NCBI RefSeq assembly: GCF_001428045.1
Contig: NZ_LMSD01000012.1
Location: forward strand, 434,101-498,100
Reading direction: 5' to 3'
DNA length: 64,000 bases
From: Paenibacillus sp. Soil750
Lineage (GTDB): Bacteria > Bacillota > Bacilli > Paenibacillales > NBRC-103111
This document shows, one piece after another, positions 1 through 64,000 of the stretch (position 1 is the first letter of the stretch; each line of letters begins with the position of its first letter). The position numbers were made by a program, and so were the translations under genes. Under the pieces are notes generated by a model that searched no databases, was not told where the DNA came from, and was given only the letters and a program-made list of their open reading frames with translations.

Positions 1-30
1 TCGTTGTTTCTTGTTATCTCCACTCATCAT
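1..30 (-). CDS. Start of a gene leaving the left edge (unknown product)
   Basis: Two adjacent ATG codons (minus strand, first at 30) follow a GGGGGAG Shine-Dalgarno stretch about eight bases upstream. The visible codons read MMSGDNKKR before the window ends. Function cannot be told. An inverted repeat GATGAAG/CTTCATC at 64-86 lies just upstream and could be an operator. Only about ten codons are visible, so this is a weak call. Confidence 0.35.
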   Translation of the reverse strand, partial: MMSGDNKKQR

Positions 31-231
31 TACAATTCTCCCCCAAGATCAGTTTCAGAAAGAGATGAAGCCAGAAGCCTCTTCATCCCTTTTCAACCTT
101 TTTCTACCTACTTCACGTATCCGAGCTCTTTCACTTTTTTCTCAGATGTCTCTAATAACGCTTATAGCCACTCGGGAAATCAATAAAACCGTTCACCGCT
201 TGAAGGCGTGGCTGTTTATTGGCAAAGTCAA

Positions 232-856
232 TTAATTTTGTGGAGCAAATTTCACGGACAAATATTCCATCTCAGGACGGCCGGTAAATTGGTAGAGCCA
301 GAAATAGCGCATACAATCCTGCGGGATTGCTTATATCCCAAGATGCCGTGAATTTACCGCCTGGACCTTGCAACGCATCGATTTACACCCAGTTGACGTT
401 GGGATTGATGGCTTTCATCTGTTCAACGTTCCGGGCAGTTGTCATGTCCGACCAAGCTGTGTAAAAAATATCCGTTTGTCCTTTGATCGCCTTTTGCATA
501 GCCTGCGTTTGCGAAGTTGCCATGAGTTCAGGATCAACGACACCTGCAGCAACCATATTTTTGTGATGCCGAATGTATCTTTCTTCCCATTGCCATCCGG
601 ATCTTTCTCTGTAAACGCTTTCGCAACTTCGAGCAATTCTTCTGGTGTGTAGGAACTTTTAGATTTAGTTTATCAAGCCAATCTGATGTCCAGCTTAACT
701 GGCTTTGCACTGGCTGCTGACGTACTGCTAACCGCCGGCTTCTCCGCAGCCTTCTCTGTAGGTTTTATCAACTGCAGGCGAACCTCCACAACCAGCAATC
801 AACATAGCTCCTGTTAACGTCATTGCCAGCATCGGTGCATATAAGTTCTTTTTCAT
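232..856 (-). pseudogene. Decayed extracellular sugar-binding lipoprotein (LplA-type)
   Basis: A good ribosome binding site (AGAAGGGG) precedes an ATG at 856 and a lipoprotein signal peptide ending in the lipobox LIAGC. After that the frame breaks. A shifted frame continues with an Ala/Lys/Ser-rich linker and KPVKLDIRLA. A large stretch of the mature N-domain is then missing. The family motif AFTEKDPDGNGKKDTFGI follows, about 580-630. Next comes a further frame reading MQKAIKGQTDIFYTAW, interrupted by an in-frame TAA at 383-385 and resumed as IDALQGPGGKFTASWDI. The C-terminal end is in another frame and finishes with EMEYLSVKFAPQN and a TAA at 232-234. Intact relatives are about 540 residues and this remnant covers about 208 codons. 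Frameshifts, an internal stop and a deletion make it non-functional. It is homologous to the intact binding proteins elsewhere in the window. Confidence 0.85.
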
Positions 857-904
857 AGAAACCCCTTCTTCCTCTAGTATAATATACATTTTTTAAAATT
901 TATA

Positions 905-1045
905 TTGTTACCGCGACCTGAGTCTTCCAGCTGCAGTCCTTCTTCCTCCGGCCTTGCGGGCTAAATTTTTCACAATTAAATAAGTTGGAATTAAGCCTCC
1001 GCTGAATAGCATTGTAAACACAATCATAAGAAGGAAACCCTCCTA
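905..1045 (-). pseudogene. Fragment of a CUT1 sugar permease (LplC-type)
   Basis: The minus strand encodes LLMIVFTMLFSGGLIPTYL followed by IVKN. This is the diagnostic central transmembrane segment of LplC/YtcP permeases and is almost identical to the same segment of the intact permease at 12264-13130. After about 25 residues the reading continues as unrelated Arg/Gly/Ala-rich sequence to a stop. The N-terminal half and the EAA loop are absent. It lies just upstream of the decayed binding protein, so the two are the wreck of one importer operon. Confidence 0.75.
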
Positions 1046-1051
1046 CACAAA

Positions 1052-1093
1052 CAAACGCCGCCAGCTCCAATTTTACGGAACTAGCGGCGTTTT
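1052..1093 (-). terminator. Terminator of the hut operon
   Basis: Arms AACGCCGC at 1054-1061 and GCGGCGTT at 1084-1091 form a hairpin just past the hutG stop and are followed on the minus strand by a T-rich run (TTTGTTTGTG). A further arm position pairs as U-G only in minus-strand RNA, which supports action on the hut transcript. Confidence 0.7.
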
Positions 1094-1102
1094 ATGTTAT
1101 TA

Positions 1103-2065
1103 CTAGCGTGCAGCGACCCCCGCCAAGAAGCTTAGCATGAACTGCACCGCTAGTCGCGAGGTCACATTGCGTACATCGACGGTCGGATCGATGCAGACGA
1201 AGTCCAGTCCTTGCACCTGTGGCAGCGATCCGAGTCGGTAGAGGGCATCCAGCGCATCCCATGGATTCATCCCGCCAGTGCCGATCGATGGGCAGCCCGG
1301 TGCAAATGCCTGATCGATCACATCCACGTCGAAACTCACATACAGCACATCCGTGCCATTCCCCGCAAGATGAAGCGCCTGGTCGAGCACCGCATCCATG
1401 CCCATCCGACGTATCTCACGTGACGAAAATACATGTACCCCTTTACTCTTCACGTAGTCATGATAACGCTTCGAATTCATGAAACCTCGAATGCCGATTT
1501 GTACGATGTGTTGTCCCTCTACCACACCCGATTCGAGGATACCGCGGAACGGCGTACCGTTGGTGACGCCACCGTCCTCAAAATTACGGACATCATGATG
1601 GGCATCAAAATGAAGGATACCCACTTTTTTCCCAGGATGACGGCCTACGAAAGCTTTGATCGACGGGCAGCTCGTCGAATGATCGCCGCCAAAGATGATC
1701 GGGATCACCCCCGGCTGTTCTCTATATAGCGCGCGCAAGCTTTCCTCAATGCGGCGGTGACATTCCGCGATATCCGTCACATGCATTTGGATATCGCCGA
1801 GGTCGCGAACGGCTAAGTCTTGCAGATCAACACCATACTCCATCGAGTATGTAGTAAAAGACTTGAACGCCGCACGCACAGCCGCCGGTGTCGTCGAAGC
1901 GCCTGAATGCGAGATCGACGGTTTAGACAGCGGGATGCCAATGATCCCTGCAAGCAATGGCTCTTGACCGTCCCACTGGCGAATCCAATGGACAACCTTG
2001 GTTTCCATGTGATCTCTGAACATAGCTTGATCAGGTGGTTTGAGAAAAGGGATTTCATGGCTCAT
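1103..2065 (-). CDS. hutG: Formimidoylglutamase (arginase/ureohydrolase family)
   Basis: Last enzyme of histidine degradation: it hydrolyses N-formimino-L-glutamate to glutamate and formamide, in the cytoplasm, with a binuclear Mn centre. The 320 residues carry the ureohydrolase metal motifs FGGDHS, HFDAHHD and SFDVDVID in order. The start ATG at 2065 has GGAGGAGGGG just upstream and overlaps the end of hutI by 11 bases, so translation is probably coupled. As the last gene of a complete hut operon its role is well supported. Agmatinase activity is the family alternative but does not fit the neighbours. Confidence 0.92.
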   Translation of the reverse strand: MSHEIPFLKPPDQAMFRDHMETKVVHWIRQWDGQEPLLAGIIGIPLSKPSISHSGASTTPAAVRAAFKSFTTYSMEYGVDLQDLAVRDLGDIQMHVTDIAECHRRIEESLRALYREQPGVIPIIFGGDHSTSCPSIKAFVGRHPGKKVGILHFDAHHDVRNFEDGGVTNGTPFRGILESGVVEGQHIVQIGIRGFMNSKRYHDYVKSKGVHVFSSREIRRMGMDAVLDQALHLAGNGTDVLYVSFDVDVIDQAFAPGCPSIGTGGMNPWDALDALYRLGSLPQVQGLDFVCIDPTVDVRNVTSRLAVQFMLSFLAGVAAR

Positions 2066-3368
2066 CGTGCCCCTCCTCCTTTCTAGCTACTCCCGTCACA
2101 ATAGTACGGTCCCATACGATCACGTTTCCGTTTTTGATAACCCCAAACGTATGGTTAATTCCGAAATGATATGGCAAATAAGCCAGATTCGTCGCATCAA
2201 AAATGGTTAAATCCGCACGCTTTCCTACTACGATCGAACCGATACTTTCCCCACGTCCCAGCGCATTGGCCGCGTTGATCGTGCACGCAGTCAGAATCTC
2301 CTCCGGCGTCATTTTCAAGTTTAGGGACGCCAGCATCATGACGAGCTGGATCGACTCCGTCGGACAGGACCCTGGATTATAGTCCGTAGCAAGTGCCACC
2401 GGCAATTCATAGGTGTCGATCATGTCTCGTGCACGCGCATGTTTGGCCAGGCCTAGGTTGAACGAAGTGCCCGGTAAGAGCACTGGAATCACGCCATGTT
2501 CCGCCATTGCAGCGAATCCTTTATCGGTCGCAGCCAGCAAATGTTCAGCGGATATTGCACCGATTTCGCCCGCCAGTTCCGCCCCGCCAAGCGGTTCTAT
2601 CTCGTCTGCGTGTATTTTCGGAAGCAAACCGCACTCCTTTCCTTTCAGCAGAATTCGGCGCGACTGCTCAATGGAAAAAACACCTTTTTCACAAAACACA
2701 TCGCAAAACTCCGCAAGCTCCTCTTCAGCCACCTTGGGAACCATTTCATTGACGATGAGGTCTATATATTCCTCGGGACGACCTTTATACGCCAGCGGGA
2801 CCGCATGTGCCCCCATAAATGTCGAAACAATTACGACTGGGTGAGTATCGTTCAAACGTTTTGCCACACGCAATTGCTTCAGCTCGTCTGCCAGGGTGAG
2901 ACCGTAGCCGCTTTTCGCCTCAACCGTCGTGACACCATTCAACAGCATCTCGTTCAAACTTCGACGCGCCTTATCATAGAGTTCCTGCTCGCTGGCTGCG
3001 CGTGTACTTTGCACCGTATTAAGTATGCCTCCACCCTGCGCCAAAATGTCCAGATAGGAGACGCCGGATCGCTTCAGCGCCAGCTCATGTTCACGGGAAC
3101 CGCCATGAACGAGATGAGTGTGCGGATCGACCAGCCCAGGTGTAACCATACGCCCACCAACGTCAATGGTTTCTACGACTTCAAGATCTCTCATAAGTTC
3201 CTGAACATCTTGTGATGTGCCAAACGCGAAGATACTCCCCTCACGTATAGCTAACGCTGCGTCTATGATTACAACGACTTGCTTCATTTGCTGTCCGCAG
3301 CGCGGTGCATTCCCCGGTGGAGTAACCAAACGGCCAATCCCCGTAATAAGCAAATCAATCCGTTCCAT
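2055..3368 (-). CDS. hutI: Imidazolonepropionase
   Basis: Third enzyme of histidine degradation: it opens 4-imidazolone-5-propionate to N-formimino-L-glutamate. It is a metal-dependent amidohydrolase of 437 residues. Motifs are VDPHTHLVHGG (first metal ligands), HADEIEPLG, SAEHLLAATD and ATDYNPGSCP. The reading frame stays open 32 codons further upstream, inside hutU. The ATG at 3368 is chosen because it has GGAGGGGAGC directly upstream and starts where homologues start (MERIDLLITG). It begins 13 bases after the hutU stop and overlaps hutG at its 3' end. Confidence 0.93.
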   Translation of the reverse strand: MERIDLLITGIGRLVTPPGNAPRCGQQMKQVVVIIDAALAIREGSIFAFGTSQDVQELMRDLEVVETIDVGGRMVTPGLVDPHTHLVHGGSREHELALKRSGVSYLDILAQGGGILNTVQSTRAASEQELYDKARRSLNEMLLNGVTTVEAKSGYGLTLADELKQLRVAKRLNDTHPVVIVSTFMGAHAVPLAYKGRPEEYIDLIVNEMVPKVAEEELAEFCDVFCEKGVFSIEQSRRILLKGKECGLLPKIHADEIEPLGGAELAGEIGAISAEHLLAATDKGFAAMAEHGVIPVLLPGTSFNLGLAKHARARDMIDTYELPVALATDYNPGSCPTESIQLVMMLASLNLKMTPEEILTACTINAANALGRGESIGSIVVGKRADLTIFDATNLAYLPYHFGINHTFGVIKNGNVIVWDRTIVTGVARKEEGHDEP

Positions 3369-3381
3369 CTGCTCCCCTCCT

Positions 3382-5058
3382 TCACTGACCCTGCTCACGC
3401 ATCGGGATGCGAATGCCGTGCTTTTCCGCCGTTTCAATCGCTTCATCGTAGCCCGCATCCACATGGCGGATAACCCCCATACCTGGGTCAGAAGTCAGCA
3501 CACTTCGCAGACGCTCATCTGCCGCATCCGTCCCATCCGCTACGATCACCATCCCTGCGTGCAGCGAGTAGCCCATCCCGACGCCACCGCCATGATGGAT
3601 TGAAACCCAAGATGCGCCTGCTGATGTGTTGATCAACGCATTCAGGATCGCCCAGTCTCCAACGGCATCGGAACCATCTTTCATCGATTCCGTTTCTCGG
3701 TTTGGCGACGCCACAGAGCCACAATCTAAATGATCGCGACCGATCACAATCGGTGCTTTCAACTCGCCATTTCTCACCATGTCGTTCAATGCCAGACCGA
3801 ATTTTTCGCGCTCTCCATAGCCGAGCCAGCAAATACGCGCCGGGAGGCCTTGGAACGCGACACGCTCACTTGCCATCGTAATCCAGCGGCGCAGGCGATC
3901 ATTGTCTGGAAATAACTTCATCACTAGTTCGTCTGTTTTGCGAATGTCTTCCGGATCGCCTGAGAGCGCTACCCAGCGGAAAGGTCCTTTACCTTCGCAA
4001 AAAAGCGGCCGGATATAAGCTGGAACGAAGCCAGGGAAATCGAAAGCATTGGCAACCCCTTGGTCGAAGGCGACTTGTCGAATATTGTTACCATAATCGA
4101 ACACGACAGAGCCCATTTGCTGAAGGTCAAGCATCGCTTGCACATGGGTCGCCATACTGTTCTTCGAAAGCTTTACGTATTGCTCAGGATCCTTCTCACG
4201 AAGTAGCGCTGCTTCGGCCAACGTAAAGCCAATTGGAATATAGCCAATTAGCGGGTCATGAGCCGACGTTTGGTCTGTCACGAAATGTGGCTTGATGCCG
4301 CGACGCACGAATTCGGGGTAGATTTCCGCTGCGTTCCCCAGCAGACCGATGGATAGCGCCTTGTTCTCTTCCATCGCTTTACTTGCTAGCAGCAGCGCTT
4401 CATCCAGTGTTTCAGCCAGCACATCACAGTAACGAGTTTGAATTCGGCGCTCAATGCGCGTTCGGTCAACTTCGACTGCAATGACGACGCCCTCATTCAT
4501 GGTGACGGCTAACGGTTGAGCACCGCCCATGCCGCCAAGGCCTGCGGTTAACGTCAACGTACCTTTGAGCGAACCTCCTGTATGCTGGCGAGCCGCTTCG
4601 GCAAAGGTTTCATACGTACCTTGCAGAATTCCCTGTGTCCCGATGTAAATCCAGCTGCCCGCAGTCATTTGCCCGTACATCATTAGCCCCTTTTGCTCTA
4701 GCTCACGAAAATGCTCCCAATTCGCCCATTTGGGCACAAGTACAGAGTTAGAGAGCAGCACACGCGGTGCACGTTCATGGGTTCTGAAAACGCCGACTGG
4801 CTTGCCAGATTGTATGAGCAGCGTTTCATTGCTTTCCAGGCGCTGCAATTCGCGGACGATGGCATCATAGGAAGGCCAGTTGCGAGCCGCTTTACCAATA
4901 CCGCCGTAGACGACGAGATCTTCCGGCCGTTCTGCGACTTCCGGGTCAAGATTATTCATCAACATACGCATGGCAGCTTCCTGAACCCAGCCTTTACAAG
5001 ATAGATCAGTACCGCGAGGGGCGCGAATTACTCGTTTTTGAGGATAAGGATTCATCAT
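3382..5058 (-). CDS. hutU: Urocanate hydratase (urocanase)
   Basis: Second enzyme of histidine degradation: it adds water to urocanate to give imidazolonepropionate, using tightly bound NAD+. At 558 residues it has the full family length. Characteristic stretches are visible, including [17 protein letters not shown] (nucleotide-binding region), HDPLIGYIP, the [20 protein letters not shown] region and [16 protein letters not shown] near the C-terminus. It starts 17 bases after the hutH stop with GGAGATCACT upstream, as expected in one operon with hutH, hutI and hutG. Confidence 0.95.
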
Positions 5059-5075
5059 AGTGATCTCCTCTCATA

Positions 5076-6644
5076 TCAAAATAACTTGCCAGTCACAGCC
5101 TCAACCGCTTGCAGCCACTCGCCTTCCAGCAAAGCCGTCGCCACGTTTTCGATATCACGGGAAGTAGAACGGTCCTCCACAACGGGGGGAACGAGCGCCC
5201 GCAGCTTGTCGTAGAGAACCCTAGTCGCCGGAGCAAGTCCCTCGGCCCCTACAAATTCGGCAGCTTCGGCTGCACAAATCAACTCGATAGCCAACACCTT
5301 GGACACGTTGTCGATGACCTGTGCGGCATGGCGCGCGGCCGTTGTTCCCATAGACACATGGTCCTCTTGATTCGCTGAAGAAGGTATCGAGTCTACGCTT
5401 GACGGATGGGCGAGCACTTTATTTTCCGAAACAATAGATGCACTAACATATTGCGTGATCATCATACCGGAACACACCCCTGGGTTATGGCTTAAAAAAG
5501 CAGGCAGTCCCCCGGATAGCGCTGGATTGACTAGCCGCTCAGTACGCCGTTCCGAAATGTTAGCAAGCTCGCTCATACCGATTTTCAGAAAATCCATGGC
5601 AAATGCGATCGGTTGCCCATGGAAATTACCGCCGGAAATGACAAGACCTTTTTCCACGAATAACAACGGATTGTCGGTCGCTGCGTTCATTTCTATCACA
5701 ATCTTATCCTGAACATAGGCAAGTACTTGGCGTGTCGCACCATGCACTTGGGGCAGACAGCGCAGTGAGTAAGCGTCCTGTACGCGAAGCTCTCCTTGGC
5801 GTGTGGTCAACTTGCTGCCCTTCAGCAGATTGCACAAGTTCTTCGCTACGCCTATCTGTTCTGGATAAGGGCGTACCTGATGCACCTCTTCCGCAAAAGC
5901 ATCCGGAATACCGCGCAAGCATTCAACCGTCAGTGATGCGATCACATCAGCGATTTTCGCAAGTCGTTGTGATTTGATAAGTGCCAGCGTACCGATGGAT
6001 GTCATAATCTGTGTGCCGTTTATAAGCGCAAGCCCCTCTTTTGCCTGTAAATTAATCGCTTTGAGCCCTGCATTTGCGAGCGCCTTCTCACCCGATAGGC
6101 GTTCACCTTGGTAATATGCTTCCCCCTCGCCCATCAGAACCAGTGCCAAATGAGACAACGGAGCCAAGTCTCCGCTAGCGCCTAGTGAGCCTTGTTCCGG
6201 TACGACAGGGTGCACGCCCCGGTTAATGCAGTCAATCAATAGCTGCAGCGTTTCCGGGCGGATGCCGGAATGTCCTTTGGCCAGCGCATTTGCGCGCAGC
6301 AGCATCAAAGCGCGAACCGTCGGTTCCGGCAGCGGTCTGCCGACGGCGCATGCATGGCTGCGGATCAGGTTAACCTGCAGCTGGACAGCGTCTTGCGGTG
6401 AAATCGTCACGTCGCTGAATTTGCCGAACCCCGTCGTGACCCCGTAGACCACTTGGCCCGCTGCGACCAGTTCCTCCACCATATTGCGGCAAGCAATCAC
6501 ACGCTGGAGCGCCTGTTCATCCAGTCCGACCGGCACTTGATCATAAACAACCGCCGCGACTAACTCAGGTATCAATTGCTCCCCGTTTAATAACACTGGG
6601 GTCGCTTCTAGGCTGCTTTCCTGCTGTTTGTATACCATCGCCAT
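5076..6644 (-). CDS. hutH: Histidine ammonia-lyase
   Basis: First enzyme of histidine degradation: it eliminates ammonia from L-histidine to give urocanate, using the MIO cofactor that forms autocatalytically from Ala-Ser-Gly. That triad is present in GSLGASGDLAPLSH. The VYGVTTGFGKF motif near the N-terminus and NPAL and SSANQEDHVSMG further on are also typical. The frame is open to 6680, but the ATG at 6644 (522 residues) is preferred because AAAGGAG lies 11 bases upstream; an ATG at 6638 is also possible. Upstream lie a leader ORF and hairpin that may control expression. No hutP or hutM gene is in the window. Confidence 0.95.
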   Translation of the reverse strand: MAMVYKQQESSLEATPVLLNGEQLIPELVAAVVYDQVPVGLDEQALQRVIACRNMVEELVAAGQVVYGVTTGFGKFSDVTISPQDAVQLQVNLIRSHACAVGRPLPEPTVRALMLLRANALAKGHSGIRPETLQLLIDCINRGVHPVVPEQGSLGASGDLAPLSHLALVLMGEGEAYYQGERLSGEKALANAGLKAINLQAKEGLALINGTQIMTSIGTLALIKSQRLAKIADVIASLTVECLRGIPDAFAEEVHQVRPYPEQIGVAKNLCNLLKGSKLTTRQGELRVQDAYSLRCLPQVHGATRQVLAYVQDKIVIEMNAATDNPLLFVEKGLVISGGNFHGQPIAFAMDFLKIGMSELANISERRTERLVNPALSGGLPAFLSHNPGVCSGMMITQYVSASIVSENKVLAHPSSVDSIPSSANQEDHVSMGTTAARHAAQVIDNVSKVLAIELICAAEAAEFVGAEGLAPATRVLYDKLRALVPPVVEDRSTSRDIENVATALLEGEWLQAVEAVTGKLF

Positions 6645-6645
6645 G

Positions 6646-6783
6646 TCAACATAGACTCCTTTCCTTTCTCGCTTTACCAAAAGAAAGGGACCGTACGGAA
6701 GTTGTTAGCTTCCATACGGTCCCTTTTTTAAAAAAGAGGGTTATATGCGATTGTCCGGTATCAAGCTCCAGCCGATCCTTCAT
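6646..6783 (-). CDS. Candidate 45-codon leader ORF of the hut operon
   Basis: Starting at ATG 6783 (beginning MKDRLELDTGQSH), with a modest GTGGTGA ribosome binding site, 45 codons run to a TGA at 6646-6648. The stop is one base before the hutH ATG (TGACATG), so ribosomes could pass straight on. The ORF contains the whole terminator-like hairpin at 6684-6726. It encodes no recognised domain and holds a single His codon. It may be a leader peptide whose translation disrupts the hairpin, or an accident of an open frame. Confidence 0.3.
   Translation of the reverse strand: MKDRLELDTGQSHITLFFKKGTVWKLTTSVRSLSFGKARKERSLC
6684..6726 (-). promoter_or_regulatory. Terminator-like hairpin in the hutH leader (possible attenuator)
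   Basis: An 18-base stem (AAAGGGACCGTAYGGAAG type) with a 7-base loop is followed on the minus strand by CTTTCTTTTGG. The single imperfect pair is U-G in minus-strand RNA but C-A in plus-strand RNA, so selection appears to act on the hut transcript. Upstream CCCTCTTTTTT can pair with the AAAAAAGGG of the stem, giving an alternative structure. In Bacillus subtilis, HutP antiterminates a leader terminator upstream of hutH. No HutP-like gene is visible here. Confidence 0.5.
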
Positions 6784-6837
6784 CGCGATCACCACTTTAT
6801 CTTTTATTATGTTTTTGCTTAATCTTACCTAATCTAA

Positions 6838-6866
6838 TTTTCACACGCTGGTTCGCGAACTGTCAA
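6838..6866 (-). promoter_or_regulatory. Candidate hut promoter with palindromic operator
   Basis: A perfect -35 hexamer TTGACA (plus-strand 6861-6866) is directly followed by the 10-base perfect palindrome GTTCGCGAAC at 6851-6860. The -10 position (TGAAAA) is poor, which would suit a regulated promoter. The site lies about 80 bases before the leader ORF. Confidence 0.35.
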
Positions 6867-6913
6867 GATGGCTGAAAGCCTAGTTGTTGCCTCCTATCTT
6901 GTCGAATTACGCA

Positions 6914-7774
6914 TTAATGCTTAAGTATCGGCTTCAATTGTGCAATGATATCCTCCATTTGCTTCGAGCATTGCTCGTACATTTCTTTGGCCTTTTTATT
7001 ATTGGTGGACAATCCATACAACATTAAATCGCCTTCGCACTTTTTTAGCGTTGCAAATAGCATTGCTTTTTCCTGTGGTACAGGTACCGTGATCTTGTCA
7101 TCATACAAGTCCACAAACAATTGGCCGTAAGAATCCACTTGACCAATAAATACATTTTCGACCGTGACACCTATTTTAACTAACTCCGTATCCAACCATG
7201 CCCGGCTAAAACCTAGGGTAGCCAAAGGTTCGTCCATGATTACACCATCCATGATCACTGCCTGTGGTTCCTTTTCTGGTGCAACCTGGATACCTAAATG
7301 TTTGGGCGTCAGTGGTTGATTCTCGCGCGTTAAGAGGACATTAATTTCTCCGCTTGGTTCCATAATGGCAAATTCCACATCGGCCACTTTAAATACCGAC
7401 CTTTTGCGTAGTTGCTCCATGAGTTCATCCGTGGTTAGGCGTTCTTTCTTTAAATTATCTTCCATTACTTTGCCATCTCTAATGAGAATTGTCCCCTTGC
7501 TATCAATGAAATCCCGCGCTTTTTTACTTTTCATCTGCAGAAATTCAATACCTAACGTACATGTTACCCATACCCCTATAGCGACCAACCCTAGATACCA
7601 TGTCGTATCCGTGTCCAACGAGATATACGCCGCGAGATTACCAATGGAAATCCCGGTTATGTATTCGAAGAAGGAGAGCTGGGTCACTTGCCTCTTACCC
7701 AACAGCTTAGTCATCAGGAAAAGCACCACAATTGATAAAAATGTGCGTAAAACAATTTCAACCCAATCTAACAC
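6914..7774 (-). CDS. DUF421 (YetF-like) membrane protein
   Basis: A 286-residue protein with three N-terminal transmembrane helices (about residues 5-25, 38-55 and 60-80) and a soluble C-terminal part with the family pattern FIDSKGTILIRDGKVMEDNL and SVFKVADVEFAIMEPSGEIN. DUF421/YetF proteins are widespread in spore formers and no biochemical activity is established. The GTG at 7774 is preferred to the upstream ATG at 7807 because AGGAGG sits six bases before it and the protein then begins VLDWVEIVLRTFLSI as in relatives. It is not tied to the hut operon by spacing (270 bases from hutH). Confidence 0.85.
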   Translation of the reverse strand: MLDWVEIVLRTFLSIVVLFLMTKLLGKRQVTQLSFFEYITGISIGNLAAYISLDTDTTWYLGLVAIGVWVTCTLGIEFLQMKSKKARDFIDSKGTILIRDGKVMEDNLKKERLTTDELMEQLRKRSVFKVADVEFAIMEPSGEINVLLTRENQPLTPKHLGIQVAPEKEPQAVIMDGVIMDEPLATLGFSRAWLDTELVKIGVTVENVFIGQVDSYGQLFVDLYDDKITVPVPQEKAMLFATLKKCEGDLMLYGLSTNNKKAKEMYEQCSKQMEDIIAQLKPILKH

Positions 7775-8117
7775 GATAATCCTCCTCTTGATGCTGAAAA
7801 ATTCCAATTGTATTCAATTGTTTGTTGAATGCGCGAAATTTATGCAAATAAAAGGAAAATGTTCCAGTTACACCAAATTAACTCAATGCCGTCCTAACCC
7901 CTCTTCGCCATTAGTCCGATTATGTCTTTGATTCGGACTATTGCTTAATTTTGACTGAATGAATGTCAAAAAGGACTGCCGAAGCAGTCACACTGGTAGC
8001 TTATTCCACTATCCTGCCCGTTCGATCCCAATACCTATGCAAAAAACAACAAACCGGCACTCCAAACGGAGTCCCGGTTGTATATCATCCTATTCGACTC
8101 TACTCAACCGCCTATCC
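7775..8117. other. Intergenic stretch without a gene
   Basis: This 343-base gap holds the upstream region of the DUF421 gene and the kbl terminator at 8044-8083. It also has an inverted repeat TAGTCCGA (7912-7919) and TCGGACTA (7933-7940) with a 13-base loop and no T-run. The repeat could be an operator or a small RNA hairpin. No coding potential is visible. Confidence 0.5.
8044..8083 (-). terminator. Terminator of tdh-kbl
   Basis: A hairpin with arms AACCGGGACTCC and GGAGTGCCGGTT (one internal mismatch, four-base loop) is followed by TGTTGTTTTTTG on the minus strand, 35 bases past the kbl stop. Confidence 0.8.
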
Positions 8118-9293
8118 CTATGCCAAAAGCCCAAGCTTCTTTCCAGCTATAACTAACGCATCAATAGCAAAATCAAGATCTTCTAACGTATGCTTTGCCG
8201 TAACAATGAACCGCACGCGGCCTTTATCCATCGCGACCGTCGGGAAGACAATGCCTTGCGCGAACACGCCTTGCTGCAGCAGCAAATCTGAGAACAACAT
8301 CGCCTTGGCCGGCTCGCCGACGATGACGGGTACGATTGGCGTTTCGCTAGCGCCCGTGTCGAAACCAAGCGCCTGCACCTTCGTGCGGAAGTAGGTCGCG
8401 TTCGACCATAACCTGCCAATCAACGATTCGCTTTGCTTTAGCACGCGAATTGCAGCCAAGCAGGTTGCGGCCACCGAAGGCGGCGCAGAGGTGCTGAACA
8501 GAAATGGTCGTGCCTTCTGGATCAGGAAATTCTTCAGCACTTGATCGCCAGCCACATAACCACCAACCGCTCCAACCGCTTTAGACAACGTGCCTACTTG
8601 AATGTGTACGCGTCCGTTCAAGCCAAAGTGGTCCGTGGACCCTTTGCCGTTGCGTCCCAACACGCCGCTCGCATGGGCGTCGTCAACAAACACGATGGCG
8701 TCGTATTTCTCCGCCAACTCAACAATGGCGGGGAGCGGTGCAATATCACCGTCCATGCTGAACACGCCGTCGGTTACCACGACGCGCTTCGCAAATGATC
8801 TGCACTCGCGAAGCACTGCCTCGAGCTGGTCCATATCCTTATGCGCATAAATGCGGCGCTGCGCTTTTGTCAATCGGATGCCGTCGATAATGCTGGCATG
8901 GTTCAACTCATCGCTGATGACGACATCATCAGTCCCCAAAATCGTCATCACACCTTGGTTCGTTGTGAAGCCGGATTGGAACACCAAAGCGGCTTCCGTT
9001 CCTTTGAATGCCGCCAGCTCTTGCTCCAACTGGTCATGAATGTCCAACGTGCCGGTTATCGTTCGTACGGAGCCGCTGCCAACTCCATATTGTTCAATTG
9101 CTTGGATGGCTGCCTTTTTCAAATCCGGATGATTCGTCAGCCCCAAGTAGTTATTTGAAGACATCTGCAGTACGCGACGACCACCGATGTTCATCCAGGT
9201 GTCAGAGCCGGACTCCCACACAGAAATTGGACGATAACGTCCCTCCTTCTTCAATTGTTCCAGTTCATGCTCAAGTGAGCTCCAATTGGCCAT
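8118..9293 (-). CDS. kbl: Glycine C-acetyltransferase (2-amino-3-ketobutyrate CoA ligase)
   Basis: A PLP enzyme that cleaves 2-amino-3-ketobutyrate with CoA to glycine and acetyl-CoA, the second step of threonine breakdown. The 391 residues show the alpha-oxoamine synthase pattern: SSNNYLGLTNHP near the N-terminus, FVDDAHASGVLG (Asp and His contact the PLP ring) and the Schiff-base lysine in TLSKAVGAVGGYV. The ATG at 9293 (MANWSSLEHEL) is chosen over the ORF start at 9332 because AAGGAGG lies upstream. It overlaps the end of tdh by 23 bases, so the two are one operon. BioF-type synthases share the fold, but the tdh neighbour decides the call. Confidence 0.93.
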   Translation of the reverse strand: MANWSSLEHELEQLKKEGRYRPISVWESGSDTWMNIGGRRVLQMSSNNYLGLTNHPDLKKAAIQAIEQYGVGSGSVRTITGTLDIHDQLEQELAAFKGTEAALVFQSGFTTNQGVMTILGTDDVVISDELNHASIIDGIRLTKAQRRIYAHKDMDQLEAVLRECRSFAKRVVVTDGVFSMDGDIAPLPAIVELAEKYDAIVFVDDAHASGVLGRNGKGSTDHFGLNGRVHIQVGTLSKAVGAVGGYVAGDQVLKNFLIQKARPFLFSTSAPPSVAATCLAAIRVLKQSESLIGRLWSNATYFRTKVQALGFDTGASETPIVPVIVGEPAKAMLFSDLLLQQGVFAQGIVFPTVAMDKGRVRFIVTAKHTLEDLDFAIDALVIAGKKLGLLA

Positions 9294-10365
9294 ATTCGAT
9301 TTCCTCCTTCTGCCGCAGCGGCATACTGTCATGTGTGAATATCACTTTGCCACATAGTCCGGAAGCCATTAGGTCAAACGCTTCCTCAAAACGATCCAGC
9401 GTAAATGTATGTGTAATTAGGGGGCGCAGGTCAATTCGTTTCTGCTCAAGCAGCCCCTTCAGCTGATACCAGGTCTGGTACATGCGCCGGCCGGTTATCC
9501 CTTCAATCCGAAGTCCTTTGAAGATAATATGTTTGGATAAGTCCAGCGAAACCTCTTTGGTCGGAATCCCTAGCAAGGATAATCGAGCAGCCGGAGCCGC
9601 AGCTTCGAAGCCAGCGCGAATGGCATCCGCATGGCCAGACATTTCCAGCACGACCTCAGCGCCTTCTCCAGCAGTAGCAGCCATAATCGCGTCTGCAAGT
9701 GGAGTTTGGGTGCTGTTAATCATGATGTCGGCTCCCATCTGCCTAGCCAACTCCAATCGGTATGGATTCACGTCGGCTGCGATGACCAAACCTGCCCCGC
9801 TAGCCTTCGCAACGGCGACAGCCATCAGACCGATCGGCCCAACGCCGATGATGGCAACCGACTTGCCAACGATATCCCCCGAAAGCACCGTTTGCACCGC
9901 ATTGCCTAACGGATCTTGCAAACAGCCGATCTCGTAAGGCATGTCTGCGCGGTTATGGATCACGTTAGACGCCTTCACGACCGCATACTCCGCGAAGCAG
10001 CCAGGCATTGTAATACCGAAACTGCGCGTGTGCGGACAGACGTGTGCGTTGCCCGTACGGCAAGTTTTGCATACACCGCAAACCATGTGCCCTTCAGCCG
10101 AGATGTGATCCCCGGGCTTTACGTGCTTCACATCGTTGCCCACTTCCACGACGATACCCGCAAATTCGTGACCAAATACATTCGGCGTAACGACTGCGCT
10201 TTCGGCCCAAGAGTCCCATTTATAAATGTGCACATCCGTACCACAGATTGAAGTCGCTTTTACCCGAACCAACACTTCATCCGGCCCATAGCTTGGAATC
10301 GGCAACTCCTTCAAAACGGCTCCCGGTGCTCGATGCGTTTTGACCAACCCCATCATCGTTCCCAT
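9271..10365 (-). CDS. tdh: L-threonine 3-dehydrogenase (zinc-dependent MDR family)
   Basis: Oxidises L-threonine to 2-amino-3-ketobutyrate with NAD+, feeding kbl. The 364 residues contain the catalytic zinc motif SICGTDVHIYKWDSW and GHEFAG, the four-cysteine structural zinc loop CGVCKTCRTGNAHVC, and the Rossmann motif IIGVGPIGLMAV. Homologues are about 345 residues; the extra length is a C-terminal tail of about 20 residues that overlaps kbl. The ATG at 10365 follows AGGGGGAATATACG. Its promoter carries repeated GCGTTATA boxes likely bound by the divergent XRE regulator. Confidence 0.93.
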   Translation of the reverse strand: MGTMMGLVKTHRAPGAVLKELPIPSYGPDEVLVRVKATSICGTDVHIYKWDSWAESAVVTPNVFGHEFAGIVVEVGNDVKHVKPGDHISAEGHMVCGVCKTCRTGNAHVCPHTRSFGITMPGCFAEYAVVKASNVIHNRADMPYEIGCLQDPLGNAVQTVLSGDIVGKSVAIIGVGPIGLMAVAVAKASGAGLVIAADVNPYRLELARQMGADIMINSTQTPLADAIMAATAGEGAEVVLEMSGHADAIRAGFEAAAPAARLSLLGIPTKEVSLDLSKHIIFKGLRIEGITGRRMYQTWYQLKGLLEQKRIDLRPLITHTFTLDRFEEAFDLMASGLCGKVIFTHDSMPLRQKEEIEYGQLELT

Positions 10366-10392
10366 CGTATATTCCCCCTGATTACAAAAAAT

Positions 10393-10458
10393 ACGTTATA
10401 GTATATTTTTGTGCGTTATACAACTCTCATACATCATATTATACACATGTGCGTTATA
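10393..10458 (-). promoter_or_regulatory. tdh-kbl promoter with three GCGTTATA-type boxes
   Basis: On the minus strand -35 TTGTAT (10418-10423) and -10 TATAAC (10395-10400) are 17 bases apart. Boxes ACGTTATA (10393-10400), GCGTTATA (10413-10420) and GCGTTATA (10451-10458) lie in the same orientation at 20- and 38-base steps, close to whole helical turns. Two of them overlap the -10 and -35 elements. This layout suits repression by the protein encoded at 10585. Confidence 0.55.
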
Positions 10459-10584
10459 TTGTATATAGGGTTTCCGCCTATGAATTAAAAATTTTCTAGG
10501 AGTCGTTTGCCAATTGGTAGGGTTGGTTTATAATGAGGAATAGCAAATCGACCGTTTTCGTTAGGTAGGCAGGAGGAACCATTA

Positions 10585-11151
10585 GTGGAACAAGAGCACG
10601 AACAGATTCATAAAAAAATCGGCAAAAGCCTGCAAGCGATTCGTAAAGCGAGGTCGTTGAGCTTAGATCAGGTGGCAGAGCTAACCGGTGTGAGTAAAGC
10701 AATGTTGGGACAAATTGAACGCGGAGATTCGAATCCGACCATCTCGATCCTTTGGAAGATCGTGAATGGCCTTCATATTTCTTTTACATCATTGATTGAA
10801 GATGAGGAGCCGAAGGTAACACATTTTCGCTTCTCCGACACAGAACCCTTGATGGAAGAAGACGGCCACTATCGAGCGTTCCCGCTCATTCCTTTTGATC
10901 AGAAGAAGCAATTCGAAATTTATACGGTCGAGATGGATCCCGGCTGCAGTCACGCGTCGGAGCCTCATAATGAAGGCGTTGAGGAATACATCCTTATGAT
11001 GCAGGGCAGTCTTGAAGTGACGTTTCACCAAGAAACTTTCCAAATGACGGTGGGAGATGCTATTCATTTCTCTGCTGATCAACCGCATACGTACCGGAAT
11101 ACCGCAGATATCAAAACCATGTACCATACGATCATTGTGTATCCTTCGTGA
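10585..11151 (+). CDS. XRE-family regulator with cupin domain
   Basis: A 188-residue regulator with an N-terminal helix-turn-helix (about residues 12-65: LDQVAELTGVSKAMLGQIER) and a C-terminal cupin (about 105-185) with EPHNEGVEEYILMMQGSLEV and the second motif DAIHFSADQPHTYRN. Such proteins sense small ligands through the cupin and repress or activate amino-acid catabolic genes. The start is GTG at 10585, ten bases after AGGAGG. It is divergent from tdh-kbl, the likely target, with threonine or glycine as possible signals (inference). Confidence 0.88.
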   Translation: MEQEHEQIHKKIGKSLQAIRKARSLSLDQVAELTGVSKAMLGQIERGDSNPTISILWKIVNGLHISFTSLIEDEEPKVTHFRFSDTEPLMEEDGHYRAFPLIPFDQKKQFEIYTVEMDPGCSHASEPHNEGVEEYILMMQGSLEVTFHQETFQMTVGDAIHFSADQPHTYRNTADIKTMYHTIIVYPS

Positions 11152-11194
11152 ATTACTGCTTGTGAGCGTTAATTCTTCATTGCTAGATGTCGAA

Positions 11195-11227
11195 AACCCA
11201 CCGCAATAGAAAAGCGGTGGGTTTTTT
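11195..11227 (+). terminator. Terminator between convergent genes
   Basis: AAACCCACCGC and GCGGTGGGTTT form a strong stem with a nine-base loop, followed by TTTTTT on the plus strand and by TTTTC on the minus strand. It can end both the XRE gene and the oppositely oriented metallopeptidase gene. Confidence 0.85.
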
Positions 11228-11230
11228 CCA

Positions 11231-12247
11231 CTAGACGAATTGTTGAAACCGAAGCATTTCCTCAAACAAGACGAAGTGACTGTCTAGAATCTCATCTGGT
11301 GTTAGTTTCACGCCTGGAGCCGCAAGCCCCATGTTCGATTCAAAGGTCATACTCATGCCTCCGCAGACATGATGGATGGCAGAGGTCAGATTGAACGAAG
11401 GATGAGCGACAACCCCCTCTCCGACCACTAATTGATTTCGTTCTACAAAAGGCAACCCCTGTTTGGCAAAAGCAACAGAAAGCTGCTGATTAAACGCTTG
11501 TTGCTTTTGCATGACCACATAGGGCAAATAGTGAATCTCCACAAAGTGATTGGCGTTATTCGCGCCCCCGTGCAGCTGCACGGTCAGATCCGGCGCTTCC
11601 CCATCCGCAAGCTCTAGCAGCGCACGGGTTTCTTGCGCCATCGGGACAAAGAAATTATCATGCATCAGATTCACACCATCATCGTTAAAATAAGAACCTA
11701 GAAAATCCGAAGCCTCTTTAATCGGATGCACAGCCTTGCAGTCCGGCCACCCACAGAGCGAACCATCTTTCCACGTTCCTTGCATGTAATACACAGACTG
11801 CTCAAATGGCACTTCGATGAGTGAATCGATCGGCAAGCGGGCTCGGCCATCTGGATTCATGCACGGAATAAGAAGCAACCGGAATTTAGGCGCATTTTCC
11901 AAAATGTAATCATGTCGTTTCCCCCGGAAATCCGTTCCGGTTTCAAGGAGGTGAATGAGGTTCATAACAGCCACTATCCCCTCTAGCTCCCCTCCGTGAA
12001 CGCCTCCGATCAGCAATAACACAGGCTTGTTTCCCTTGGTTTTATCCGCGTAATGCTTCGGATTGCCCGCTCCGCAGGCTGAATTGTAGTTCGCTTTTCG
12101 CTCAAAACTATCCTTCTCACCATATGCGACGGTATAAATGCTTCTTCCACCCGCCGATTCCGTAAGCACACTCGTGGTTCCCCGCTTCACACTGTGTACA
12201 CAAGCTTCAATCTCCGATAATTGACTCTTCCAATACGGGATTCGCAT
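11231..12247 (-). CDS. M14-type zinc carboxypeptidase-like protein
   Basis: A 338-residue cytoplasmic protein without a signal peptide. It has the M14 zinc site: His and Glu in GGVHGGELEG (about residues 82-91), the substrate-binding NPDGR motif (about 132-136), a third ligand in TVQLHGGANN and a candidate catalytic Glu in TFESNMGL. M14 enzymes cleave C-terminal amino acids, isopeptide or amide bonds; succinylglutamate desuccinylase-like members also exist. Specificity cannot be read from the sequence. It starts 16 bases after the last permease gene of importer 1, so it probably acts on an imported compound, perhaps an amide- or peptide-linked sugar (inference). Its end faces the terminator at 11195. 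Confidence 0.75.
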   Translation of the reverse strand: MRIPYWKSQLSEIEACVHSVKRGTTSVLTESAGGRSIYTVAYGEKDSFERKANYNSACGAGNPKHYADKTKGNKPVLLLIGGVHGGELEGIVAVMNLIHLLETGTDFRGKRHDYILENAPKFRLLLIPCMNPDGRARLPIDSLIEVPFEQSVYYMQGTWKDGSLCGWPDCKAVHPIKEASDFLGSYFNDDGVNLMHDNFFVPMAQETRALLELADGEAPDLTVQLHGGANNANHFVEIHYLPYVVMQKQQAFNQQLSVAFAKQGLPFVERNQLVVGEGVVAHPSFNLTSAIHHVCGGMSMTFESNMGLAAPGVKLTPDEILDSHFVLFEEMLRFQQFV

Positions 12248-12263
12248 CCTCTTCCCTTCCCCC

Positions 12264-13130
12264 TTACCCTTTGACTGACCCCATCATGGCGCCTTTGACA
12301 AAATGCTTTTGAATAAACGGATAGACGAGCAGAATGGGCAGTGTACCCACCAAAATAACGGCATATTTGAGTGACTCCAGCACGACTTGCTTATTGCCGA
12401 TCGCCGAGCTTACGGTCATATCCGTCATTTGACCGACGAGTACGATGTTCCGAATGGTCACTTGCAGTGGGAACAGATCTGCATTCCGAATAAAGATTAG
12501 AGCGTAGAAGAAATTACCCCAAATTTGCACGGCATAGAATAACGAGATCGTCATGATAACCGGCTTAGAAAGAGGCAGAACGACGTTAATCAGGATGCCA
12601 AGATCCGATAGCCCGTCAATTTTCCCTGACTCCTCGAGTTCCTTTGGAATGCCTTGAAAGAACGTTCGCATAATGATTAAGTACCAAGAGGACACAAGTC
12701 CGGGCAGCACCATAGCCCATATGGTATCCAGCAGCCCATAATTGCGGACAACGAGATACGTGGGAATTAAGCCGCCAGAGAACAACATGGTAAATACAAT
12801 CATGAGCATGAATGTTTTGCCAAAAACGAGGTTCCTTCTCGATAAGGAATAGGCTCCCATCGTCGTGAAGATCAGCGAAAGTGTGGTTCCCAGCACGACA
12901 TAAATGAGCGTATTTTTGTATCCTATAAGGATGCGCTCATCACGAAGAACGGCGGTGTAAGCGTCAAAGTTGATGCCTTTGGGCCACAGACTGATTTGAT
13001 TCGTCGTCACGTTATCCGCGGAGCTTATAGAAACTGCTGCCATGTGAAGGAAGGGAAACAGCATGGTGCAAGCAAAAATTCCCAGCAGCAAGATGTTGGC
13101 CATATCAAAAAAACTTCTACGCTTGAGCAT
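12264..13130 (-). CDS. CUT1 sugar ABC transporter permease 1b (LplC/YtcP-type)
   Basis: A 288-residue inner-membrane permease with six predicted transmembrane helices. The family hallmark TMLFSGGLIPTYLVV is in the middle, and the EAA loop is ELEESGKIDGLSDLGILI followed by LPLSKP, which contacts the ATPase. It ends with the usual FVKGAMMGSVKG. It pairs with the permease at 13145 and the binding protein at 14154. No ATPase gene is nearby; these systems normally borrow a shared MsmX/MsmK-type ATPase encoded elsewhere. Confidence 0.9.
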   Translation of the reverse strand: MLKRRSFFDMANILLLGIFACTMLFPFLHMAAVSISSADNVTTNQISLWPKGINFDAYTAVLRDERILIGYKNTLIYVVLGTTLSLIFTTMGAYSLSRRNLVFGKTFMLMIVFTMLFSGGLIPTYLVVRNYGLLDTIWAMVLPGLVSSWYLIIMRTFFQGIPKELEESGKIDGLSDLGILINVVLPLSKPVIMTISLFYAVQIWGNFFYALIFIRNADLFPLQVTIRNIVLVGQMTDMTVSSAIGNKQVVLESLKYAVILVGTLPILLVYPFIQKHFVKGAMMGSVKG

Positions 13131-13144
13131 ACAACGTCACTCCC

Positions 13145-14053
13145 TTACCATAGGCTAGTTTCTCCGAATCTGCGGCTGAGTTTATTGCTTGCGTAGACAA
13201 GTATGAATCCAATGATACCCATAAATAAATCAATGGCCGTCCCATAGCTGAAGCCTCCTTGCAAAATGCCAATCCGATAGACGTATGTGGAGATAATGTC
13301 TGATGTATCATACGTAGCTGCATTGGATAACAGAAACACCTTTTCAAAACCGATTTCGAGCACTTGCCCGATTTGTAAAATGAACATGATGACGATCGTC
13401 GTCGCCATGCCAGGCAGCGTCACATGCCAAATTTGCTTGAATCTGCCCGCTCCATCCATTCTCGCCGCTTCATACTGCTGAGGATCAATCGTCGTGATAG
13501 CCGCCAGAAAAATAATAGAACCCCATCCCACTTGTTGCCAAATTTCCGAGGTCACATAGATGGTACGAAACCATTCGGATTCCTGCAAAAAACTGATAGG
13601 TGGGATACCGAACCCTTGCAGCAAGTGACTAACCCAACCAGAACTTGGAGACAACAGCATCACAATAATACTGGATACAACGACAGTGGATAAAAAATAA
13701 GGCAGATAGCTCACCGACTGAACGAATCGCTTGTAATGTGATCCTCGCAGTTCATTTAGCATGAGGGCGAGAATAATAGGTGCGGGAAAGCCAAATAAAA
13801 GCTTATATCCCCCAAGGAGAACTGTGTTTTTAATGATAACCAAGGCATCCCGATTTTCAAGAAACAGCTTGTAATACTTAAGTCCGACCCACTCGCTCCC
13901 AGCGATTCCCTTAAACAAATTGTAGTCCATGAAGGAAATGACAATGCCGAACATCGGGACATATTTGAACAGGATATAATACACAAGTACAGGAGCCAGC
14001 AGTAGTAAAAAAGTTCGGTCTCGACTCATTTGCCTGAAGATGGATGGTTTCAA
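13145..14053 (-). CDS. CUT1 sugar ABC transporter permease 1a (LplB-type)
   Basis: A 302-residue permease with six predicted transmembrane helices, the family start LLLLAPVLVYYILFKYVPMF and the EAA motif EAARMDGAGRFKQIWHVTLP. The frame is open to an ATG at 14092, but that start lies inside the intercistronic hairpin. A TTG at 14053 sits nine bases behind AGGAAGGGG and gives the usual N-terminus (MKPSIFRQMSRDRTF), so I choose it. It follows the binding-protein gene and precedes permease 1b by 14 bases. Confidence 0.88.
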   Translation of the reverse strand: MKPSIFRQMSRDRTFLLLLAPVLVYYILFKYVPMFGIVISFMDYNLFKGIAGSEWVGLKYYKLFLENRDALVIIKNTVLLGGYKLLFGFPAPIILALMLNELRGSHYKRFVQSVSYLPYFLSTVVVSSIIVMLLSPSSGWVSHLLQGFGIPPISFLQESEWFRTIYVTSEIWQQVGWGSIIFLAAITTIDPQQYEAARMDGAGRFKQIWHVTLPGMATTIVIMFILQIGQVLEIGFEKVFLLSNAATYDTSDIISTYVYRIGILQGGFSYGTAIDLFMGIIGFILVYASNKLSRRFGETSLW

Positions 14054-14075
14054 CGACAAGTCCCCTTCCTGAAGC

Positions 14076-14115
14076 GAGAAGGCTGAAGTCAAGCTAAATG
14101 ACGTTCAGCCTTCTC
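14076..14115 (-). terminator. Intercistronic hairpin between binding protein 1 and permease 1a
   Basis: A perfect 12-base stem GAGAAGGCTGAA/TTCAGCCTTCTC with a 16-base loop is followed on the minus strand by GCTTCAGG, without a T-run. It probably protects the 3' end of the binding-protein message or partly terminates, so that less permease than binding protein is made. Confidence 0.6.
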
Positions 14116-14153
14116 ATTATTACAGCAATAGATGTTAAAACGTCAAATCAACG

Positions 14154-15719
14154 CTATTTTGTGTTCTTTTTCAATCGATCAAGACCAGTTTGATACGTGT
14201 CAATGAGCTTTTGCGCACCTATTTTATTGAGCTCAGCAATGAATCTATCCCACTCGGTTATCGGCGTTTCGCCCATAATAAATTTGGCTACGGAAGATTC
14301 GTAGTATTTATTCAGTTGGTCCTCGATCACCGAAATCGAGCTTTTTTCTTCGCTCGTAAGCGGAGGTAAAGCATTGATCACTGGGAAATGATATTTCGCC
14401 GCCTCATCAAAAGAAAACCGTTCATTTTCATTGCTGAGCGACTTCGACGACTCAAAATCAACGACACCATACGCGCCTGTGGTCATAAGACCCAGCTCTT
14501 TGCGTAGGTCATTAGGCGTTTTGAATTGCGGCAGAAACTTACGCTTTCCGTTCTCAACAGTGAAGGATTCCCCTTCCTTCCCCCAGCTCAGGAGGTCCTT
14601 TCCTTCCTTCGAGTAAATAAAATCAAGATATCGCAGCGCAGCGTCTAGGTTCTTCGTCTTGGAGGATACGGCAAAGCCATATTCTTCAAGATCCGCTTTC
14701 GGAATGTAGCCTTTGCTACCGTACCCGACCGGAGGCGCCATAAATTTGAGATGAGCCCCGTTCTGAAGCTGATCGTTCATAATCTCGATTTGACCAATAA
14801 ACTGAAGCGTCATAAACGATTTGTTCGTGGCAATGAACTGCGTCCACGCCTTATAGTCCATGGAAAGCCAATCCGGTGGCGTTAACCCTTCTTTATAAAA
14901 CTTATTCAAGTATTCCACCATTTTTTTGAATCCAGGATCGGTTGCCCCGTACTTGATTTTCCCGGTTGCTTTATCTTCAAAGAATCCCGGGTAGACGCCA
15001 AACGAAGGTCCGAAATATTTTAACGTATTAATGCCATGCCGGAAGACGAATGGGTAGCTATCAGGGTACTGTGCTTTCAGCTTTTTAGCCGTCTCGTAAA
15101 GTTCATCCCAGGTCTTAGGCTCTTGCAGGTTATTTTTCTTAAAAATATCGTCGCGATAAAAATACACGAGCTGATTCCCCGCACCCATGCCATCGTTCAG
15201 TACATGATACATTTCGCCTCCAGGTGAGGTAATTCGCTGGGTGACTTCCGGACGGGAAGCAAGGAACGATTTCAGATTCGGCATTTTATCCAAATGCTTG
15301 GAGAGATCGAGAAACGCACCTTGTGGACCATACTTCTGAGCGTCTGGCGGAAAGACCGACATCAGATCTGGCATATCGCCAGAAGCGATTGCGAGAGCGA
15401 GCGACTCCGGACCGGTTTGCGTTTCTTGATTAATGGTAATATTGGTCCGTTCCTTGATCCATTTCCATACTGCCCAATCTTTCTTGACCGGCCATGCTGG
15501 TGATAGATCAGTCAGCATACGAAGTGTTGCCGGTTCAGGCAATTTGGTTTGTGCCGTTGCGCTGGCAGATGCGCTCGGATTTGGAGCGGCACTTGAGGTT
15601 GCAGCAGGATTTTGTTGTCCTGTACAGCCAGTTAATAGAGCAGTTACCATGGTGACGGCCAGTGCGCCGCTTTTTACTTTTCTCTTTGGTATCAAGTTAC
15701 ATGCACCATCCCTTTTCAT
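14154..15719 (-). CDS. Extracellular solute-binding lipoprotein 1 (LplA-type, CUT1 importer)
   Basis: Captures an oligosaccharide outside the membrane and hands it to permeases 1a and 1b. About 521 residues, with a lipoprotein signal peptide ending in ALLTGC and then an Ala/Ser/Pro-rich tether. The body is a large LplA-like binding protein with aromatic-rich patches. ATG 15719 is the nearest upstream start; a TTG at 15695, nearer the hydrophobic segment, is a real alternative because AAGGGATGG lies before it. A cre-like site is 22 bases further upstream. It probably starts its own transcript. Confidence 0.88.
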   Translation of the reverse strand: MKRDGACNLIPKRKVKSGALAVTMVTALLTGCTGQQNPAATSSAAPNPSASASATAQTKLPEPATLRMLTDLSPAWPVKKDWAVWKWIKERTNITINQETQTGPESLALAIASGDMPDLMSVFPPDAQKYGPQGAFLDLSKHLDKMPNLKSFLASRPEVTQRITSPGGEMYHVLNDGMGAGNQLVYFYRDDIFKKNNLQEPKTWDELYETAKKLKAQYPDSYPFVFRHGINTLKYFGPSFGVYPGFFEDKATGKIKYGATDPGFKKMVEYLNKFYKEGLTPPDWLSMDYKAWTQFIATNKSFMTLQFIGQIEIMNDQLQNGAHLKFMAPPVGYGSKGYIPKADLEEYGFAVSSKTKNLDAALRYLDFIYSKEGKDLLSWGKEGESFTVENGKRKFLPQFKTPNDLRKELGLMTTGAYGVVDFESSKSLSNENERFSFDEAAKYHFPVINALPPLTSEEKSSISVIEDQLNKYYESSVAKFIMGETPITEWDRFIAELNKIGAQKLIDTYQTGLDRLKKNTK

Positions 15720-15740
15720 TGGTCTTAGAGCTAGCAGCAA

Positions 15741-15754
15741 TGAATGCGCTTACT
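15741..15754 (-). promoter_or_regulatory. cre-like site upstream of binding protein 1
   Basis: TGAATGCGCTTACT matches 12 of 14 positions of the CcpA consensus TGWNANCGNTNWCA. It lies just before the start of the importer 1 operon, where CcpA would repress when glucose is available. Confidence 0.35.
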
Positions 15755-15908
15755 ACCGCTATATCCTTGCTGATATCGTCATCATAAGGGAACATTTCAT
15801 ATGAGGTAAATCAGCAGAACCGAACAAGTTGCAACTACTTTCCGCTTTTCTAATAATAATACCATCTTCTGCAAAAAAGCTTATACACCTCCATGACCGC
15901 AGACTAGC

Positions 15909-18900
15909 TTACCATTGAATAATGAATATCGGATTTACTGCCGTATTGGTTTGCTGCTCCTTGCGAATTCCGCCAGTTATAGCGCTAAACGTATAGGTGC
16001 CGGGTAGAAGCTCCTTTTTCACTTCGCCGAGAACGGTTGTTCCAAATGTGCGCCAGCCGTCTGCATAATAAGAAACTTCGCCATTAAGCGGGTTACCTTG
16101 CGCGTCCTTTAGCTGGACTGTGGTATTCACTGTCTGAAAAAGTACCGCTGGATCATCAGCCGTATTCTGCTGCTTTTGCAAGCGCGTTCCTTCGTAAGAC
16201 ACCGCAAAGCTATACGTACCAGGGAGCAGTTCCTTGCTGACTTCCCCGTAGACGACGGTTCCGACTGTTCGCCAGCCATCGGCATAGTAGCTCGCACTCC
16301 CTCCACCAAGTGGATTGCCTTGGCTATCTTTGAGGAGCAGCTTGGTATTCACGGTCTGGAAAAGAACAACAGGCCTTTCGGCCGTATTCTGCTGCAATTG
16401 CAGGCGTGTTCCTTCGTAGGACATCGCATACGAATACGTTCCGGGCAGCAATTCCTTGCTGACTTCACCGTTGGCAGACGTTCCGAATGTCCGCCAGCCG
16501 TCTGCATAATAGCTGGCTTCCCCACCATTTAACGGATTGCCTTGGCTATCTTTAAAGAGCAGCTTGACGTTCACCGTTCGGAACTGGACAAGTGCATCAC
16601 TTCCCGTGTGTTGGGAAAGCTGCAATCGGGTGCCTTCGTACAAAATGGCGAACGCATAGGATTTGTCAGGCAGTGATTTGCTGACCGAACCTGACGCATC
16701 TGTGATGCCAAATGGCTTCCAGCCACCGTCATAGTAAGAGACGACACCTCCGCTGAGCGGATGACCCGTGCTATCTTTTAGCAGAACCTTGACAGCAGTT
16801 GCTGCAAGAGAAAAATTAAGCTGCTTGACGGACTCCATATTCCCAGATTTGTCAGTTGATTTATAGAGCCAAGAATAGGCGCCTTGCTTGTCAAACGTAA
16901 CGGGAGCTGTATAAGTCCGCCAGGTTGCCCCGTTATCCAAGCTGTACTCGGTTTTGGCTACGCCTGACGCGTCATCACTGCTGGTAAGTGTAGCGGTAAC
17001 TGGACTCGTGTAAGTACCGTTTGGTCCATCTGGCTGTAAAGGCGATAAGCTCGCGGTCGTTACAGGTGCAGTTTGATCCGGTGCGTCTTGTTGGTACAGT
17101 GTCACATAGTCAAACGCGTATTTGCCCGTAAAGCGATTGGCGCTGAAACGGAAGGAATCGATTCCCTCTTTGACCGGTTCCGTATAAAAAGGGATTCCTT
17201 TCACTTTATAAACACCTGTTGCCCGATTTAAAGTACCATAATCATCAACAATGCCGGTATAGCCTTTTAATGCATCCATTTGTACGGTTAGGTCAACCTT
17301 TTTAAGTGCTGTATCTAAGTCAACTCGCAGTGTAACCCATTGATTCTGAGGGAGAAAGAAACCTACCGGCTTAGGTATTTTGAACGCCGTGGATGGCGTG
17401 TTCCAAAAGCCGAAAGTACCGTCCGAGAACCCGGAGAAACGTACAATGTCCGAACCGGAACTGCCCAGCTTGAGTTCAAAGTTGCCGATATTCGTACACA
17501 TGCGATCATTCGAGTCGGTGCATAGGCGATTATACATAAACCGGGTTTCGAAGACCGCCTTTCCTTTTATCGCCGTGTTGCTTCTCGTCACAATTGGATC
17601 TTCTACGTATTCATTATCCGCCGGGAACGTCGAATCTTTCACAAGCAGCACCTTACCGCTGGATGGAACAAACGGTTCAACGGTTACCGTAGAGATCGAA
17701 TTTGCAATTAAATTAATCTTCCAGTTGGGAGCGGCTAAATTTCCAGATGACATATTGTCAAACGTCTCGTAGTACTCCCCGCCGTTCGCTGCAGTCGGCA
17801 TCACAATCGTAACGCTAGGACCGTTAGCTGTACGGTTTCCTTGCGCATCCGCAGCTTCAACTCGGAATGTATAAGAAGCTCCCGGTACCAGACCGTCTAC
17901 ATCATAGGCATTCAGATGCCCAGCAACCGTTCCGGCAACCGTACCGTCTGCCCGATAGATGGAATAGGAAACTACTTTGCCCGAGTTATCTGTTGCCGGA
18001 CTCCAAGTCAGCCTCGCAGTAGAAGCAAATAAATGCTCCGCTTTTAGCGTACTCGAGCTTCCCCAGTCAGGCGCATTCGTATCCGATGTTGCGAATACCA
18101 AGGGCACACTCGTTAAGGAACGATTATCACTTGTATCCGTTGAAGTTAGGGTAATCGTATACGATGTGGCCGGTGTCAAACCTGTGATGGTTTCTGATGT
18201 GGTGCCACTAGGAATAACCTTTTTCTGTACCCCATTAACATAAAGGCTGTATGCCTTAACCCCTACATTATCGGTCGATGGCGTCCAACTTATAGTCGCA
18301 GTCGAATCCGTTTGAGCGGTGATTTGAAGATGACTTGGTGCGGTTGGTCGCACTTCATCTGACTGATTCTCAATCAAGGCAATCCAGTCCAGATTCATAG
18401 GACCACCCGTGAGCCACATCGTGACATCGACAGGTCCAGCTTCCAGCTGCTGACCGGTTTTGACGCGAAGCCCTTTCCAAACTTCAGGCGTTCTTCCCCA
18501 GTCAGGCGTTCCCGTAGCATCATACGTCGTCGGCGCCTCCAAATAATATGGTTTGTTGCCAATCATGGCCAACCGCCCCGTCAGCTTACCTGCAGGAGGA
18601 TCCCATGCCACATATTTTAAAACGAGATCATATTTGCCTGACCTAGGCACTTGAATCGTCCACTTCGCCCATTGTCCTGGCTGTTCCCATGCCCCTAAGC
18701 CGATGCCGCCAGATAGAAATGGCCTATTCGCATATTTGCTAAAGCTCTTCCCGCCCGAGGCTGCAATGGATTCTGCCTCCAACCACTGCATATATAACGT
18801 ATTTCGCTTCGTATCCGGATCCGTCCACAACTCAGAAACGGCAGGCGCATTGGTTTGAACCTTGCTTAACCTTAGGAGTCCGGGATCACCTTGTAAAATT

Positions 18901-21797
18901 ACTGCGGCGTTGGCTTCAAGGTATATGCTTTCACGCCGTCCATGCTGCTCAAAAAACAGGCCGCTTGGCGCTTCTTCCACCACATATAAACCAGGTGAAT
19001 TGGACAGATTTCCCCATGCGACAGGCGCTCCTAACGTGTCGCTATACGCTTGCAGCGTTACCGTGCTGGATACGCCATCGACGATCACAGGCAGCGATAC
19101 GTCAGGAAGCGGACTTGGCATCGGAGCTTGATTCAGCTTAAAGTCTCGCTGACCGCTCTCTGCGTGAACAAGCAGATTGCTCTCTTCCGAATCCCAGTAC
19201 ACGCCGCGCAGCGCTCTAGCTTCTGGGGCAGAACCTCCCCGAGGAATCTCTTTCCCATTGCTGCCATCAACCAGTTTATTGACTCCTGGTGCATGAATGC
19301 GCACTTGGGTATCGGAAAGACTTGAAACGGACAGTCGATCACGTCCATAGGCAATTGTGGCTTTCTGATCGCTTTCGATTAACGTGAGGCCGTCCTTGAC
19401 GACCTTCGTCCCGTCGACGAGTAAGATGGAATTGTCTTTGAATGCAATTGCGCTTCCGTTAAAACGAATATTACCCGCAACAATTTCCCCTGCTGTCTCC
19501 GTCATCCGGACATAGACGATCGTTCCGTCTGTGAAGACGAGTTTCAGATAATCACCATGGTTTTCGGATATAACGTTCTGTGGAGTTGAATCCCTCTTGT
19601 ACGCTTCTAACGTCGAAACAAATGTCGCCTTCTCCGTTTTTGGCGTGATGAATGCTGCATGCTTTTGCTGTTCTCCGCTGAAAGCCTTTGTCGGCTGCAG
19701 CTCCATTCCGCCAATGCCAAGGAACTGTTCCTCGTATTCCGTGCGTAATTGCTGCGGTGCGTGGAACCGGACTTTCAGTGCTGCTTCGCCTTTCAAAATG
19801 GTCGCTCCCGCCTGATCCGCATCAAGGGTCAGATCGTCTTCGGCATGAAGGCGCCATTCAAACTCATTCCCATCCGCTTTCTTGGATTGGAGGTTATCAA
19901 TCACGACGAACATTTTCGGTCTGACGTAAATAATGGATCGATCAGCTTTGGACAACGCAGTGGCGTATGCGACGGATGCATCACCACTGACCGCATCAAA
20001 GTCGGGATGAGTCACGAAGCCCACCACTTTGCCATCCGCATCGATACTATTCACTGGCTGACCATACTTCCCATCAACTGTAATTGCGTTAGAAGCCAAC
20101 GTCTGTTTAGCATAATATTTATCGTGATCGGTATCATAGTCATCATAGAATCCGCCCTCAATGGCAAGCGGTTCACCGAATGCGTTGATAATGAAGCTAT
20201 TTTGATCAGCATGACTGTGATTAAAGCTGCCGTAAGGGCTTGATTTAAAATAGAGAGAAACGCTGTCCGGATCATAGAGCTTCTCATGCATGGCGACAAG
20301 CCCGATATCCTGAAACCAACGGGAATCTGGCATATCTACCGGCGGTTTAGCCTCTACGTCAGGCGCACCGTAAAAATAGTTGCTCAAATCAGGATACATA
20401 CTGGTTCCGACGGCTTGAGCCGCCCATTTTAGATGAGGGTCCTTATACATTTGCGCTAGGCGATTGTAGTTGGACACGTTCGGACCACCAGGCGAATCTT
20501 CACTGCCATCACCAAAAATACCTTTCGGGCTGCCTTTTGGGAACGCATAAAGTGGATATAAACCCTCGTTGCGCGAATAGGCCTTATCGTATAAATTAAA
20601 GCCTGTGGCAGCAAGAAGTACATCCATAAATTCTTTGCCAAACAGAGAGGACCACTGCCAGTAGCCGGTTCCCTGCGCCCATCCCCCATTTTCGCCTCCC
20701 CAAGGCGGCATTAAATTGATATAGGAAGGAACAACAGAGCGGAACCAAGACTCGGCATCATCCAAATCGTGAAGCATAGCCGTTGCAATGATCCCTATGT
20801 ACCCGTAAGCTGTCCACCCATGGGAGTCGAATGGATTTTTCGGAATCGGATGCTGAGTTGTCAGAGCGTCAACCATCGTTTTCGTTCGAGTGAGCACCAT
20901 GGCTTTAACTTTATTGCGATCGTCCTGATTCATGAGGCCGTAGAGCCAATCATAGGCCATAGCCGATTTATACGTAATATAGCGGTGAATTTGATCGTGA
21001 GAGGCATAACTGGTTACCCCTGACGTATTCCACTTGGCAATATCTTTCAAACGATCTATCGCTCTTTTCCCCACTGTTTCATTGTTCGAGATGAGATAGA
21101 CCAAAGCCATATCCATCATTTCATTGACGACACCGTCGGAATAGGCACGGTCGACGGCAGTCGGTTCCTTGGGCAAAGCCGTACTTACATTGGCTAGAGC
21201 CCAGGCTAGCTTGGCTTCATAGAAAGCTTTTCCCGACGTTTGGGCTAAACTTCTAAACGATTCAAGCGTCTCCGGTTTAGTCCAAATGCGCGGATGCTGG
21301 CTGCCGACTTGGCTCAAGAGCGTATCGACTGAAGGCACGATAAAAGGAACATAGTCCGCATCAATACGGAATCTGCGAATCTGACTCCAATCCGACCATC
21401 CTCCGGATTGCGTATGATATCGGACCCGCCAATACCAAGTCCCTGCTTCAAAAAGGTGAGGAAAATTATAATAGTTCACACGAACCGCATCGTTTTCGTA
21501 AACGACATTTGTTACTGTAGGACTTTGACTCACTTGGAGGTCGTATTGATCCGCCCCCGGCACCGAAGGCCAACGAAAATCGGGCGGGTTCTGCGTTGTC
21601 ACAAGTCGATCCTCCGGTGCGAATGGCGTATTCAGCCCCGTTAAGACAGCTGACGGCCAACTCGATGCTGCTTTCGCAACGTTCGTGTTAAAAAAAGGCG
21701 TTAAATCAAACAAACTGGTAAGTAAAATGACAACCATACCTAAAGCAAGCCTCGTCTTCAAGCAACTCCTCGACAATCCTATCATCCCCTTCTTCAT
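15909..21797 (-). CDS. Secreted multidomain heparinase II/III-like polysaccharide lyase
   Basis: A 1962-residue secreted enzyme with a signal peptide to about residue 43 (cleavage near AKA-ASS). An FN3-like N-domain (about 60-145, DUF4962 type) comes first. A heparinase II/III alpha-toroid follows (about 165-500), with [15 protein letters not shown] supplying a candidate catalytic Tyr. The beta-sandwich (about 500-900) holds the metal-site motif [12 protein letters not shown] and [10 protein letters not shown]. Next are a CBM35/CBM6-like domain (about 1000-1170), two FN3 domains (about 1175-1360), a concanavalin-like domain (about 1365-1560), an OmpL47-type Ig domain (about 1565-1660) and four 71-75-residue repeats to the end. 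Related folds cleave alginate, heparin or other uronates by beta-elimination; the substrate here is unknown. There is no SLH or dockerin domain, so it is either free or held by the repeats. The start has AGAAGG upstream. Confidence 0.85.
15912..16793 (-). repeat. Four tandem 71-75-residue repeats at the end of the large lyase
   Basis: Units of 75, 74, 74 and 71 codons, N- to C-terminal, lie at 16569-16793, 16347-16568, 16125-16346 and 15912-16124. The shared pattern is [45 protein letters not shown] and a V-F-Q-T-V-N end. The middle two units are nearly identical. Predicted all-beta, prealbumin/CnaB-like folds are likely. Their role (sugar binding, spacer or wall attachment) is unknown. Confidence 0.9.
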
Positions 21798-21830
21798 ACA
21801 TAGCTTACCTTCTGCCGAATCCCGAAGAAA

Positions 21831-21844
21831 TGAAATCGCTTACA
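21831..21844 (-). promoter_or_regulatory. cre site (CcpA) in the leader of the large lyase
   Basis: TGAAATCGCTTACA matches the consensus TGWNANCGNTNWCA at all 14 positions. It sits 34-47 bases before the start codon, where bound CcpA would block transcription as a roadblock. Confidence 0.6.
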
Positions 21845-22000
21845 AATTGTTCCCCCTTTCACTAGGATCATCGTACCTCCTCTAAAATGGTTCGTATATT
21901 AACGGAAACCTGTGATGATCAACTTTTTTTGACTCTTCATAAAAAAATGCCACTTTTCGTAAAACAGCCTACCTTTTCATTCCCCTTAAAAGAAGAAAAA

Positions 22001-22034
22001 AACGGATAAGCCAGCTATGTGGCTTAATCCGTTT
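22001..22034 (-). terminator. Terminator of the membrane AraC regulator gene
   Basis: AACGGATTAAGCC and GGCTTATCCGTT form a stem with an eight-base loop, followed by TTTTTTTC on the minus strand, 15 bases past the stop at 22049. Confidence 0.85.
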
Positions 22035-22048
22035 CTATGCTTCACTGC

Positions 22049-24250
22049 TTAGGAATCCGTTCTTTTTCGATATTCGCTTGGTGTAACGCCAGTGTATTTC
22101 TTGAACATCCGATTGAAAGAAGTAATGTTCTGATACCCCACTGATTTGGCGGCATCATGGATTTTGATTCGGCTATCGGCTAGAAGGTCTATCGCTTTCG
22201 CAATACGTGTTTCATTGATATAGTCCACAATGTTCTTACCGGTCTTGGCTTTGAAGTAAGAGGATAAATACCCGCTGCTCATTTTTAGCTTCTCGGCGAG
22301 AATGTCTAAGTAGATTTCTTCCGATAAATGCTCGTGAATATAATCCATGACGAAAGAGGTTACTGGGTATTTCTCTTCCTTCTGATCTCGGACAGCTTCC
22401 GACGAAAGCGTCACCCACTCGAGCATCAGCTGCTCAAGCTCCTCCATGTTGCTGCATTGTTGAATACGCTCCCCCGCTTTGCCGTAAAGAGAGGCCAGTC
22501 GCTCAGTATCGATCGGGTAAGACGCGATCGCGTTTCGAATTTTACCTGCAAGGGAGTCGGCAAACCCCTGCATGACAGAAGCTGTCAATGCCTTGCTTCG
22601 CCATTTGGCAAAAAGGCGTTCTAACAGCGCTACAAGCTGCTGCGTATTTCCTTCACGTAATTGCGTTTCCAGCTCTTTTTCTTGATCAGGTGATAAGCCA
22701 ATTGAAATCGGCACCGACCTGCGTTCCTGAATAAGCTGAGTTTCGTTTATGAGCAGCCGTTCTTCAAGCAGCGCCTCTGCCTCCTCAAAGGCCGAAGTCA
22801 GCTGCGTAGATGCCGTATAAACAGAAGTTACGGCAATCGTGATGACCCCGAACTCTTTATCATGATCAAAAACTTGCTTCATTGCCCCAAGCAGATCAGT
22901 GATTTGGGCTTTGTTGTCTGTGAAAACGAGACTGAGTATTTGATCTTTTTCAATTTGAAAGGTCATGGAGTCCGGGTAACTTGGCTGAATTGTGCTGTCG
23001 ATATACGTTTTCATATAATAGGCCCATTGTTGCAAGGAAGCGTTGGAAGATGGCGACTTGAGTGAAGGTTGGATTTGAAAAAGAACAAAAAAGAAAGGTT
23101 TATCGGCAAAATCAAGCTTATGCGCATCATGTTCATGACCACGAATTGCTTTCAAGTGGTTCATGAAGGAAAGCTGCTTACGAATCATTTGACTGCCGTG
23201 AATTTCATGGGAGATAATATTAAATTCCTTAATGTTGGATCTAAATGGTGTTGGTTCGTTCATCTGCCGCAAGGATTCGATGACTTTCTTTAACGGGTTG
23301 TTAATCCTAGCAGCAAACAGGAACGAGAAGATTACACTGAGCAGAATTGCAGCTGCAAGAATAGCAACAACCGTAATGCTGAACCGGGACTGATTCGTAA
23401 TCCGCTCAACGGGAACCCGGTACAGATAGGTGTAACCAGTGCCTTCGCCTTTCATCGTAAAATGGTACTTGCTATCTCGAATAAAATCATTGCCTTCTGC
23501 CTGCTTAAGATCGTCAAACGCAAGTGCGGCTTCTTGCGCCGTGCTTTTAAATAGTGGCTCTCCATCTTGGTTATAAATAATTAAATCGTTATAAAGGCTT
23601 TGGTGAAACGCTTTATACATTTTGGCAGCATCGAGAAACACGATCATATAGAAATCATCACTGTTTTTAATCAGCAGCGGGATCATGTCCCCAAGCGGTT
23701 GAGGACGGTCTCGAAAAATATGATTCGTCATTGGCGCAGCAGGCAGCATACGGTTGGCAAACGATTCCGTAAACTGCCGGCGCCAGAAATCAAGCGGATA
23801 CGATTCGCTTTTATAGAACACTTGAAACATCGCTTCGGCGTTCGTACTCGTGCCTTTTTCCACCACAAGATCGCCTTGTTTGGCATAAAAAACGATGTCA
23901 TCAATAAATAGGTAAGGATTTGTTGTGAAGCTGGATATTTCCCGAATAACATCCGGAAAACGGCTATAACTGGGGGCACTGCGCAACCTTTGCACCTCAT
24001 CACTGTAAAAAAACAGATACATCTGCTTTTTGATCAAGTCCAAATGCTTTTCATAATTGTTCTTCGTATTTTCGAGCATCAGCGTGTTGTACTTGACGAT
24101 CTCCTGCCTCACATTCTGTTTGGACACCGAGACAGCGTAAACGATCAGGGAGGCGAGCAGCAGAATGATGCATAGAAAGCCTGCAATTAGCCGTATAAAG
24201 AGCGAATTGGACTTGTTACGGATGAAAATAATCGGTTGTAAGGTTTTCAT
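22049..24250 (-). CDS. Membrane-anchored AraC-family sensor-regulator
   Basis: A 733-residue one-component regulator. A transmembrane helix (about 18-40), an extracytoplasmic sensor domain (about 41-295, Cache-like) and a second helix (about 296-320) are followed by a cytoplasmic linker. The C-terminal AraC DNA-binding domain (about 630-733) has two helix-turn-helix motifs, YLDILAEKLKMSSGYLSSYF and AAKSVGYQNITSFNRMFKKY. Such proteins sense a sugar outside the cell and switch on neighbouring glycan genes. It lies between the GH106-like cassette upstream and the large lyase plus importer 1 downstream, its likely targets. Confidence 0.88.
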   Translation of the reverse strand: MKTLQPIIFIRNKSNSLFIRLIAGFLCIILLLASLIVYAVSVSKQNVRQEIVKYNTLMLENTKNNYEKHLDLIKKQMYLFFYSDEVQRLRSAPSYSRFPDVIREISSFTTNPYLFIDDIVFYAKQGDLVVEKGTSTNAEAMFQVFYKSESYPLDFWRRQFTESFANRMLPAAPMTNHIFRDRPQPLGDMIPLLIKNSDDFYMIVFLDAAKMYKAFHQSLYNDLIIYNQDGEPLFKSTAQEAALAFDDLKQAEGNDFIRDSKYHFTMKGEGTGYTYLYRVPVERITNQSRFSITVVAILAAAILLSVIFSFLFAARINNPLKKVIESLRQMNEPTPFRSNIKEFNIISHEIHGSQMIRKQLSFMNHLKAIRGHEHDAHKLDFADKPFFFVLFQIQPSLKSPSSNASLQQWAYYMKTYIDSTIQPSYPDSMTFQIEKDQILSLVFTDNKAQITDLLGAMKQVFDHDKEFGVITIAVTSVYTASTQLTSAFEEAEALLEERLLINETQLIQERRSVPISIGLSPDQEKELETQLREGNTQQLVALLERLFAKWRSKALTASVMQGFADSLAGKIRNAIASYPIDTERLASLYGKAGERIQQCSNMEELEQLMLEWVTLSSEAVRDQKEEKYPVTSFVMDYIHEHLSEEIYLDILAEKLKMSSGYLSSYFKAKTGKNIVDYINETRIAKAIDLLADSRIKIHDAAKSVGYQNITSFNRMFKKYTGVTPSEYRKRTDS

Positions 24251-24344
24251 GCAATCCCCACTTTTTATGCAGGATATATTCGTGTTTACATCGTCGACTT
24301 GTGTCTATCTTAGCAAACAGGCCCACAGGTGTAAATCACTCGAT

Positions 24345-27300
24345 TCATTCCTCTTGATAGATCTCGACAGCCCCCATTAATCCATAGGGCTGCAATCGAT
24401 ATGCCGGCGTATAATTTGCTTCATCCGGATGAAAAGACCACCAATCCGTCCAGCCCCGATCATTTGGTTTTTCATGAAACGGTCCTAATAAGTTGCGGGG
24501 ACTGCCGACTACCTCAACGTCGATACGGTTCTGTCCTTGCACAAGCCAATTGGTCAACTCAACAGTACCTGCAGCCCGCCATGGAATTGCTTGCCGATGC
24601 GTTTCATTGATGGTTATCTGCAGCGTAATCGCTTCATATTCCCCTAGCTTTAGCATAATTCGTTTGCCTTTACTAATGTCTGCCTCCAAATCGTACTGAT
24701 AGATCATGCTCCCGCAGTAGTGTGGATACCCCTGCCGAGCCCAATCCCCGATAACAAGACGCTCTGGTTCAAGAATAAGACTGCGATCGTGATCGAGGGC
24801 AAAATCACCAATCAAGAAGGCATTCTCCACTTCCATGTCATGCGTATAAGCGCAGCGAATCACTAGTTCATTCTCACCTTCACGCAAGGAGGGCAGCTTT
24901 AAAGATGACATTGATCGATCCAGAAACCAGCCGTCCGGCTTTCCCGGAACCGGATGTCCGTTCAATTCAACATGAAATCGCTCCAGCTGCTCGAAAACGA
25001 GTTGCGTATCTGTCTTCGGCGTGTTCTTCACATGAAAAGTAAAGCGGAATGCAACCGAAGTGCCGTCCGATGCATGTGGCTCGTGTATCCAGAAATGTCT
25101 TTGAAGCTTTCCGTTCGCATAAACGGGCCGCATGCCCAACTGCTGCCGAACCGCTTGCTGTGCTTGCCACACTTCCATTGTGTCCGACCAAGCTGCTTCT
25201 CCCAGCCGGTACTGGCAAGCGTCCATGACGAGGGCGTTCGGATGGGTTCGGGAAAAGCTCGTACTTCCCTCCATTTTCGTCAGAAGTTTCATCCCCTGCC
25301 CCAGTGGACTATGCTTCTTCGCATTTGGCAGAATTCGCTTGCTTCCTTTGGAGATCACATACAGCTTGGATTCCGCAGGACCGAAGCATGCCTCAAAATG
25401 CAGGTAACCGTTGTTAGCTTGCGCCTGCTTTGCAACGACCTCTCCGGATAGCAGATCCCATTCTTCGACCCCTCCGCTTCCTTCGATCCCAACCTCCACT
25501 TCGTATGAAGCTTCGCGATCATTGTTCACGACGAAGACGATCGTGCAATCCGGCAGCTCGCGCCGCATGTACAAGAGTCGTTCGGATTCCTCTCCACTTG
25601 ATGCCGTAAGACGCACAGTACGCGGGGCAATCCGCTCGATTTCAAGGATCAGTTCGTTCCAACTGTTCCTATGCTTAAATCCGTGATGGCCAGTTAGAAG
25701 GTGCAACTCATTAGATGGCTCCGCATCCAGCAGGGTCGGAACTTGGCCATAAGCCAGAACGATTCCCCCGGCATCCATAAACGTCATCAATAGTTTAAAG
25801 GTTGACGGAAGTAAATTGCTCAGCGAAGGCAAAATAACGACGGGATAGCTGGCTTGACCGATGCCAAATCGCTTCTCAACCACAAAGCCGTCTTCTTGCA
25901 TACACAGCTCATCACCTAAGTCAAAATCAACATGCTGGCTGAGCAAATGCTGAACAAAAGCATTAAACTCACGGTTATAGGCGTTAAGCTTTTCGATATT
26001 ACCTCCATCGTTACGCCATTCTTTCCCTTTCACATCGCAACCGAGCTGCGACCATACGGTTGTCGACGGATGAATGACAAGCACATCTCTTCGGACACGT
26101 CCCTCACATAGGACTGCACCCAACCGAGCAAAATACTGTTCCATCACATGATTGTGCGGCCACCAATTCGTATTGTAGTTAAAGGAAGGCGGATAATCCC
26201 GTTTTCTGCATCCTCGAAGTGAATATAGGGACACATGGTAGGTCATAAGATTGACGCCAAGGACATATTGCCAATCACCGACCCATTTACGGCCCTCGAA
26301 TGTGAATCCCCACCCCGTTACACCATAGGTTTCGGTGATTACCTTTTTCTTGCCATATTGATTGGCAATGCTCGAAACGTGCTTGACGCCCAAACTTTCG
26401 TCCGTTTGTTCGCACAGAATGTCGATGCCGGGGATGTCCATATAGCGATAATTCGGCATGAGCGCGCCTTGATGCCGGACTGCGCCAACCAGATCTGCCT
26501 CATCGCAGAAATGGCCTGTAAAAGCAAGACCGTTTTCCCTGCACCAATCACCGATTTGCTTCGTAAAGGACTGGCAGAACATCTCGGTTACCGTTTTCCA
26601 ATAATCGAAACGGACTTTAGCTGAAGGCGCCCCGTGATAGTAGAAATACGGCAGCGCATCCCAAATGGCGTAGCCATTCTTTTCCAAAAAAGCTTGCGGC
26701 AATTCATCGGACCATGTAATCCAAGTCATTTCCGGTGCTTTCAGCTCTTCTTTAAAACCGAGCAGACTGGGTTCATCCGTAAAAATCCCAGGAACTGTCC
26801 GACCGAACTCCCCTCCAACCGCAGCCTTATAGGTCTCATACGTCGTCTCGATGAAAATTCTGGTGGCTTCGGGATTCAAGTGATCCGGATACGTATCCCC
26901 ATGGCACCATTCATTGGGGGCAGCGACGATTCGGCGAAAGATCAAATAGACTTCATCCTCAGAGAGAGTCATCGAATCCAAACTTGATGGTGTTAACCTC
27001 TCGCAGGCTAACAGTTCGCTGCCGGACAGCTTCGCGCGATACATGGCTAGCACGGTGTCATCCTGTTGCGAGCTGTGAGAAACCGTCAGTGTTAAAGCTT
27101 TCGCCCGCACGGCATCGCCGCCAATGCGCGGCACAAGGCCTCCTCCCATCCCGGAAGAATAACGATCCTCGTCGTACAGCCATGCGTGAACCCCTTCCGC
27201 TTTCGCTTTCGCTACGGAATCCTTAACCCGCTCCATGAATTCCTCACCCATGTAAGGCGTCTCGAGACCTTCCCGCACATGCATCATAAATCCGCCCATG

Positions 27301-27434
27301 CCCTGTTCCTTAAAGCCCTCGATTTGTCGGTCCAGCTCCTCCTGCTCCATGGTGCCATTCCAAGACCAGAAGGGTACCGATCGGTGTTTCACAGGAGGAT
27401 TCTCAAATTTTTGCAACAATCCAGATTTATTCAA
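24345..27434 (-). CDS. GH106-like glycoside hydrolase (alpha-L-rhamnosidase family)
   Basis: A 1029-residue cytoplasmic protein without a signal peptide. The N-terminus has the GH106-type signature FENPPVKHRSVPFWSWNGTM and GGFMMHVREGLETPYMGEEF, marking the barrel edge. Later stretches are YDEDRYSSGMGGG, GIFTDEPSLLGFKEEL (candidate catalytic acid) and AFTGHFCDEADL. The C-terminal 200 residues form beta-galactosidase-like jelly rolls (QRHFWIHEPH, ELVIRCAYTHDMEVENAF). Characterised GH106 members remove terminal L-rhamnose, for example from rhamnogalacturonans; many distant members are untested. The ATG at 27434 follows AGAAGGGAG. It is third in an operon with the isomerase-like and dehydrogenase genes, 34 bases after the latter. 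Confidence 0.75.
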   Translation of the reverse strand: MNKSGLLQKFENPPVKHRSVPFWSWNGTMEQEELDRQIEGFKEQGMGGFMMHVREGLETPYMGEEFMERVKDSVAKAKAEGVHAWLYDEDRYSSGMGGGLVPRIGGDAVRAKALTLTVSHSSQQDDTVLAMYRAKLSGSELLACERLTPSSLDSMTLSEDEVYLIFRRIVAAPNEWCHGDTYPDHLNPEATRIFIETTYETYKAAVGGEFGRTVPGIFTDEPSLLGFKEELKAPEMTWITWSDELPQAFLEKNGYAIWDALPYFYYHGAPSAKVRFDYWKTVTEMFCQSFTKQIGDWCRENGLAFTGHFCDEADLVGAVRHQGALMPNYRYMDIPGIDILCEQTDESLGVKHVSSIANQYGKKKVITETYGVTGWGFTFEGRKWVGDWQYVLGVNLMTYHVSLYSLRGCRKRDYPPSFNYNTNWWPHNHVMEQYFARLGAVLCEGRVRRDVLVIHPSTTVWSQLGCDVKGKEWRNDGGNIEKLNAYNREFNAFVQHLLSQHVDFDLGDELCMQEDGFVVEKRFGIGQASYPVVILPSLSNLLPSTFKLLMTFMDAGGIVLAYGQVPTLLDAEPSNELHLLTGHHGFKHRNSWNELILEIERIAPRTVRLTASSGEESERLLYMRRELPDCTIVFVVNNDREASYEVEVGIEGSGGVEEWDLLSGEVVAKQAQANNGYLHFEACFGPAESKLYVISKGSKRILPNAKKHSPLGQGMKLLTKMEGSTSFSRTHPNALVMDACQYRLGEAAWSDTMEVWQAQQAVRQQLGMRPVYANGKLQRHFWIHEPHASDGTSVAFRFTFHVKNTPKTDTQLVFEQLERFHVELNGHPVPGKPDGWFLDRSMSSLKLPSLREGENELVIRCAYTHDMEVENAFLIGDFALDHDRSLILEPERLVIGDWARQGYPHYCGSMIYQYDLEADISKGKRIMLKLGEYEAITLQITINETHRQAIPWRAAGTVELTNWLVQGQNRIDVEVVGSPRNLLGPFHEKPNDRGWTDWWSFHPDEANYTPAYRLQPYGLMGAVEIYQEE

Positions 27435-27468
27435 TGCTATTCTCCCTTCTCAGTTCAACCATGCATAC

Positions 27469-28470
27469 TTACCTAGGCGTTAATCGCCGATAGTGATCCA
27501 ACGTCACTCTACCTAGAAGCTCTTGTCCGTTCACATAACGGTACAACTCATCTACGATGAAATCGCAAAGCTCACGTTTGAGCAATCCATGAAAACCGCC
27601 GATATGCGGCAGACACAGGACGTTTGGCAGCGATAATAATTCATGATTCGCAGGTAGCGGCTCTTGATCGTAGACATCGAGTGCAGCAGATATTCGTCCT
27701 GTACGAAGCTCTTCCAGGAGGGCTTGTTCTTGCAGGATTGGACCGCGCGCAGTATTGACAAGGAGCGAACCACTACGTATCCGCTTCAACTGCTCCCCTC
27801 CGATCATCCCTTGCGTGCGAGGCGTCCACGTATTATGAAGCGAGACAATGTCGCTGCGCTCGAACAGTTCGTTAAGCTCACAGAGCTCAACACCCCATTC
27901 GGCAGCCTCCTCTTCCGTGCAATAACTGGAATGCAGAAGGAGAGTCGGATGAAAAGGCTGCAGCATGCGTATCACTTGCTTGGAAATTTCTCCAAAGCCG
28001 ACCAGCCCGATCACTCTTCGCGTCACGCCAAGTATCGTATCGCGGTTATTCTGACTCCAATGGCCCTGTTTGAGTCGGCTGTTAGTACCGACATGGTCCC
28101 ATGCGCCGGCAAGAATTAAGGATACCGCACACTCGGCGGTAGATAGCGCGAGTACTTTATTCGCTGATGTGACAGCAATCGGCGTTTCAAAAACCTCTTC
28201 ATTCACAATAGCCGCAACACTGCCCGCGCCATGGCCAATAAACTTCAATCGCTGCGCGCGCGCCAGCACCTCCGAAGTGAATATCGGAGATCCCCATGAT
28301 GTGATACAAGCGTCATATTCATGAATTCGCTCAGCCAGCAGTTCACTGGTGAATCTCTCATAGAGTGAAACGAAATCCACATCCGTAATGCCGGCTAACT
28401 TCTTCATAGTTACATCCGACCACAATAAATTGCGCAGACCTTCGTCAGCAATGGTCACTAATGTTTTCAC
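27469..28470 (-). CDS. D-isomer-specific 2-hydroxyacid dehydrogenase family protein
   Basis: A 333-residue cytoplasmic NAD(P)-dependent oxidoreductase. The Rossmann motif is GLVGFGEISKQVIRML (GxGxxS variant). Catalytic residues are visible: Arg in LLVNTARGPIL, Glu in DVYDQEPLP and His in CLPHIGGFHG. Its start is a GTG at 28470 that overlaps the stop of the upstream gene as GTGA, so translation is coupled. Together with an isomerase-like protein and a glycosidase it probably handles an unusual sugar acid or keto acid released from the glycan (inference). Confidence 0.87.
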   Translation of the reverse strand: MKTLVTIADEGLRNLLWSDVTMKKLAGITDVDFVSLYERFTSELLAERIHEYDACITSWGSPIFTSEVLARAQRLKFIGHGAGSVAAIVNEEVFETPIAVTSANKVLALSTAECAVSLILAGAWDHVGTNSRLKQGHWSQNNRDTILGVTRRVIGLVGFGEISKQVIRMLQPFHPTLLLHSSYCTEEEAAEWGVELCELNELFERSDIVSLHNTWTPRTQGMIGGEQLKRIRSGSLLVNTARGPILQEQALLEELRTGRISAALDVYDQEPLPANHELLSLPNVLCLPHIGGFHGLLKRELCDFIVDELYRYVNGQELLGRVTLDHYRRLTPR

Positions 28471-29327
28471 AGATCATTCCCTCGTTTCTTCAGGCTCTGA
28501 CAAGCATCGCGCATAAATGCAATGTATAAAGGAAACACAATATCCGGCGACATACCAGGTATTTGCAGTTCCTTACGCCATTTGGTCTCCCACTCCAGAG
28601 AATAGCATCCCTTGTAACCCGCTAGTTCCAGCTGCTGGATAATAGTTTTGACGGGGACCTGACCCTCTCCCACTTTGGTATATTTCCAACTCAGCTCCAA
28701 CGGATCATCAAAGGGAGTACCATCTTTTATGTGAACATGAGCTAACTTTGAACCAAGCAGAGCGATTGTATCCAGCGGCAGTTCATCTTCCTCTAGCGGA
28801 TGAATGATGTCATAAATAACCGCACAATTGGACCGATCCACATCTTCCAGCAACTTCTTCAACGATCTCCCCGTAGCAAATTCATTATGAGTTTCGACCC
28901 ACACCTGGACATTGTAAGCGCCCGCATAATCACAAGCTTCTTGAACACTTTTCACAATTTGAGGGTAATTAATGGCCGGGACGGAATGATCTCTACGATT
29001 ACGAAAGTAGCCTAGGAAGATCCGCACGCCACTAGCTTTTAAATCACTGGCAAGTGAGGCGACCTTTTGAAACTGATTCAACTGTTCTTGATCTCCTGCA
29101 TAGCCAGTGAAGCATACGCTTGAACCGATATTGCTAATCCTTAACTCTGCCTCTTCGAATTTCTGAACCGTTAATTGTCTCTCTTGAGTGTTCATCTCAG
29201 CTGAAATCCCCCAGTTCGTTCCTTCCCGCAGTTCCATTGTGCTAAAGCCGCACTTCTTCGCTAGCTGAATCATATCCTCCAAGGACCAGCCATCACAGGG
29301 CAACGTGCTAAATGCCAATCTCGTCAT
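28467..29327 (-). CDS. Sugar phosphate isomerase/epimerase-like TIM-barrel protein
   Basis: A 286-residue xylose-isomerase-like barrel. Metal-binding and catalytic positions can be followed: VWVETHNEFATG (Glu), VIYDIIHPLEEDE (Asp/His), AHVHIKDGTPFDD (His) and YSLEWETKW (Glu). Family members isomerise or epimerise sugars and polyols, or dehydrate inosose. The exact substrate cannot be read. It is the first gene of the operon with the dehydrogenase and GH106-like genes. The ATG at 29327 has GAGGAGGTATAACGC upstream. A divergent AraC regulator and a cre-like site share its upstream region. Confidence 0.85.
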   Translation of the reverse strand: MTRLAFSTLPCDGWSLEDMIQLAKKCGFSTMELREGTNWGISAEMNTQERQLTVQKFEEAELRISNIGSSVCFTGYAGDQEQLNQFQKVASLASDLKASGVRIFLGYFRNRRDHSVPAINYPQIVKSVQEACDYAGAYNVQVWVETHNEFATGRSLKKLLEDVDRSNCAVIYDIIHPLEEDELPLDTIALLGSKLAHVHIKDGTPFDDPLELSWKYTKVGEGQVPVKTIIQQLELAGYKGCYSLEWETKWRKELQIPGMSPDIVFPLYIAFMRDACQSLKKRGNDL

Positions 29328-29374
29328 GCGTTATACCTCCTCTCGCTATAAGAATCATTATGGCAGGACCGAAT

Positions 29375-29388
29375 AGTAAACGCTTTCC
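29375..29388 (-). promoter_or_regulatory. cre-like site in the divergent promoter region
   Basis: On the minus strand GGAAAGCGTTTACT matches 12 of 14 positions of the CcpA consensus, missing only the outermost bases. It lies between the isomerase-dehydrogenase-GH106 operon and the divergent AraC gene. Confidence 0.5.
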
Positions 29389-29404
29389 CTTTTCCACGAT
29401 TTCT

Positions 29405-29433
29405 TTGAATAAATCAACGATTCCATGTATCAT
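29405..29433 (+). promoter_or_regulatory. Promoter of the soluble AraC regulator
   Basis: TTGAAT (29405-29410) and TATCAT (29428-29433) are separated by 17 bases, and the GGAGG and ATG of the regulator follow 30-42 bases later. Confidence 0.45.
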
Positions 29434-29474
29434 AAAATAGAAATGCAGGACAATTGAAACTCGCGGAGGTCTAT

Positions 29475-30371
29475 ATGTCCGATTATCCGATCTATGCTAC
29501 CAAAGAAATGCTTGATGAAACGTTTCCCTTCAAAATAGAAATTCGCAGGCCGCATTCCATGAATCGCATCCTGCATGCGCACGAGCATCTCCAACTTTGC
29601 TATATGCTGTCTGGCAGTTGCCTACATTGGGTGGCTGGTCAGCAATATGTGCTCACAAAAGGTGATCTATTCTCGATCCCCCCCTATCAGGAGCATCGCT
29701 TGGAGATCCGCGAATCGATGGATTTCGTTATGATCCAGGTCGATTTTATGCCCCATGCCCTCAATGACAGCCTTCGCGATTTGGCGCATATGGAGACCTT
29801 TGTTGATTTCGCATATATTAGGCCTCTTATTACCGACGCGGACTTGCTTCCCAAAATGACACTTCCTCCTCCTACGCAAACTGTGGTTGAAAGCCTTCTC
29901 CATGTCATTCTCGCCGAATGGGAGTCTCAAGAAGAAGGTTACCGGCTGGCGATTAAAGCCGAACTGCTCAGACTTCTCGTCATTACTGTCAGACAATATA
30001 AACGGTTTATCCACTTGCAAAGTCATCAGGATAGCCACAGAGTAGCCTTGCATAGAAAAGCTTTCTATGAGGCAATTCATTATATGGAGTCGCATTACCA
30101 TGAGGAGCTTCATTTGGAAGATGTAGCAGCCAAAGCGTTGATGGCCCCTTCATATTTCAGTCATATGTTGAAACTAGTTAGAGGCAAAACTTATATCGAG
30201 TTCTTAACGGACATTCGCATTCTGTCAGCCATGGCACTGCTCAAAGATACCGATTTGAATGTGACTGAAATTGCTGCACAGGTCGGTTATAATCACATCA
30301 GCCATTTTAATCGAACGTTTAAAAAGTATACTGGCATCACGCCGGGAGATTACCGGAAGCATCAAACGTAA
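29475..30371 (+). CDS. AraC-family regulator with cupin-type sensor domain
   Basis: A 298-residue soluble regulator. The N-terminal cupin (about residues 15-90: ILHAHEHLQLCYMLSG, LTKGDLFSIPPYQEHRLEI) probably binds a sugar. The C-terminal AraC domain (about 195-298) has two helix-turn-helix motifs, LEDVAAKALMAPSYFSHMLK and IAAQVGYNHISHFNRTFKKY. ATG 29475 is chosen over the ORF start at 29454 because GGAGG lies directly before it. It is divergent from the isomerase-dehydrogenase-GH106 operon, its probable target. Confidence 0.9.
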   Translation: MSDYPIYATKEMLDETFPFKIEIRRPHSMNRILHAHEHLQLCYMLSGSCLHWVAGQQYVLTKGDLFSIPPYQEHRLEIRESMDFVMIQVDFMPHALNDSLRDLAHMETFVDFAYIRPLITDADLLPKMTLPPPTQTVVESLLHVILAEWESQEEGYRLAIKAELLRLLVITVRQYKRFIHLQSHQDSHRVALHRKAFYEAIHYMESHYHEELHLEDVAAKALMAPSYFSHMLKLVRGKTYIEFLTDIRILSAMALLKDTDLNVTEIAAQVGYNHISHFNRTFKKYTGITPGDYRKHQT

Positions 30372-30372
30372 G

Positions 30373-30402
30373 AAGACCGCCATTTTTTGGCGGTCTTTTT
30401 CA
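30373..30402 (+). terminator. Terminator of the AraC gene
   Basis: AAGACCGCC and GGCGGTCTT form a stem around ATTTTTT, followed by TTTCATC on the plus strand, immediately past the stop codon. Confidence 0.85.
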
Positions 30403-30467
30403 TCTTATTTATTTCAATAAAACTCATAGTTATTGATCTATCTCTACTATCTAGTTTTCGCAATCCT

Positions 30468-30511
30468 AACAAAAACGGAGCCCGTGAACTCATGGAACTC
30501 CGTTTTTGTTA
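30468..30511 (-). terminator. Terminator of the mgtC-like gene
   Basis: AACAAAAACGGAG (30468-30480) and CTCCGTTTTTGTT form a 13-base perfect stem with a loop of about 18 bases. The T-run lies in the descending arm on the minus strand, past the mgtC stop at 30535. Confidence 0.65.
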
Positions 30512-30534
30512 TTTCCTAATTAGAATCACGCGTA

Positions 30535-31302
30535 TTACGGCATACTCACCGGTTTTATCACTCGCTTGATTGGAAGTCCTTCCAACCAAGGGGAATCGGC
30601 CGACAACACATATTCGGACCGATGAATTTCATCAAGTGCGGCAAGAAGCTTACCTTTCTCCGGTGCCTTCATCGTGAAACATAGCTTCATGGTAGGCTTC
30701 TCGAGGCTATTTCCGGTTATTTCAACATCAGGGATCATTTTCATCTTCATGATATGAATGCCTTGATCTCCTAATGCGGATGCGATCTTGCCTAGCACTC
30801 CTGGATGATCCAGTACCTTAACGGTAATCTCATGGACACGACGATTTCTTAGCAGGTATTTCTCCCATTTGTTCAATAATAGCAAACTAACTAATGCCAA
30901 GAAGGTGCACAACACAGCCACAAAGAAAAACCCGGCTCCGACACATAGTCCAACTGCAGCCACAACCCATACGGAGGCAGCCGTCGTGAGCCCACTGACG
31001 ACGGAGCCATTCCGTAGAATGGCTCCCGCTCCAAGAAAACCAATACCACTGATGACCTGTGCTGCTAGTCTTGCTGGATCCGCACGCACATTCGATTCAT
31101 TGACGAATTCGGAGAACCCATAAATGGATAGAAGCATGATCGTGGTAGAACCCAAACAAACTAAAATATGTGTTCGAAATCCGGCAGCATGGTTACTCCA
31201 TTCCCGTTCTAATCCAATTAATCCACCCAGCAGTGTAGCGATCAACATCCGAATTAATAGATCTAGGTGAGAAATATGCCAAACACTGGAGATTACCGTC
31301 AT
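30535..31302 (-). CDS. MgtC/SapB family membrane protein
   Basis: A 255-residue protein. The N-terminal MgtC domain has at least four transmembrane helices and the signature RMLIATLLGGLIGLEREW and AGFRTHILVCLGS. The C-terminal cytoplasmic part (about 165-250) looks like an ACT-type domain (HEITVKVLDHPGVLGKIASA). MgtC proteins are linked to Mg2+ limitation, membrane potential and F-type ATPase control; the role of this variant is open. It has its own terminator and no visible link to the glycan genes on either side. Confidence 0.88.
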   Translation of the reverse strand: MTVISSVWHISHLDLLIRMLIATLLGGLIGLEREWSNHAAGFRTHILVCLGSTTIMLLSIYGFSEFVNESNVRADPARLAAQVISGIGFLGAGAILRNGSVVSGLTTAASVWVVAAVGLCVGAGFFFVAVLCTFLALVSLLLLNKWEKYLLRNRRVHEITVKVLDHPGVLGKIASALGDQGIHIMKMKMIPDVEITGNSLEKPTMKLCFTMKAPEKGKLLAALDEIHRSEYVLSADSPWLEGLPIKRVIKPVSMP

Positions 31303-31326
31303 AACCTTCCCAGTCCTCCCTTAAGC

Positions 31327-31420
31327 CAATGAGATTTGAGCTAAAGTTACCCCTTTTTCTTCTGCTAATTGTTTGGCACGATCCACGCGTTGCCAAAATA
31401 AATAGGATTCGTTAGCGCAG
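31327..31420 (-). pseudogene. Out-of-frame remnant resembling an aldo/keto reductase C-terminal region
   Basis: In a frame different from the PHP gene, the minus strand reads YLFWQRVDRAKQLAEEKG then VTLAQISLA and a stop. This matches the usual pattern of aldo/keto reductases near their C-terminal third, where about 60 further residues should follow. Both ends are missing. It overlaps the last 19 codons of the PHP gene and fills the gap up to mgtC. It may mark an old recombination joint; chance similarity of a short stretch is possible. Confidence 0.35.
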
Positions 31421-32669
31421 CCAGCAACGTCATATCGACCTCTTGGAAATACCGCCAAACTTCAGCACGTACAAATGTCGTGCCCTGTGCGTCGATTTGG
31501 CTCGCAAGAACGCCATCTGCCGATACGTCAACTTCCTTTTCCAATCCGCGATTGCTAATCAATTTCACCGTATCTCCGATTTTCAGATCCTCGGCTGTGA
31601 AAGAAACCACCTGGCTAATTTCCCCAACAGGGACCACATCTCCAACCATATAGACACCACATTTCAGCTGTACAAAAGGTCCTTCTGGCGCATATGTAAT
31701 GCAAACATGACCCCGATCAATCCCACCCAAAATGCCATCTACGGTTTTCTCAGAAGCGTACACCCATGTACAAGGCATGGCATGCTTTACATACGGATCT
31801 GGGCGATGCGTATCACTGCCGCCAACGGCAACAAGTCTTCTGCCCGAGACCAGTTGATCATGCCACCATTGCAGGGCTTTCGCATTCCGATCTGCAAACG
31901 GCCCATTCCACACTTCAACCCAATCATGAGCAACATTAAAATCCCATTCCCATGGGCAATACTCGCAATGCGGGTGATTGATAACGATTTTCGCGCCACT
32001 TGCCTGTGCTTCGGCAATCTTAGCCTCGACATCTTCCTGCCCTTTCACTCGAAAATCAAGGATGGGATCAACGACGCCAAGAAAATTACTATGGCCGAAG
32101 TTCGTTGTAAACTCCATGCCCGGTATCATGAGAACATTCGTATTTCGTGGGTACGTCAGGTTTTGGCTGACGGTATTGTGATCTGTCATGGCAATAAAAT
32201 CGCAGCCGAGCTCTTCCATAATGGCTGCATTTTCTTCTAGCGTAAACGTACCGTCACTATTCACGCTGTGTGTGTGCAGATCTCCTTTAAGCCAACGAGG
32301 CGTTTTAAACAGAAATTGGATGGTAACATGAACCGAACAACCTTCGTTCGGCACCTTGTAGGCGTTATGCAATACCGCCCAATTACCCGGCGTTAAGTCG
32401 CCAGACATGTAACCAGGCGTAGCTTTTTCCAGTCCAACTTGAAACTGTTTGCGCGCGCCTCCACTCCAACCTCTTACTCTCATCGGGTCCCTTAGCCCCA
32501 GGTCAATGATTGCCTTCTGTTTACCATGCGATTCAATCGAATACGATACCACTAGCTCCTCAACGTGCTCAGGCATTTCAAAAGGTACTTCGATATAAGC
32601 GCTTTGCTCGGAATGAGCAATTTCGCGCGTAATTGTCATAACTGAACGGTTTCTATTTTCAGGTTTCAT
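31365..32669 (-). CDS. PHP-domain metal-dependent phosphoesterase (CehA/McbA-like)
   Basis: A 434-residue cytoplasmic protein. An N-terminal beta-rich part (1-135) is followed by the PHP metal site GDLHTHSVNSDGTFT (about 137-151), IAMTDHNTVSQ, INHPHCEYCPWEW and GGSDTHRPDP. A C-terminal beta domain ends in LTNPIYFGN. PHP enzymes of this group hydrolyse phosphomono- or phosphodiesters, or carbamates and esters in CehA/McbA members. It is the last gene of the importer 2 operon, 26 bases after the EEP gene, so it likely acts on an imported compound. The last codons overlap a possible aldo/keto reductase remnant in another frame. AAGGAG precedes the ATG. Confidence 0.85.
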   Translation of the reverse strand: MKPENRNRSVMTITREIAHSEQSAYIEVPFEMPEHVEELVVSYSIESHGKQKAIIDLGLRDPMRVRGWSGGARKQFQVGLEKATPGYMSGDLTPGNWAVLHNAYKVPNEGCSVHVTIQFLFKTPRWLKGDLHTHSVNSDGTFTLEENAAIMEELGCDFIAMTDHNTVSQNLTYPRNTNVLMIPGMEFTTNFGHSNFLGVVDPILDFRVKGQEDVEAKIAEAQASGAKIVINHPHCEYCPWEWDFNVAHDWVEVWNGPFADRNAKALQWWHDQLVSGRRLVAVGGSDTHRPDPYVKHAMPCTWVYASEKTVDGILGGIDRGHVCITYAPEGPFVQLKCGVYMVGDVVPVGEISQVVSFTAEDLKIGDTVKLISNRGLEKEVDVSADGVLASQIDAQGTTFVRAEVWRYFQEVDMTLLAALTNPIYFGNAWIVPNN

Positions 32670-32695
32670 CGCTTATCTCCTTGATTGGCGCCGTT

Positions 32696-33490
32696 TTAGG
32701 GTAGGCGCACAGCTGCAATAATGGGGTAATGATCGGAAGGGTAGCCCCCTCCAATTTGCCTTCTATCGACGATTGTTTCTACCAGATCTATCTCCGGTGA
32801 TACGAAGATATAATCAATAGGCGCTTCATCTGCTCCACCTTTAAAATCGTGCGCAGTCCGACCTATCTCTCCTTCTAGAAGAGAATACGCGTCTCTCAAC
32901 CAACCTTGCGGTCCTTCTTCCCTTGACTCCCCGCTTAAATAACGGATAGTAGCATTACTCGGATGACTATTCATGTCTCCCATAAGAATAACCGGTAAGG
33001 GTTGGTTAGCTTGATGAGTGGCGATGTAATTCCAAATTATCTTCACACCGTTTTCTCTAGCTTTCTGGCTGCGGTGATCCAGGTGCGTATTGTAGACAAC
33101 AAATGCTTTATGGCTGCGATTGTCTCTGAAACGAACCCAGGTACACATTCTTGGGAACATGCTGTCCCAGCTTTTCGTGGCAACAACTTCTGGTGTATCC
33201 GATAGCCAGAAATGCCCTTCTTCAAGAACTTCAAGCTGATCTTTTTTATAAAAAATAGCATTATGCTCATCCTCATGTTCGCCAAACCGACCTGTGCCGA
33301 CCCAATTGTAGGCTGGCAGCTCTTCATGAAGCTCCATCAGCATGTCATAATAGCCTTCTTGTGTACCGAATAGTATGGGGTCGTGTTCTTGTATCGTTTG
33401 AGAAACACGCTTAACACGATAAGGCCATGCATTCTCCCCATCTTTCGGCTCGTTGTAGCGTAAATTGAACGTCATGACCTTCCAAGTCAT
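32696..33490 (-). CDS. Endonuclease/exonuclease/phosphatase (EEP) family hydrolase
   Basis: A 264-residue cytoplasmic phosphoesterase with all core EEP motifs in order: TFNLRYNE, FGTQEGYYD (catalytic Glu), VVYNTHLDH, VILMGDMNSHP (Asp and Asn) and a terminal SDHYPIIAAV. The family includes nucleases, sphingomyelinases and inositol phosphatases; short sugar-operon members like this one are generally uncharacterised. It starts 21 bases after the importer 2 permease, with AGAGGTG upstream, and is followed by the PHP phosphoesterase. The pair suggests import of a phosphodiester-containing molecule (inference). Confidence 0.88.
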   Translation of the reverse strand: MTWKVMTFNLRYNEPKDGENAWPYRVKRVSQTIQEHDPILFGTQEGYYDMLMELHEELPAYNWVGTGRFGEHEDEHNAIFYKKDQLEVLEEGHFWLSDTPEVVATKSWDSMFPRMCTWVRFRDNRSHKAFVVYNTHLDHRSQKARENGVKIIWNYIATHQANQPLPVILMGDMNSHPSNATIRYLSGESREEGPQGWLRDAYSLLEGEIGRTAHDFKGGADEAPIDYIFVSPEIDLVETIVDRRQIGGGYPSDHYPIIAAVRLP

Positions 33491-33511
33491 CTCATTGCAC
33501 CTCTTTTGTAT

Positions 33512-34399
33512 CTATTCTTTAACAGAACCTAGCATAATACCGTGAATAAAGTACTTTTGCAGAAATGGATAAATAATTAGAATCGGCACCATAGATACAA
33601 CGATCTTGGCCGCATTGAGTGTTTTGTCCGAAACCTTCATTAATAATTCCAATTTGGAGGAATCCAGCTCCAACATCGCATTCTGACTCACAACGAGCTG
33701 CTGAATATACGTTTGCAACGGATAGAACTCCGCGCTGCGCATAAAAATCATCCCGTCAAAGAAAGCATTCCAATGACCAACAATACTAAATAACGTAACC
33801 GTTGCCATGGCGGGCAATGAAAGCGGCAGATAGACACGAATCATCATGTACCATGGTCCAGCTCCATCCATATAACCCGCTTCGCTAAGTTCCTTCGGCA
33901 AGTTACGGAAGAAGTTCATTAGCAAGATAACGTTAAACACGGGTACAGCACCTGGCAATACAAGCGCCCAGATTGTATTGAACATCCCTAACGACTTAAT
34001 CGTTAAATATAAAGGAATAATGCCACCGCTAAAGAGCATCGTGAATAACATAAACCACATATAGATGGTCCGATGCGGGAATTCCTTGTTACTTCGAGAC
34101 AATGGGTAAGCCATCATGACCGTTAAGACGAAGTTAATGCCGCCGCCGAGTAATACCCGTTTGACAGAGACCAGAAAAGCATTAAAAAAGTGTGGCTCTT
34201 CCAAAATTTTACGATAAGATTCCAAAGTAAAACCAACGGGCCAAAACTTGACGAGGCCGCCTGCCGCTGCAGCGTTATCACTAAACGAGACAGAGAATAC
34301 GTGTACCACAGGTGCAAGCGACATGAACGAGATGAGCAGCATAACGAAGATGAGAATGGCTTCAGCTACCTGAGCGGATAATGTTTTATTACGTACCAT
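33512..34399 (-). CDS. CUT1 sugar ABC transporter permease 2b (LplC/YtcP-type)
   Basis: A 295-residue six-helix permease with the family core TMLFSGGIIPLYLTIKSLG, the EAA loop LSEAGYMDGAGPWYMMIRVY plus LPLSLP, and the end FIHGIMLGSVKE. It begins 18 bases after permease 2a. It needs an ATPase encoded elsewhere. Its C-terminal third differs from permeases 1b and 3b, in line with a different substrate. Confidence 0.9.
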   Translation of the reverse strand: MVRNKTLSAQVAEAILIFVMLLISFMSLAPVVHVFSVSFSDNAAAAGGLVKFWPVGFTLESYRKILEEPHFFNAFLVSVKRVLLGGGINFVLTVMMAYPLSRSNKEFPHRTIYMWFMLFTMLFSGGIIPLYLTIKSLGMFNTIWALVLPGAVPVFNVILLMNFFRNLPKELSEAGYMDGAGPWYMMIRVYLPLSLPAMATVTLFSIVGHWNAFFDGMIFMRSAEFYPLQTYIQQLVVSQNAMLELDSSKLELLMKVSDKTLNAAKIVVSMVPILIIYPFLQKYFIHGIMLGSVKE

Positions 34400-34417
34400 G
34401 GGTATTCACCTGCTTCA

Positions 34418-35308
34418 TTAGAAAATTCTGTAGTTTGCGTATTTATACGCTATTTTGTAAGAGAGGATAATGAGTATAAATCCAATCATTGATTTCAAAA
34501 GTCCGACGGCCGTTGCTAAGCCATATTGTGCCTGCACGAGCCCAACCCGGTAAACATACGTATCAATAATATCGCCTGATTGGTAAACAAGCGGATTATA
34601 CAAATTGAAAATTTGATCAAAACCTGCATTCAGAATGTTACCAATGCTTAAGGTAGCCAACAATACGACGGTAGGAACCAAGCTTGGCAAGGTCACATAC
34701 CATAACTGCTTCAAGCGATTAGCGCCATCCATTTCAGCCGCTTCATATAGCGACGGATTAATGCCAGCTAAAGCAGCTAAATAAATGATGGCAGCAAATC
34801 CAAATTCCTTCCAAATATCTGAGCTAACCACAATGGAAGGGAACCAACTGTTTTTTGCCAAAAACATGATCGGTTCGAAACCAAACATTTTCAACGCACT
34901 GTTGATAATGCCATCCAATGACAACATATCCATTACGACACCAGCTAAGATAACCCAAGAAATAAAGTGAGGGAGGTAGACCACTGTCTGCACCCATCTT
35001 TTGAAAATATGAAAGCGAATTTCATTCAGCAATATGGCAAATGTAAGTGGAACAATGAGATGTGCAATAATTTTACATACGGCGATAAATACGGTATTAA
35101 AGAAAATTGTTTTGCTGTCTTCCAGCTCAAACATATACGTGAAATTTTCAAGCCCAATCCAAGGCGAATCCCAGATCCCCAAACCAATCTTAAAGTTTTG
35201 GAACGCAATGGCGATTCCGAACATCGGAATGAGGTGAAAAATAATAAGAAGCACAATTCCCGGTAAGAGCATCAAATGATAGTGCTTATAAAATGATCGA
35301 ATATTCAT
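34418..35308 (-). CDS. CUT1 sugar ABC transporter permease 2a (LplB-type)
   Basis: A 296-residue permease with six predicted membrane helices, the start YHLMLLPGIVLLIIFHLIPM and the EAA motif EAAEMDGANRLKQLWYVTLP. AGAGGTG precedes the ATG at 35308. It follows the binding-protein gene after an intercistronic hairpin and precedes permease 2b by 18 bases. Confidence 0.9.
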   Translation of the reverse strand: MNIRSFYKHYHLMLLPGIVLLIIFHLIPMFGIAIAFQNFKIGLGIWDSPWIGLENFTYMFELEDSKTIFFNTVFIAVCKIIAHLIVPLTFAILLNEIRFHIFKRWVQTVVYLPHFISWVILAGVVMDMLSLDGIINSALKMFGFEPIMFLAKNSWFPSIVVSSDIWKEFGFAAIIYLAALAGINPSLYEAAEMDGANRLKQLWYVTLPSLVPTVVLLATLSIGNILNAGFDQIFNLYNPLVYQSGDIIDTYVYRVGLVQAQYGLATAVGLLKSMIGFILIILSYKIAYKYANYRIF

Positions 35309-35341
35309 CAGCTATACACCTCTGTTCCCATCATGATTGTA

Positions 35342-35378
35342 CAAAAAGCGCACCACCAATCGGTTAGGCGGTGCGCTC
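35342..35378 (-). terminator. Intercistronic hairpin between binding protein 2 and permease 2a
   Basis: Arms AGCGCACCGCC and GGTGGTGCGCT (with one wobble in minus-strand RNA) are followed by TTTTTGT. This looks like an intrinsic terminator placed after the binding-protein gene, so it should pass only part of the polymerases on to the permeases. Confidence 0.7.
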
Positions 35379-35393
35379 TTGGCTATTTCATGT

Positions 35394-37055
35394 TTACTTT
35401 TTGGATTTAGTCAGTTCTTCCGTAACTTCTTTCGTAATTTCGTCGCCGCCTTGCGCTTTCCAATCGGTTACGAACTTATCAAAGGCTTCTAGTGGCTTCT
35501 CGCCCATTACAATACCGAAGAACGTTTCTTTCTCCAGTTTTTGCAGATTAGCCCATTTTCTTTCCATCGTTTTCGTGTTTGCTGTAAATTCGCTATACAC
35601 TTTATTCATGTTTTGCTTCAACAAATCGGCAGGTGCTGTGTAGCCATAATAGCCAGACCAATCTTTCAAATCCGCTTTCGGTTTCGCTTTATCGCGCGTA
35701 GCTTTATCGAACATTTCTTTCATTTCTGGACTCAGTTCTTCAGGCTTGGTTTGACCGCCCATTGCCTTTTTCAACATATCTGACTTTCTTTCTACCGCAT
35801 CGGCAAAATCGAAGGTCGCGTTCCCAATTGGCCAGTGTTCTGCACTTACAGAGAAATCAAGTTTCAATGCATCCGGGTCTACTTTACGTTGCGCATTGAT
35901 AAAGGTGTTTGCGTAGACCATTGCGGCTTCAGGGTTTTTCATGCCTTTCTTCACAACGATAAACTGTGTACTCACTGGCACCATCATTGTATTTACTGTG
36001 CCTTTCGCATCAGGGATCAAATATGGTACGAAGTCAGCCTTTGGATTGAGCTTCATCGTGTCAGCTGCTAAACCGCCGGACCACCATGGTCCGAAGAAAA
36101 TTCCCGATTTGCCAGAAACGATATTCTCGTTCGGCTCTTTACGCAGTGCGAATTCTTTATCAATCGCGCCAGCGGCATACATATCACGCAGCTTACTGAG
36201 TGCTTGTTTCGTTTCTGGTGTGATCGAAGCATAGACAACCTTGCCTGAGCTATCTTTAATCCAGTTGGAAACGCCTTCAACACCACCTGATGGATACGCA
36301 CCGAACGCTTGGAAAATACCTTTGAAATCCCCACGTTGTGCTTTCCCGTTAACTGCGAGCGACTTCTCATACCCAGCAATACCCATCGTATCCGCTTTGC
36401 CATTACCGTCTGGATCTTTCTCGACGAAAGCTTTGGCAATTGCGGTTACATCGTCAATCGATTTCGGAGGTTGAAGCCCCAATTTATCCATCCAATCCTT
36501 ACGCACCCACACCATACTTGCCGCATCGGCTTGCACGCTGATGTTCGGTATTCCCATTAACTTCCCCTTATAGGTCGCTTTCTCAAGCGCTTTATTATTC
36601 GTTGAACCATACAATTCTTTGGCCAATGGAGAGGCATATCTCTCGTATACTTTGCTCAAATCCTCAATTTGGCCTGCTTCTGCTAAAGCTAGAAAGATTT
36701 GCTCATTCACAAGCATAACGTCCGGTAAGTCATTGCTCGCGATAGCCAACTTCATCTTCTGTTCGTGATCCTGAGGAGCAGCATACCAAAGAATTTTAAA
36801 GTTAATATTCGTTTTTTCTGAAATGTATTTCATGTACTGGTTGCTTTCCACTGTGTCACCAGCTGGCAGCTTAGCTCCAGGACTTAAACTTTTGAACGTG
36901 GTAACTTCAATCGGATTTGGCATCTTGAAAGGATCCACTTTCACCTTGGAATCCGCCGACGATTGCCCACCATCCTTAGTCCCTGTGTTGTTTGAACATG
37001 CTGTCATCAGTACAGCGATTGCCATCATGGAAATTAGAGCTTTTTTATTCTTCAT
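35394..37055 (-). CDS. Extracellular solute-binding lipoprotein 2 (LplA-type, CUT1 importer)
   Basis: A 553-residue binding protein with a lipoprotein signal peptide (ISMMAIAVLMTAC). AFVEKDPDGNGKADTMGI is an EF-hand-like calcium loop typical of this family. The charged C-terminus ends in TKSKK. It delivers a saccharide to permeases 2a and 2b. AGGAGG precedes the ATG. Upstream, between it and the response regulator gene, lies the multi-stem element at 37141-37211. The decayed lipoprotein at 232-856 shares the same calcium-loop motif. Confidence 0.9.
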   Translation of the reverse strand: MKNKKALISMMAIAVLMTACSNNTGTKDGGQSSADSKVKVDPFKMPNPIEVTTFKSLSPGAKLPAGDTVESNQYMKYISEKTNINFKILWYAAPQDHEQKMKLAIASNDLPDVMLVNEQIFLALAEAGQIEDLSKVYERYASPLAKELYGSTNNKALEKATYKGKLMGIPNISVQADAASMVWVRKDWMDKLGLQPPKSIDDVTAIAKAFVEKDPDGNGKADTMGIAGYEKSLAVNGKAQRGDFKGIFQAFGAYPSGGVEGVSNWIKDSSGKVVYASITPETKQALSKLRDMYAAGAIDKEFALRKEPNENIVSGKSGIFFGPWWSGGLAADTMKLNPKADFVPYLIPDAKGTVNTMMVPVSTQFIVVKKGMKNPEAAMVYANTFINAQRKVDPDALKLDFSVSAEHWPIGNATFDFADAVERKSDMLKKAMGGQTKPEELSPEMKEMFDKATRDKAKPKADLKDWSGYYGYTAPADLLKQNMNKVYSEFTANTKTMERKWANLQKLEKETFFGIVMGEKPLEAFDKFVTDWKAQGGDEITKEVTEELTKSKK

Positions 37056-37140
37056 AATGCCCCTCCTCTTTAATTACCCTACACTTACATCTTAAAGAAA
37101 ATGAAAGGCATTCGGGTTCAATTCCGTCTTGTGTTTGGGA

Positions 37141-37211
37141 GCAAATCGTCTCGTAATTGGCTACATGGAACTTCCAGTAGACGAAAGTGCACTTTTTAGG
37201 AGACGATTTGC
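37141..37211 (-). promoter_or_regulatory. Multi-branched inverted-repeat element upstream of binding protein 2
   Basis: A perfect 12-base outer stem GCAAATCGTCTC (37141-37152) / GAGACGATTTGC (37200-37211) encloses two smaller hairpins. One is CTAC-A-TGG/CCA-GTAG at 37161-37180, the other the 12-base palindrome AAAGTGCACTTT at 37184-37195. Drawn as RNA it is a three-way junction. CGTCT at 37147-37151 could instead pair with AGACG at 37179-37183, so two folds are possible. It fills most of the 171-base gap and has no T-run after it. Confidence 0.5.
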
Positions 37212-37226
37212 GACCTCTTCTTCTAG

Positions 37227-38012
37227 TTATGACTGGCTCTTCCGAAACTCACCAGGCAGCATGCCCGTTAACTCCCGAAATACCTTACTGAAATATTTTT
37301 CATTCGGATACCCAGCCTGTGTGGCGATCCATCCAATGGATTTGTTCGTTTGTGTAAGCATGGCTTTCGCGTGATTCACTCGCACTTCACGGATAAAATC
37401 ATTACACGTTTTACCCGCAATATCCCGAAAACAACGGCTGAAATAGCTGCGGCTCATATTCACCCTTTTCGCAATATCCGGCAATAAAAGGTCGTGTTGA
37501 AACTCCGCATGAATTATATCGACGGCCTTCCATACACTTGCATTTACTTCTGGTGAGTAAGGTCCCTCGTCTTCATCCGCGAGCGTGGTCACAGGAAGAG
37601 GTTGAACTTGTGTATCTCTAGTTCGCATATGTTGCTCTGCCATCTTGTTCACAATTCGCCTGAGAACCTCATCCATGTGCTCATGTTCAAGCTCGACCTT
37701 CGTTATGTAATCCAGCGCCCCCAAACGAAGTGCTTCCTGGATAAGTTCGAAATCCTGATGAAACGTCAAAACGACCATGCTGATGTCCTTGTACTTCTCT
37801 TTCACGGCCCTCATTAGATCAATACCCGACATGACAGGCATCGCTAAATCTGTGATGAGCAAGTCAACTTGATTATCCGCAAGAAACTCCAAGGCTTTCT
37901 TACCATTCCCTGCTTCGCCTACAACTTCTAATTGATGCTCCCGCCATGGCATCATTGTAATGAAACCTTTACGTACCAAGTGATCATCGTCTACAACCAT
38001 AACTTTTATCAT
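37227..38012 (-). CDS. Response regulator with AraC output domain (YesN-type)
   Basis: A 261-residue response regulator. Its receiver domain (1-120) has acidic residues D8-D10, phospho-acceptor Asp55 in LLITDLAMPVMSG, Thr83 and Lys105. The AraC domain (about 160-261) has two helix-turn-helix motifs, LPDIAKRVNMSRSYFSRCF and IATQAGYPNEKYFSKVFREL. The gene overlaps the histidine kinase stop as ATGA, so kinase and regulator are translationally coupled. It probably activates the importer 2 operon that follows. Confidence 0.93.
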   Translation of the reverse strand: MIKVMVVDDDHLVRKGFITMMPWREHQLEVVGEAGNGKKALEFLADNQVDLLITDLAMPVMSGIDLMRAVKEKYKDISMVVLTFHQDFELIQEALRLGALDYITKVELEHEHMDEVLRRIVNKMAEQHMRTRDTQVQPLPVTTLADEDEGPYSPEVNASVWKAVDIIHAEFQHDLLLPDIAKRVNMSRSYFSRCFRDIAGKTCNDFIREVRVNHAKAMLTQTNKSIGWIATQAGYPNEKYFSKVFRELTGMLPGEFRKSQS

Positions 38013-39742
38013 AAGCCAACTCCTCCTATTGGAAGACGAAGAACGATCGTCGTCCCTGCACCGATTGTACTTTCTATATGAAAACTGGCTGCTGGTCCAA
38101 ATTGGAACTTAACCATACGATACACATATTGAAGTCCAATGCCCATGCCTACCTTCTTTTTCTCTATCGTGTTTTCACTCATTAATTGCGTGATATCTTC
38201 CTCTGTCATGCCATCTCCATTGTCTTTCACTTCTATAATGACATGCGAGAAGCCATCTTCGATTACACTTACTTCAATCACACCATTGTCACCCAAGCCA
38301 TGATATAACGCATTCTCTACTAGCGGCTGAAGAATAAATCGGGGAACTGCCAATTCAAGAGCTTCAGAATCTGCATGAATCTTCACATCAAAATGAAAAT
38401 TATAGCGGATCCCTTGCAGCTCGACATAATTTTTCAGAGCCTCAATCTCATCTTTAATTCGTGCAGGTCCGCCTTTACCCAGGTTATAATAGAGCACTTT
38501 ATTCAAAGTAGATACCAACCTGTCAATATCCTTCTGTCCATTGGCACGTGCCAGCCATCGAATCGTATCCAATGTATTATGAATAAAATGAGGATTGATT
38601 TGGGTCATTAATTTCTCAACCTCAAGAAAGGCTTTACTCTGTTCTTTCTGCTCAACCTCGCTAATGAGTTCAAAAATGCGACTTCTCATTTCAGCAAACT
38701 CTCTGTAGATCATAGAAAACTCTGAGATTTGCGATTGTCTTCTAGGAAATACCTCATTATTGCTTTTGACATTGCGAATATCCGTACTGAGCAGGTTCAG
38801 CGGACGATACACGGTTCGCCAAATTAACCAGGCAATAAAGAAACTTGCGATTAACGTTAAAATGGCAAAAAACACAAACTGTTTCATCCATCTATATACT
38901 TCGAGGTTATAGACCGAATTGGGAACCGCAGACATCACTTTCCATGTTTGGTTACTTGCTTCTTCGAACATCCGATATTTGCCTGTGATATCCTTATTCG
39001 AATCGTCAGCGGCATACACCATCCCCACTGGGAAGTCTTCAGAATTCTCGCTATATACAATTTTTCCGTAATTATCCAGGATTAGATGCACCAAGTTACC
39101 GCCGAATTGATCATTGTCTTTGAGAATACTTTCGGCTAATTTAAAATTCGTTTCAATATAGACATACACATCATCACGATCTGGCAGCTCTACTTTACGC
39201 AAAATCGAAAGCACTTGATTGCCATCAATTGGATTTAGAGATAGGTGCGGTCCCATATACGTAAGTTTATCGAATTTGATGAGGACTGGAAGATTCTTAA
39301 GATCATGCTTATCATTCACACTAAAATTCTCAAATAGCACCTGATTGTCATTCTCAAAATAGTAAAACATCAAACCCAGTGTAGGGTTCGTAAAGTGAAT
39401 CAATCCTAATTCACTTCTGATCTCGTCGTTCAATCTTTTCTTCTCATAGATATCAGCCGACAAATACGTTTCAAGACTTTTGCCCACTCTACCGTCAAAG
39501 GCAAGCTGCTGGGAAGTGTGATTCAACTGGCCTATGGTATCCTCCAACATGATCCTGACTTGATGCAAATTACTAAGGGCACCGCCCTCCGCCTTATTTT
39601 GCAAAATGGCATACATAGAGAAATAGGAAATGCTTCCAATTAAAATTAAAGGTGCAAGCGAGCTAATAAACAGAATTATGATGAGCCGAGATTTTAACGA
39701 ATGCGGCTTCGGTGGTAATGCAAATTTCTTCCATGTTGTCAT
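38009..39742 (-). CDS. Sensor histidine kinase (YesM-type)
   Basis: A 577-residue membrane kinase. Transmembrane helices lie at about 22-44 and 283-305, enclosing a Cache-like sensor domain with GQLNHTSQQLAFDG at its start. A HAMP segment and the His_kinase motif MTQINPHFIHNTLDTIRWLA follow, with phospho-acceptor His in NPHF. The ATPase domain carries PLVENALYHGL (N box), VKDNGDGMTEED (G1) and GMGIGLQYV (G2). It phosphorylates the response regulator downstream. The ligand is presumably an extracellular saccharide. Confidence 0.93.
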   Translation of the reverse strand: MTTWKKFALPPKPHSLKSRLIIILFISSLAPLILIGSISYFSMYAILQNKAEGGALSNLHQVRIMLEDTIGQLNHTSQQLAFDGRVGKSLETYLSADIYEKKRLNDEIRSELGLIHFTNPTLGLMFYYFENDNQVLFENFSVNDKHDLKNLPVLIKFDKLTYMGPHLSLNPIDGNQVLSILRKVELPDRDDVYVYIETNFKLAESILKDNDQFGGNLVHLILDNYGKIVYSENSEDFPVGMVYAADDSNKDITGKYRMFEEASNQTWKVMSAVPNSVYNLEVYRWMKQFVFFAILTLIASFFIAWLIWRTVYRPLNLLSTDIRNVKSNNEVFPRRQSQISEFSMIYREFAEMRSRIFELISEVEQKEQSKAFLEVEKLMTQINPHFIHNTLDTIRWLARANGQKDIDRLVSTLNKVLYYNLGKGGPARIKDEIEALKNYVELQGIRYNFHFDVKIHADSEALELAVPRFILQPLVENALYHGLGDNGVIEVSVIEDGFSHVIIEVKDNGDGMTEEDITQLMSENTIEKKKVGMGIGLQYVYRMVKFQFGPAASFHIESTIGAGTTIVLRLPIGGVGL

Positions 39743-39797
39743 GATTCAGCCTCGCTTTGTCGTTATTTAATCTTGTCTTGCCTAGTATACAAAACAA

Positions 39798-39811
39798 ATA
39801 AAGCGCTAACA
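39798..39811. promoter_or_regulatory. cre-like site between kinase operon and divergent lyase gene
   Basis: ATAAAGCGCTAACA matches 12 of 14 positions of the CcpA consensus, with both mismatches at the outer left edge. It lies 56-69 bases from the kinase start and about 150 bases from the divergent lyase start. Confidence 0.4.
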
Positions 39812-39859
39812 ACCGTGGTGACAATTGGAGTTTATACGTAGATAAGTCATAAAAACAAG

Positions 39860-39914
39860 AATCGTGTCACGTCCCCCGATAGAGGGATCCTAACCACTGC
39901 ACTATACTGGAGGG
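39860..39914 (-). pseudogene. Truncated tRNA-like sequence
   Basis: Read on the minus strand, this stretch has a D-arm-like AGTGGTTAGGAT and an anticodon-arm-like hairpin TCCCT/GGGGA. GTGACACGATTC follows and resembles a T-arm that has lost its loop. There is no matching 3' acceptor strand or CCA, so it cannot be a working tRNA. It may be a tRNA remnant or a chance likeness. Confidence 0.3.
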
Positions 39915-39963
39915 TGAATACGTTAGTTCTAATAGTTTACTGAACAGGGAGGCATTGGAGTCT

Positions 39964-41823
39964 ATGATTCATAATTCCATTTACGAGCAGCTGGCCGACG
40001 GCAGTGCCGGAATCGGCAATTGGCTCTTTCGGGAAGATCGGGAAGCCGTACGCAGTCGAATCATGTCCGAGCCCGAATTCCAGCCGATTCTTGAACGATT
40101 GGCTGCGGATGGAGAACGATTTCTCGGGCAGCCTATTACGGAATTGCCCTGGACGCTATTCCGCCGAGTTTGGGAGGATGGCTTCCGCAAAACATATGAG
40201 CCCGTCTATTTCTCCAGGAGACAACGTCTAACAACTTTTGGCTTGTTGAGCTGGCTAATGCCTGAACGCTCCGATTACCACGACGGACTTTTGGATACGG
40301 TGTGGGCCATTTGCGGAGAATTTTCCTGGTGCGTGCCGGTCACTTTTGACAGCCCGCCTGGACTTAGAACGGATCGATACTCCGTGCATGAGCACAATGT
40401 GCCGGACCCAGGAGTCGGGATTGATCTGTTTGCTGCGGAGACTGCTTTCGCACTGGCTGAGGTGATGATGCTGACGGGGCATCGTTGGCCAGGGACCATT
40501 CGCGATCGTGTATATAGAGAAGTCTACCGCCGCGTATTTACACCTTTTCTAGTGAATGATTATTTCTGGGAGCATGTGCGTAATAACTGGGCGGCGGTGT
40601 GTGCCGGTTCGATCGGCGCTGCAGCCATCTACTTAATTGAGGATAAGCAGGAATTGGCTCTCGTATTGAACAAATCGCTGCCTACGGTCAATTTGTTCTT
40701 GGAGGGCTATGGAGAAGACGGTGCCTGCTTGGAAGGATATATGTATTGGGGGTATGGATTCGGTTTCTATACGTATTTCGCAGAGCTTCTCTCCCGGAGA
40801 ACCAACGGAGCAGTAGATTTACTCGCCGTTCCTAAGGTGAAGCAGGTAGCCTTATTTCAACAGAACTGCTTCCTTCACGGTCGCAAGATCATTAATTTCT
40901 CCGATTCGCCAGAGGAATCTGATGTGTACATCGGGCTGACCCATGAAATGGCACGGAGGTTTCCGGAAGTGCAACTCCCTGAATATACATTTCAGGACAA
41001 GGCGGTTTATGACCATTGCGGCCGATGGGCGCCTGCGTTTCGCAATTTGATTTGGTACGAGCCGAGAACGCAGGGGGAAGGATGGAAGGCGGAGTCGATC
41101 TATCTAGCGGATGCGCAGTGGATGGTATCGCGAGTCGAGAAGGAGGAAGGCATGTTCAGCTTTGCCGCCAAAGGCGGTTATAACGATGAACCCCATAATC
41201 ATAACGATGTCGGGCATTTCATCGTCCTAGCTGGGCAAGAGACGTTCCTGGCTGATATAGGAGCTGGGTTTTATACGAAGCCGTACTTCGCGCCCGCTAC
41301 GAGGTATTCCTTTATTTGCAACAGTGCGCTGGGCCACTCTGTCCCTATGATGGATGGAGTTAGCCAACAGGCTGGTGCAGCATATAAAGCAACCGTACGA
41401 CAGGCCGAGATTACTGTCGACTATGACCGGTTCGTCGTAGAGCTGCAGGATGCCTATGATATCCCGGGACTGCTGAAGCTAGAGCGAAGCTGGACTTGGC
41501 ATAAAAACGCCGGACTGCCTAGGTTGGATCTGGAAGATCACTATGTGTTCTCAGAAAGAGCAGGCGCTGCGTTAACCGAGCGTTTTATTTGCCAAGTACA
41601 GCCTAAGGTTGCGGGAGCTGGTCGGGTCGAGCTCGTGGGCGCTGCGTTCAAACTTGTATTGAGCTATGACGAAGGATTAATGGAGCCAGTCGTGGAGCCG
41701 CTGCCCTCCTTGAACCATTTTGGCCAAGAAAAGATGTACTACGCGTTGAGTATGAGGGTACGCGTGACGGACGATTTGGAGCGAAGGTTGCATTTCGCGT
41801 TTCATTTTGAACAGCTGGCTTAA
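39964..41823 (+). CDS. Heparinase II/III-like enzyme, cytoplasmic
   Basis: A 619-residue protein without a signal peptide, the only plus-strand gene of module 3. The helical toroid (about 1-330) contains VRNNWAAVCAGSIGAAAIY and CLEGYMYWGYGFGFYTYF, with candidate catalytic Asn and Tyr. The beta-sandwich (about 375-619) contains AKGGYNDEPHNHNDVGHF, the His-rich metal-site motif of the superfamily, then TRYSFICNSALGHSVPM. It likely cleaves imported oligosaccharides that carry uronic acid. A TTG at 39955 is too close to GGGAGG (39947-39952), so ATG 39964 is preferred. It is divergent from the kinase operon and convergent with the GH88 gene. Confidence 0.83.
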   Translation: MIHNSIYEQLADGSAGIGNWLFREDREAVRSRIMSEPEFQPILERLAADGERFLGQPITELPWTLFRRVWEDGFRKTYEPVYFSRRQRLTTFGLLSWLMPERSDYHDGLLDTVWAICGEFSWCVPVTFDSPPGLRTDRYSVHEHNVPDPGVGIDLFAAETAFALAEVMMLTGHRWPGTIRDRVYREVYRRVFTPFLVNDYFWEHVRNNWAAVCAGSIGAAAIYLIEDKQELALVLNKSLPTVNLFLEGYGEDGACLEGYMYWGYGFGFYTYFAELLSRRTNGAVDLLAVPKVKQVALFQQNCFLHGRKIINFSDSPEESDVYIGLTHEMARRFPEVQLPEYTFQDKAVYDHCGRWAPAFRNLIWYEPRTQGEGWKAESIYLADAQWMVSRVEKEEGMFSFAAKGGYNDEPHNHNDVGHFIVLAGQETFLADIGAGFYTKPYFAPATRYSFICNSALGHSVPMMDGVSQQAGAAYKATVRQAEITVDYDRFVVELQDAYDIPGLLKLERSWTWHKNAGLPRLDLEDHYVFSERAGAALTERFICQVQPKVAGAGRVELVGAAFKLVLSYDEGLMEPVVEPLPSLNHFGQEKMYYALSMRVRVTDDLERRLHFAFHFEQLA

Positions 41824-41890
41824 CATTTACATGGAGAATTAGAGCCTAGTGTTGTGTGAACCTGATCCAGCAAGATAGCTTTGCTTATAA

Positions 41891-41932
41891 CCAAAGTCCG
41901 CCGCCTCCCGATCAGGAGACAGCGGACTTTGG
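41891..41932. terminator. Hairpin between convergent lyase and GH88 genes
   Basis: CCAAAGTCCGC and GCGGACTTTGG form an 11-base perfect stem with a 20-base loop holding a smaller CTCC/GGAG pair. No T-run follows on either strand, so it is either a weak bidirectional terminator or a barrier to 3' exonucleases. Confidence 0.5.
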
Positions 41933-41946
41933 CTTACTGTATTAGC

Positions 41947-43077
41947 TCAATTCCTTTCATACCAATACCCCGGAACCCCACGGACAAGCCGCATTAACGC
42001 CTCCATGTAGAAGTAGTCCCCCCAGATGACGAAGTCATCTGGAGACATGCCTCCTCGTACATGGTAGGAACCGTGACGCAGCAAGCCTTCTGCATCCGGA
42101 TCCTCGCTGGTTAGGTAGTTCTCCGTCAGCGACTTCATGCAGCGAAACACCGCGCTTACGAATCGCTCTCGGTCAGGATCTCCTTCCGGTAAGCAGTCTA
42201 CAAGCTCCAGCATACCGCAGCAGGCAATGGCCGTAGCCGAGCTGTCTCGTGGCGTTCCCGCTTCAATAGGTACCTCAAAGTCCCAGTACGTCACCTGATC
42301 GGCTGGAAGACGCGAGATGAAATAAGCAGCCATTCGACGCGATACCTCCAGGTACACCGGGTTCTTCGTGTATTTATATGAAAGAATAAATCCGTAAATG
42401 CCCCAAGCCTGTCCGCGCGTCCACGTTGAGCCATCATTATAGCCCTGGTGCGTACCGCCCCCAACCGGTTCACCGTTCTCCTGGTCAAAATAGAACGTAT
42501 GGTACGAGGAATCATCCCCACGTACAAGATATCGACGGCTCTTCTCCGCGTGCGCAAGCGCAACTTCCAAGTACATCTTATTGCCAGTCTTTTCATACGC
42601 CCAGTACAAAAGCGGAATGTTCAGCAGGCAGTCGATGATGATGCGGCCGCCATTTTTGGGATCGCCGGCAGGTCCCCAAGCCTGAATGTATCCTCCAGCA
42701 GGACGCCACCTTTTCACAAGTACATCCGCTGCCTCTAACCCCAGCACCTTTGCCTCTTCCTTACCTTCCAGCATCCACCACGCCACCGCCGACGGCAAAT
42801 AGAGAAATCCAATATCATGGTGATCTAACACCTTGAATGTATCAAGTCGATGGCGGAAGCTATGCACAGTACGTACAGCGGCATCCCGGAACTTCAGGTC
42901 TCCAGTTGCTTCATAGCTGAGCCACAGCATGCCAGACCAGAATCCTTCGGTCCAGTCCTGATGATCACTTCTTTTATAATCACCGCCATCAAGTCCCGTC
43001 CAAGGGAAAAGATTCTCGAATTTATCTATATTTCGCCGTGTTTTCTCCACAGCATGCGTTAACGCTTCCAACCACAT
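41947..43077 (-). CDS. Unsaturated glucuronyl hydrolase (GH88)
   Basis: Hydrolyses the 4,5-unsaturated uronic acid left at the non-reducing end by polysaccharide lyases, by hydrating the double bond. At 376 residues it is close to the Bacillus sp. GL1 enzyme. With ATG 43077 the two catalytic aspartates fall at D88 (LDHHDIGF) and D149 (IIDCLLNIPLLYWA), the same numbers as in that enzyme. AGGGG lies nine bases before this ATG; the TTG six bases further upstream is less likely. There is no signal peptide, so it works on imported oligosaccharides. It is the last gene after importer 3. Confidence 0.92.
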   Translation of the reverse strand: MWLEALTHAVEKTRRNIDKFENLFPWTGLDGGDYKRSDHQDWTEGFWSGMLWLSYEATGDLKFRDAAVRTVHSFRHRLDTFKVLDHHDIGFLYLPSAVAWWMLEGKEEAKVLGLEAADVLVKRWRPAGGYIQAWGPAGDPKNGGRIIIDCLLNIPLLYWAYEKTGNKMYLEVALAHAEKSRRYLVRGDDSSYHTFYFDQENGEPVGGGTHQGYNDGSTWTRGQAWGIYGFILSYKYTKNPVYLEVSRRMAAYFISRLPADQVTYWDFEVPIEAGTPRDSSATAIACCGMLELVDCLPEGDPDRERFVSAVFRCMKSLTENYLTSEDPDAEGLLRHGSYHVRGGMSPDDFVIWGDYFYMEALMRLVRGVPGYWYERN

Positions 43078-43109
43078 CGTCAAGCGCCCCTTTTCTATTA
43101 ATTAAACCG

Positions 43110-43988
43110 CTACCCTTTCACAGCCCCAACCATAACGCCCTTGATAAAGAAACGTTGCAGGAACGGATACACACAAAGAATAGGTAAGGTCGCTACAACA
43201 ATGGTAGCGTACTTGATCGTCTCCCCAATCTGAAACATATCTCCACCCGTCCCAGAGGACATACTATCTGTTGAATTTGAAATGAGAATCTCACGCAGAA
43301 TAATTTGCAGCGGAAACAGCTCCCGATCCTTGAGAAAGATTGAGGCGTAGAACCACCCGTTCCATTTGTCGACTGCATAATACAATGCGATTACAGCGAG
43401 CGTAGGCAGGGACAATGGGATAATAATACGGAATAACAATACAAAATGATTCGCTCCATCGATCTTCGCCGACTCCTCCAAAGCATCCGGAATGGAGGCG
43501 AACGCCGTCCGCATGATGATGAGATTGAATGTACTAACAGCAAAAGGAATGATCACGGACCAGAGGGAATCCAGCAAACCCACGCCTTTGACAATAAGAT
43601 ACATCGGGATCAACCCACCGCTGAAGAACATCGTAAATAAAATGGCGAACATGATATATTTGTTCCAGAACACGTTTTTGCGGGAAAGCACGAAAGCGCC
43701 AAGCGCTGTCAAAAGTAGATTAAAGGCAACACCAACAATAACGATAAACAACGTATTTCCATAACCTACGATAATCGCTGAATTGGAGAAAACGAGTTTA
43801 TACGCCTCCAAGTTAAAACCAAGCGGCCGCCATAATATACCTTCATGAGACACAATCTGATCAGCGTCACTGAAAGAGGCGAAAAGCACATGAAGCAGCG
43901 GGTAAATCGTGGCGGCCATTAGCAAGGTTAACAACGTATATATGACGGCATTAAAGATCCGCTCTTCCCACTTCGATTGGATAGACAT
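43110..43988 (-). CDS. CUT1 sugar ABC transporter permease 3b (LplC/YtcP-type)
   Basis: A 292-residue six-helix permease with the core TMFFSGGLIPMYLIVKGVG, the EAA loop LEESAKIDGANHFVLLFRII plus PLSLP, and the end FIKGVMVGAVKG. It sits between permease 3a and the GH88 gene (32 bases to the latter), which ties the transporter to oligosaccharides with an unsaturated uronate end. Confidence 0.9.
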   Translation of the reverse strand: MSIQSKWEERIFNAVIYTLLTLLMAATIYPLLHVLFASFSDADQIVSHEGILWRPLGFNLEAYKLVFSNSAIIVGYGNTLFIVIVGVAFNLLLTALGAFVLSRKNVFWNKYIMFAILFTMFFSGGLIPMYLIVKGVGLLDSLWSVIIPFAVSTFNLIIMRTAFASIPDALEESAKIDGANHFVLLFRIIIPLSLPTLAVIALYYAVDKWNGWFYASIFLKDRELFPLQIILREILISNSTDSMSSGTGGDMFQIGETIKYATIVVATLPILCVYPFLQRFFIKGVMVGAVKG

Positions 43989-44042
43989 CCGGGCACTACC
44001 TTTCTTCTTAAAATCAAACCCCGTTTCAACCTGCTAAGCAAG

Positions 44043-45008
44043 CTACCACAAACTATTGTCAGTAACTTTTTTACTGAACCGGTTCGCTGCTATCAACAGC
44101 AACAAATTCAAAACAGAATTGAACAACCCGACAGCAGAACTGTAACTCCAGTTAAATTCGAGCAAACCTTTCCGATACACAAAGGAAGAAATGACGTCTG
44201 ACGTTTCGTACACGACTGGATTGTACAATAGAATAATTTTTTCAAATCCGACATTCAGCAAATTTCCAGATCGGAGAATAAACATAATGACAATGACCGG
44301 CAATATACCCGGCAGGGTAATGTTCCGTATTTGCTGCATGCGTGAAGCACCATCGATGCGCGCTGCCTCATACTGTTCCTGATCGATGCTTGTGAGTGCA
44401 GCCATATAGATGATGGACTCCCAGCCGATACGTTGCCAAATATCCGAGATCACATAGAGAGAACGGAATAATTCTGGCTTTTGCAGCATCGCCTGACCAT
44501 CCGTACCCATCACCGAAACGAAGAATGTATTAATAAAGCCGCCACTGTTCGTAAAGTCCTTAATCATCCCGCAGATGACGATCATCGAAATGAAATAAGG
44601 CATGTAAGTAATGGACTGAGCTGTCTTTTTGAAGGTTTTGTTTTTCACTTCATTTAGAAGCAGGGCGAGCAGAATCGGCATCGGAAATTCAAACAAAAGT
44701 GAGTACAAACTAATAAGGATCGTATTTTTAAAAATGCGCCAGAAGTAGAAACTGTTAAAGAAGCTCTCAAAATGGGCAAAGCCAACCCAAGGACTGTCCA
44801 AAATGCCTTTCATGGGCGAGTAATTTTTGAAGGCGATCATCGCTCCATACATCGGCGCATAGTGAAACAAGACATAATAAGCAAGCACGGGCAAAATCAT
44901 CAGATACAAATATTTATTCGTGATAAAATCTTTCGCAACGGTTCTACGTAGGGAACCGGCACGGGACGGAGCAACGGGGGTAGCAGTATTCTGCAGGTTC
45001 CGGTTCAT
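44043..45008 (-). CDS. CUT1 sugar ABC transporter permease 3a (LplB-type)
   Basis: A 321-residue permease with an N-terminal tail of about 30 residues before the first helix (YLYLMILPVLAYYVLFHYAP) and the EAA motif EAARIDGASRMQQIRNITLP. AGGAGA precedes the ATG at 45008. It follows binding protein 3 after an intercistronic hairpin and precedes permease 3b by 54 bases. Confidence 0.9.
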   Translation of the reverse strand: MNRNLQNTATPVAPSRAGSLRRTVAKDFITNKYLYLMILPVLAYYVLFHYAPMYGAMIAFKNYSPMKGILDSPWVGFAHFESFFNSFYFWRIFKNTILISLYSLLFEFPMPILLALLLNEVKNKTFKKTAQSITYMPYFISMIVICGMIKDFTNSGGFINTFFVSVMGTDGQAMLQKPELFRSLYVISDIWQRIGWESIIYMAALTSIDQEQYEAARIDGASRMQQIRNITLPGILPVIVIMFILRSGNLLNVGFEKIILLYNPVVYETSDVISSFVYRKGLLEFNWSYSSAVGLFNSVLNLLLLIAANRFSKKVTDNSLW

Positions 45009-45034
45009 GCACAGATCTCCTTTTTTTATAAGTG

Positions 45035-45068
45035 AGGAGAGGCTTTGATGGAAGTCATCGCCTCTCCT
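45035..45068 (-). terminator. Intercistronic hairpin between binding protein 3 and permease 3a
   Basis: GGAGAGGC and GCCTCTCC (45036-45043 and 45060-45067) form an eight-base stem with a 16-base loop directly after the binding-protein stop. No strong T-run follows. It is the third such hairpin at the same operon position in this window. Confidence 0.55.
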
Positions 45069-45079
45069 TATGCAACGGA

Positions 45080-46717
45080 TTAACGCTTGTTGTAACGATC
45101 AAGTGCCGCTTTCTGAATCCCGATAGCACGTTCGATCTTCAGCGATTTGATTTTATCAACATACTTATCGAATGAATCGATCGGCTCTGAGCCCAAAATA
45201 ATTTTCAACGACATTTCATCCACTAATGTTTTCACGTCGTTCATAATCGTCGCGAATTCCGAACTTTCATCCGGTGTAGGCGTAATTGGCGGCAACAGGT
45301 ATTTCTCTGCATCGGTTTTCGACCATACCGTGATCCCGTCTTTTTGCTCCGGCATCGTCAAGTATTGTTCGATATAGCGCTTATCTTGAACGAAAGGACC
45401 GTTGTAGCCGCTGCGTGCATACATCGCCAACGCTTGTGCAGGAGCCAACTTATCCGGATTCTTCATAACCAAATCTGTATACGTTGGGTAGCCGTTTTCC
45501 ATTTTATAGCTCACGCCTTCGATCCCGAAGTTAAAGAAGTTGTGCCCTTCTTCACCATACGCGTAATCAAGTAGACGCACGGCCGTTTCCACATTCTTCG
45601 AGTTGGCCGTAATCGCAACGCCGCCAGTTGTCACAAAAGAAAAGTCTTTTTGCCCAAACTTTGGCTTGTCACCACTCTTCAGAACTGGGTATGGCGCTGG
45701 CGCGAACTGAGCTTTCGGTTCTTTCTCCTTGACGATCGGCTGCCATTTACCAATGCCCGCACCGGAATTCCACACCGTTGCTCCACTCTTGCTTGAAGTC
45801 ATATTGGAGTCCATCGTTTTGGTATCCACAGTGGCTATATTTTTGTCAATTAATCCCTCTGCATACCACTTCTGCATCGTTGCTAGGAATTGCTTATACC
45901 CAGGCTCCATGGGGCCATATTTGATTTTCCCATCTTCTTGATAGAAGTTCTTGATGACCCCAAAAGCCCCGGTGAATGCGCCGCCATCCAAGCCAAATAG
46001 AGCTGTAGGCATACCTAAGAAGGTAAGAGGGGCTGCAACACCTTTCTTCTCTTTAAATGCTTTGAGCACATTGTACCAATCATCCATCGTTTGCGGCATC
46101 GGGAGTCCCAGTTCATCCAACCAGTCCTTACGAATAATTGGCCCTTGATACGTTTTCAACAGATCGTCTCCGCGAATGAACGGAAATGCGTAATAGCTGC
46201 CGCTGTCCGTTTTAATTTGCTTATCGACTTCGGGATGCTCCTTCAAATACTTCTTTAAATTCGGGGCATACTTATCCATCGCATCATTCAGTTTAAGGAT
46301 ATAGCCGTCGTTGATCGCCTTTTCTGGACCACCTGGAAAACCAGAACTCCACACGTACTCGATCATATCCGGAAGCTCGCCTGAAGCCAGCAATACGTTC
46401 AACGCTTCCTTCGCCTGATTCGCAGGCGGTTGAATGAATTTCAAATTTACACCTGTCCGCTTCTGCCACTCTTGGAAGAAAGGTACCTCTTGGAATGTCG
46501 GCTTCACGCTTCCGATGTTTCCATTGAGCTCCGCCCAGTAGGTGAGTGTTTTATCCGTTTTCATCGGATAGCTGAATGTACCTGTCGTTGTCGCAGGTGT
46601 TGGACTTGCCCCATCCTTCGGTTGTTCCGTTGCCGTCTCCTTGGAACAGCCCGCGATAACGGAACCTGATAGAGCTAGCAAAGTTGCCAATGTTACGATC
46701 TTTTTTGTAACTTTCAT
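45080..46717 (-). CDS. Extracellular solute-binding lipoprotein 3 (LplA-type, CUT1 importer)
   Basis: A 545-residue binding protein with a lipoprotein signal peptide (ALSGSVIAGC). The body has LKEHPEVDKQIKTDSGSYYA and GEEGHNFFNFGIEGVSY, typical of LplA-like proteins. ATG 46717 is chosen over the ORF start at 46798 because GGGAGGTAGGCAAT precedes it. The operon order binding protein, permeases, GH88 points to an unsaturated uronic oligosaccharide as cargo. A 14-base palindrome at 46835-46848 lies about 120 bases upstream. Confidence 0.9.
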   Translation of the reverse strand: MKVTKKIVTLATLLALSGSVIAGCSKETATEQPKDGASPTPATTTGTFSYPMKTDKTLTYWAELNGNIGSVKPTFQEVPFFQEWQKRTGVNLKFIQPPANQAKEALNVLLASGELPDMIEYVWSSGFPGGPEKAINDGYILKLNDAMDKYAPNLKKYLKEHPEVDKQIKTDSGSYYAFPFIRGDDLLKTYQGPIIRKDWLDELGLPMPQTMDDWYNVLKAFKEKKGVAAPLTFLGMPTALFGLDGGAFTGAFGVIKNFYQEDGKIKYGPMEPGYKQFLATMQKWYAEGLIDKNIATVDTKTMDSNMTSSKSGATVWNSGAGIGKWQPIVKEKEPKAQFAPAPYPVLKSGDKPKFGQKDFSFVTTGGVAITANSKNVETAVRLLDYAYGEEGHNFFNFGIEGVSYKMENGYPTYTDLVMKNPDKLAPAQALAMYARSGYNGPFVQDKRYIEQYLTMPEQKDGITVWSKTDAEKYLLPPITPTPDESSEFATIMNDVKTLVDEMSLKIILGSEPIDSFDKYVDKIKSLKIERAIGIQKAALDRYNKR

Positions 46718-46834
46718 ATTGCCTACCTCCCTTTTCATTTGACAGCGTCTATGTAACGCCTCGGTCCTTACAGCCTTCATATTGCCGCTTGCGATCACAA
46801 AAAGATATAACGAAAAGTTCCAATTTCATTGTTA

Positions 46835-46848
46835 AAACAAGCTTGTTT
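46835..46848. promoter_or_regulatory. 14-base palindrome upstream of importer 3
   Basis: AAACAAGCTTGTTT is a perfect palindrome in the 200-base gap between the membrane AraC gene and binding protein 3. It could be an operator. The rest of the gap is AT-rich with no other feature apart from the terminator. Confidence 0.3.
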
Positions 46849-46887
46849 ATCCACAAAATCGCCAATTTCCATGTCATTTTAATACGG

Positions 46888-46917
46888 AAAACGGGCAACC
46901 ACCTCGTGGCCGCCCGT
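46888..46917 (-). terminator. Terminator of the membrane AraC gene (module 3)
   Basis: ACGGGC and GCCCGT with inner CCAC/GTGG pairs form a hairpin immediately after the stop codon and are followed by TTTTCCGTATT on the minus strand. It separates the regulator from the importer 3 operon. Confidence 0.7.
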
Positions 46918-49281
46918 CTACCCCCGCAGCTCACGAAATTTGCCCGGCGTAATGCCTTCGAACTTTTTAAATACACGGATAAACGTCGCCGCTTCATTAA
47001 AACCAACTTGCTTGCCAATTTCCACAATCGCTTGATCCGTGAAGCCCAGAAGCGATTTGGCCTGCTCAATGCGAACGCGGTTAATATAATCGAGCAGCCC
47101 CTCGCCTGTTTGTTCCTTGTATAGCTTGGACAGGTAGCTCGCTTTCAATTGAAACTGCTCTCCAAGCATCCCTACATTTAAATCCATATCCTGATAATGC
47201 GTTTCTACATAGACATTTACTTTAAAAATCAATTCCCGCAGCGATTCCGAGCGCCCCTTTATTATGCTTACGTCCAGTTTGGCTGCCGTGTATTCACACA
47301 CATCTTCCAATAGCAGGTTTAGCTGCTCAACCATTTCCTTAACCGTATCACTGTTGGCCATCGTCTCCATCCAATTCGGATGCTGGGCTAGGAAGCTTTC
47401 ATCCACTTCCCCAAGTTCATGGATTGTTTTCATCATCGTGGAGATCAAGTTAAACATCAGCGTACGAACCAGTGTCACAGAGGTTACCGATTTGCCGTAA
47501 TTGCGCTCAATAACCTCGTCTAGCACTTCTCTTGCGCGTTCCAAATCGCCTATTTTAATAAAATTCATCAATCGCTGTTCAATCTGCAACGGGTAGTAGT
47601 AGCCCGTCATAGGTTCCTTGTGGAGCTGATCATAGGCAATAATTTTCTGCTTGCCCAGTATGAGTTTATATTCCATGGCATCCAGCGCTTCTTGATAAGC
47701 TTGGGAAATGCCAGCAATCGTCGCTTGTACTCTCGAAATCGATAACGTGAGTTTCATCCGGTATCGTTCGAATAGAAACTGTTGCGCCTCTTCGGAAATC
47801 GAAACGAGCTGCTGCATACGACCTTCCTCGTCGTCTTTCGCGAAATTCACAATGCAAGCCAACATATCGCCAACTTCTGCTACGTACCCTCGATGTCCAC
47901 GCAAACCAACCAATTCTTCCACCACATTCGTTAAAATGAACTGTGCCAACCGACTTTTCTCATGTGGCCCAATAGATGAAATACTGATATTGACTTCTTC
48001 AGGCGCTTCCATAAAAAATAATAAAACGGCAAAATGATCGGAATGCAGCTCAATTTGATGCGAAAACAGCGCCTCTTGGAGCGGGATAGGTCCATCCAGC
48101 CGACCTTTAAGCAGTCGCGCGAGCATATTGGAACGCAGCATATTATGCTGCTGCTGCAGTTGGACTCGTATCGCTTCTTTTTCACTGAGCGTATCGGAGA
48201 CTGCACGGTGAATAAAGCTGAGCTCATTCCCTTCTTGTTGGGTTCCATTGCCCCTTGCCGCTTCAGCCCCGGCTAGCACTTGCACTAATCGCTGGATAGG
48301 CGAGTAATTCCTGCGCATGAAGAAGAGCGTTAAGATGGCCGCCCCGACGAGACTAATCAGGACGCTAAGGTACATCACGTTGCGGACATAGACAGCTTTT
48401 TGCCAATACAATTTGCTTGGAATAACCGATATATAAGTGAGTTTAGAGACTTCGGAATGGAGATAATAAATCTCCGATTGCTCGTCGCTCGTTTTGTTAT
48501 AAATAACACCACTTTCCCTCGCACCTAGTTGATCCAGAATTGAGGCTGGGAGGCTTGTACTTGTATTGGACAGCAATACGTGGTGCGCTTCATCCAGCAG
48601 GTACACGTCCCCGCCGCTAAACGATTGCACTTTGGCAATCGCTTTATTGAAGCGTTCCACATCGGCCATAACAACTACTGAACCCGTCGGTCTGCTGATC
48701 GCCCCAGCAGGTAGACGAGTAATTAGCGCCAATGCTTGCTTGGAATACATGTTGTCTTTGCGAGGCAGCATCGTAAAGGTCGTGCTCCTATTCTGCTTTA
48801 CCAACTTCAACCAATCTGCATAGCTGATTACACCTGTCTCATGAATGGTTTCGAAACCAGCTTGATAATCCCGGGTACTCCCGGGCAGCAAAACAGTATT
48901 CTCCCCCTCCCATGTTACATAAAATTGATCCACAGAGGCATAGGAAGTCTGATACATTTGAAATTCTTTCGCAACTTGATACGCCGTATATTGTTCATCA
49001 CTGCTGGACAATCGCGTATAGATCAAACTCTGTACTCGCGTATTCCAGGTAAGCTCCATGCTTAGCCGCTGCATCATCTCAATTTGAGAATCTATGGTTT
49101 CTCTCACTTGTTGGAGCATGGTATCATTAGCGCGATGAATTTCACCGCGCAACGTATCGCTTGATTCCCTATATAAAATTAAGCTCATAAGAATTGGAAT
49201 AAAAAAGACAGCACTGTACGAAATGAGCCATGTAAAAATAACACTTTTGCGCTTCTTCCATAGATTGATTTTGATCGGCAT
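46918..49281 (-). CDS. Membrane-anchored AraC-family sensor-regulator
   Basis: A 787-residue one-component regulator. Transmembrane helices lie at about 13-38 and 298-325, with a Cache-like extracytoplasmic sensor between them (LSMELTWNTRVQSLIYTRL near its start). The cytoplasmic middle domain resembles the ligand-less GGDEF-like spacer of such proteins. The AraC domain (about 685-787) has MLGEQFQLKASYLSKLYKEQ and IGKQVGFNEAATFIRVFKKF. AAGGAG precedes the ATG. Likely targets are importer 3 with GH88 downstream and the PL8, GH2 and GH127 genes upstream. Confidence 0.88.
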   Translation of the reverse strand: MPIKINLWKKRKSVIFTWLISYSAVFFIPILMSLILYRESSDTLRGEIHRANDTMLQQVRETIDSQIEMMQRLSMELTWNTRVQSLIYTRLSSSDEQYTAYQVAKEFQMYQTSYASVDQFYVTWEGENTVLLPGSTRDYQAGFETIHETGVISYADWLKLVKQNRSTTFTMLPRKDNMYSKQALALITRLPAGAISRPTGSVVVMADVERFNKAIAKVQSFSGGDVYLLDEAHHVLLSNTSTSLPASILDQLGARESGVIYNKTSDEQSEIYYLHSEVSKLTYISVIPSKLYWQKAVYVRNVMYLSVLISLVGAAILTLFFMRRNYSPIQRLVQVLAGAEAARGNGTQQEGNELSFIHRAVSDTLSEKEAIRVQLQQQHNMLRSNMLARLLKGRLDGPIPLQEALFSHQIELHSDHFAVLLFFMEAPEEVNISISSIGPHEKSRLAQFILTNVVEELVGLRGHRGYVAEVGDMLACIVNFAKDDEEGRMQQLVSISEEAQQFLFERYRMKLTLSISRVQATIAGISQAYQEALDAMEYKLILGKQKIIAYDQLHKEPMTGYYYPLQIEQRLMNFIKIGDLERAREVLDEVIERNYGKSVTSVTLVRTLMFNLISTMMKTIHELGEVDESFLAQHPNWMETMANSDTVKEMVEQLNLLLEDVCEYTAAKLDVSIIKGRSESLRELIFKVNVYVETHYQDMDLNVGMLGEQFQLKASYLSKLYKEQTGEGLLDYINRVRIEQAKSLLGFTDQAIVEIGKQVGFNEAATFIRVFKKFEGITPGKFRELRG

Positions 49282-49479
49282 GCGCTCTCTCCTTTGGGGT
49301 GTCGTCTAGTAGGTAAGCATTCCGTTCTTTTCCCCATACTTCGTATTCTTTCATATTGCTAAATAGCCGTATAGTGTGGATTTCTGGCAATACGACTCCC
49401 TCCATTATGACGGTTAACCCCTAAGAAAGGGAATGTCTATTTTGTCCAATTGCGTTGTTAAAAATAATTACGTTTTAAT

Positions 49480-49512
49480 GCAAAAGAAGGAGCCATCGGC
49501 TCCCCCTTCTAG
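49480..49512 (-). terminator. Terminator of the PL8 lyase gene
   Basis: AGAAGGGGGAGCC and GGCTCCTTCT form a stem with one bulge around GAT, followed by TTTGCATT on the minus strand, three bases past the stop codon. Confidence 0.8.
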
Positions 49513-49514
49513 AA

Positions 49515-52500
49515 TTAGTTCATAAAGTTCACGTAAATCAAAAATCTGTTCAGCACTACGGCAGCTTCCGCTCTTGTTGAATTGGAAGTTGGCGCGATCT
49601 GGTTGTCAGCTCTACCGTTTATTAGTCCAGCTTGCAAAGCTGCTGTAAGCGGCTGTTTCGCCCATGGACTAATTTGTGATTGGTCCAAGAACGACTTCAA
49701 CGTATTGTGACTTGCGTCGATTTGCACCTGCTTCCCTGCTAGTTTCATCGCTGACGCGATCATGACGGCCATCTGCTCTCTCGTTATCGGCTGATTCGGC
49801 ATGAACGTCTCAGGAGTGATGCCTTCAATCAACTTCGCCTGTACCGCCGCCTCAACAGCATCATAGAACCAATCGGTCGGCGCAACGTCGTTGAACGTAG
49901 GTTGAAGAACCGGCTTCGCTTGGTAGCCAAGTGCGCGAACGAGCATTGCAGCGAACTCCGCCCGCGTGACTGAAGCCTCTGGCATAAAGCGACTATCCGA
50001 TTGACCTTGCAAGATTAGCTTGGAGGCTAACTTGTCAACATCGGCTTTGCTCCAGTGACCAACGAGGTCATCGAATGTTTTATCACCCTGGACGACCGTG
50101 TAAATACTGGTGCCGTTTCGCTTCATGCGTACTTCCGTTTGACCATTTGACCCTGTGATGAACACCGCTGGGACATAAGTCAGTTTGCCTGTCTCCGAAT
50201 CATACCGTACGGCAGTTGCCCTATTCGCGTTCAGTTTCGATGTAATGAACAGGGTACGCTCCACATAGAGATTCCCGAATTGCGAGACTGGGACAATTGT
50301 ACCATTCTGCTCCAATGTCACCTTATAATCCACAATCTGACCTAGTACTGAAACGTTGTGATGACCTGAAGCGTTCTTCACGCGATCTTCCAGTGTAGAA
50401 TCCGCTTTTTCTATCGTGACGGACAAGGTACTTGTCGACGATTGCGACAGATTCTCCAAGGCGCCGCCAGGGATAAACAACGCCAATGGCAAGGAGATCT
50501 CACCTTGCAGCGATCGAATGATAACTACACCTTCAGGTGTTGTCCCCGATGCTTCTTGAAGGACGTTAGCCGGAAGCTTCACAACGAATGAACTGCTACT
50601 AATAGGCGGAGCAATGACGACTGCCGACGTTGTCGGAGACCAAGCTTGTTTAAGGGCATCGGCATCCACGAAAACCGTTGTAACTTCTCTTCCTTGGCTG
50701 TCTTTGCTTGTTTTTATCGCATCTTCCGATAGTAATATTTGAATGATGCTATCTTTCGATTCTTTGCTCGGAGGCGTCACAGGTTTCGATGGTTCGCCGG
50801 AGCCGGAGCCAGAGCCAGTACCAGTTCCAGAACCAGAGCCTGTTGACTGGTTCAATGAGACGAATCGCAGGGTCGTCACTTTCCCTGCAGGTGCACCAGT
50901 GGACTCATTGGCCGCCCAACGGACATAAAGTTCATGAAGCCCGTTAAAATTGATGAGCTTGAATATTTCAGCATCATATGGTGCATATTCGCTACCGTCC
51001 AAGCTGAATTCCAACCCAGCAGCCATCCCCGTCACCGTATTCGCAGCGTCATCCGCTGTGAGCTCAGGTGCCTTTGGCACCACATACACAGTGACCGCTG
51101 TTTGCAGCTCCGCGTGAGCCGTTGTTGCTGTAATGATCGCTTTGCCAGGCAGCTTCGCTGTTACCAAACCGCTGGAATCCACAGATGCGACCTTCTCATT
51201 GGAGGAAATCCAGCGAACAGTCGTATCATAAGCGTCCGAAGGTGTCACTTCCGCGTTAAGCGATATCATTGTCTGCTCAGCCTCTTCAGACGGCTGATCC
51301 AAAAACACCGCTTGCTCCACCGTACTCAGCTCCAATCCTTGCGGCTGAATTGGCTGACGATAGGTGTACATTTTCACATTATCGATCCATAACGGTGCAT
51401 CCACCGCCCCATAAGACGTATAGATCCGGATGTTATCGATTGAGGACGACGATTCGTAGAAGCTGAGTCCCTCCTTCTGAAGTATGCCGTTTAAATAGAC
51501 ATTGACCTTTTGGTTCGCAACATCAACTTCCAATCGGATGTGATGCCATACCCCTGTTGGAACGGATCCAAGCGTATCCACTTTGCCATCCTTGTACAAG
51601 TAGCGCAGTGTGCCACTGGTTAACAAGCGAACAACCGTTTTCTCACCTTGTCGCAGTTCATAGAACGGTGTTTTACCGCTGTTTTTTTCTTTCAAATCCC
51701 ATTCCGCCACGAAGGTGCCGGTTTGCTCCTCAAACGGTTGCTTGATCGAAGCACTAAACTTGTTGTCATTATCACTCAGCAGGATGCTCTTATTGTTCGG
51801 ATTCGGATCTTCCACAACCTGTACAGGTGCCGTTGTACTCTCAGCTACTTGCCAGGAGCCACTTCCTGAATTAAAAGTACTATATACCAGCGTCTGCTCC
51901 CCAAAACGATACACAGTGATATCATCAGTGTAAAGGATTGCGTCCTTTTGCGACGCACCTGTTTCTAAGCGGATGCCGTTAATTGCTGTAACCGAATTAG
52001 CAAAACTTGCGCCAACTGCCGCCAATTTACCGTCCACATAAACATCATATTTGTTGTGCGGAATATCGATCGTCAGCCGAATTTTCGTCCAAGTAGCTGC
52101 CGAAATGGGTTGAATATAATGCTCGGCACCTTGTCCGTCAAGCCAATAAAGCGCACCAGAGCGTGTCACTAAGCGAATGGCAGACGCATCTCCGCTGAGC
52201 AGCTTGAATTCCTCACCTTTCGGACCATACGGTTCCGCAAACATCCATTCCACCTCGGCCAGCTCAGAGACAGGTGGGAACGTTCGGGTAGCAACGGCCG
52301 AGGCTTGATCGCTCATATCGAGCAGTCTAAGAATGTTGCTAGATTCCTCTGGCAATCGCTCGAGAGTCACAATCGTCTGTTGCTCGCTACTAACACTCCA
52401 TCCACTTGGACCGCCACCGATGGCTTCCAGTCCATTGCCTTCGTTATCGAAGGCGGCGTACAGATTAGCCGAATGGTCTAGTTCACTGCTTACACCTCTC

Positions 52501-55500
52501 GGATTGATGATGGCTGGAATCGGCGGATGATCCGACGGTCTCGGCTTTGCAGGATCCGTATCGAACACCGCATGGAACGTACGTCCTACTGATCCGTTCA
52601 CACGGACTACCAATCGAATCGTCGGGTAAAGCTGGGTGACCATAATCTGCGGATCTGCCTGCAGCATGCCTGCAGCGGAGCGATCCAATTCAAGCTCAAT
52701 GGCACCTGAATTCTCCAACGTAGGATCAGAGACAGCGACCTCTAAACGATTATTCTCCTCCTTAATCATAACCGCAGCCTGTCTGGAGCTCGTCACCAAA
52801 TCCGCCTTCACCTTCTGGTCCTTCCAGAAATTCACCGCTGTGAGGCCAAGTCCTTGATGTCGAACCGCCTGAGCCTGATCATTATTCACGAGTACCTCAT
52901 AAGAGGGATGCTCTGCGAATTGCTTCACTTGATCAGCCGTTTTATTCGGCAAAATGGCATAGCTGTACGTTTGGCCCTGCGGGCTTTTCCCGTGGTCAAA
53001 CCACAAGCTCAGGTAGTTGCGAGATACCGGTGCGGATTGGGCCACACTCTGATTAACATCGCTCCACCGACCCGTCCGCTGTTCCCGGAGCCCATTCATC
53101 GTCGGTCGATCCGGGAAATAATACCCGATATCCGATTGCGCACCGTTTCCGCTGAAGTGCATCCACTGCACACCCGCCATTCTCTCCGTCCAGCCTAGTC
53201 CGGAGGACTTTGCTTGCCCATCGACAATCAACGGATTATCGCCATTTGCATTCAGCTTGCGCTGTTCCACGATCGTCTCGATCGTCCGGTTATCGCTGCT
53301 CGAAATGCCAGATCCCAGCGCAATAATCTCGTCACCGAACATAAACCATGACTTATTCGCTTGCAGCGTCGTACCAATCTGTTTCAACTGCATGCCGGAG
53401 CTGCCGTAGGATCCCATCTCGACGCCACCTGCCCATGCATTCGCTGGCTTGCCTTCACCGTCTCCGTTCTGGTAGTTATCAAACACACGCGGTCTTGTAT
53501 CTACCGTTGTGCCCGGCAAGCGATAACGGTTCGCTGTTGCCCAGTAATCTTCCATATATTGTGACTGATCGCCGTTATACAGGTAGGTCATGCCGTCGCC
53601 AGTATACCAACCTTCGCCATTTTCACCGTTGGTTAGCTCATAGGTCTGGATGCGCTTCGAGCTCTTACTGACGCCGAACGAATAGTCATCGCGAATTTGC
53701 AGACTTCTAGCCATACCCGCGAACTCATAATATCCTGCGGCTTCTCTATCTGGAACAATCGATGCGTCGCTTACCCAATGCTTCACAGAACCGATCAAAT
53801 TCATGGAGGATAAGTAATTGTAGTAGTTAAACTGAGTCTGATCCTGCGTAATCCACGATTTCAGCATGCTCTTCAGCTTCTGCGCATCTTCCGCTGGTGC
53901 ATTTAGTGCAAGCCTTGCGAGCGCTGACATGATACCTGCTGCGGTTTTCTGTGCATTATCTGATCCGCGAACAATGGATCTACCGTTCACCATATCCATC
54001 GTCATTCCTTTATAAATTAACGGGGCAACCCCATCATAGATCCATTTATAAAAGTTATTCACATTTGGATCGGTGATCGGCCAAGGACTGCCGTTCAGCA
54101 AGTATAGCAGCTGGCTGACTCCTTCCAGCATAACTGAGCCGTAACTCCCCGTGTAGGCGACGGATGTATGCATCACGAAAGATCCATCATCGTAAAAACC
54201 ATCTCCTGAAGTTACATAAGCAAACAACGGGGACATTTCGGATGCTACAGCGCGTATGCGTGACTCCGATTTCAACAAAATAGCATCCACGAGTTTATAC
54301 ATCAAAATATCGGAACGATTCGCCCCTGTATAATAAGAGCTCGTATCAAACAAATTCGATTGGATATCTGGAGTGTAATGATCAATTGCTGCGATATAGC
54401 GAGTGATTTGCTCCGGTGTCAACGCATCGTACATCATCACGATGATATCTGTTATTTTAGCCGGAATGCCTATCTCGAAATTCCACCAGTTGCCAAAAGC
54501 CGTGCCTGTCTCGTTATATTGCTTGACATACACCCACTCCAGTGCGGAAACAATATCGTTTTGCAATTGCTGATTGTGGTACAATGCCCCGCCTTTCGTT
54601 GAATAGGCATACGCCATCTCGCGAATTCGCGAAATGTTGTTATGGATGGCATCGGAATTTCCGCTGCTCACAACGGAATCCGGCCACAGCACTTGGCGGT
54701 CTGCCGCTTTCTGCAAAGTCGACCAACGGGTCTGCCCGTTGGTTGTTAACGTGGCTACCTTTGCCTGCACATCGGTGTCTGCGGTATCTAAGCTATCTCC
54801 ACCGTCAAGTCCGGCTTTGCGTTTCAATCTTAAGCGCTCGAATTCATCAGAAACTGTTGCTTTCTCAATGACTTTAATCATGGTGCTTGCCGTTTTACCT
54901 CCATCCACACTCGTCGCTGTAAGCGACGTCTCGCCAAGCTTAAGACCAGTCACTACACCTGCCGAATCGACAGAAGCAATCGTCGCATCGCCGATCGACC
55001 AGATGACCTGCTGATTGCTTGCTTGTGCCGGCTGAAAAGTCGGGACTAGCGTAATCGTGTCTCCTTTTGTTACTGTAGCCTGACTTGGCAAAGAAATCGA
55101 AGCCACGCCTGGCTGCAGCACGGTCACCATTGTCGTCGCGTTATGGTTGCCATCTTCACTTCGTACAGTAATCACGGCTTGCCCCGCCGATTGTGCAGTG
55201 ACTAGCCCTTGCGCGTCGACTGTGGCGATCGCCGTGTTGTCACTTGTCCATGTGACCTTAGGATTCGTAGCGTTTGCAGGCATGATAACAGGTGTAAGCT
55301 GCGCAGTCCCACCTGCTGCTATAGTCTGCTCAGCCGGCAAAGCAATGCCTGTAACCGGCACATTATTGGAAACGGTTATGTTGGATGAGGCTACTTTTCC
55401 GCCATCCAATGCCGTTGCCGTAACCCGTGCCGTTCCAACACCCACACCTGTAACCACGCCATACGTATCGACGGTCACTGTTGCTGGGTTTTCCGAGCTC

Positions 55501-56297
55501 CAAACCACACGTTGATCCGCAGCATCTTCAGGCATTATCTGAGCGGTAAGCACTTGCTGCTTACCCACACCAATCGTAGCCGCGTCAGGCATTACGGAAA
55601 CGCTTTCAACTTGCGCGTACGTGTAAATCCGCACATCGTCCAAATAGGAGCTTCCCGGCAGCGCCGTTCCTGTCTGTGTAAATTTTAGCGTGTTAATTGT
55701 ATCCCAAGTAGCCCCTAATGTGACACCGGTTACAACTTGAACATCATTCAACAGCACATCCGCCTTTTTGCCGGTCTGATCGATGATCGCTTTGACGCGA
55801 TACCACGTATTCGGTGCATATGTCCCTAAAGACGTATTCAAGATGGACATTTGCCCTGTTTCTGTGAGTGTGAGAAAGTTCTTCCATACCCCGCTTGTAC
55901 TTTTCACATCCAGCAATCGGATATGCCCGGTGTCTTGTGCTCGTACCGATGCTTCCAACACTACCTTACCCGCAATGTTCAAACCGAATTTACCCGTGTA
56001 CAGTTGCGTGCCAGCAGTACCTGACACCAGCTTCAAACTGAGATCACTCCGACCGTAAACGGCTTCCCCAACCGTATAATCCGTTCCAGCTTTGGCATTA
56101 TACAACCCCCAATTCCCTCCTATTTCTGCAGCTGGCCCTGAGGTTGAAGGCGCCGTAGGGTACGTATTAAAGCTTGCCCCCACATAAGTGGTTACTGCAG
56201 CCTGTGCCGTAATTGGTCCTGTCATACTCAGTGGTATGAACAAATTGCTTACCATGGCGGCAATGAGGATACAAGCACTCCTCCTTTTGTTAAACAT
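49515..56297 (-). CDS. SLH-anchored polysaccharide lyase family 8 (hyaluronate/chondroitin/xanthan lyase-like)
   Basis: A 2260-residue cell-surface enzyme. A signal peptide (to about 34) and a LamG-like domain (about 38-228) are followed by three Big2 Ig domains (232-478). The PL8 toroid has the aromatic patch GNWWNFEIGIP and catalytic N660 (TGANRSD), H710 and Y719 (MHTSVAYTGSY) and R773/R777 (GRSIVR). Their spacing (N to H 50, H to Y 9, H to R 63) equals that of pneumococcal hyaluronate lyase. The lyase beta-sandwiches run to about 1270. Two LamG-like domains, a fourth Big2 domain, a Gly/Ser linker, a beta module and three SLH motifs (about 2080-2260) follow. It cleaves uronate-containing polymers by beta-elimination at the wall surface. 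ATG 56297 is preferred to 56303, which abuts GGGGGAG. GH88 in the same module fits its products. Confidence 0.92.
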   Translation of the reverse strand: MFNKRRSACILIAAMVSNLFIPLSMTGPITAQAAVTTYVGASFNTYPTAPSTSGPAAEIGGNWGLYNAKAGTDYTVGEAVYGRSDLSLKLVSGTAGTQLYTGKFGLNIAGKVVLEASVRAQDTGHIRLLDVKSTSGVWKNFLTLTETGQMSILNTSLGTYAPNTWYRVKAIIDQTGKKADVLLNDVQVVTGVTLGATWDTINTLKFTQTGTALPGSSYLDDVRIYTYAQVESVSVMPDAATIGVGKQQVLTAQIMPEDAADQRVVWSSENPATVTVDTYGVVTGVGVGTARVTATALDGGKVASSNITVSNNVPVTGIALPAEQTIAAGGTAQLTPVIMPANATNPKVTWTSDNTAIATVDAQGLVTAQSAGQAVITVRSEDGNHNATTMVTVLQPGVASISLPSQATVTKGDTITLVPTFQPAQASNQQVIWSIGDATIASVDSAGVVTGLKLGETSLTATSVDGGKTASTMIKVIEKATVSDEFERLRLKRKAGLDGGDSLDTADTDVQAKVATLTTNGQTRWSTLQKAADRQVLWPDSVVSSGNSDAIHNNISRIREMAYAYSTKGGALYHNQQLQNDIVSALEWVYVKQYNETGTAFGNWWNFEIGIPAKITDIIVMMYDALTPEQITRYIAAIDHYTPDIQSNLFDTSSYYTGANRSDILMYKLVDAILLKSESRIRAVASEMSPLFAYVTSGDGFYDDGSFVMHTSVAYTGSYGSVMLEGVSQLLYLLNGSPWPITDPNVNNFYKWIYDGVAPLIYKGMTMDMVNGRSIVRGSDNAQKTAAGIMSALARLALNAPAEDAQKLKSMLKSWITQDQTQFNYYNYLSSMNLIGSVKHWVSDASIVPDREAAGYYEFAGMARSLQIRDDYSFGVSKSSKRIQTYELTNGENGEGWYTGDGMTYLYNGDQSQYMEDYWATANRYRLPGTTVDTRPRVFDNYQNGDGEGKPANAWAGGVEMGSYGSSGMQLKQIGTTLQANKSWFMFGDEIIALGSGISSSDNRTIETIVEQRKLNANGDNPLIVDGQAKSSGLGWTERMAGVQWMHFSGNGAQSDIGYYFPDRPTMNGLREQRTGRWSDVNQSVAQSAPVSRNYLSLWFDHGKSPQGQTYSYAILPNKTADQVKQFAEHPSYEVLVNNDQAQAVRHQGLGLTAVNFWKDQKVKADLVTSSRQAAVMIKEENNRLEVAVSDPTLENSGAIELELDRSAAGMLQADPQIMVTQLYPTIRLVVRVNGSVGRTFHAVFDTDPAKPRPSDHPPIPAIINPRGVSSELDHSANLYAAFDNEGNGLEAIGGGPSGWSVSSEQQTIVTLERLPEESSNILRLLDMSDQASAVATRTFPPVSELAEVEWMFAEPYGPKGEEFKLLSGDASAIRLVTRSGALYWLDGQGAEHYIQPISAATWTKIRLTIDIPHNKYDVYVDGKLAAVGASFANSVTAINGIRLETGASQKDAILYTDDITVYRFGEQTLVYSTFNSGSGSWQVAESTTAPVQVVEDPNPNNKSILLSDNDNKFSASIKQPFEEQTGTFVAEWDLKEKNSGKTPFYELRQGEKTVVRLLTSGTLRYLYKDGKVDTLGSVPTGVWHHIRLEVDVANQKVNVYLNGILQKEGLSFYESSSSIDNIRIYTSYGAVDAPLWIDNVKMYTYRQPIQPQGLELSTVEQAVFLDQPSEEAEQTMISLNAEVTPSDAYDTTVRWISSNEKVASVDSSGLVTAKLPGKAIITATTAHAELQTAVTVYVVPKAPELTADDAANTVTGMAAGLEFSLDGSEYAPYDAEIFKLINFNGLHELYVRWAANESTGAPAGKVTTLRFVSLNQSTGSGSGTGTGSGSGSGEPSKPVTPPSKESKDSIIQILLSEDAIKTSKDSQGREVTTVFVDADALKQAWSPTTSAVVIAPPISSSSFVVKLPANVLQEASGTTPEGVVIIRSLQGEISLPLALFIPGGALENLSQSSTSTLSVTIEKADSTLEDRVKNASGHHNVSVLGQIVDYKVTLEQNGTIVPVSQFGNLYVERTLFITSKLNANRATAVRYDSETGKLTYVPAVFITGSNGQTEVRMKRNGTSIYTVVQGDKTFDDLVGHWSKADVDKLASKLILQGQSDSRFMPEASVTRAEFAAMLVRALGYQAKPVLQPTFNDVAPTDWFYDAVEAAVQAKLIEGITPETFMPNQPITREQMAVMIASAMKLAGKQVQIDASHNTLKSFLDQSQISPWAKQPLTAALQAGLINGRADNQIAPTSNSTRAEAAVVLNRFLIYVNFMN
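50796..50843 (-). repeat. Gly/Ser linker-coding simple repeat
   Basis: Degenerate GGCTCC/GGAACC-like hexamers encode the flexible STGSGSGTGTGSGSGSG linker before the surface-anchoring part of the PL8 lyase. Such tracts can slip during replication. Confidence 0.7.
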
Positions 56298-56334
56298 GGA
56301 CATCTCCCCCTCTTGAATGGATACCTACATGCTC

Positions 56335-56432
56335 ATTATAGAAGGCATATAGCGGCGCTCATATTTCCATTTCATCCAAAGGGCTTAACAAATTATTTCC
56401 CCCATGCACAATATGTCCACTTCGATTAACAA
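56335..56432 (-). promoter_or_regulatory. Candidate PL8 promoter with paired TTGTTAA boxes
   Basis: A perfect -10 TATAAT (56335-56340) lies 37 bases before the start and has no good -35. Upstream, two TTGTTAA boxes (56385-56391 and 56426-56432) lie in direct repeat 41 bases apart, about four helical turns. This suits an AraC-type activator. Confidence 0.4.
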
Positions 56433-56525
56433 AACGGTTCAACTCTACGCCAAGGTCATATTTCGTATAGCCTTTTGTCTCGCAAAGGTTGTACTCTCGC
56501 ATATTAGCCATTTACGCTCAACTCA

Positions 56526-56566
56526 CAAAAAAAGGAGCTAAACGGCACCACGCCGTTTAGCTCCTT
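56526..56566 (-). terminator. Terminator of the GH2 gene
   Basis: A perfect 15-base stem AAGGAGCTAAACGGC/GCCGTTTAGCTCCTT with a five-base loop is followed by TTTTTGTG on the minus strand, 18 bases past the stop codon. Confidence 0.9.
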
Positions 56567-56584
56567 CCCCATTCCGACACTACC

Positions 56585-59500
56585 TCACTGCAAAATCAAC
56601 TGCGCGACCGCCGCCAAATCCTCAATATCAACGATATGATCGCCATTAACGTCCATTTGCTTGTATTGCTCCCAATCAAGATCAGCCGATGTTTTACCGT
56701 ATGCAGCAGCAACTTGGGCCAAATCTCCCACGGAGAATTTGCCATCGGTATTGACGTCACCAGGCGTTGCGGTATGCACGCTGGCTAAGAAAGCATTCAA
56801 CGCAGACTGAAGCGCATTCACAGCTTGTGTGACTTGCTCAGTTGATGCACTTGCATCCACAGCTACAGCCTTAGCTCCATCGATCGCTGTCTGGAGCACT
56901 GCTTTGGAACCATTCGGATATTGTCCCGCAATGCTTCCCTCAAGTGCCACATCATGTTTGCTTTGTGCTTGTGAAATCAGATCGTTCAATACGGCTTTAT
57001 TCACTAATCCCGTAATTTGAACAGCCAAGCTAGCTTGATCCAATGTCTTTTCTTCACCTGTGCCGTTCGCAAGCACAGCACTTGAAAGCAGGACCGTCGC
57101 ATTTGCAGTACTCGTCAATGATTTGGCCTTCCAATTCAACTTAAGCATCGCGCCATTCACATCGGTGACGCCGATATTGGCAATAATCAACCTTACTTTG
57201 CCTGGTGTCACGGCTTTATCCACCACGGTAACCCCCGCATGCAACTCCTCCACAGAGACAAATTCGAGTTGCGTCGGATCATACGTCACGGTCAGATCCT
57301 CCGCGTAAACAGCTTCCGTAACCGAGCCAAGACTTAATGTGACGTTAAATGGCTGCCCGCTGGAAACGATAGCTGAACCTGTCCATGTGAAAGACGGCTC
57401 ATCCACAGCAGGACCTATCGAGAAGTAATCAACATCTACAGGGATGGACGTACCATCTGTTGCTGACATCGCATAGAAGCCCACTTTGACATTCGATAAA
57501 TTGACTGTCATCGGATCAGCTGCTTGCTGCCAAGCGGAACCATTCCAGAAGGATGTCGTATAGACATTGCCTACCTTCGCTATCATCAGATACACCGAAT
57601 CTGTCCCCGGATGCTTCGCAACATTGGTTGCTTTGGTGTATACGGCATTTTTTTCAAATGCGCTTTCTAGATTTTTCCCAGTAGCACCCGTGGTATCCCA
57701 CACATGACCTATACGCACATAATTATCTTCGTCCTGCCAAACGAGCAAACCACCTTGCTCATAATTCTTGTTCACCGAACCTGTGATTTTGGTGGTTATC
57801 ACGAAATCTCCGGCAGGTGCATTTTGCAGAAATACGTTTTTACTTGCGTTGGAGTTTCCGAACATATCTCCAGCCAAAGATTGCAGGCGGATACTCCCTG
57901 GATTGGCAGTTAGACTCCATTTAGTGTTATCTGGACGGAAAATCGTCCAACCTGGCGCTAGCGTTGTGGAATCAAATGAATCTGTCGTAAAACCGTTAGG
58001 AATGGGCGCATGCACGGTAGATAAGATTTGCTGATGTGCAGCTACTAAGCTAACTAGTGCCCCTTGAATTTGACCTACCGTTGCGTTCACATCTTGATTA
58101 ACCGCCTTAGCCGCATTTAATGTTGTCGTAAACTGATCAACAGCAGCTTGTGGATATGCGCCAGGTTGTGATCCGATGTGAATGGCGCCAAGGAAGCTTT
58201 CTTCAAGGGCAAGTTGCGCAAGCAAATCTGCTTTATTCGCTGTGCCGATCAACTCTCGGTGGGCTTTAGCGATCCGGTCAAAATCAAGTTTTTCCACTTT
58301 ACGATCATACGTAAGCAGTCCGTTAATTTCATACTCCACATCTGTAATTTGCGTATAGATCGCTGCGTTTAAGCCATTTGCCTTCTGTTGCTTAAGAGAA
58401 TCGATAAAACCAATATATTTATCTGTTATTTCCTGTTTGCTGCTCATTAATTGATAAGAGAAGGTAAGCGGCGTCCATTCATGTCCTGTCACATGCAAAC
58501 CAAGTCCGCCATACTCACCAATGACAGATGCACGGTTCGCTGATAGCGCAGGTGAAGCAGGCGCTGGATAACTGTGCGCGTCGTTCAGATCGCCTACACT
58601 TGTATCCCACCAACCGCTGCTGCCGTTTATGAGGCGTGTGGAATCCCAGCTTTTCACTAGATTCACGGCATCTTTGGACAGTTGGCCGCCTTGATCGAAT
58701 TCCCCCCATCCCTCGTTAAACACCGTCCATGTCACAATCGAAGGCGTGCTTTGAAGCTGGTCGACCATTTCCTTATATTCTTTCAACCACTGTGTTTTCG
58801 CCGCTTGAGAAATATCACTTCCTTTATTCCCCTGCCGATCCTCTAAACTAGGCATATCCTGCCAGACCAGCAAGCCCATTTTATCTGCCCAGTAATACCA
58901 GCGTGCCGGCTCAATTTTGATATGCTTGCGCACGGTGTTCATGCCGATCCGTTTAATCGTTGCCAGGTCAAATTGCAGCGCTTCTTCGGTTGGTGCGGTG
59001 TAAATCCCATCTGGGTAGTACCCTTGATCTAGCGGCCCCATCATAAAGACGGATTTGCCATTTAACAGTGTACGCATGACACCATCAACCAGACCTGTCT
59101 TGATTTCTCTCATCCCAAAATAACTATCTACTTGGTCAACGGATTGCGTCCCGTTGTTTAATGACACCTTGAGATCATAGAGGAACGGATCATCAGGTGA
59201 CCATAATCTTGGATTTGGAACCGGAATCGCAATGTTCGTTCCTGGAGTTCCTGTCGCTGTGCCAACAACTTGCCCATTGATACTAGCAGTCGCTTTGACA
59301 GTTTCACCTTGCACGCCAGAAGCAGTCACTTTCAACTTTAGCACCTGGTTGGTTATATCCGGTACCATGTCTAGCTTGTCAATATGAGCTGGGGCAACTG
59401 GTTCCATCCAAACGGTTTGCCATATACCTGAACTTGATGTGTACCAAATGCCACCAAGCTTCTTCACAGTTTGCTTCCCTACCGCTTGATCTTCTCCTGA

Positions 59501-60814
59501 GTCCGTGTTGTCTAACACTTTCACGATCAATTCATTAGGTCCCGTCTTCAATTGATCTGTGATATCCAGGCTAAATGCCGTGAATCCACCCTTGTGACTG
59601 CCTACAAGCTGTCCATTGACATAGACAGTAGCCAAATAATCGACAGCCCCGAAGTTCAACTTCACCCGTTGACCGCTCCAGCTATCGGGAATCGTAAAGG
59701 ATCGCTTATACCACATCAAGCTTTCCGTACGATGAATGCCGGATAGAATCGACTCTGCCGCAAATGGGACGAGAATCTTCTCTTTTAAAGTTTGACCGGT
59801 TGGAAGCGCATCGCTAGCTTTGGCAGCCTGGAATTCCCATTCACCGTTGAGATTCATCCATTGCGCACGAGCCAGCTGTGGCCTTGGATACTCTGGCAAC
59901 ACGTTAGCTGGATCCAGTTGTTCCGCCCATGGCGTCATAATTTGATACGTCGAGTCATTTTTCAAAAATTTGGAGAAAGCGCCAATGGCACTTCCGTCCC
60001 CTTGTTGAAGACCGCCATTCCCGTCATAACTAATCCCCACCTGTGAAACATCCTTGGAGTAAATCGGATTCTCAAATGTGAGCACGAGAACACTGTTATT
60101 ACCTGATTGAAGTGCCGCGCTAGCAATTGGCCAGTTGGTTCCAGCGACATCCACCTTCAGATGCGTACCAAACCCGCCTGTAGGCGGAGCGGATAAGGCG
60201 TTATCAAAGTTGATCTCTGCCTTCGTTCCATCCTCGGAGATGCGGCCTGCGGATTTATAACCAGCTGGTGTGAACAACGCATCCGTAGGAATCGCCTGTT
60301 TAGCAAGCGAAGGACTGGACCATCTCACATGCAGATTAGATCCGCCTGTTGCTTCGAAATATTCGAGCTTGAAATCCACTTTCTGGCCTGCGACCAAAGC
60401 GATCGGTATGCCCGTTTGCTCTTTATCCCAATCATTGACCCAATGATCAAGCACAAGTTGGTTATTCACCCACAGGCGGAATCCATTGTCGCCAATAATG
60501 GAGAATGTATAATTTTCAGAATAGGCAGGAACGATCGATCCCGTCCATCTTACATTCACATTATCACTTTGCCCTGTCATCAACTTCAACGCTGTTTCCA
60601 AGGAGCTAAAATCCAAATTTGCGTCGACCGTAGTCGCTTTTAAAGTTCCAAAATTAAAGCTTGGTGAGCCTGAGCTCGTATAATAGTCACCTTTCAAGCC
60701 ATGTGTTTCAGCTTCTGCAGCCTGAACGTGATGTGTAATCAATAGGGAAGGAAGAGCTAAACTCACAACCATGACAAGCATTAATAGCATTTTCTGCACG
60801 TCTTTGAACTTCAT
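56585..60814 (-). CDS. Secreted GH2 glycosidase with PA14, FIVAR, cohesin and dockerin domains
   Basis: A 1409-residue secreted enzyme: signal peptide (to about 32), PA14 domain (about 38-185), a short beta module, GH2 sugar-binding, Ig and TIM-barrel domains (about 310-860). The acid/base is E701 in TVFNEGWGEF and the nucleophile E767 in SVIGEYGGLG. Then come FIVAR (about 862-935), a DUF1349-like concanavalin domain (about 945-1130), a cohesin-like domain (about 1138-1268; AEDLTVTYDPTQLEFVSVEE), FIVAR (about 1272-1345) and a C-terminal dockerin with two calcium loops, DVNTDGKFSVGD and DVNGDHIVDIED. GH2 covers beta-galactosidase, -mannosidase, -glucuronidase and arabinosidase; the type is open. 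ATG 60814 is preferred to 60856 because GAGAGG and the signal peptide follow this start. It is a monocistronic unit. Confidence 0.9.
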   Translation of the reverse strand: MKFKDVQKMLLMLVMVVSLALPSLLITHHVQAAEAETHGLKGDYYTSSGSPSFNFGTLKATTVDANLDFSSLETALKLMTGQSDNVNVRWTGSIVPAYSENYTFSIIGDNGFRLWVNNQLVLDHWVNDWDKEQTGIPIALVAGQKVDFKLEYFEATGGSNLHVRWSSPSLAKQAIPTDALFTPAGYKSAGRISEDGTKAEINFDNALSAPPTGGFGTHLKVDVAGTNWPIASAALQSGNNSVLVLTFENPIYSKDVSQVGISYDGNGGLQQGDGSAIGAFSKFLKNDSTYQIMTPWAEQLDPANVLPEYPRPQLARAQWMNLNGEWEFQAAKASDALPTGQTLKEKILVPFAAESILSGIHRTESLMWYKRSFTIPDSWSGQRVKLNFGAVDYLATVYVNGQLVGSHKGGFTAFSLDITDQLKTGPNELIVKVLDNTDSGEDQAVGKQTVKKLGGIWYTSSSGIWQTVWMEPVAPAHIDKLDMVPDITNQVLKLKVTASGVQGETVKATASINGQVVGTATGTPGTNIAIPVPNPRLWSPDDPFLYDLKVSLNNGTQSVDQVDSYFGMREIKTGLVDGVMRTLLNGKSVFMMGPLDQGYYPDGIYTAPTEEALQFDLATIKRIGMNTVRKHIKIEPARWYYWADKMGLLVWQDMPSLEDRQGNKGSDISQAAKTQWLKEYKEMVDQLQSTPSIVTWTVFNEGWGEFDQGGQLSKDAVNLVKSWDSTRLINGSSGWWDTSVGDLNDAHSYPAPASPALSANRASVIGEYGGLGLHVTGHEWTPLTFSYQLMSSKQEITDKYIGFIDSLKQQKANGLNAAIYTQITDVEYEINGLLTYDRKVEKLDFDRIAKAHRELIGTANKADLLAQLALEESFLGAIHIGSQPGAYPQAAVDQFTTTLNAAKAVNQDVNATVGQIQGALVSLVAAHQQILSTVHAPIPNGFTTDSFDSTTLAPGWTIFRPDNTKWSLTANPGSIRLQSLAGDMFGNSNASKNVFLQNAPAGDFVITTKITGSVNKNYEQGGLLVWQDEDNYVRIGHVWDTTGATGKNLESAFEKNAVYTKATNVAKHPGTDSVYLMIAKVGNVYTTSFWNGSAWQQAADPMTVNLSNVKVGFYAMSATDGTSIPVDVDYFSIGPAVDEPSFTWTGSAIVSSGQPFNVTLSLGSVTEAVYAEDLTVTYDPTQLEFVSVEELHAGVTVVDKAVTPGKVRLIIANIGVTDVNGAMLKLNWKAKSLTSTANATVLLSSAVLANGTGEEKTLDQASLAVQITGLVNKAVLNDLISQAQSKHDVALEGSIAGQYPNGSKAVLQTAIDGAKAVAVDASASTEQVTQAVNALQSALNAFLASVHTATPGDVNTDGKFSVGDLAQVAAAYGKTSADLDWEQYKQMDVNGDHIVDIEDLAAVAQLILQ

Positions 60815-60956
60815 GCTTGAACCAACCTCTCTTATTTTAGATGCATAACGTATCAAATTTGGGGAGGCCTTACCTAGCTATGTATAGATTCATGTTGATA
60901 TATTCAGTCTCCTCGTGCTGCCTCCTTCCTTTATTTCTCAACATTGGAACTTCTTT

Positions 60957-60962
60957 ATTATA
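60957..60962 (-). promoter_or_regulatory. -10 element of the GH2 gene
   Basis: A perfect TATAAT on the minus strand lies about 145 bases before the start, with no convincing -35 at 17 bases. Like the PL8 promoter it looks activator-dependent. The leader between it and the gene holds purine-rich GGAAGGAGG and GAGGAGA runs but no gene. Confidence 0.35.
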
Positions 60963-61007
60963 GAAAACGCCGTTCAACATGTATTTACATTAATAGGATT
61001 TTTTATG

Positions 61008-61057
61008 TAAAAATCCCACATATAACGATACAAGTCGTATCGTAAATATGCGGGATT
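61008..61057 (-). terminator. Terminator of the GH127 gene
   Basis: AATCCCGCATATTTACGATACG pairs with its near-complement ending GTGGGATT, with a central ACGATAC/GTATCGT stem. TTTTACATAAA follows on the minus strand. It lies 16 bases past the GH127 stop and isolates the GH2 gene. Confidence 0.75.
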
Positions 61058-61072
61058 CCAAAGCTCTATGCT

Positions 61073-64000
61073 TTACTGCGAAATCATTTGTGCCATTGCT
61101 GCAAGATCAACTAAGTCAATTTGACCATCATGATTAAAGTCTAGATTCTTCAATTGCTCCCACGATGCACTATTTGACAATACACCATAGAATGCTGCTA
61201 AAATGTCTAAATCATCGGTGGAATATTTGCCATCGTTGTTGAGATCACCTAGTAAAGGTATAGGCACAATTGTATCTGTATCGTCTGTTGGATCCACGTT
61301 GACTATTGGAACCGTAAGTTGCATCGTGTGTTGGGCGGTATCTAGCGTTGTTTCTACCCCATGTTGATCAGCGATGATAACATTTGACAAGGAAATGACA
61401 GTGTTCGCTGTGTTGGGAATAGACTTGGCTTTCCATTTCAGCTTAAGTAATGAACCATCAAGGTTTAATTTACCTACTTTCGCCATTAGCAAACGCACTT
61501 GACCTGTCAACTTCGATTCACCAACTAATACAAACCCTTCTGTCAAAGCCTCAGCACCCATGTATTCCACTTGGCTAGGATTATATGACACAGTTACATC
61601 CTGTGCGTACACACTTTGTGTAACGTTCGCTATACCCATCTCTAGATCGAAGGTCTGATTCGCTTGAACGGCATCCGGTCCTGACAAGCTAGCGACAGCT
61701 GGCAACGTAGGCTCAGGTGCTTTCACTTCCAGCGGTCGAACAACCACATAGTCCAGTTCATAAAAGCCTTCGCTTTTCATAAACTTGATCGTGTTCGTCC
61801 CCTCCTGGAGATCGACTGTTAGAGGAATTGCCATGAAGCGTCCCCAGTTTTGTGTACCCTGAAGCTTTACCAATTGCTCCTCGCCGTTAACGAGAACTTT
61901 TCCCGTAGCCGCTGTATAATCGCCGCCATTAGCAAACCAAATATCCATGTTGTATGTGCCAGCAGCAGGAACTTGTACCGCGTTGAAAAGAACATAGCTG
62001 TCTGGATAATCAATCTCTCCGACATAACTGCCACCCGAAGCACGATTATTATTCGTATTCACTTTCGCATGGCCAATTTGGGCTTGTTCAGCTTCATATT
62101 TCATGGTCATGGCTTCTTCTGCTTGTTCCGTCACCTCTGGGAAATAGGTGACTCTCAAATTCTCAGCGCCATAGGGCACTAAAGTAATGTGCTCAGTTGG
62201 TTCTGTCGATAAGATTGGTCCTACAGGCGGTTCAGTCGCTTCGACGTTGTTGGCCGATTTCCCCCATGTTGGAATTTTCTTCGCCTTCGCAATCAATTTA
62301 ATTGGGCTTGTTGCTTGGATGAAAGGATTCTCTGGCATCTCACCTTTCACGACTTCAATCGATTGCTCTGGATGTTCACGGTCAATCACTAATCCATAGT
62401 TCCACGGACTGCTCGATGATACACGATATTGGTTGTAGCCAAGTGCTCCTGCATCAAAGCCTGGAATGGCGCCAATCGGATTAGATTGAACCTGCCAATT
62501 TTCTTGGATTTGCAGGGAGAACACAAGCGGTCCGCGTTCAATTCCAACCGAATTATTCACCCAAGTTGTTGTTTTCAATTTCATTGGCACCGTTAGCACA
62601 ACACGGTCGCCTGTCGTCCAAGTTCTGTCGATCGTCATATATTCACCAGCAATAACGCCTTGCTGAGCTTGACCATTGACCGTTACGGTCGGTTGATTCG
62701 ACCATGCAGGAATCCTTAACTTAAGCGGGAAGCTTACGGCTTCCGACGTTGTCACATCGAATCCGATTTGCTCTTCGAATGGATAATTCGTCGTTTCATC
62801 AATCGTGACGTTTGCATTTTTGATTTTGGTGGAAACGCGGTTGGGTCCATACGCAATAATACCGAGACCACCATCCGGTGTGGCGCCCCACATATTTTTC
62901 ACAAAATACGGCCAGCCCATATGCATATTAAATCGGCAACATGGAAAACCCGATGTCGGAGACGGCATCGTCCCATTCTCATAATTCTGTTTATAACCAT
63001 GATCCGCAATGTTGCTCTCGACCTGATTCGGTAAGGAATAATACTGATGGTTCTTCAACTCTTTATCCATAGCGCCAGGCAAGGAATTGAAGGCAATCTT
63101 CTCAAGTGCATCGCCTATATGCGGATCACCGAGAATCATCGCTGCTTCTTCGTTACTTTGCATCCGTTCTGTAATGGCACAGAGCTCTACACCTTGTGTA
63201 GCTCCAATGCCTGCCAACATTTCGGTGCCGGATTGCATCCCCGTGATCTGTTCATGCTTTGCCAAATTGCTTACGCCTTGTTGGAAAGCATCACGATCTT
63301 GTTCATCATGCGATCTTTGATAGTAGATGGTTGGCATCTTGATTGCTTCATTCACATTAACGGCATGGGTCGGTTGGAAATCATTACCGAAGTTTTGAAA
63401 TTCATCTTTGGCATAAATATCGGAAATCGGATAACCTTGATCAGCTAATGTATCTGCTAATTGGAGCAGAAAAGCATCTTCCGTTCGATTATACAACCAG
63501 AGCACGGTGTCAATATTATCGCCTACGCGAATTTTGCCCCAATCTCTTAACGGTCGATCCGGCAATTGAGCCACTTGATAATGAAAATATTTCGTCATGA
63601 ACGGAAGGACACGCCCATCATTGGTCGCTTCATAATAATCTTTCATAACATAAAGTGCGACCATGCGGGGCCACCAATCATCACTGCTCGCAGGCCCGAA
63701 AGAACCATCCGCATGCTGACTGGCCAGAATCGCTTCAATCCATTTCTGAGATTTCGCGATGAGGTCCTTGTCTTTTAACGTGTAGGCCAAAGGAACAAGC
63801 CCTTTCAAGTAGTAAACCGGACGCTCCCAATCGGAATCTGGCGCTGTGCCGCCAAGCCAAGCTGCGTTGGTGCCGAGCTCACTATACAAATCCTCTGAAT
63901 AGCCCGTAGAGTTGTCACGCTGAAGTTCAAGTTGCTTGAGCAGCCAGCCTTTCGCCTCTATGGAACCCAATGGAAGCGGAGTAAATGGCGTTTGCACTAG
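61073..64000 (-). CDS. GH127 (DUF1680) glycosidase with CBM, cohesin and dockerin domains, 5' end cut by the window
   Basis: At least 975 residues are visible and the frame runs off the right edge; the signal peptide is expected beyond. In visible numbering the GH127 domain spans 1-620. The putative zinc ligands of the family are present: E271 and C273 (VELCA) and C353-C354 (GFPCCRFNMH), with E259 at the candidate acid/base site. A CBM35/CBM6-like domain follows (about 632-755; KYEAEQAQIG), then a cohesin-like domain (about 770-897; YAQDVTVSYNPSQVEYMG) and a dockerin (917-974) with DLNNDGKYSTDD and DFNHDGQIDLVD. Characterised GH127 enzymes are beta-L-arabinofuranosidases; some act on aceric acid in rhamnogalacturonan II. 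The cohesin and dockerin resemble those of the GH2 enzyme next door. Confidence 0.88.
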   Translation of the reverse strand, partial: LVQTPFTPLPLGSIEAKGWLLKQLELQRDNSTGYSEDLYSELGTNAAWLGGTAPDSDWERPVYYLKGLVPLAYTLKDKDLIAKSQKWIEAILASQHADGSFGPASSDDWWPRMVALYVMKDYYEATNDGRVLPFMTKYFHYQVAQLPDRPLRDWGKIRVGDNIDTVLWLYNRTEDAFLLQLADTLADQGYPISDIYAKDEFQNFGNDFQPTHAVNVNEAIKMPTIYYQRSHDEQDRDAFQQGVSNLAKHEQITGMQSGTEMLAGIGATQGVELCAITERMQSNEEAAMILGDPHIGDALEKIAFNSLPGAMDKELKNHQYYSLPNQVESNIADHGYKQNYENGTMPSPTSGFPCCRFNMHMGWPYFVKNMWGATPDGGLGIIAYGPNRVSTKIKNANVTIDETTNYPFEEQIGFDVTTSEAVSFPLKLRIPAWSNQPTVTVNGQAQQGVIAGEYMTIDRTWTTGDRVVLTVPMKLKTTTWVNNSVGIERGPLVFSLQIQENWQVQSNPIGAIPGFDAGALGYNQYRVSSSSPWNYGLVIDREHPEQSIEVVKGEMPENPFIQATSPIKLIAKAKKIPTWGKSANNVEATEPPVGPILSTEPTEHITLVPYGAENLRVTYFPEVTEQAEEAMTMKYEAEQAQIGHAKVNTNNNRASGGSYVGEIDYPDSYVLFNAVQVPAAGTYNMDIWFANGGDYTAATGKVLVNGEEQLVKLQGTQNWGRFMAIPLTVDLQEGTNTIKFMKSEGFYELDYVVVRPLEVKAPEPTLPAVASLSGPDAVQANQTFDLEMGIANVTQSVYAQDVTVSYNPSQVEYMGAEALTEGFVLVGESKLTGQVRLLMAKVGKLNLDGSLLKLKWKAKSIPNTANTVISLSNVIIADQHGVETTLDTAQHTMQLTVPIVNVDPTDDTDTIVPIPLLGDLNNDGKYSTDDLDILAAFYGVLSNSASWEQLKNLDFNHDGQIDLVDLAAMAQMISQ

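Follow-up and report, generated by a model that had tools for sequence, protein, structure and literature searches.

A large scaffold protein fixes the number of enzymes that assemble in a cellulosome, and cohesins and dockerins outside cellulosomes have been surveyed before. Structural work on the X82 modules of glycosidases reportedly found that they bind dockerins. Clostridium perfringens ATCC 13124 has five cohesin proteins, all of them with a glycoside hydrolase (GH), and five dockerin-bearing GHs, with one GH31 enzyme having both modules, and its X82 cohesins are reported to bind dockerins (PMC12997984). In Paenibacillus guangzhouensis, 28 proteins with one dockerin-cohesin pair ("monovalent adaptors"), in many instances with an N-terminal GH, are accompanied by five SLH-anchoring scaffoldins, and the authors proposed an enzyme-rich surface unlike conventional cellulosomes, in which the modules could dock or the cohesins could catch foreign dockerins (PMC11557425). 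That paper treats one species in one paragraph, and leaves it possible that dockerins were missed or are external.

Paenibacillus sp. Soil750 shares features with both organisms. As in P. guangzhouensis, GHs carry one cohesin and one dockerin and separate proteins join a cohesin to SLH repeats, a likeness that refers to the text of PMC11557425 rather than to sequences; according to that text P. guangzhouensis has a two-cohesin protein, whereas none was found in the Soil750 genome. Single cohesins on glycosidases and the FIVAR-dockerin unit recall C. perfringens, and in fact the nearest solved structures, for the cohesin and the FIVAR-dockerin alike, are C. perfringens modules, which bears out the kinship that the first-pass annotation of this DNA had suggested. 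However, both modules on one chain are the exception in C. perfringens and the rule in Paenibacillus, and SLH is mentioned zero times in PMC12997984, whereas Paenibacillus has cohesin-SLH anchors.

Two neighbouring glycosidases of the window (the whole 64,000-nucleotide stretch analysed here) have the following modules, in window coordinates:

56585..60856, minus strand: GH2 enzyme, 1423 aa from TTG, with PA14, GH2, a GH43_C2-type fold, cohesin, FIVAR and dockerin
57026..57364, minus strand: cohesin of the GH2 enzyme (enzyme class, CohB), PF00963, 43.3 bits in the genome search and 37.0 bits by hmmscan
56792..56995, minus strand: FIVAR of the GH2 enzyme, between cohesin and dockerin, PF07554, 31.4 bits (coordinates computed from residues 1288-1355)
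56591..56764, minus strand: C-terminal type I dockerin of the GH2 enzyme, PF00404, 25.9 bits; 22.5 by hmmscan, slightly below the cut-off
61073..64000, minus strand: GH127 enzyme, C-terminal 975 of 1385 aa in the window, with GH127, CBM35, cohesin and dockerin
61730..62101, minus strand: CBM35 of the GH127 enzyme, PF16990, 44.3 bits (coordinates computed from residues 634-757)
61337..61690, minus strand: cohesin of the GH127 enzyme (enzyme class, CohB)
61082..61252, minus strand: C-terminal type I dockerin of the GH127 enzyme, PF00404, 27.2 bits; 22.8 by hmmscan, slightly below the cut-off

The likelier start of the GH2 enzyme, judged by eye, is an ATG about 42 bp downstream of the TTG, ahead of a signal-peptide-like stretch; the GH127 gene extends beyond the window edge to C12:499330. 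The Pfam matches and a direct reading of the loops agree with the earlier description, in which a cohesin precedes a type I dockerin at the C terminus of both enzymes and the GH2 enzyme also has FIVAR; immediately before the dockerin, FIVAR is present in the GH2 enzyme and absent in the GH127 enzyme. Each dockerin has two calcium loops with D or N at positions 1, 3 and 5 and D at 12, and across 116 local dockerins the calcium-loop columns hold a single residue at 87-100% (gapped rows excluded). Positions 10/11 in the first half of the GH127 dockerin, which are presumed to serve recognition, are T/D, the usual residues being I or V/G; D at position 11 occurs in 3 of 104 rows, namely this enzyme and its two closest orthologs. 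Since these positions depart from the family, the GH127 dockerin may choose a different partner, or its second half alone may be in use. The gene adjoining GH2 encodes a polysaccharide lyase family 8 (PL8) enzyme (window 49515-56303) with its own three SLH repeats, so that the stretch mixes a directly anchored enzyme with cohesin/dockerin enzymes. A DUF4962/heparinase II-III-like enzyme with Fn3 repeats (window 15909-21797) and a GH106 rhamnosidase-like enzyme (24345-27434) lie in the same stretch as several AraC-type regulators and a two-component pair.

A six-frame Pfam search of the whole Soil750 genome, the search for further partners that the first-pass annotation had called for, returned 22 cohesins and 14 dockerins. 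Its cohesin-dockerin cassette occurs on GH2, GH10, GH27, GH30+GH43, GH43, GH95, GH101 and GH127 proteins (Pfam names), which gives no support to the earlier idea of a system for one glycan. Detection was uneven: at E 0.001, hmmscan recovered Cohesin for 13 of these 22 proteins, and those it missed include three C23 enzymes that score 58-61 bits in the six-frame search. We then sorted proteins from Soil750 and eight further genomes of the genus, using six-frame Pfam matches together with local profiles made from Soil750 domains, in regions around every Pfam cohesin or dockerin match; the counts are lower bounds because the regions were selected by such matches. After removal of 4 of 177 proteins as copies cut by a region edge, and with 4 Pfam matches (frames with stops or too short) left without a protein, 173 proteins comprised 101 with cohesin and dockerin, 45 with cohesin and SLH, 14 with dockerin only, 12 with cohesin only and 1 with dockerin and SLH. 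The cohesin precedes the dockerin in 101/101, and the dockerin ends within 7 residues of the terminus in 100/101. Cohesin-dockerin spacing is 6-29 residues in 26 proteins, 81-102 in 69 and 152-176 in 6, the last two ranges being one and two FIVAR lengths.

The cohesin proteins carry one cohesin in 154/158 cases and two in the remaining 4, so that no primary scaffoldin with more than two cohesins was found in the nine genomes, and all cohesin proteins of Soil750 have one. The earlier remark that no scaffoldin is visible therefore holds for long scaffoldins; it fails in that a surface partner exists, a cohesin-SLH protein at C12:513328-514392, and such anchors are common in the genus (10 in Soil750 and 45 in the nine genomes, by local profiles plus Pfam genome matches). 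By hmmscan, SLH was found in all ten Soil750 anchors and Cohesin in seven at E 0.001, four above the cut-off; one anchor, C12:1224618, has no Pfam cohesin and its call rests on the local CohA profile.

The cohesins split into two main classes, that of the enzymes (CohB, X82-like) and that of the anchors (CohA). The CohB fold is closest to the X82 modules of C. perfringens NagJ and NanJ, and CohB belongs with these. By sequence, the nearest relative of CohA is the adaptor cohesin 3l8q (E 2.5e-7, 50-residue match). Type I dockerins on GHs, SLH-anchored cohesin proteins and the 3l8q match link the system to the cellulosomes of Acetivibrio and relatives, but here no protein found in the nine genomes exceeds two cohesins and most enzymes carry their own cohesin. 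The face formed by strands 8-3-6-5, which from type I complexes we take to be the one that receives the dockerin, shows extra conservation in CohA (p 0.014) and none in CohB (p 0.42), although an Asp at a strand-3 position is retained in 102 of 104 CohB sequences. CohB as a receptor is thus less secure than CohA; the absence of extra conservation in CohB would also fit a diversified choice of partners.

The window enzymes belong to a 29-kb cluster, C12:490685-519891, which continues past the window edge; every listed ORF of at least 200 aa from C12:519891 to the window is on the minus strand. Its first members in transcription order are:

C12:514411-519891, minus strand: GH43 enzyme with dockerin, first in order
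C12:513328-514392, minus strand: CohA-SLH wall anchor, 18 bp after the first gene and about 15 kb beyond the window edge
C12:510070-512874, minus strand: GH43 enzyme with CohB and dockerin, after the anchor

Downstream of these come a sugar-binding protein, an ABC ATPase, two permeases, a histidine kinase and a response regulator, then a second sugar-binding protein, a thioredoxin-like protein, the GH127 enzyme and, at the end, the GH2 enzyme. The cluster thus encodes four dockerins and four cohesins, three of these being CohB on enzymes and one the CohA anchor. GH43, GH127 and a monosaccharide-type ABC importer together suggest, from family names, an arabinose-containing plant glycan as its target.

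Anchor and dockerin genes lie close together elsewhere too. In the nine genomes, a dockerin gene on the same strand is no more than 500 bp away for 26 of 32 CohA-SLH genes, where random gene order would give 0.08; for all cohesin-SLH genes the figure is 33/45. The regions had been selected for cohesins and dockerins, and within them 3 of 8 cohesin-less SLH proteins are encoded near a dockerin gene, one of the three resembling, by position, the SLH portion of a disrupted anchor gene; the contrast between 26/32 and 3/8 is one of small numbers. A set of 72 named loci gives 26 of 28 CohA-SLH genes with a dockerin gene at 500 bp or less, which is no independent test as the loci were fetched around cohesin-dockerin genes. 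Counted in reverse, an anchor gene is the neighbour of only 35 of 116 dockerin genes, with a high share in G016 (7/9), G024 (10/16) and Soil750 (9/16) and a low one in G008 (4/49) and G025 (3/20). Seven genomes of other genera were chosen for many matches, and "CohA" there means a profile match by position irrespective of SLH; 40 of 61 such matches were kept (at least 69 bits) and 21 at 48 bits or less were excluded as likely CohB. Two of these genomes repeat, by position, the order CohB-Doc, CohA almost without exception: in G046 CohB is directly 5' of the dockerin in 18/18 cases and 14/14 CohA are directly 3' of a dockerin, and in G103 the counts are 17/17 and 11/12. Over all seven, 70 of 85 dockerins have CohB immediately 5', and a dockerin adjoins 31 of the 40 strong CohA. 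The pairing is absent in G063 (8 dockerins, one strong CohA, not adjacent) and in G069 (10 dockerins, no strong CohA).

The modules also occur together in genomes, the genus and family counts being lower bounds for the largest genomes, where part of the candidates was scored. Over 30 genus genomes, non-CohA cohesins rise with dockerins (rho 0.97, slope 0.90), and CohA does so more loosely (rho 0.72); some dockerin-rich genomes have few anchors (dockerins to CohA 80:10, 48:2 and 101:10). Of the four genus genomes that lack CohA by profile, three are without a Pfam dockerin, while G027 has a single one, placed in mid-protein. In one of the three, G005, the local profiles nevertheless give weak matches to a dockerin and to CohA in adjacent genes. 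Among 104 family genomes, 74 have a dockerin, including 59/59 of those with CohA and 50/50 of those with strong CohA; the remaining nine CohA matches, with a best E worse than 1e-12, may be CohB.

We propose, with a probability of about 0.6, a wall-tethered enzyme assembly without a long scaffoldin. The secreted glycosidases end in a CohB-(FIVAR)-Doc cassette, and neighbouring genes encode small proteins made of one CohA cohesin and SLH repeats, which fix them to the cell wall. An enzyme dockerin would plug into the CohA-SLH anchor first; the CohB of the docked enzyme may then accept the dockerin of another enzyme, giving short chains or branches in which an enzyme is both cargo and scaffold. 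Dockerin-only enzymes would terminate a chain, and proteins built solely of Coh, Doc, Fn3 or FIVAR modules would add branches. The GH2 and GH127 enzymes would be chain members in their cluster, alongside GH43-CohB-Doc, GH43-Doc and the one CohA-SLH anchor. Anchoring of dockerins by CohA on the wall is well supported, although unproven, by gene pairing, co-occurrence and the conserved CohA face. The chaining through CohB we infer from kinship with dockerin-binding X82 modules, its occurrence together with dockerins, the low number of anchors in some large systems and the existence of adaptors. Against the proposal stand the many dockerin genes with no anchor neighbour, the unpaired genomes G063 and G069, the cohesin-less SLH proteins near dockerin genes, the CohB face and the atypical GH127 dockerin. 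Together these lines suggest chains of enzymes that probably hang on the cell surface without a cellulosome-type long scaffold protein. In its widest form the proposal, to which we give somewhat less than an even chance, would have such systems widespread in Paenibacillaceae, with most enzymes both cargo and scaffold: CohB-FIVAR-Doc enzymes and monovalent CohA-SLH anchors, in operon-like modules, would seed CohB-Doc chains outward from the wall, their length depending on how many enzymes there are per anchor, and dockerin-only enzymes acting as caps.

As adaptors, P. chondroitinus (L054), P. validus (L090) and G008 encode proteins with two cohesins, two dockerins and no catalytic family by Pfam, an fn3 domain separating the two cassettes in the first two; the adaptor of P. 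silvestris (L063) combines fn3 and a single cohesin with two dockerins. For each named species the gene lies 41-51 bp from a CohA-SLH gene. Such proteins are hard to explain without contact between the cohesin and dockerin of different chains.

If enzymes instead docked singly on CohA-SLH, with CohB as a spacer or a binder of something else, no chains would form. We consider this unlikely. It would account for the conserved face on CohA and its lack on CohB, and for the roughly one anchor gene per enzyme gene of some genomes (in G016, 7 of 9 cohesin-dockerin genes have an anchor gene within 500 bp). Against it stand the cohesin that 101 of 115 dockerin proteins without SLH retain (CohB by profile in 98), the cohesins directly 5' of 70/85 dockerins in the other genera, the strand-3 Asp kept in 102/104 CohB and the many dockerins in excess of anchors in some genomes; moreover, the closest solved relatives of CohB are the C. 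perfringens X82 cohesins, reported dockerin binders in PMC12997984.

Closure within one molecule, an option raised in the first-pass annotation, would mean that CohB binds the dockerin of its own chain, which stays masked until the clasp is opened by an anchor or a substrate. Both halves indeed lie on one chain in a single order in those 101/115 proteins, and within genomes the distances of CohB and of its own dockerin correlate (r 0.60), but the correlation mostly vanishes once the intervening FIVAR is accounted for (partial r 0.07-0.27, five genomes), as expected of a cassette copied whole, and the spacing ranges from 6 to 176 residues. A model of the GH127 Coh-linker-Doc chain leaves two well-folded modules undocked (pTM 0.63, linker pLDDT 52-65), weak evidence from one chain modelled with no positive control. 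Closure found no support there and seems to us improbable. Strict partner pairs were considered as well, and neither this correlation nor co-variation between dockerins and the CohA of neighbouring genes (r 0.11, p 0.34) supports them; the lack of the latter fits a loose choice of partners and offers no positive support. Scavenging of dockerin enzymes shed by other bacteria, as suggested for P. guangzhouensis in PMC11557425, is very improbable here, since the genomes supply dockerins in about the number of their enzyme cohesins, often paired with anchors in neighbouring genes, and an outside source is unnecessary.

The earlier description of the system as little described was fair: one published description was found, that of P. 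guangzhouensis, and the literature searched, mostly without subscription journals, held no other paper on this layout in Paenibacillus besides PMC11557425. Nor did that search, with most subscription journals outside it, return an account of two cohesin classes, of the gene pairing or of a family-wide spread. New here, beyond the account of P. guangzhouensis, are the spread through the genus and into other genera, the two cohesin classes, the anchor-enzyme gene pairs, the noncatalytic double cassettes and the matching dockerin numbers. If each enzyme brings its own socket, the system would scale with the enzymes available (one genus genome has up to 101 Pfam dockerins) and small anchors would suffice, so that soil-type bacteria, and not just the anaerobes that make cellulosomes, would have a digestion machine bound to the cell. 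It would also be a source of plug-socket pairs for enzyme design, and the paired genes make the assembly idea directly testable with purified modules.

Several unusual proteins were seen besides. A 1715-aa CohB protein, L023:3640-8787 (C12:649640-654787), has no Pfam catalytic family at E 0.001 and a terminal dockerin with a degenerate first calcium loop, and a CohA-SLH gene lies 75 bp away. A GH53 enzyme with CohB and SLH (L021:7075-11696, C43) is followed 23 bp on by a small dockerin-only protein, and G008 and G026 likewise have CohB-SLH genes beside a dockerin-only gene. In L154 (G008 C1:5055112-5060090) and L182 (G024 C1:5819394-5824243), a two-cohesin SLH gene overlaps a dockerin-only gene by 4 bp; its product is a small scaffoldin with two cohesins that the local profiles assign to neither CohA nor CohB, and so a type apart. 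Two genes are probably broken: an anchor gene whose cohesin and SLH portions have apparently become separated (L160, G016 C1:2030372-2032139) and an adaptor frame that starts within a cohesin (L203, G026 C1:2846635-2847438). Finally, a subtilase-family peptidase (L022:6476-10780, C9:56476-60780) has a weak cohesin-like stretch and a dockerin with 37 residues beyond, unlike the glycosidase cassettes.
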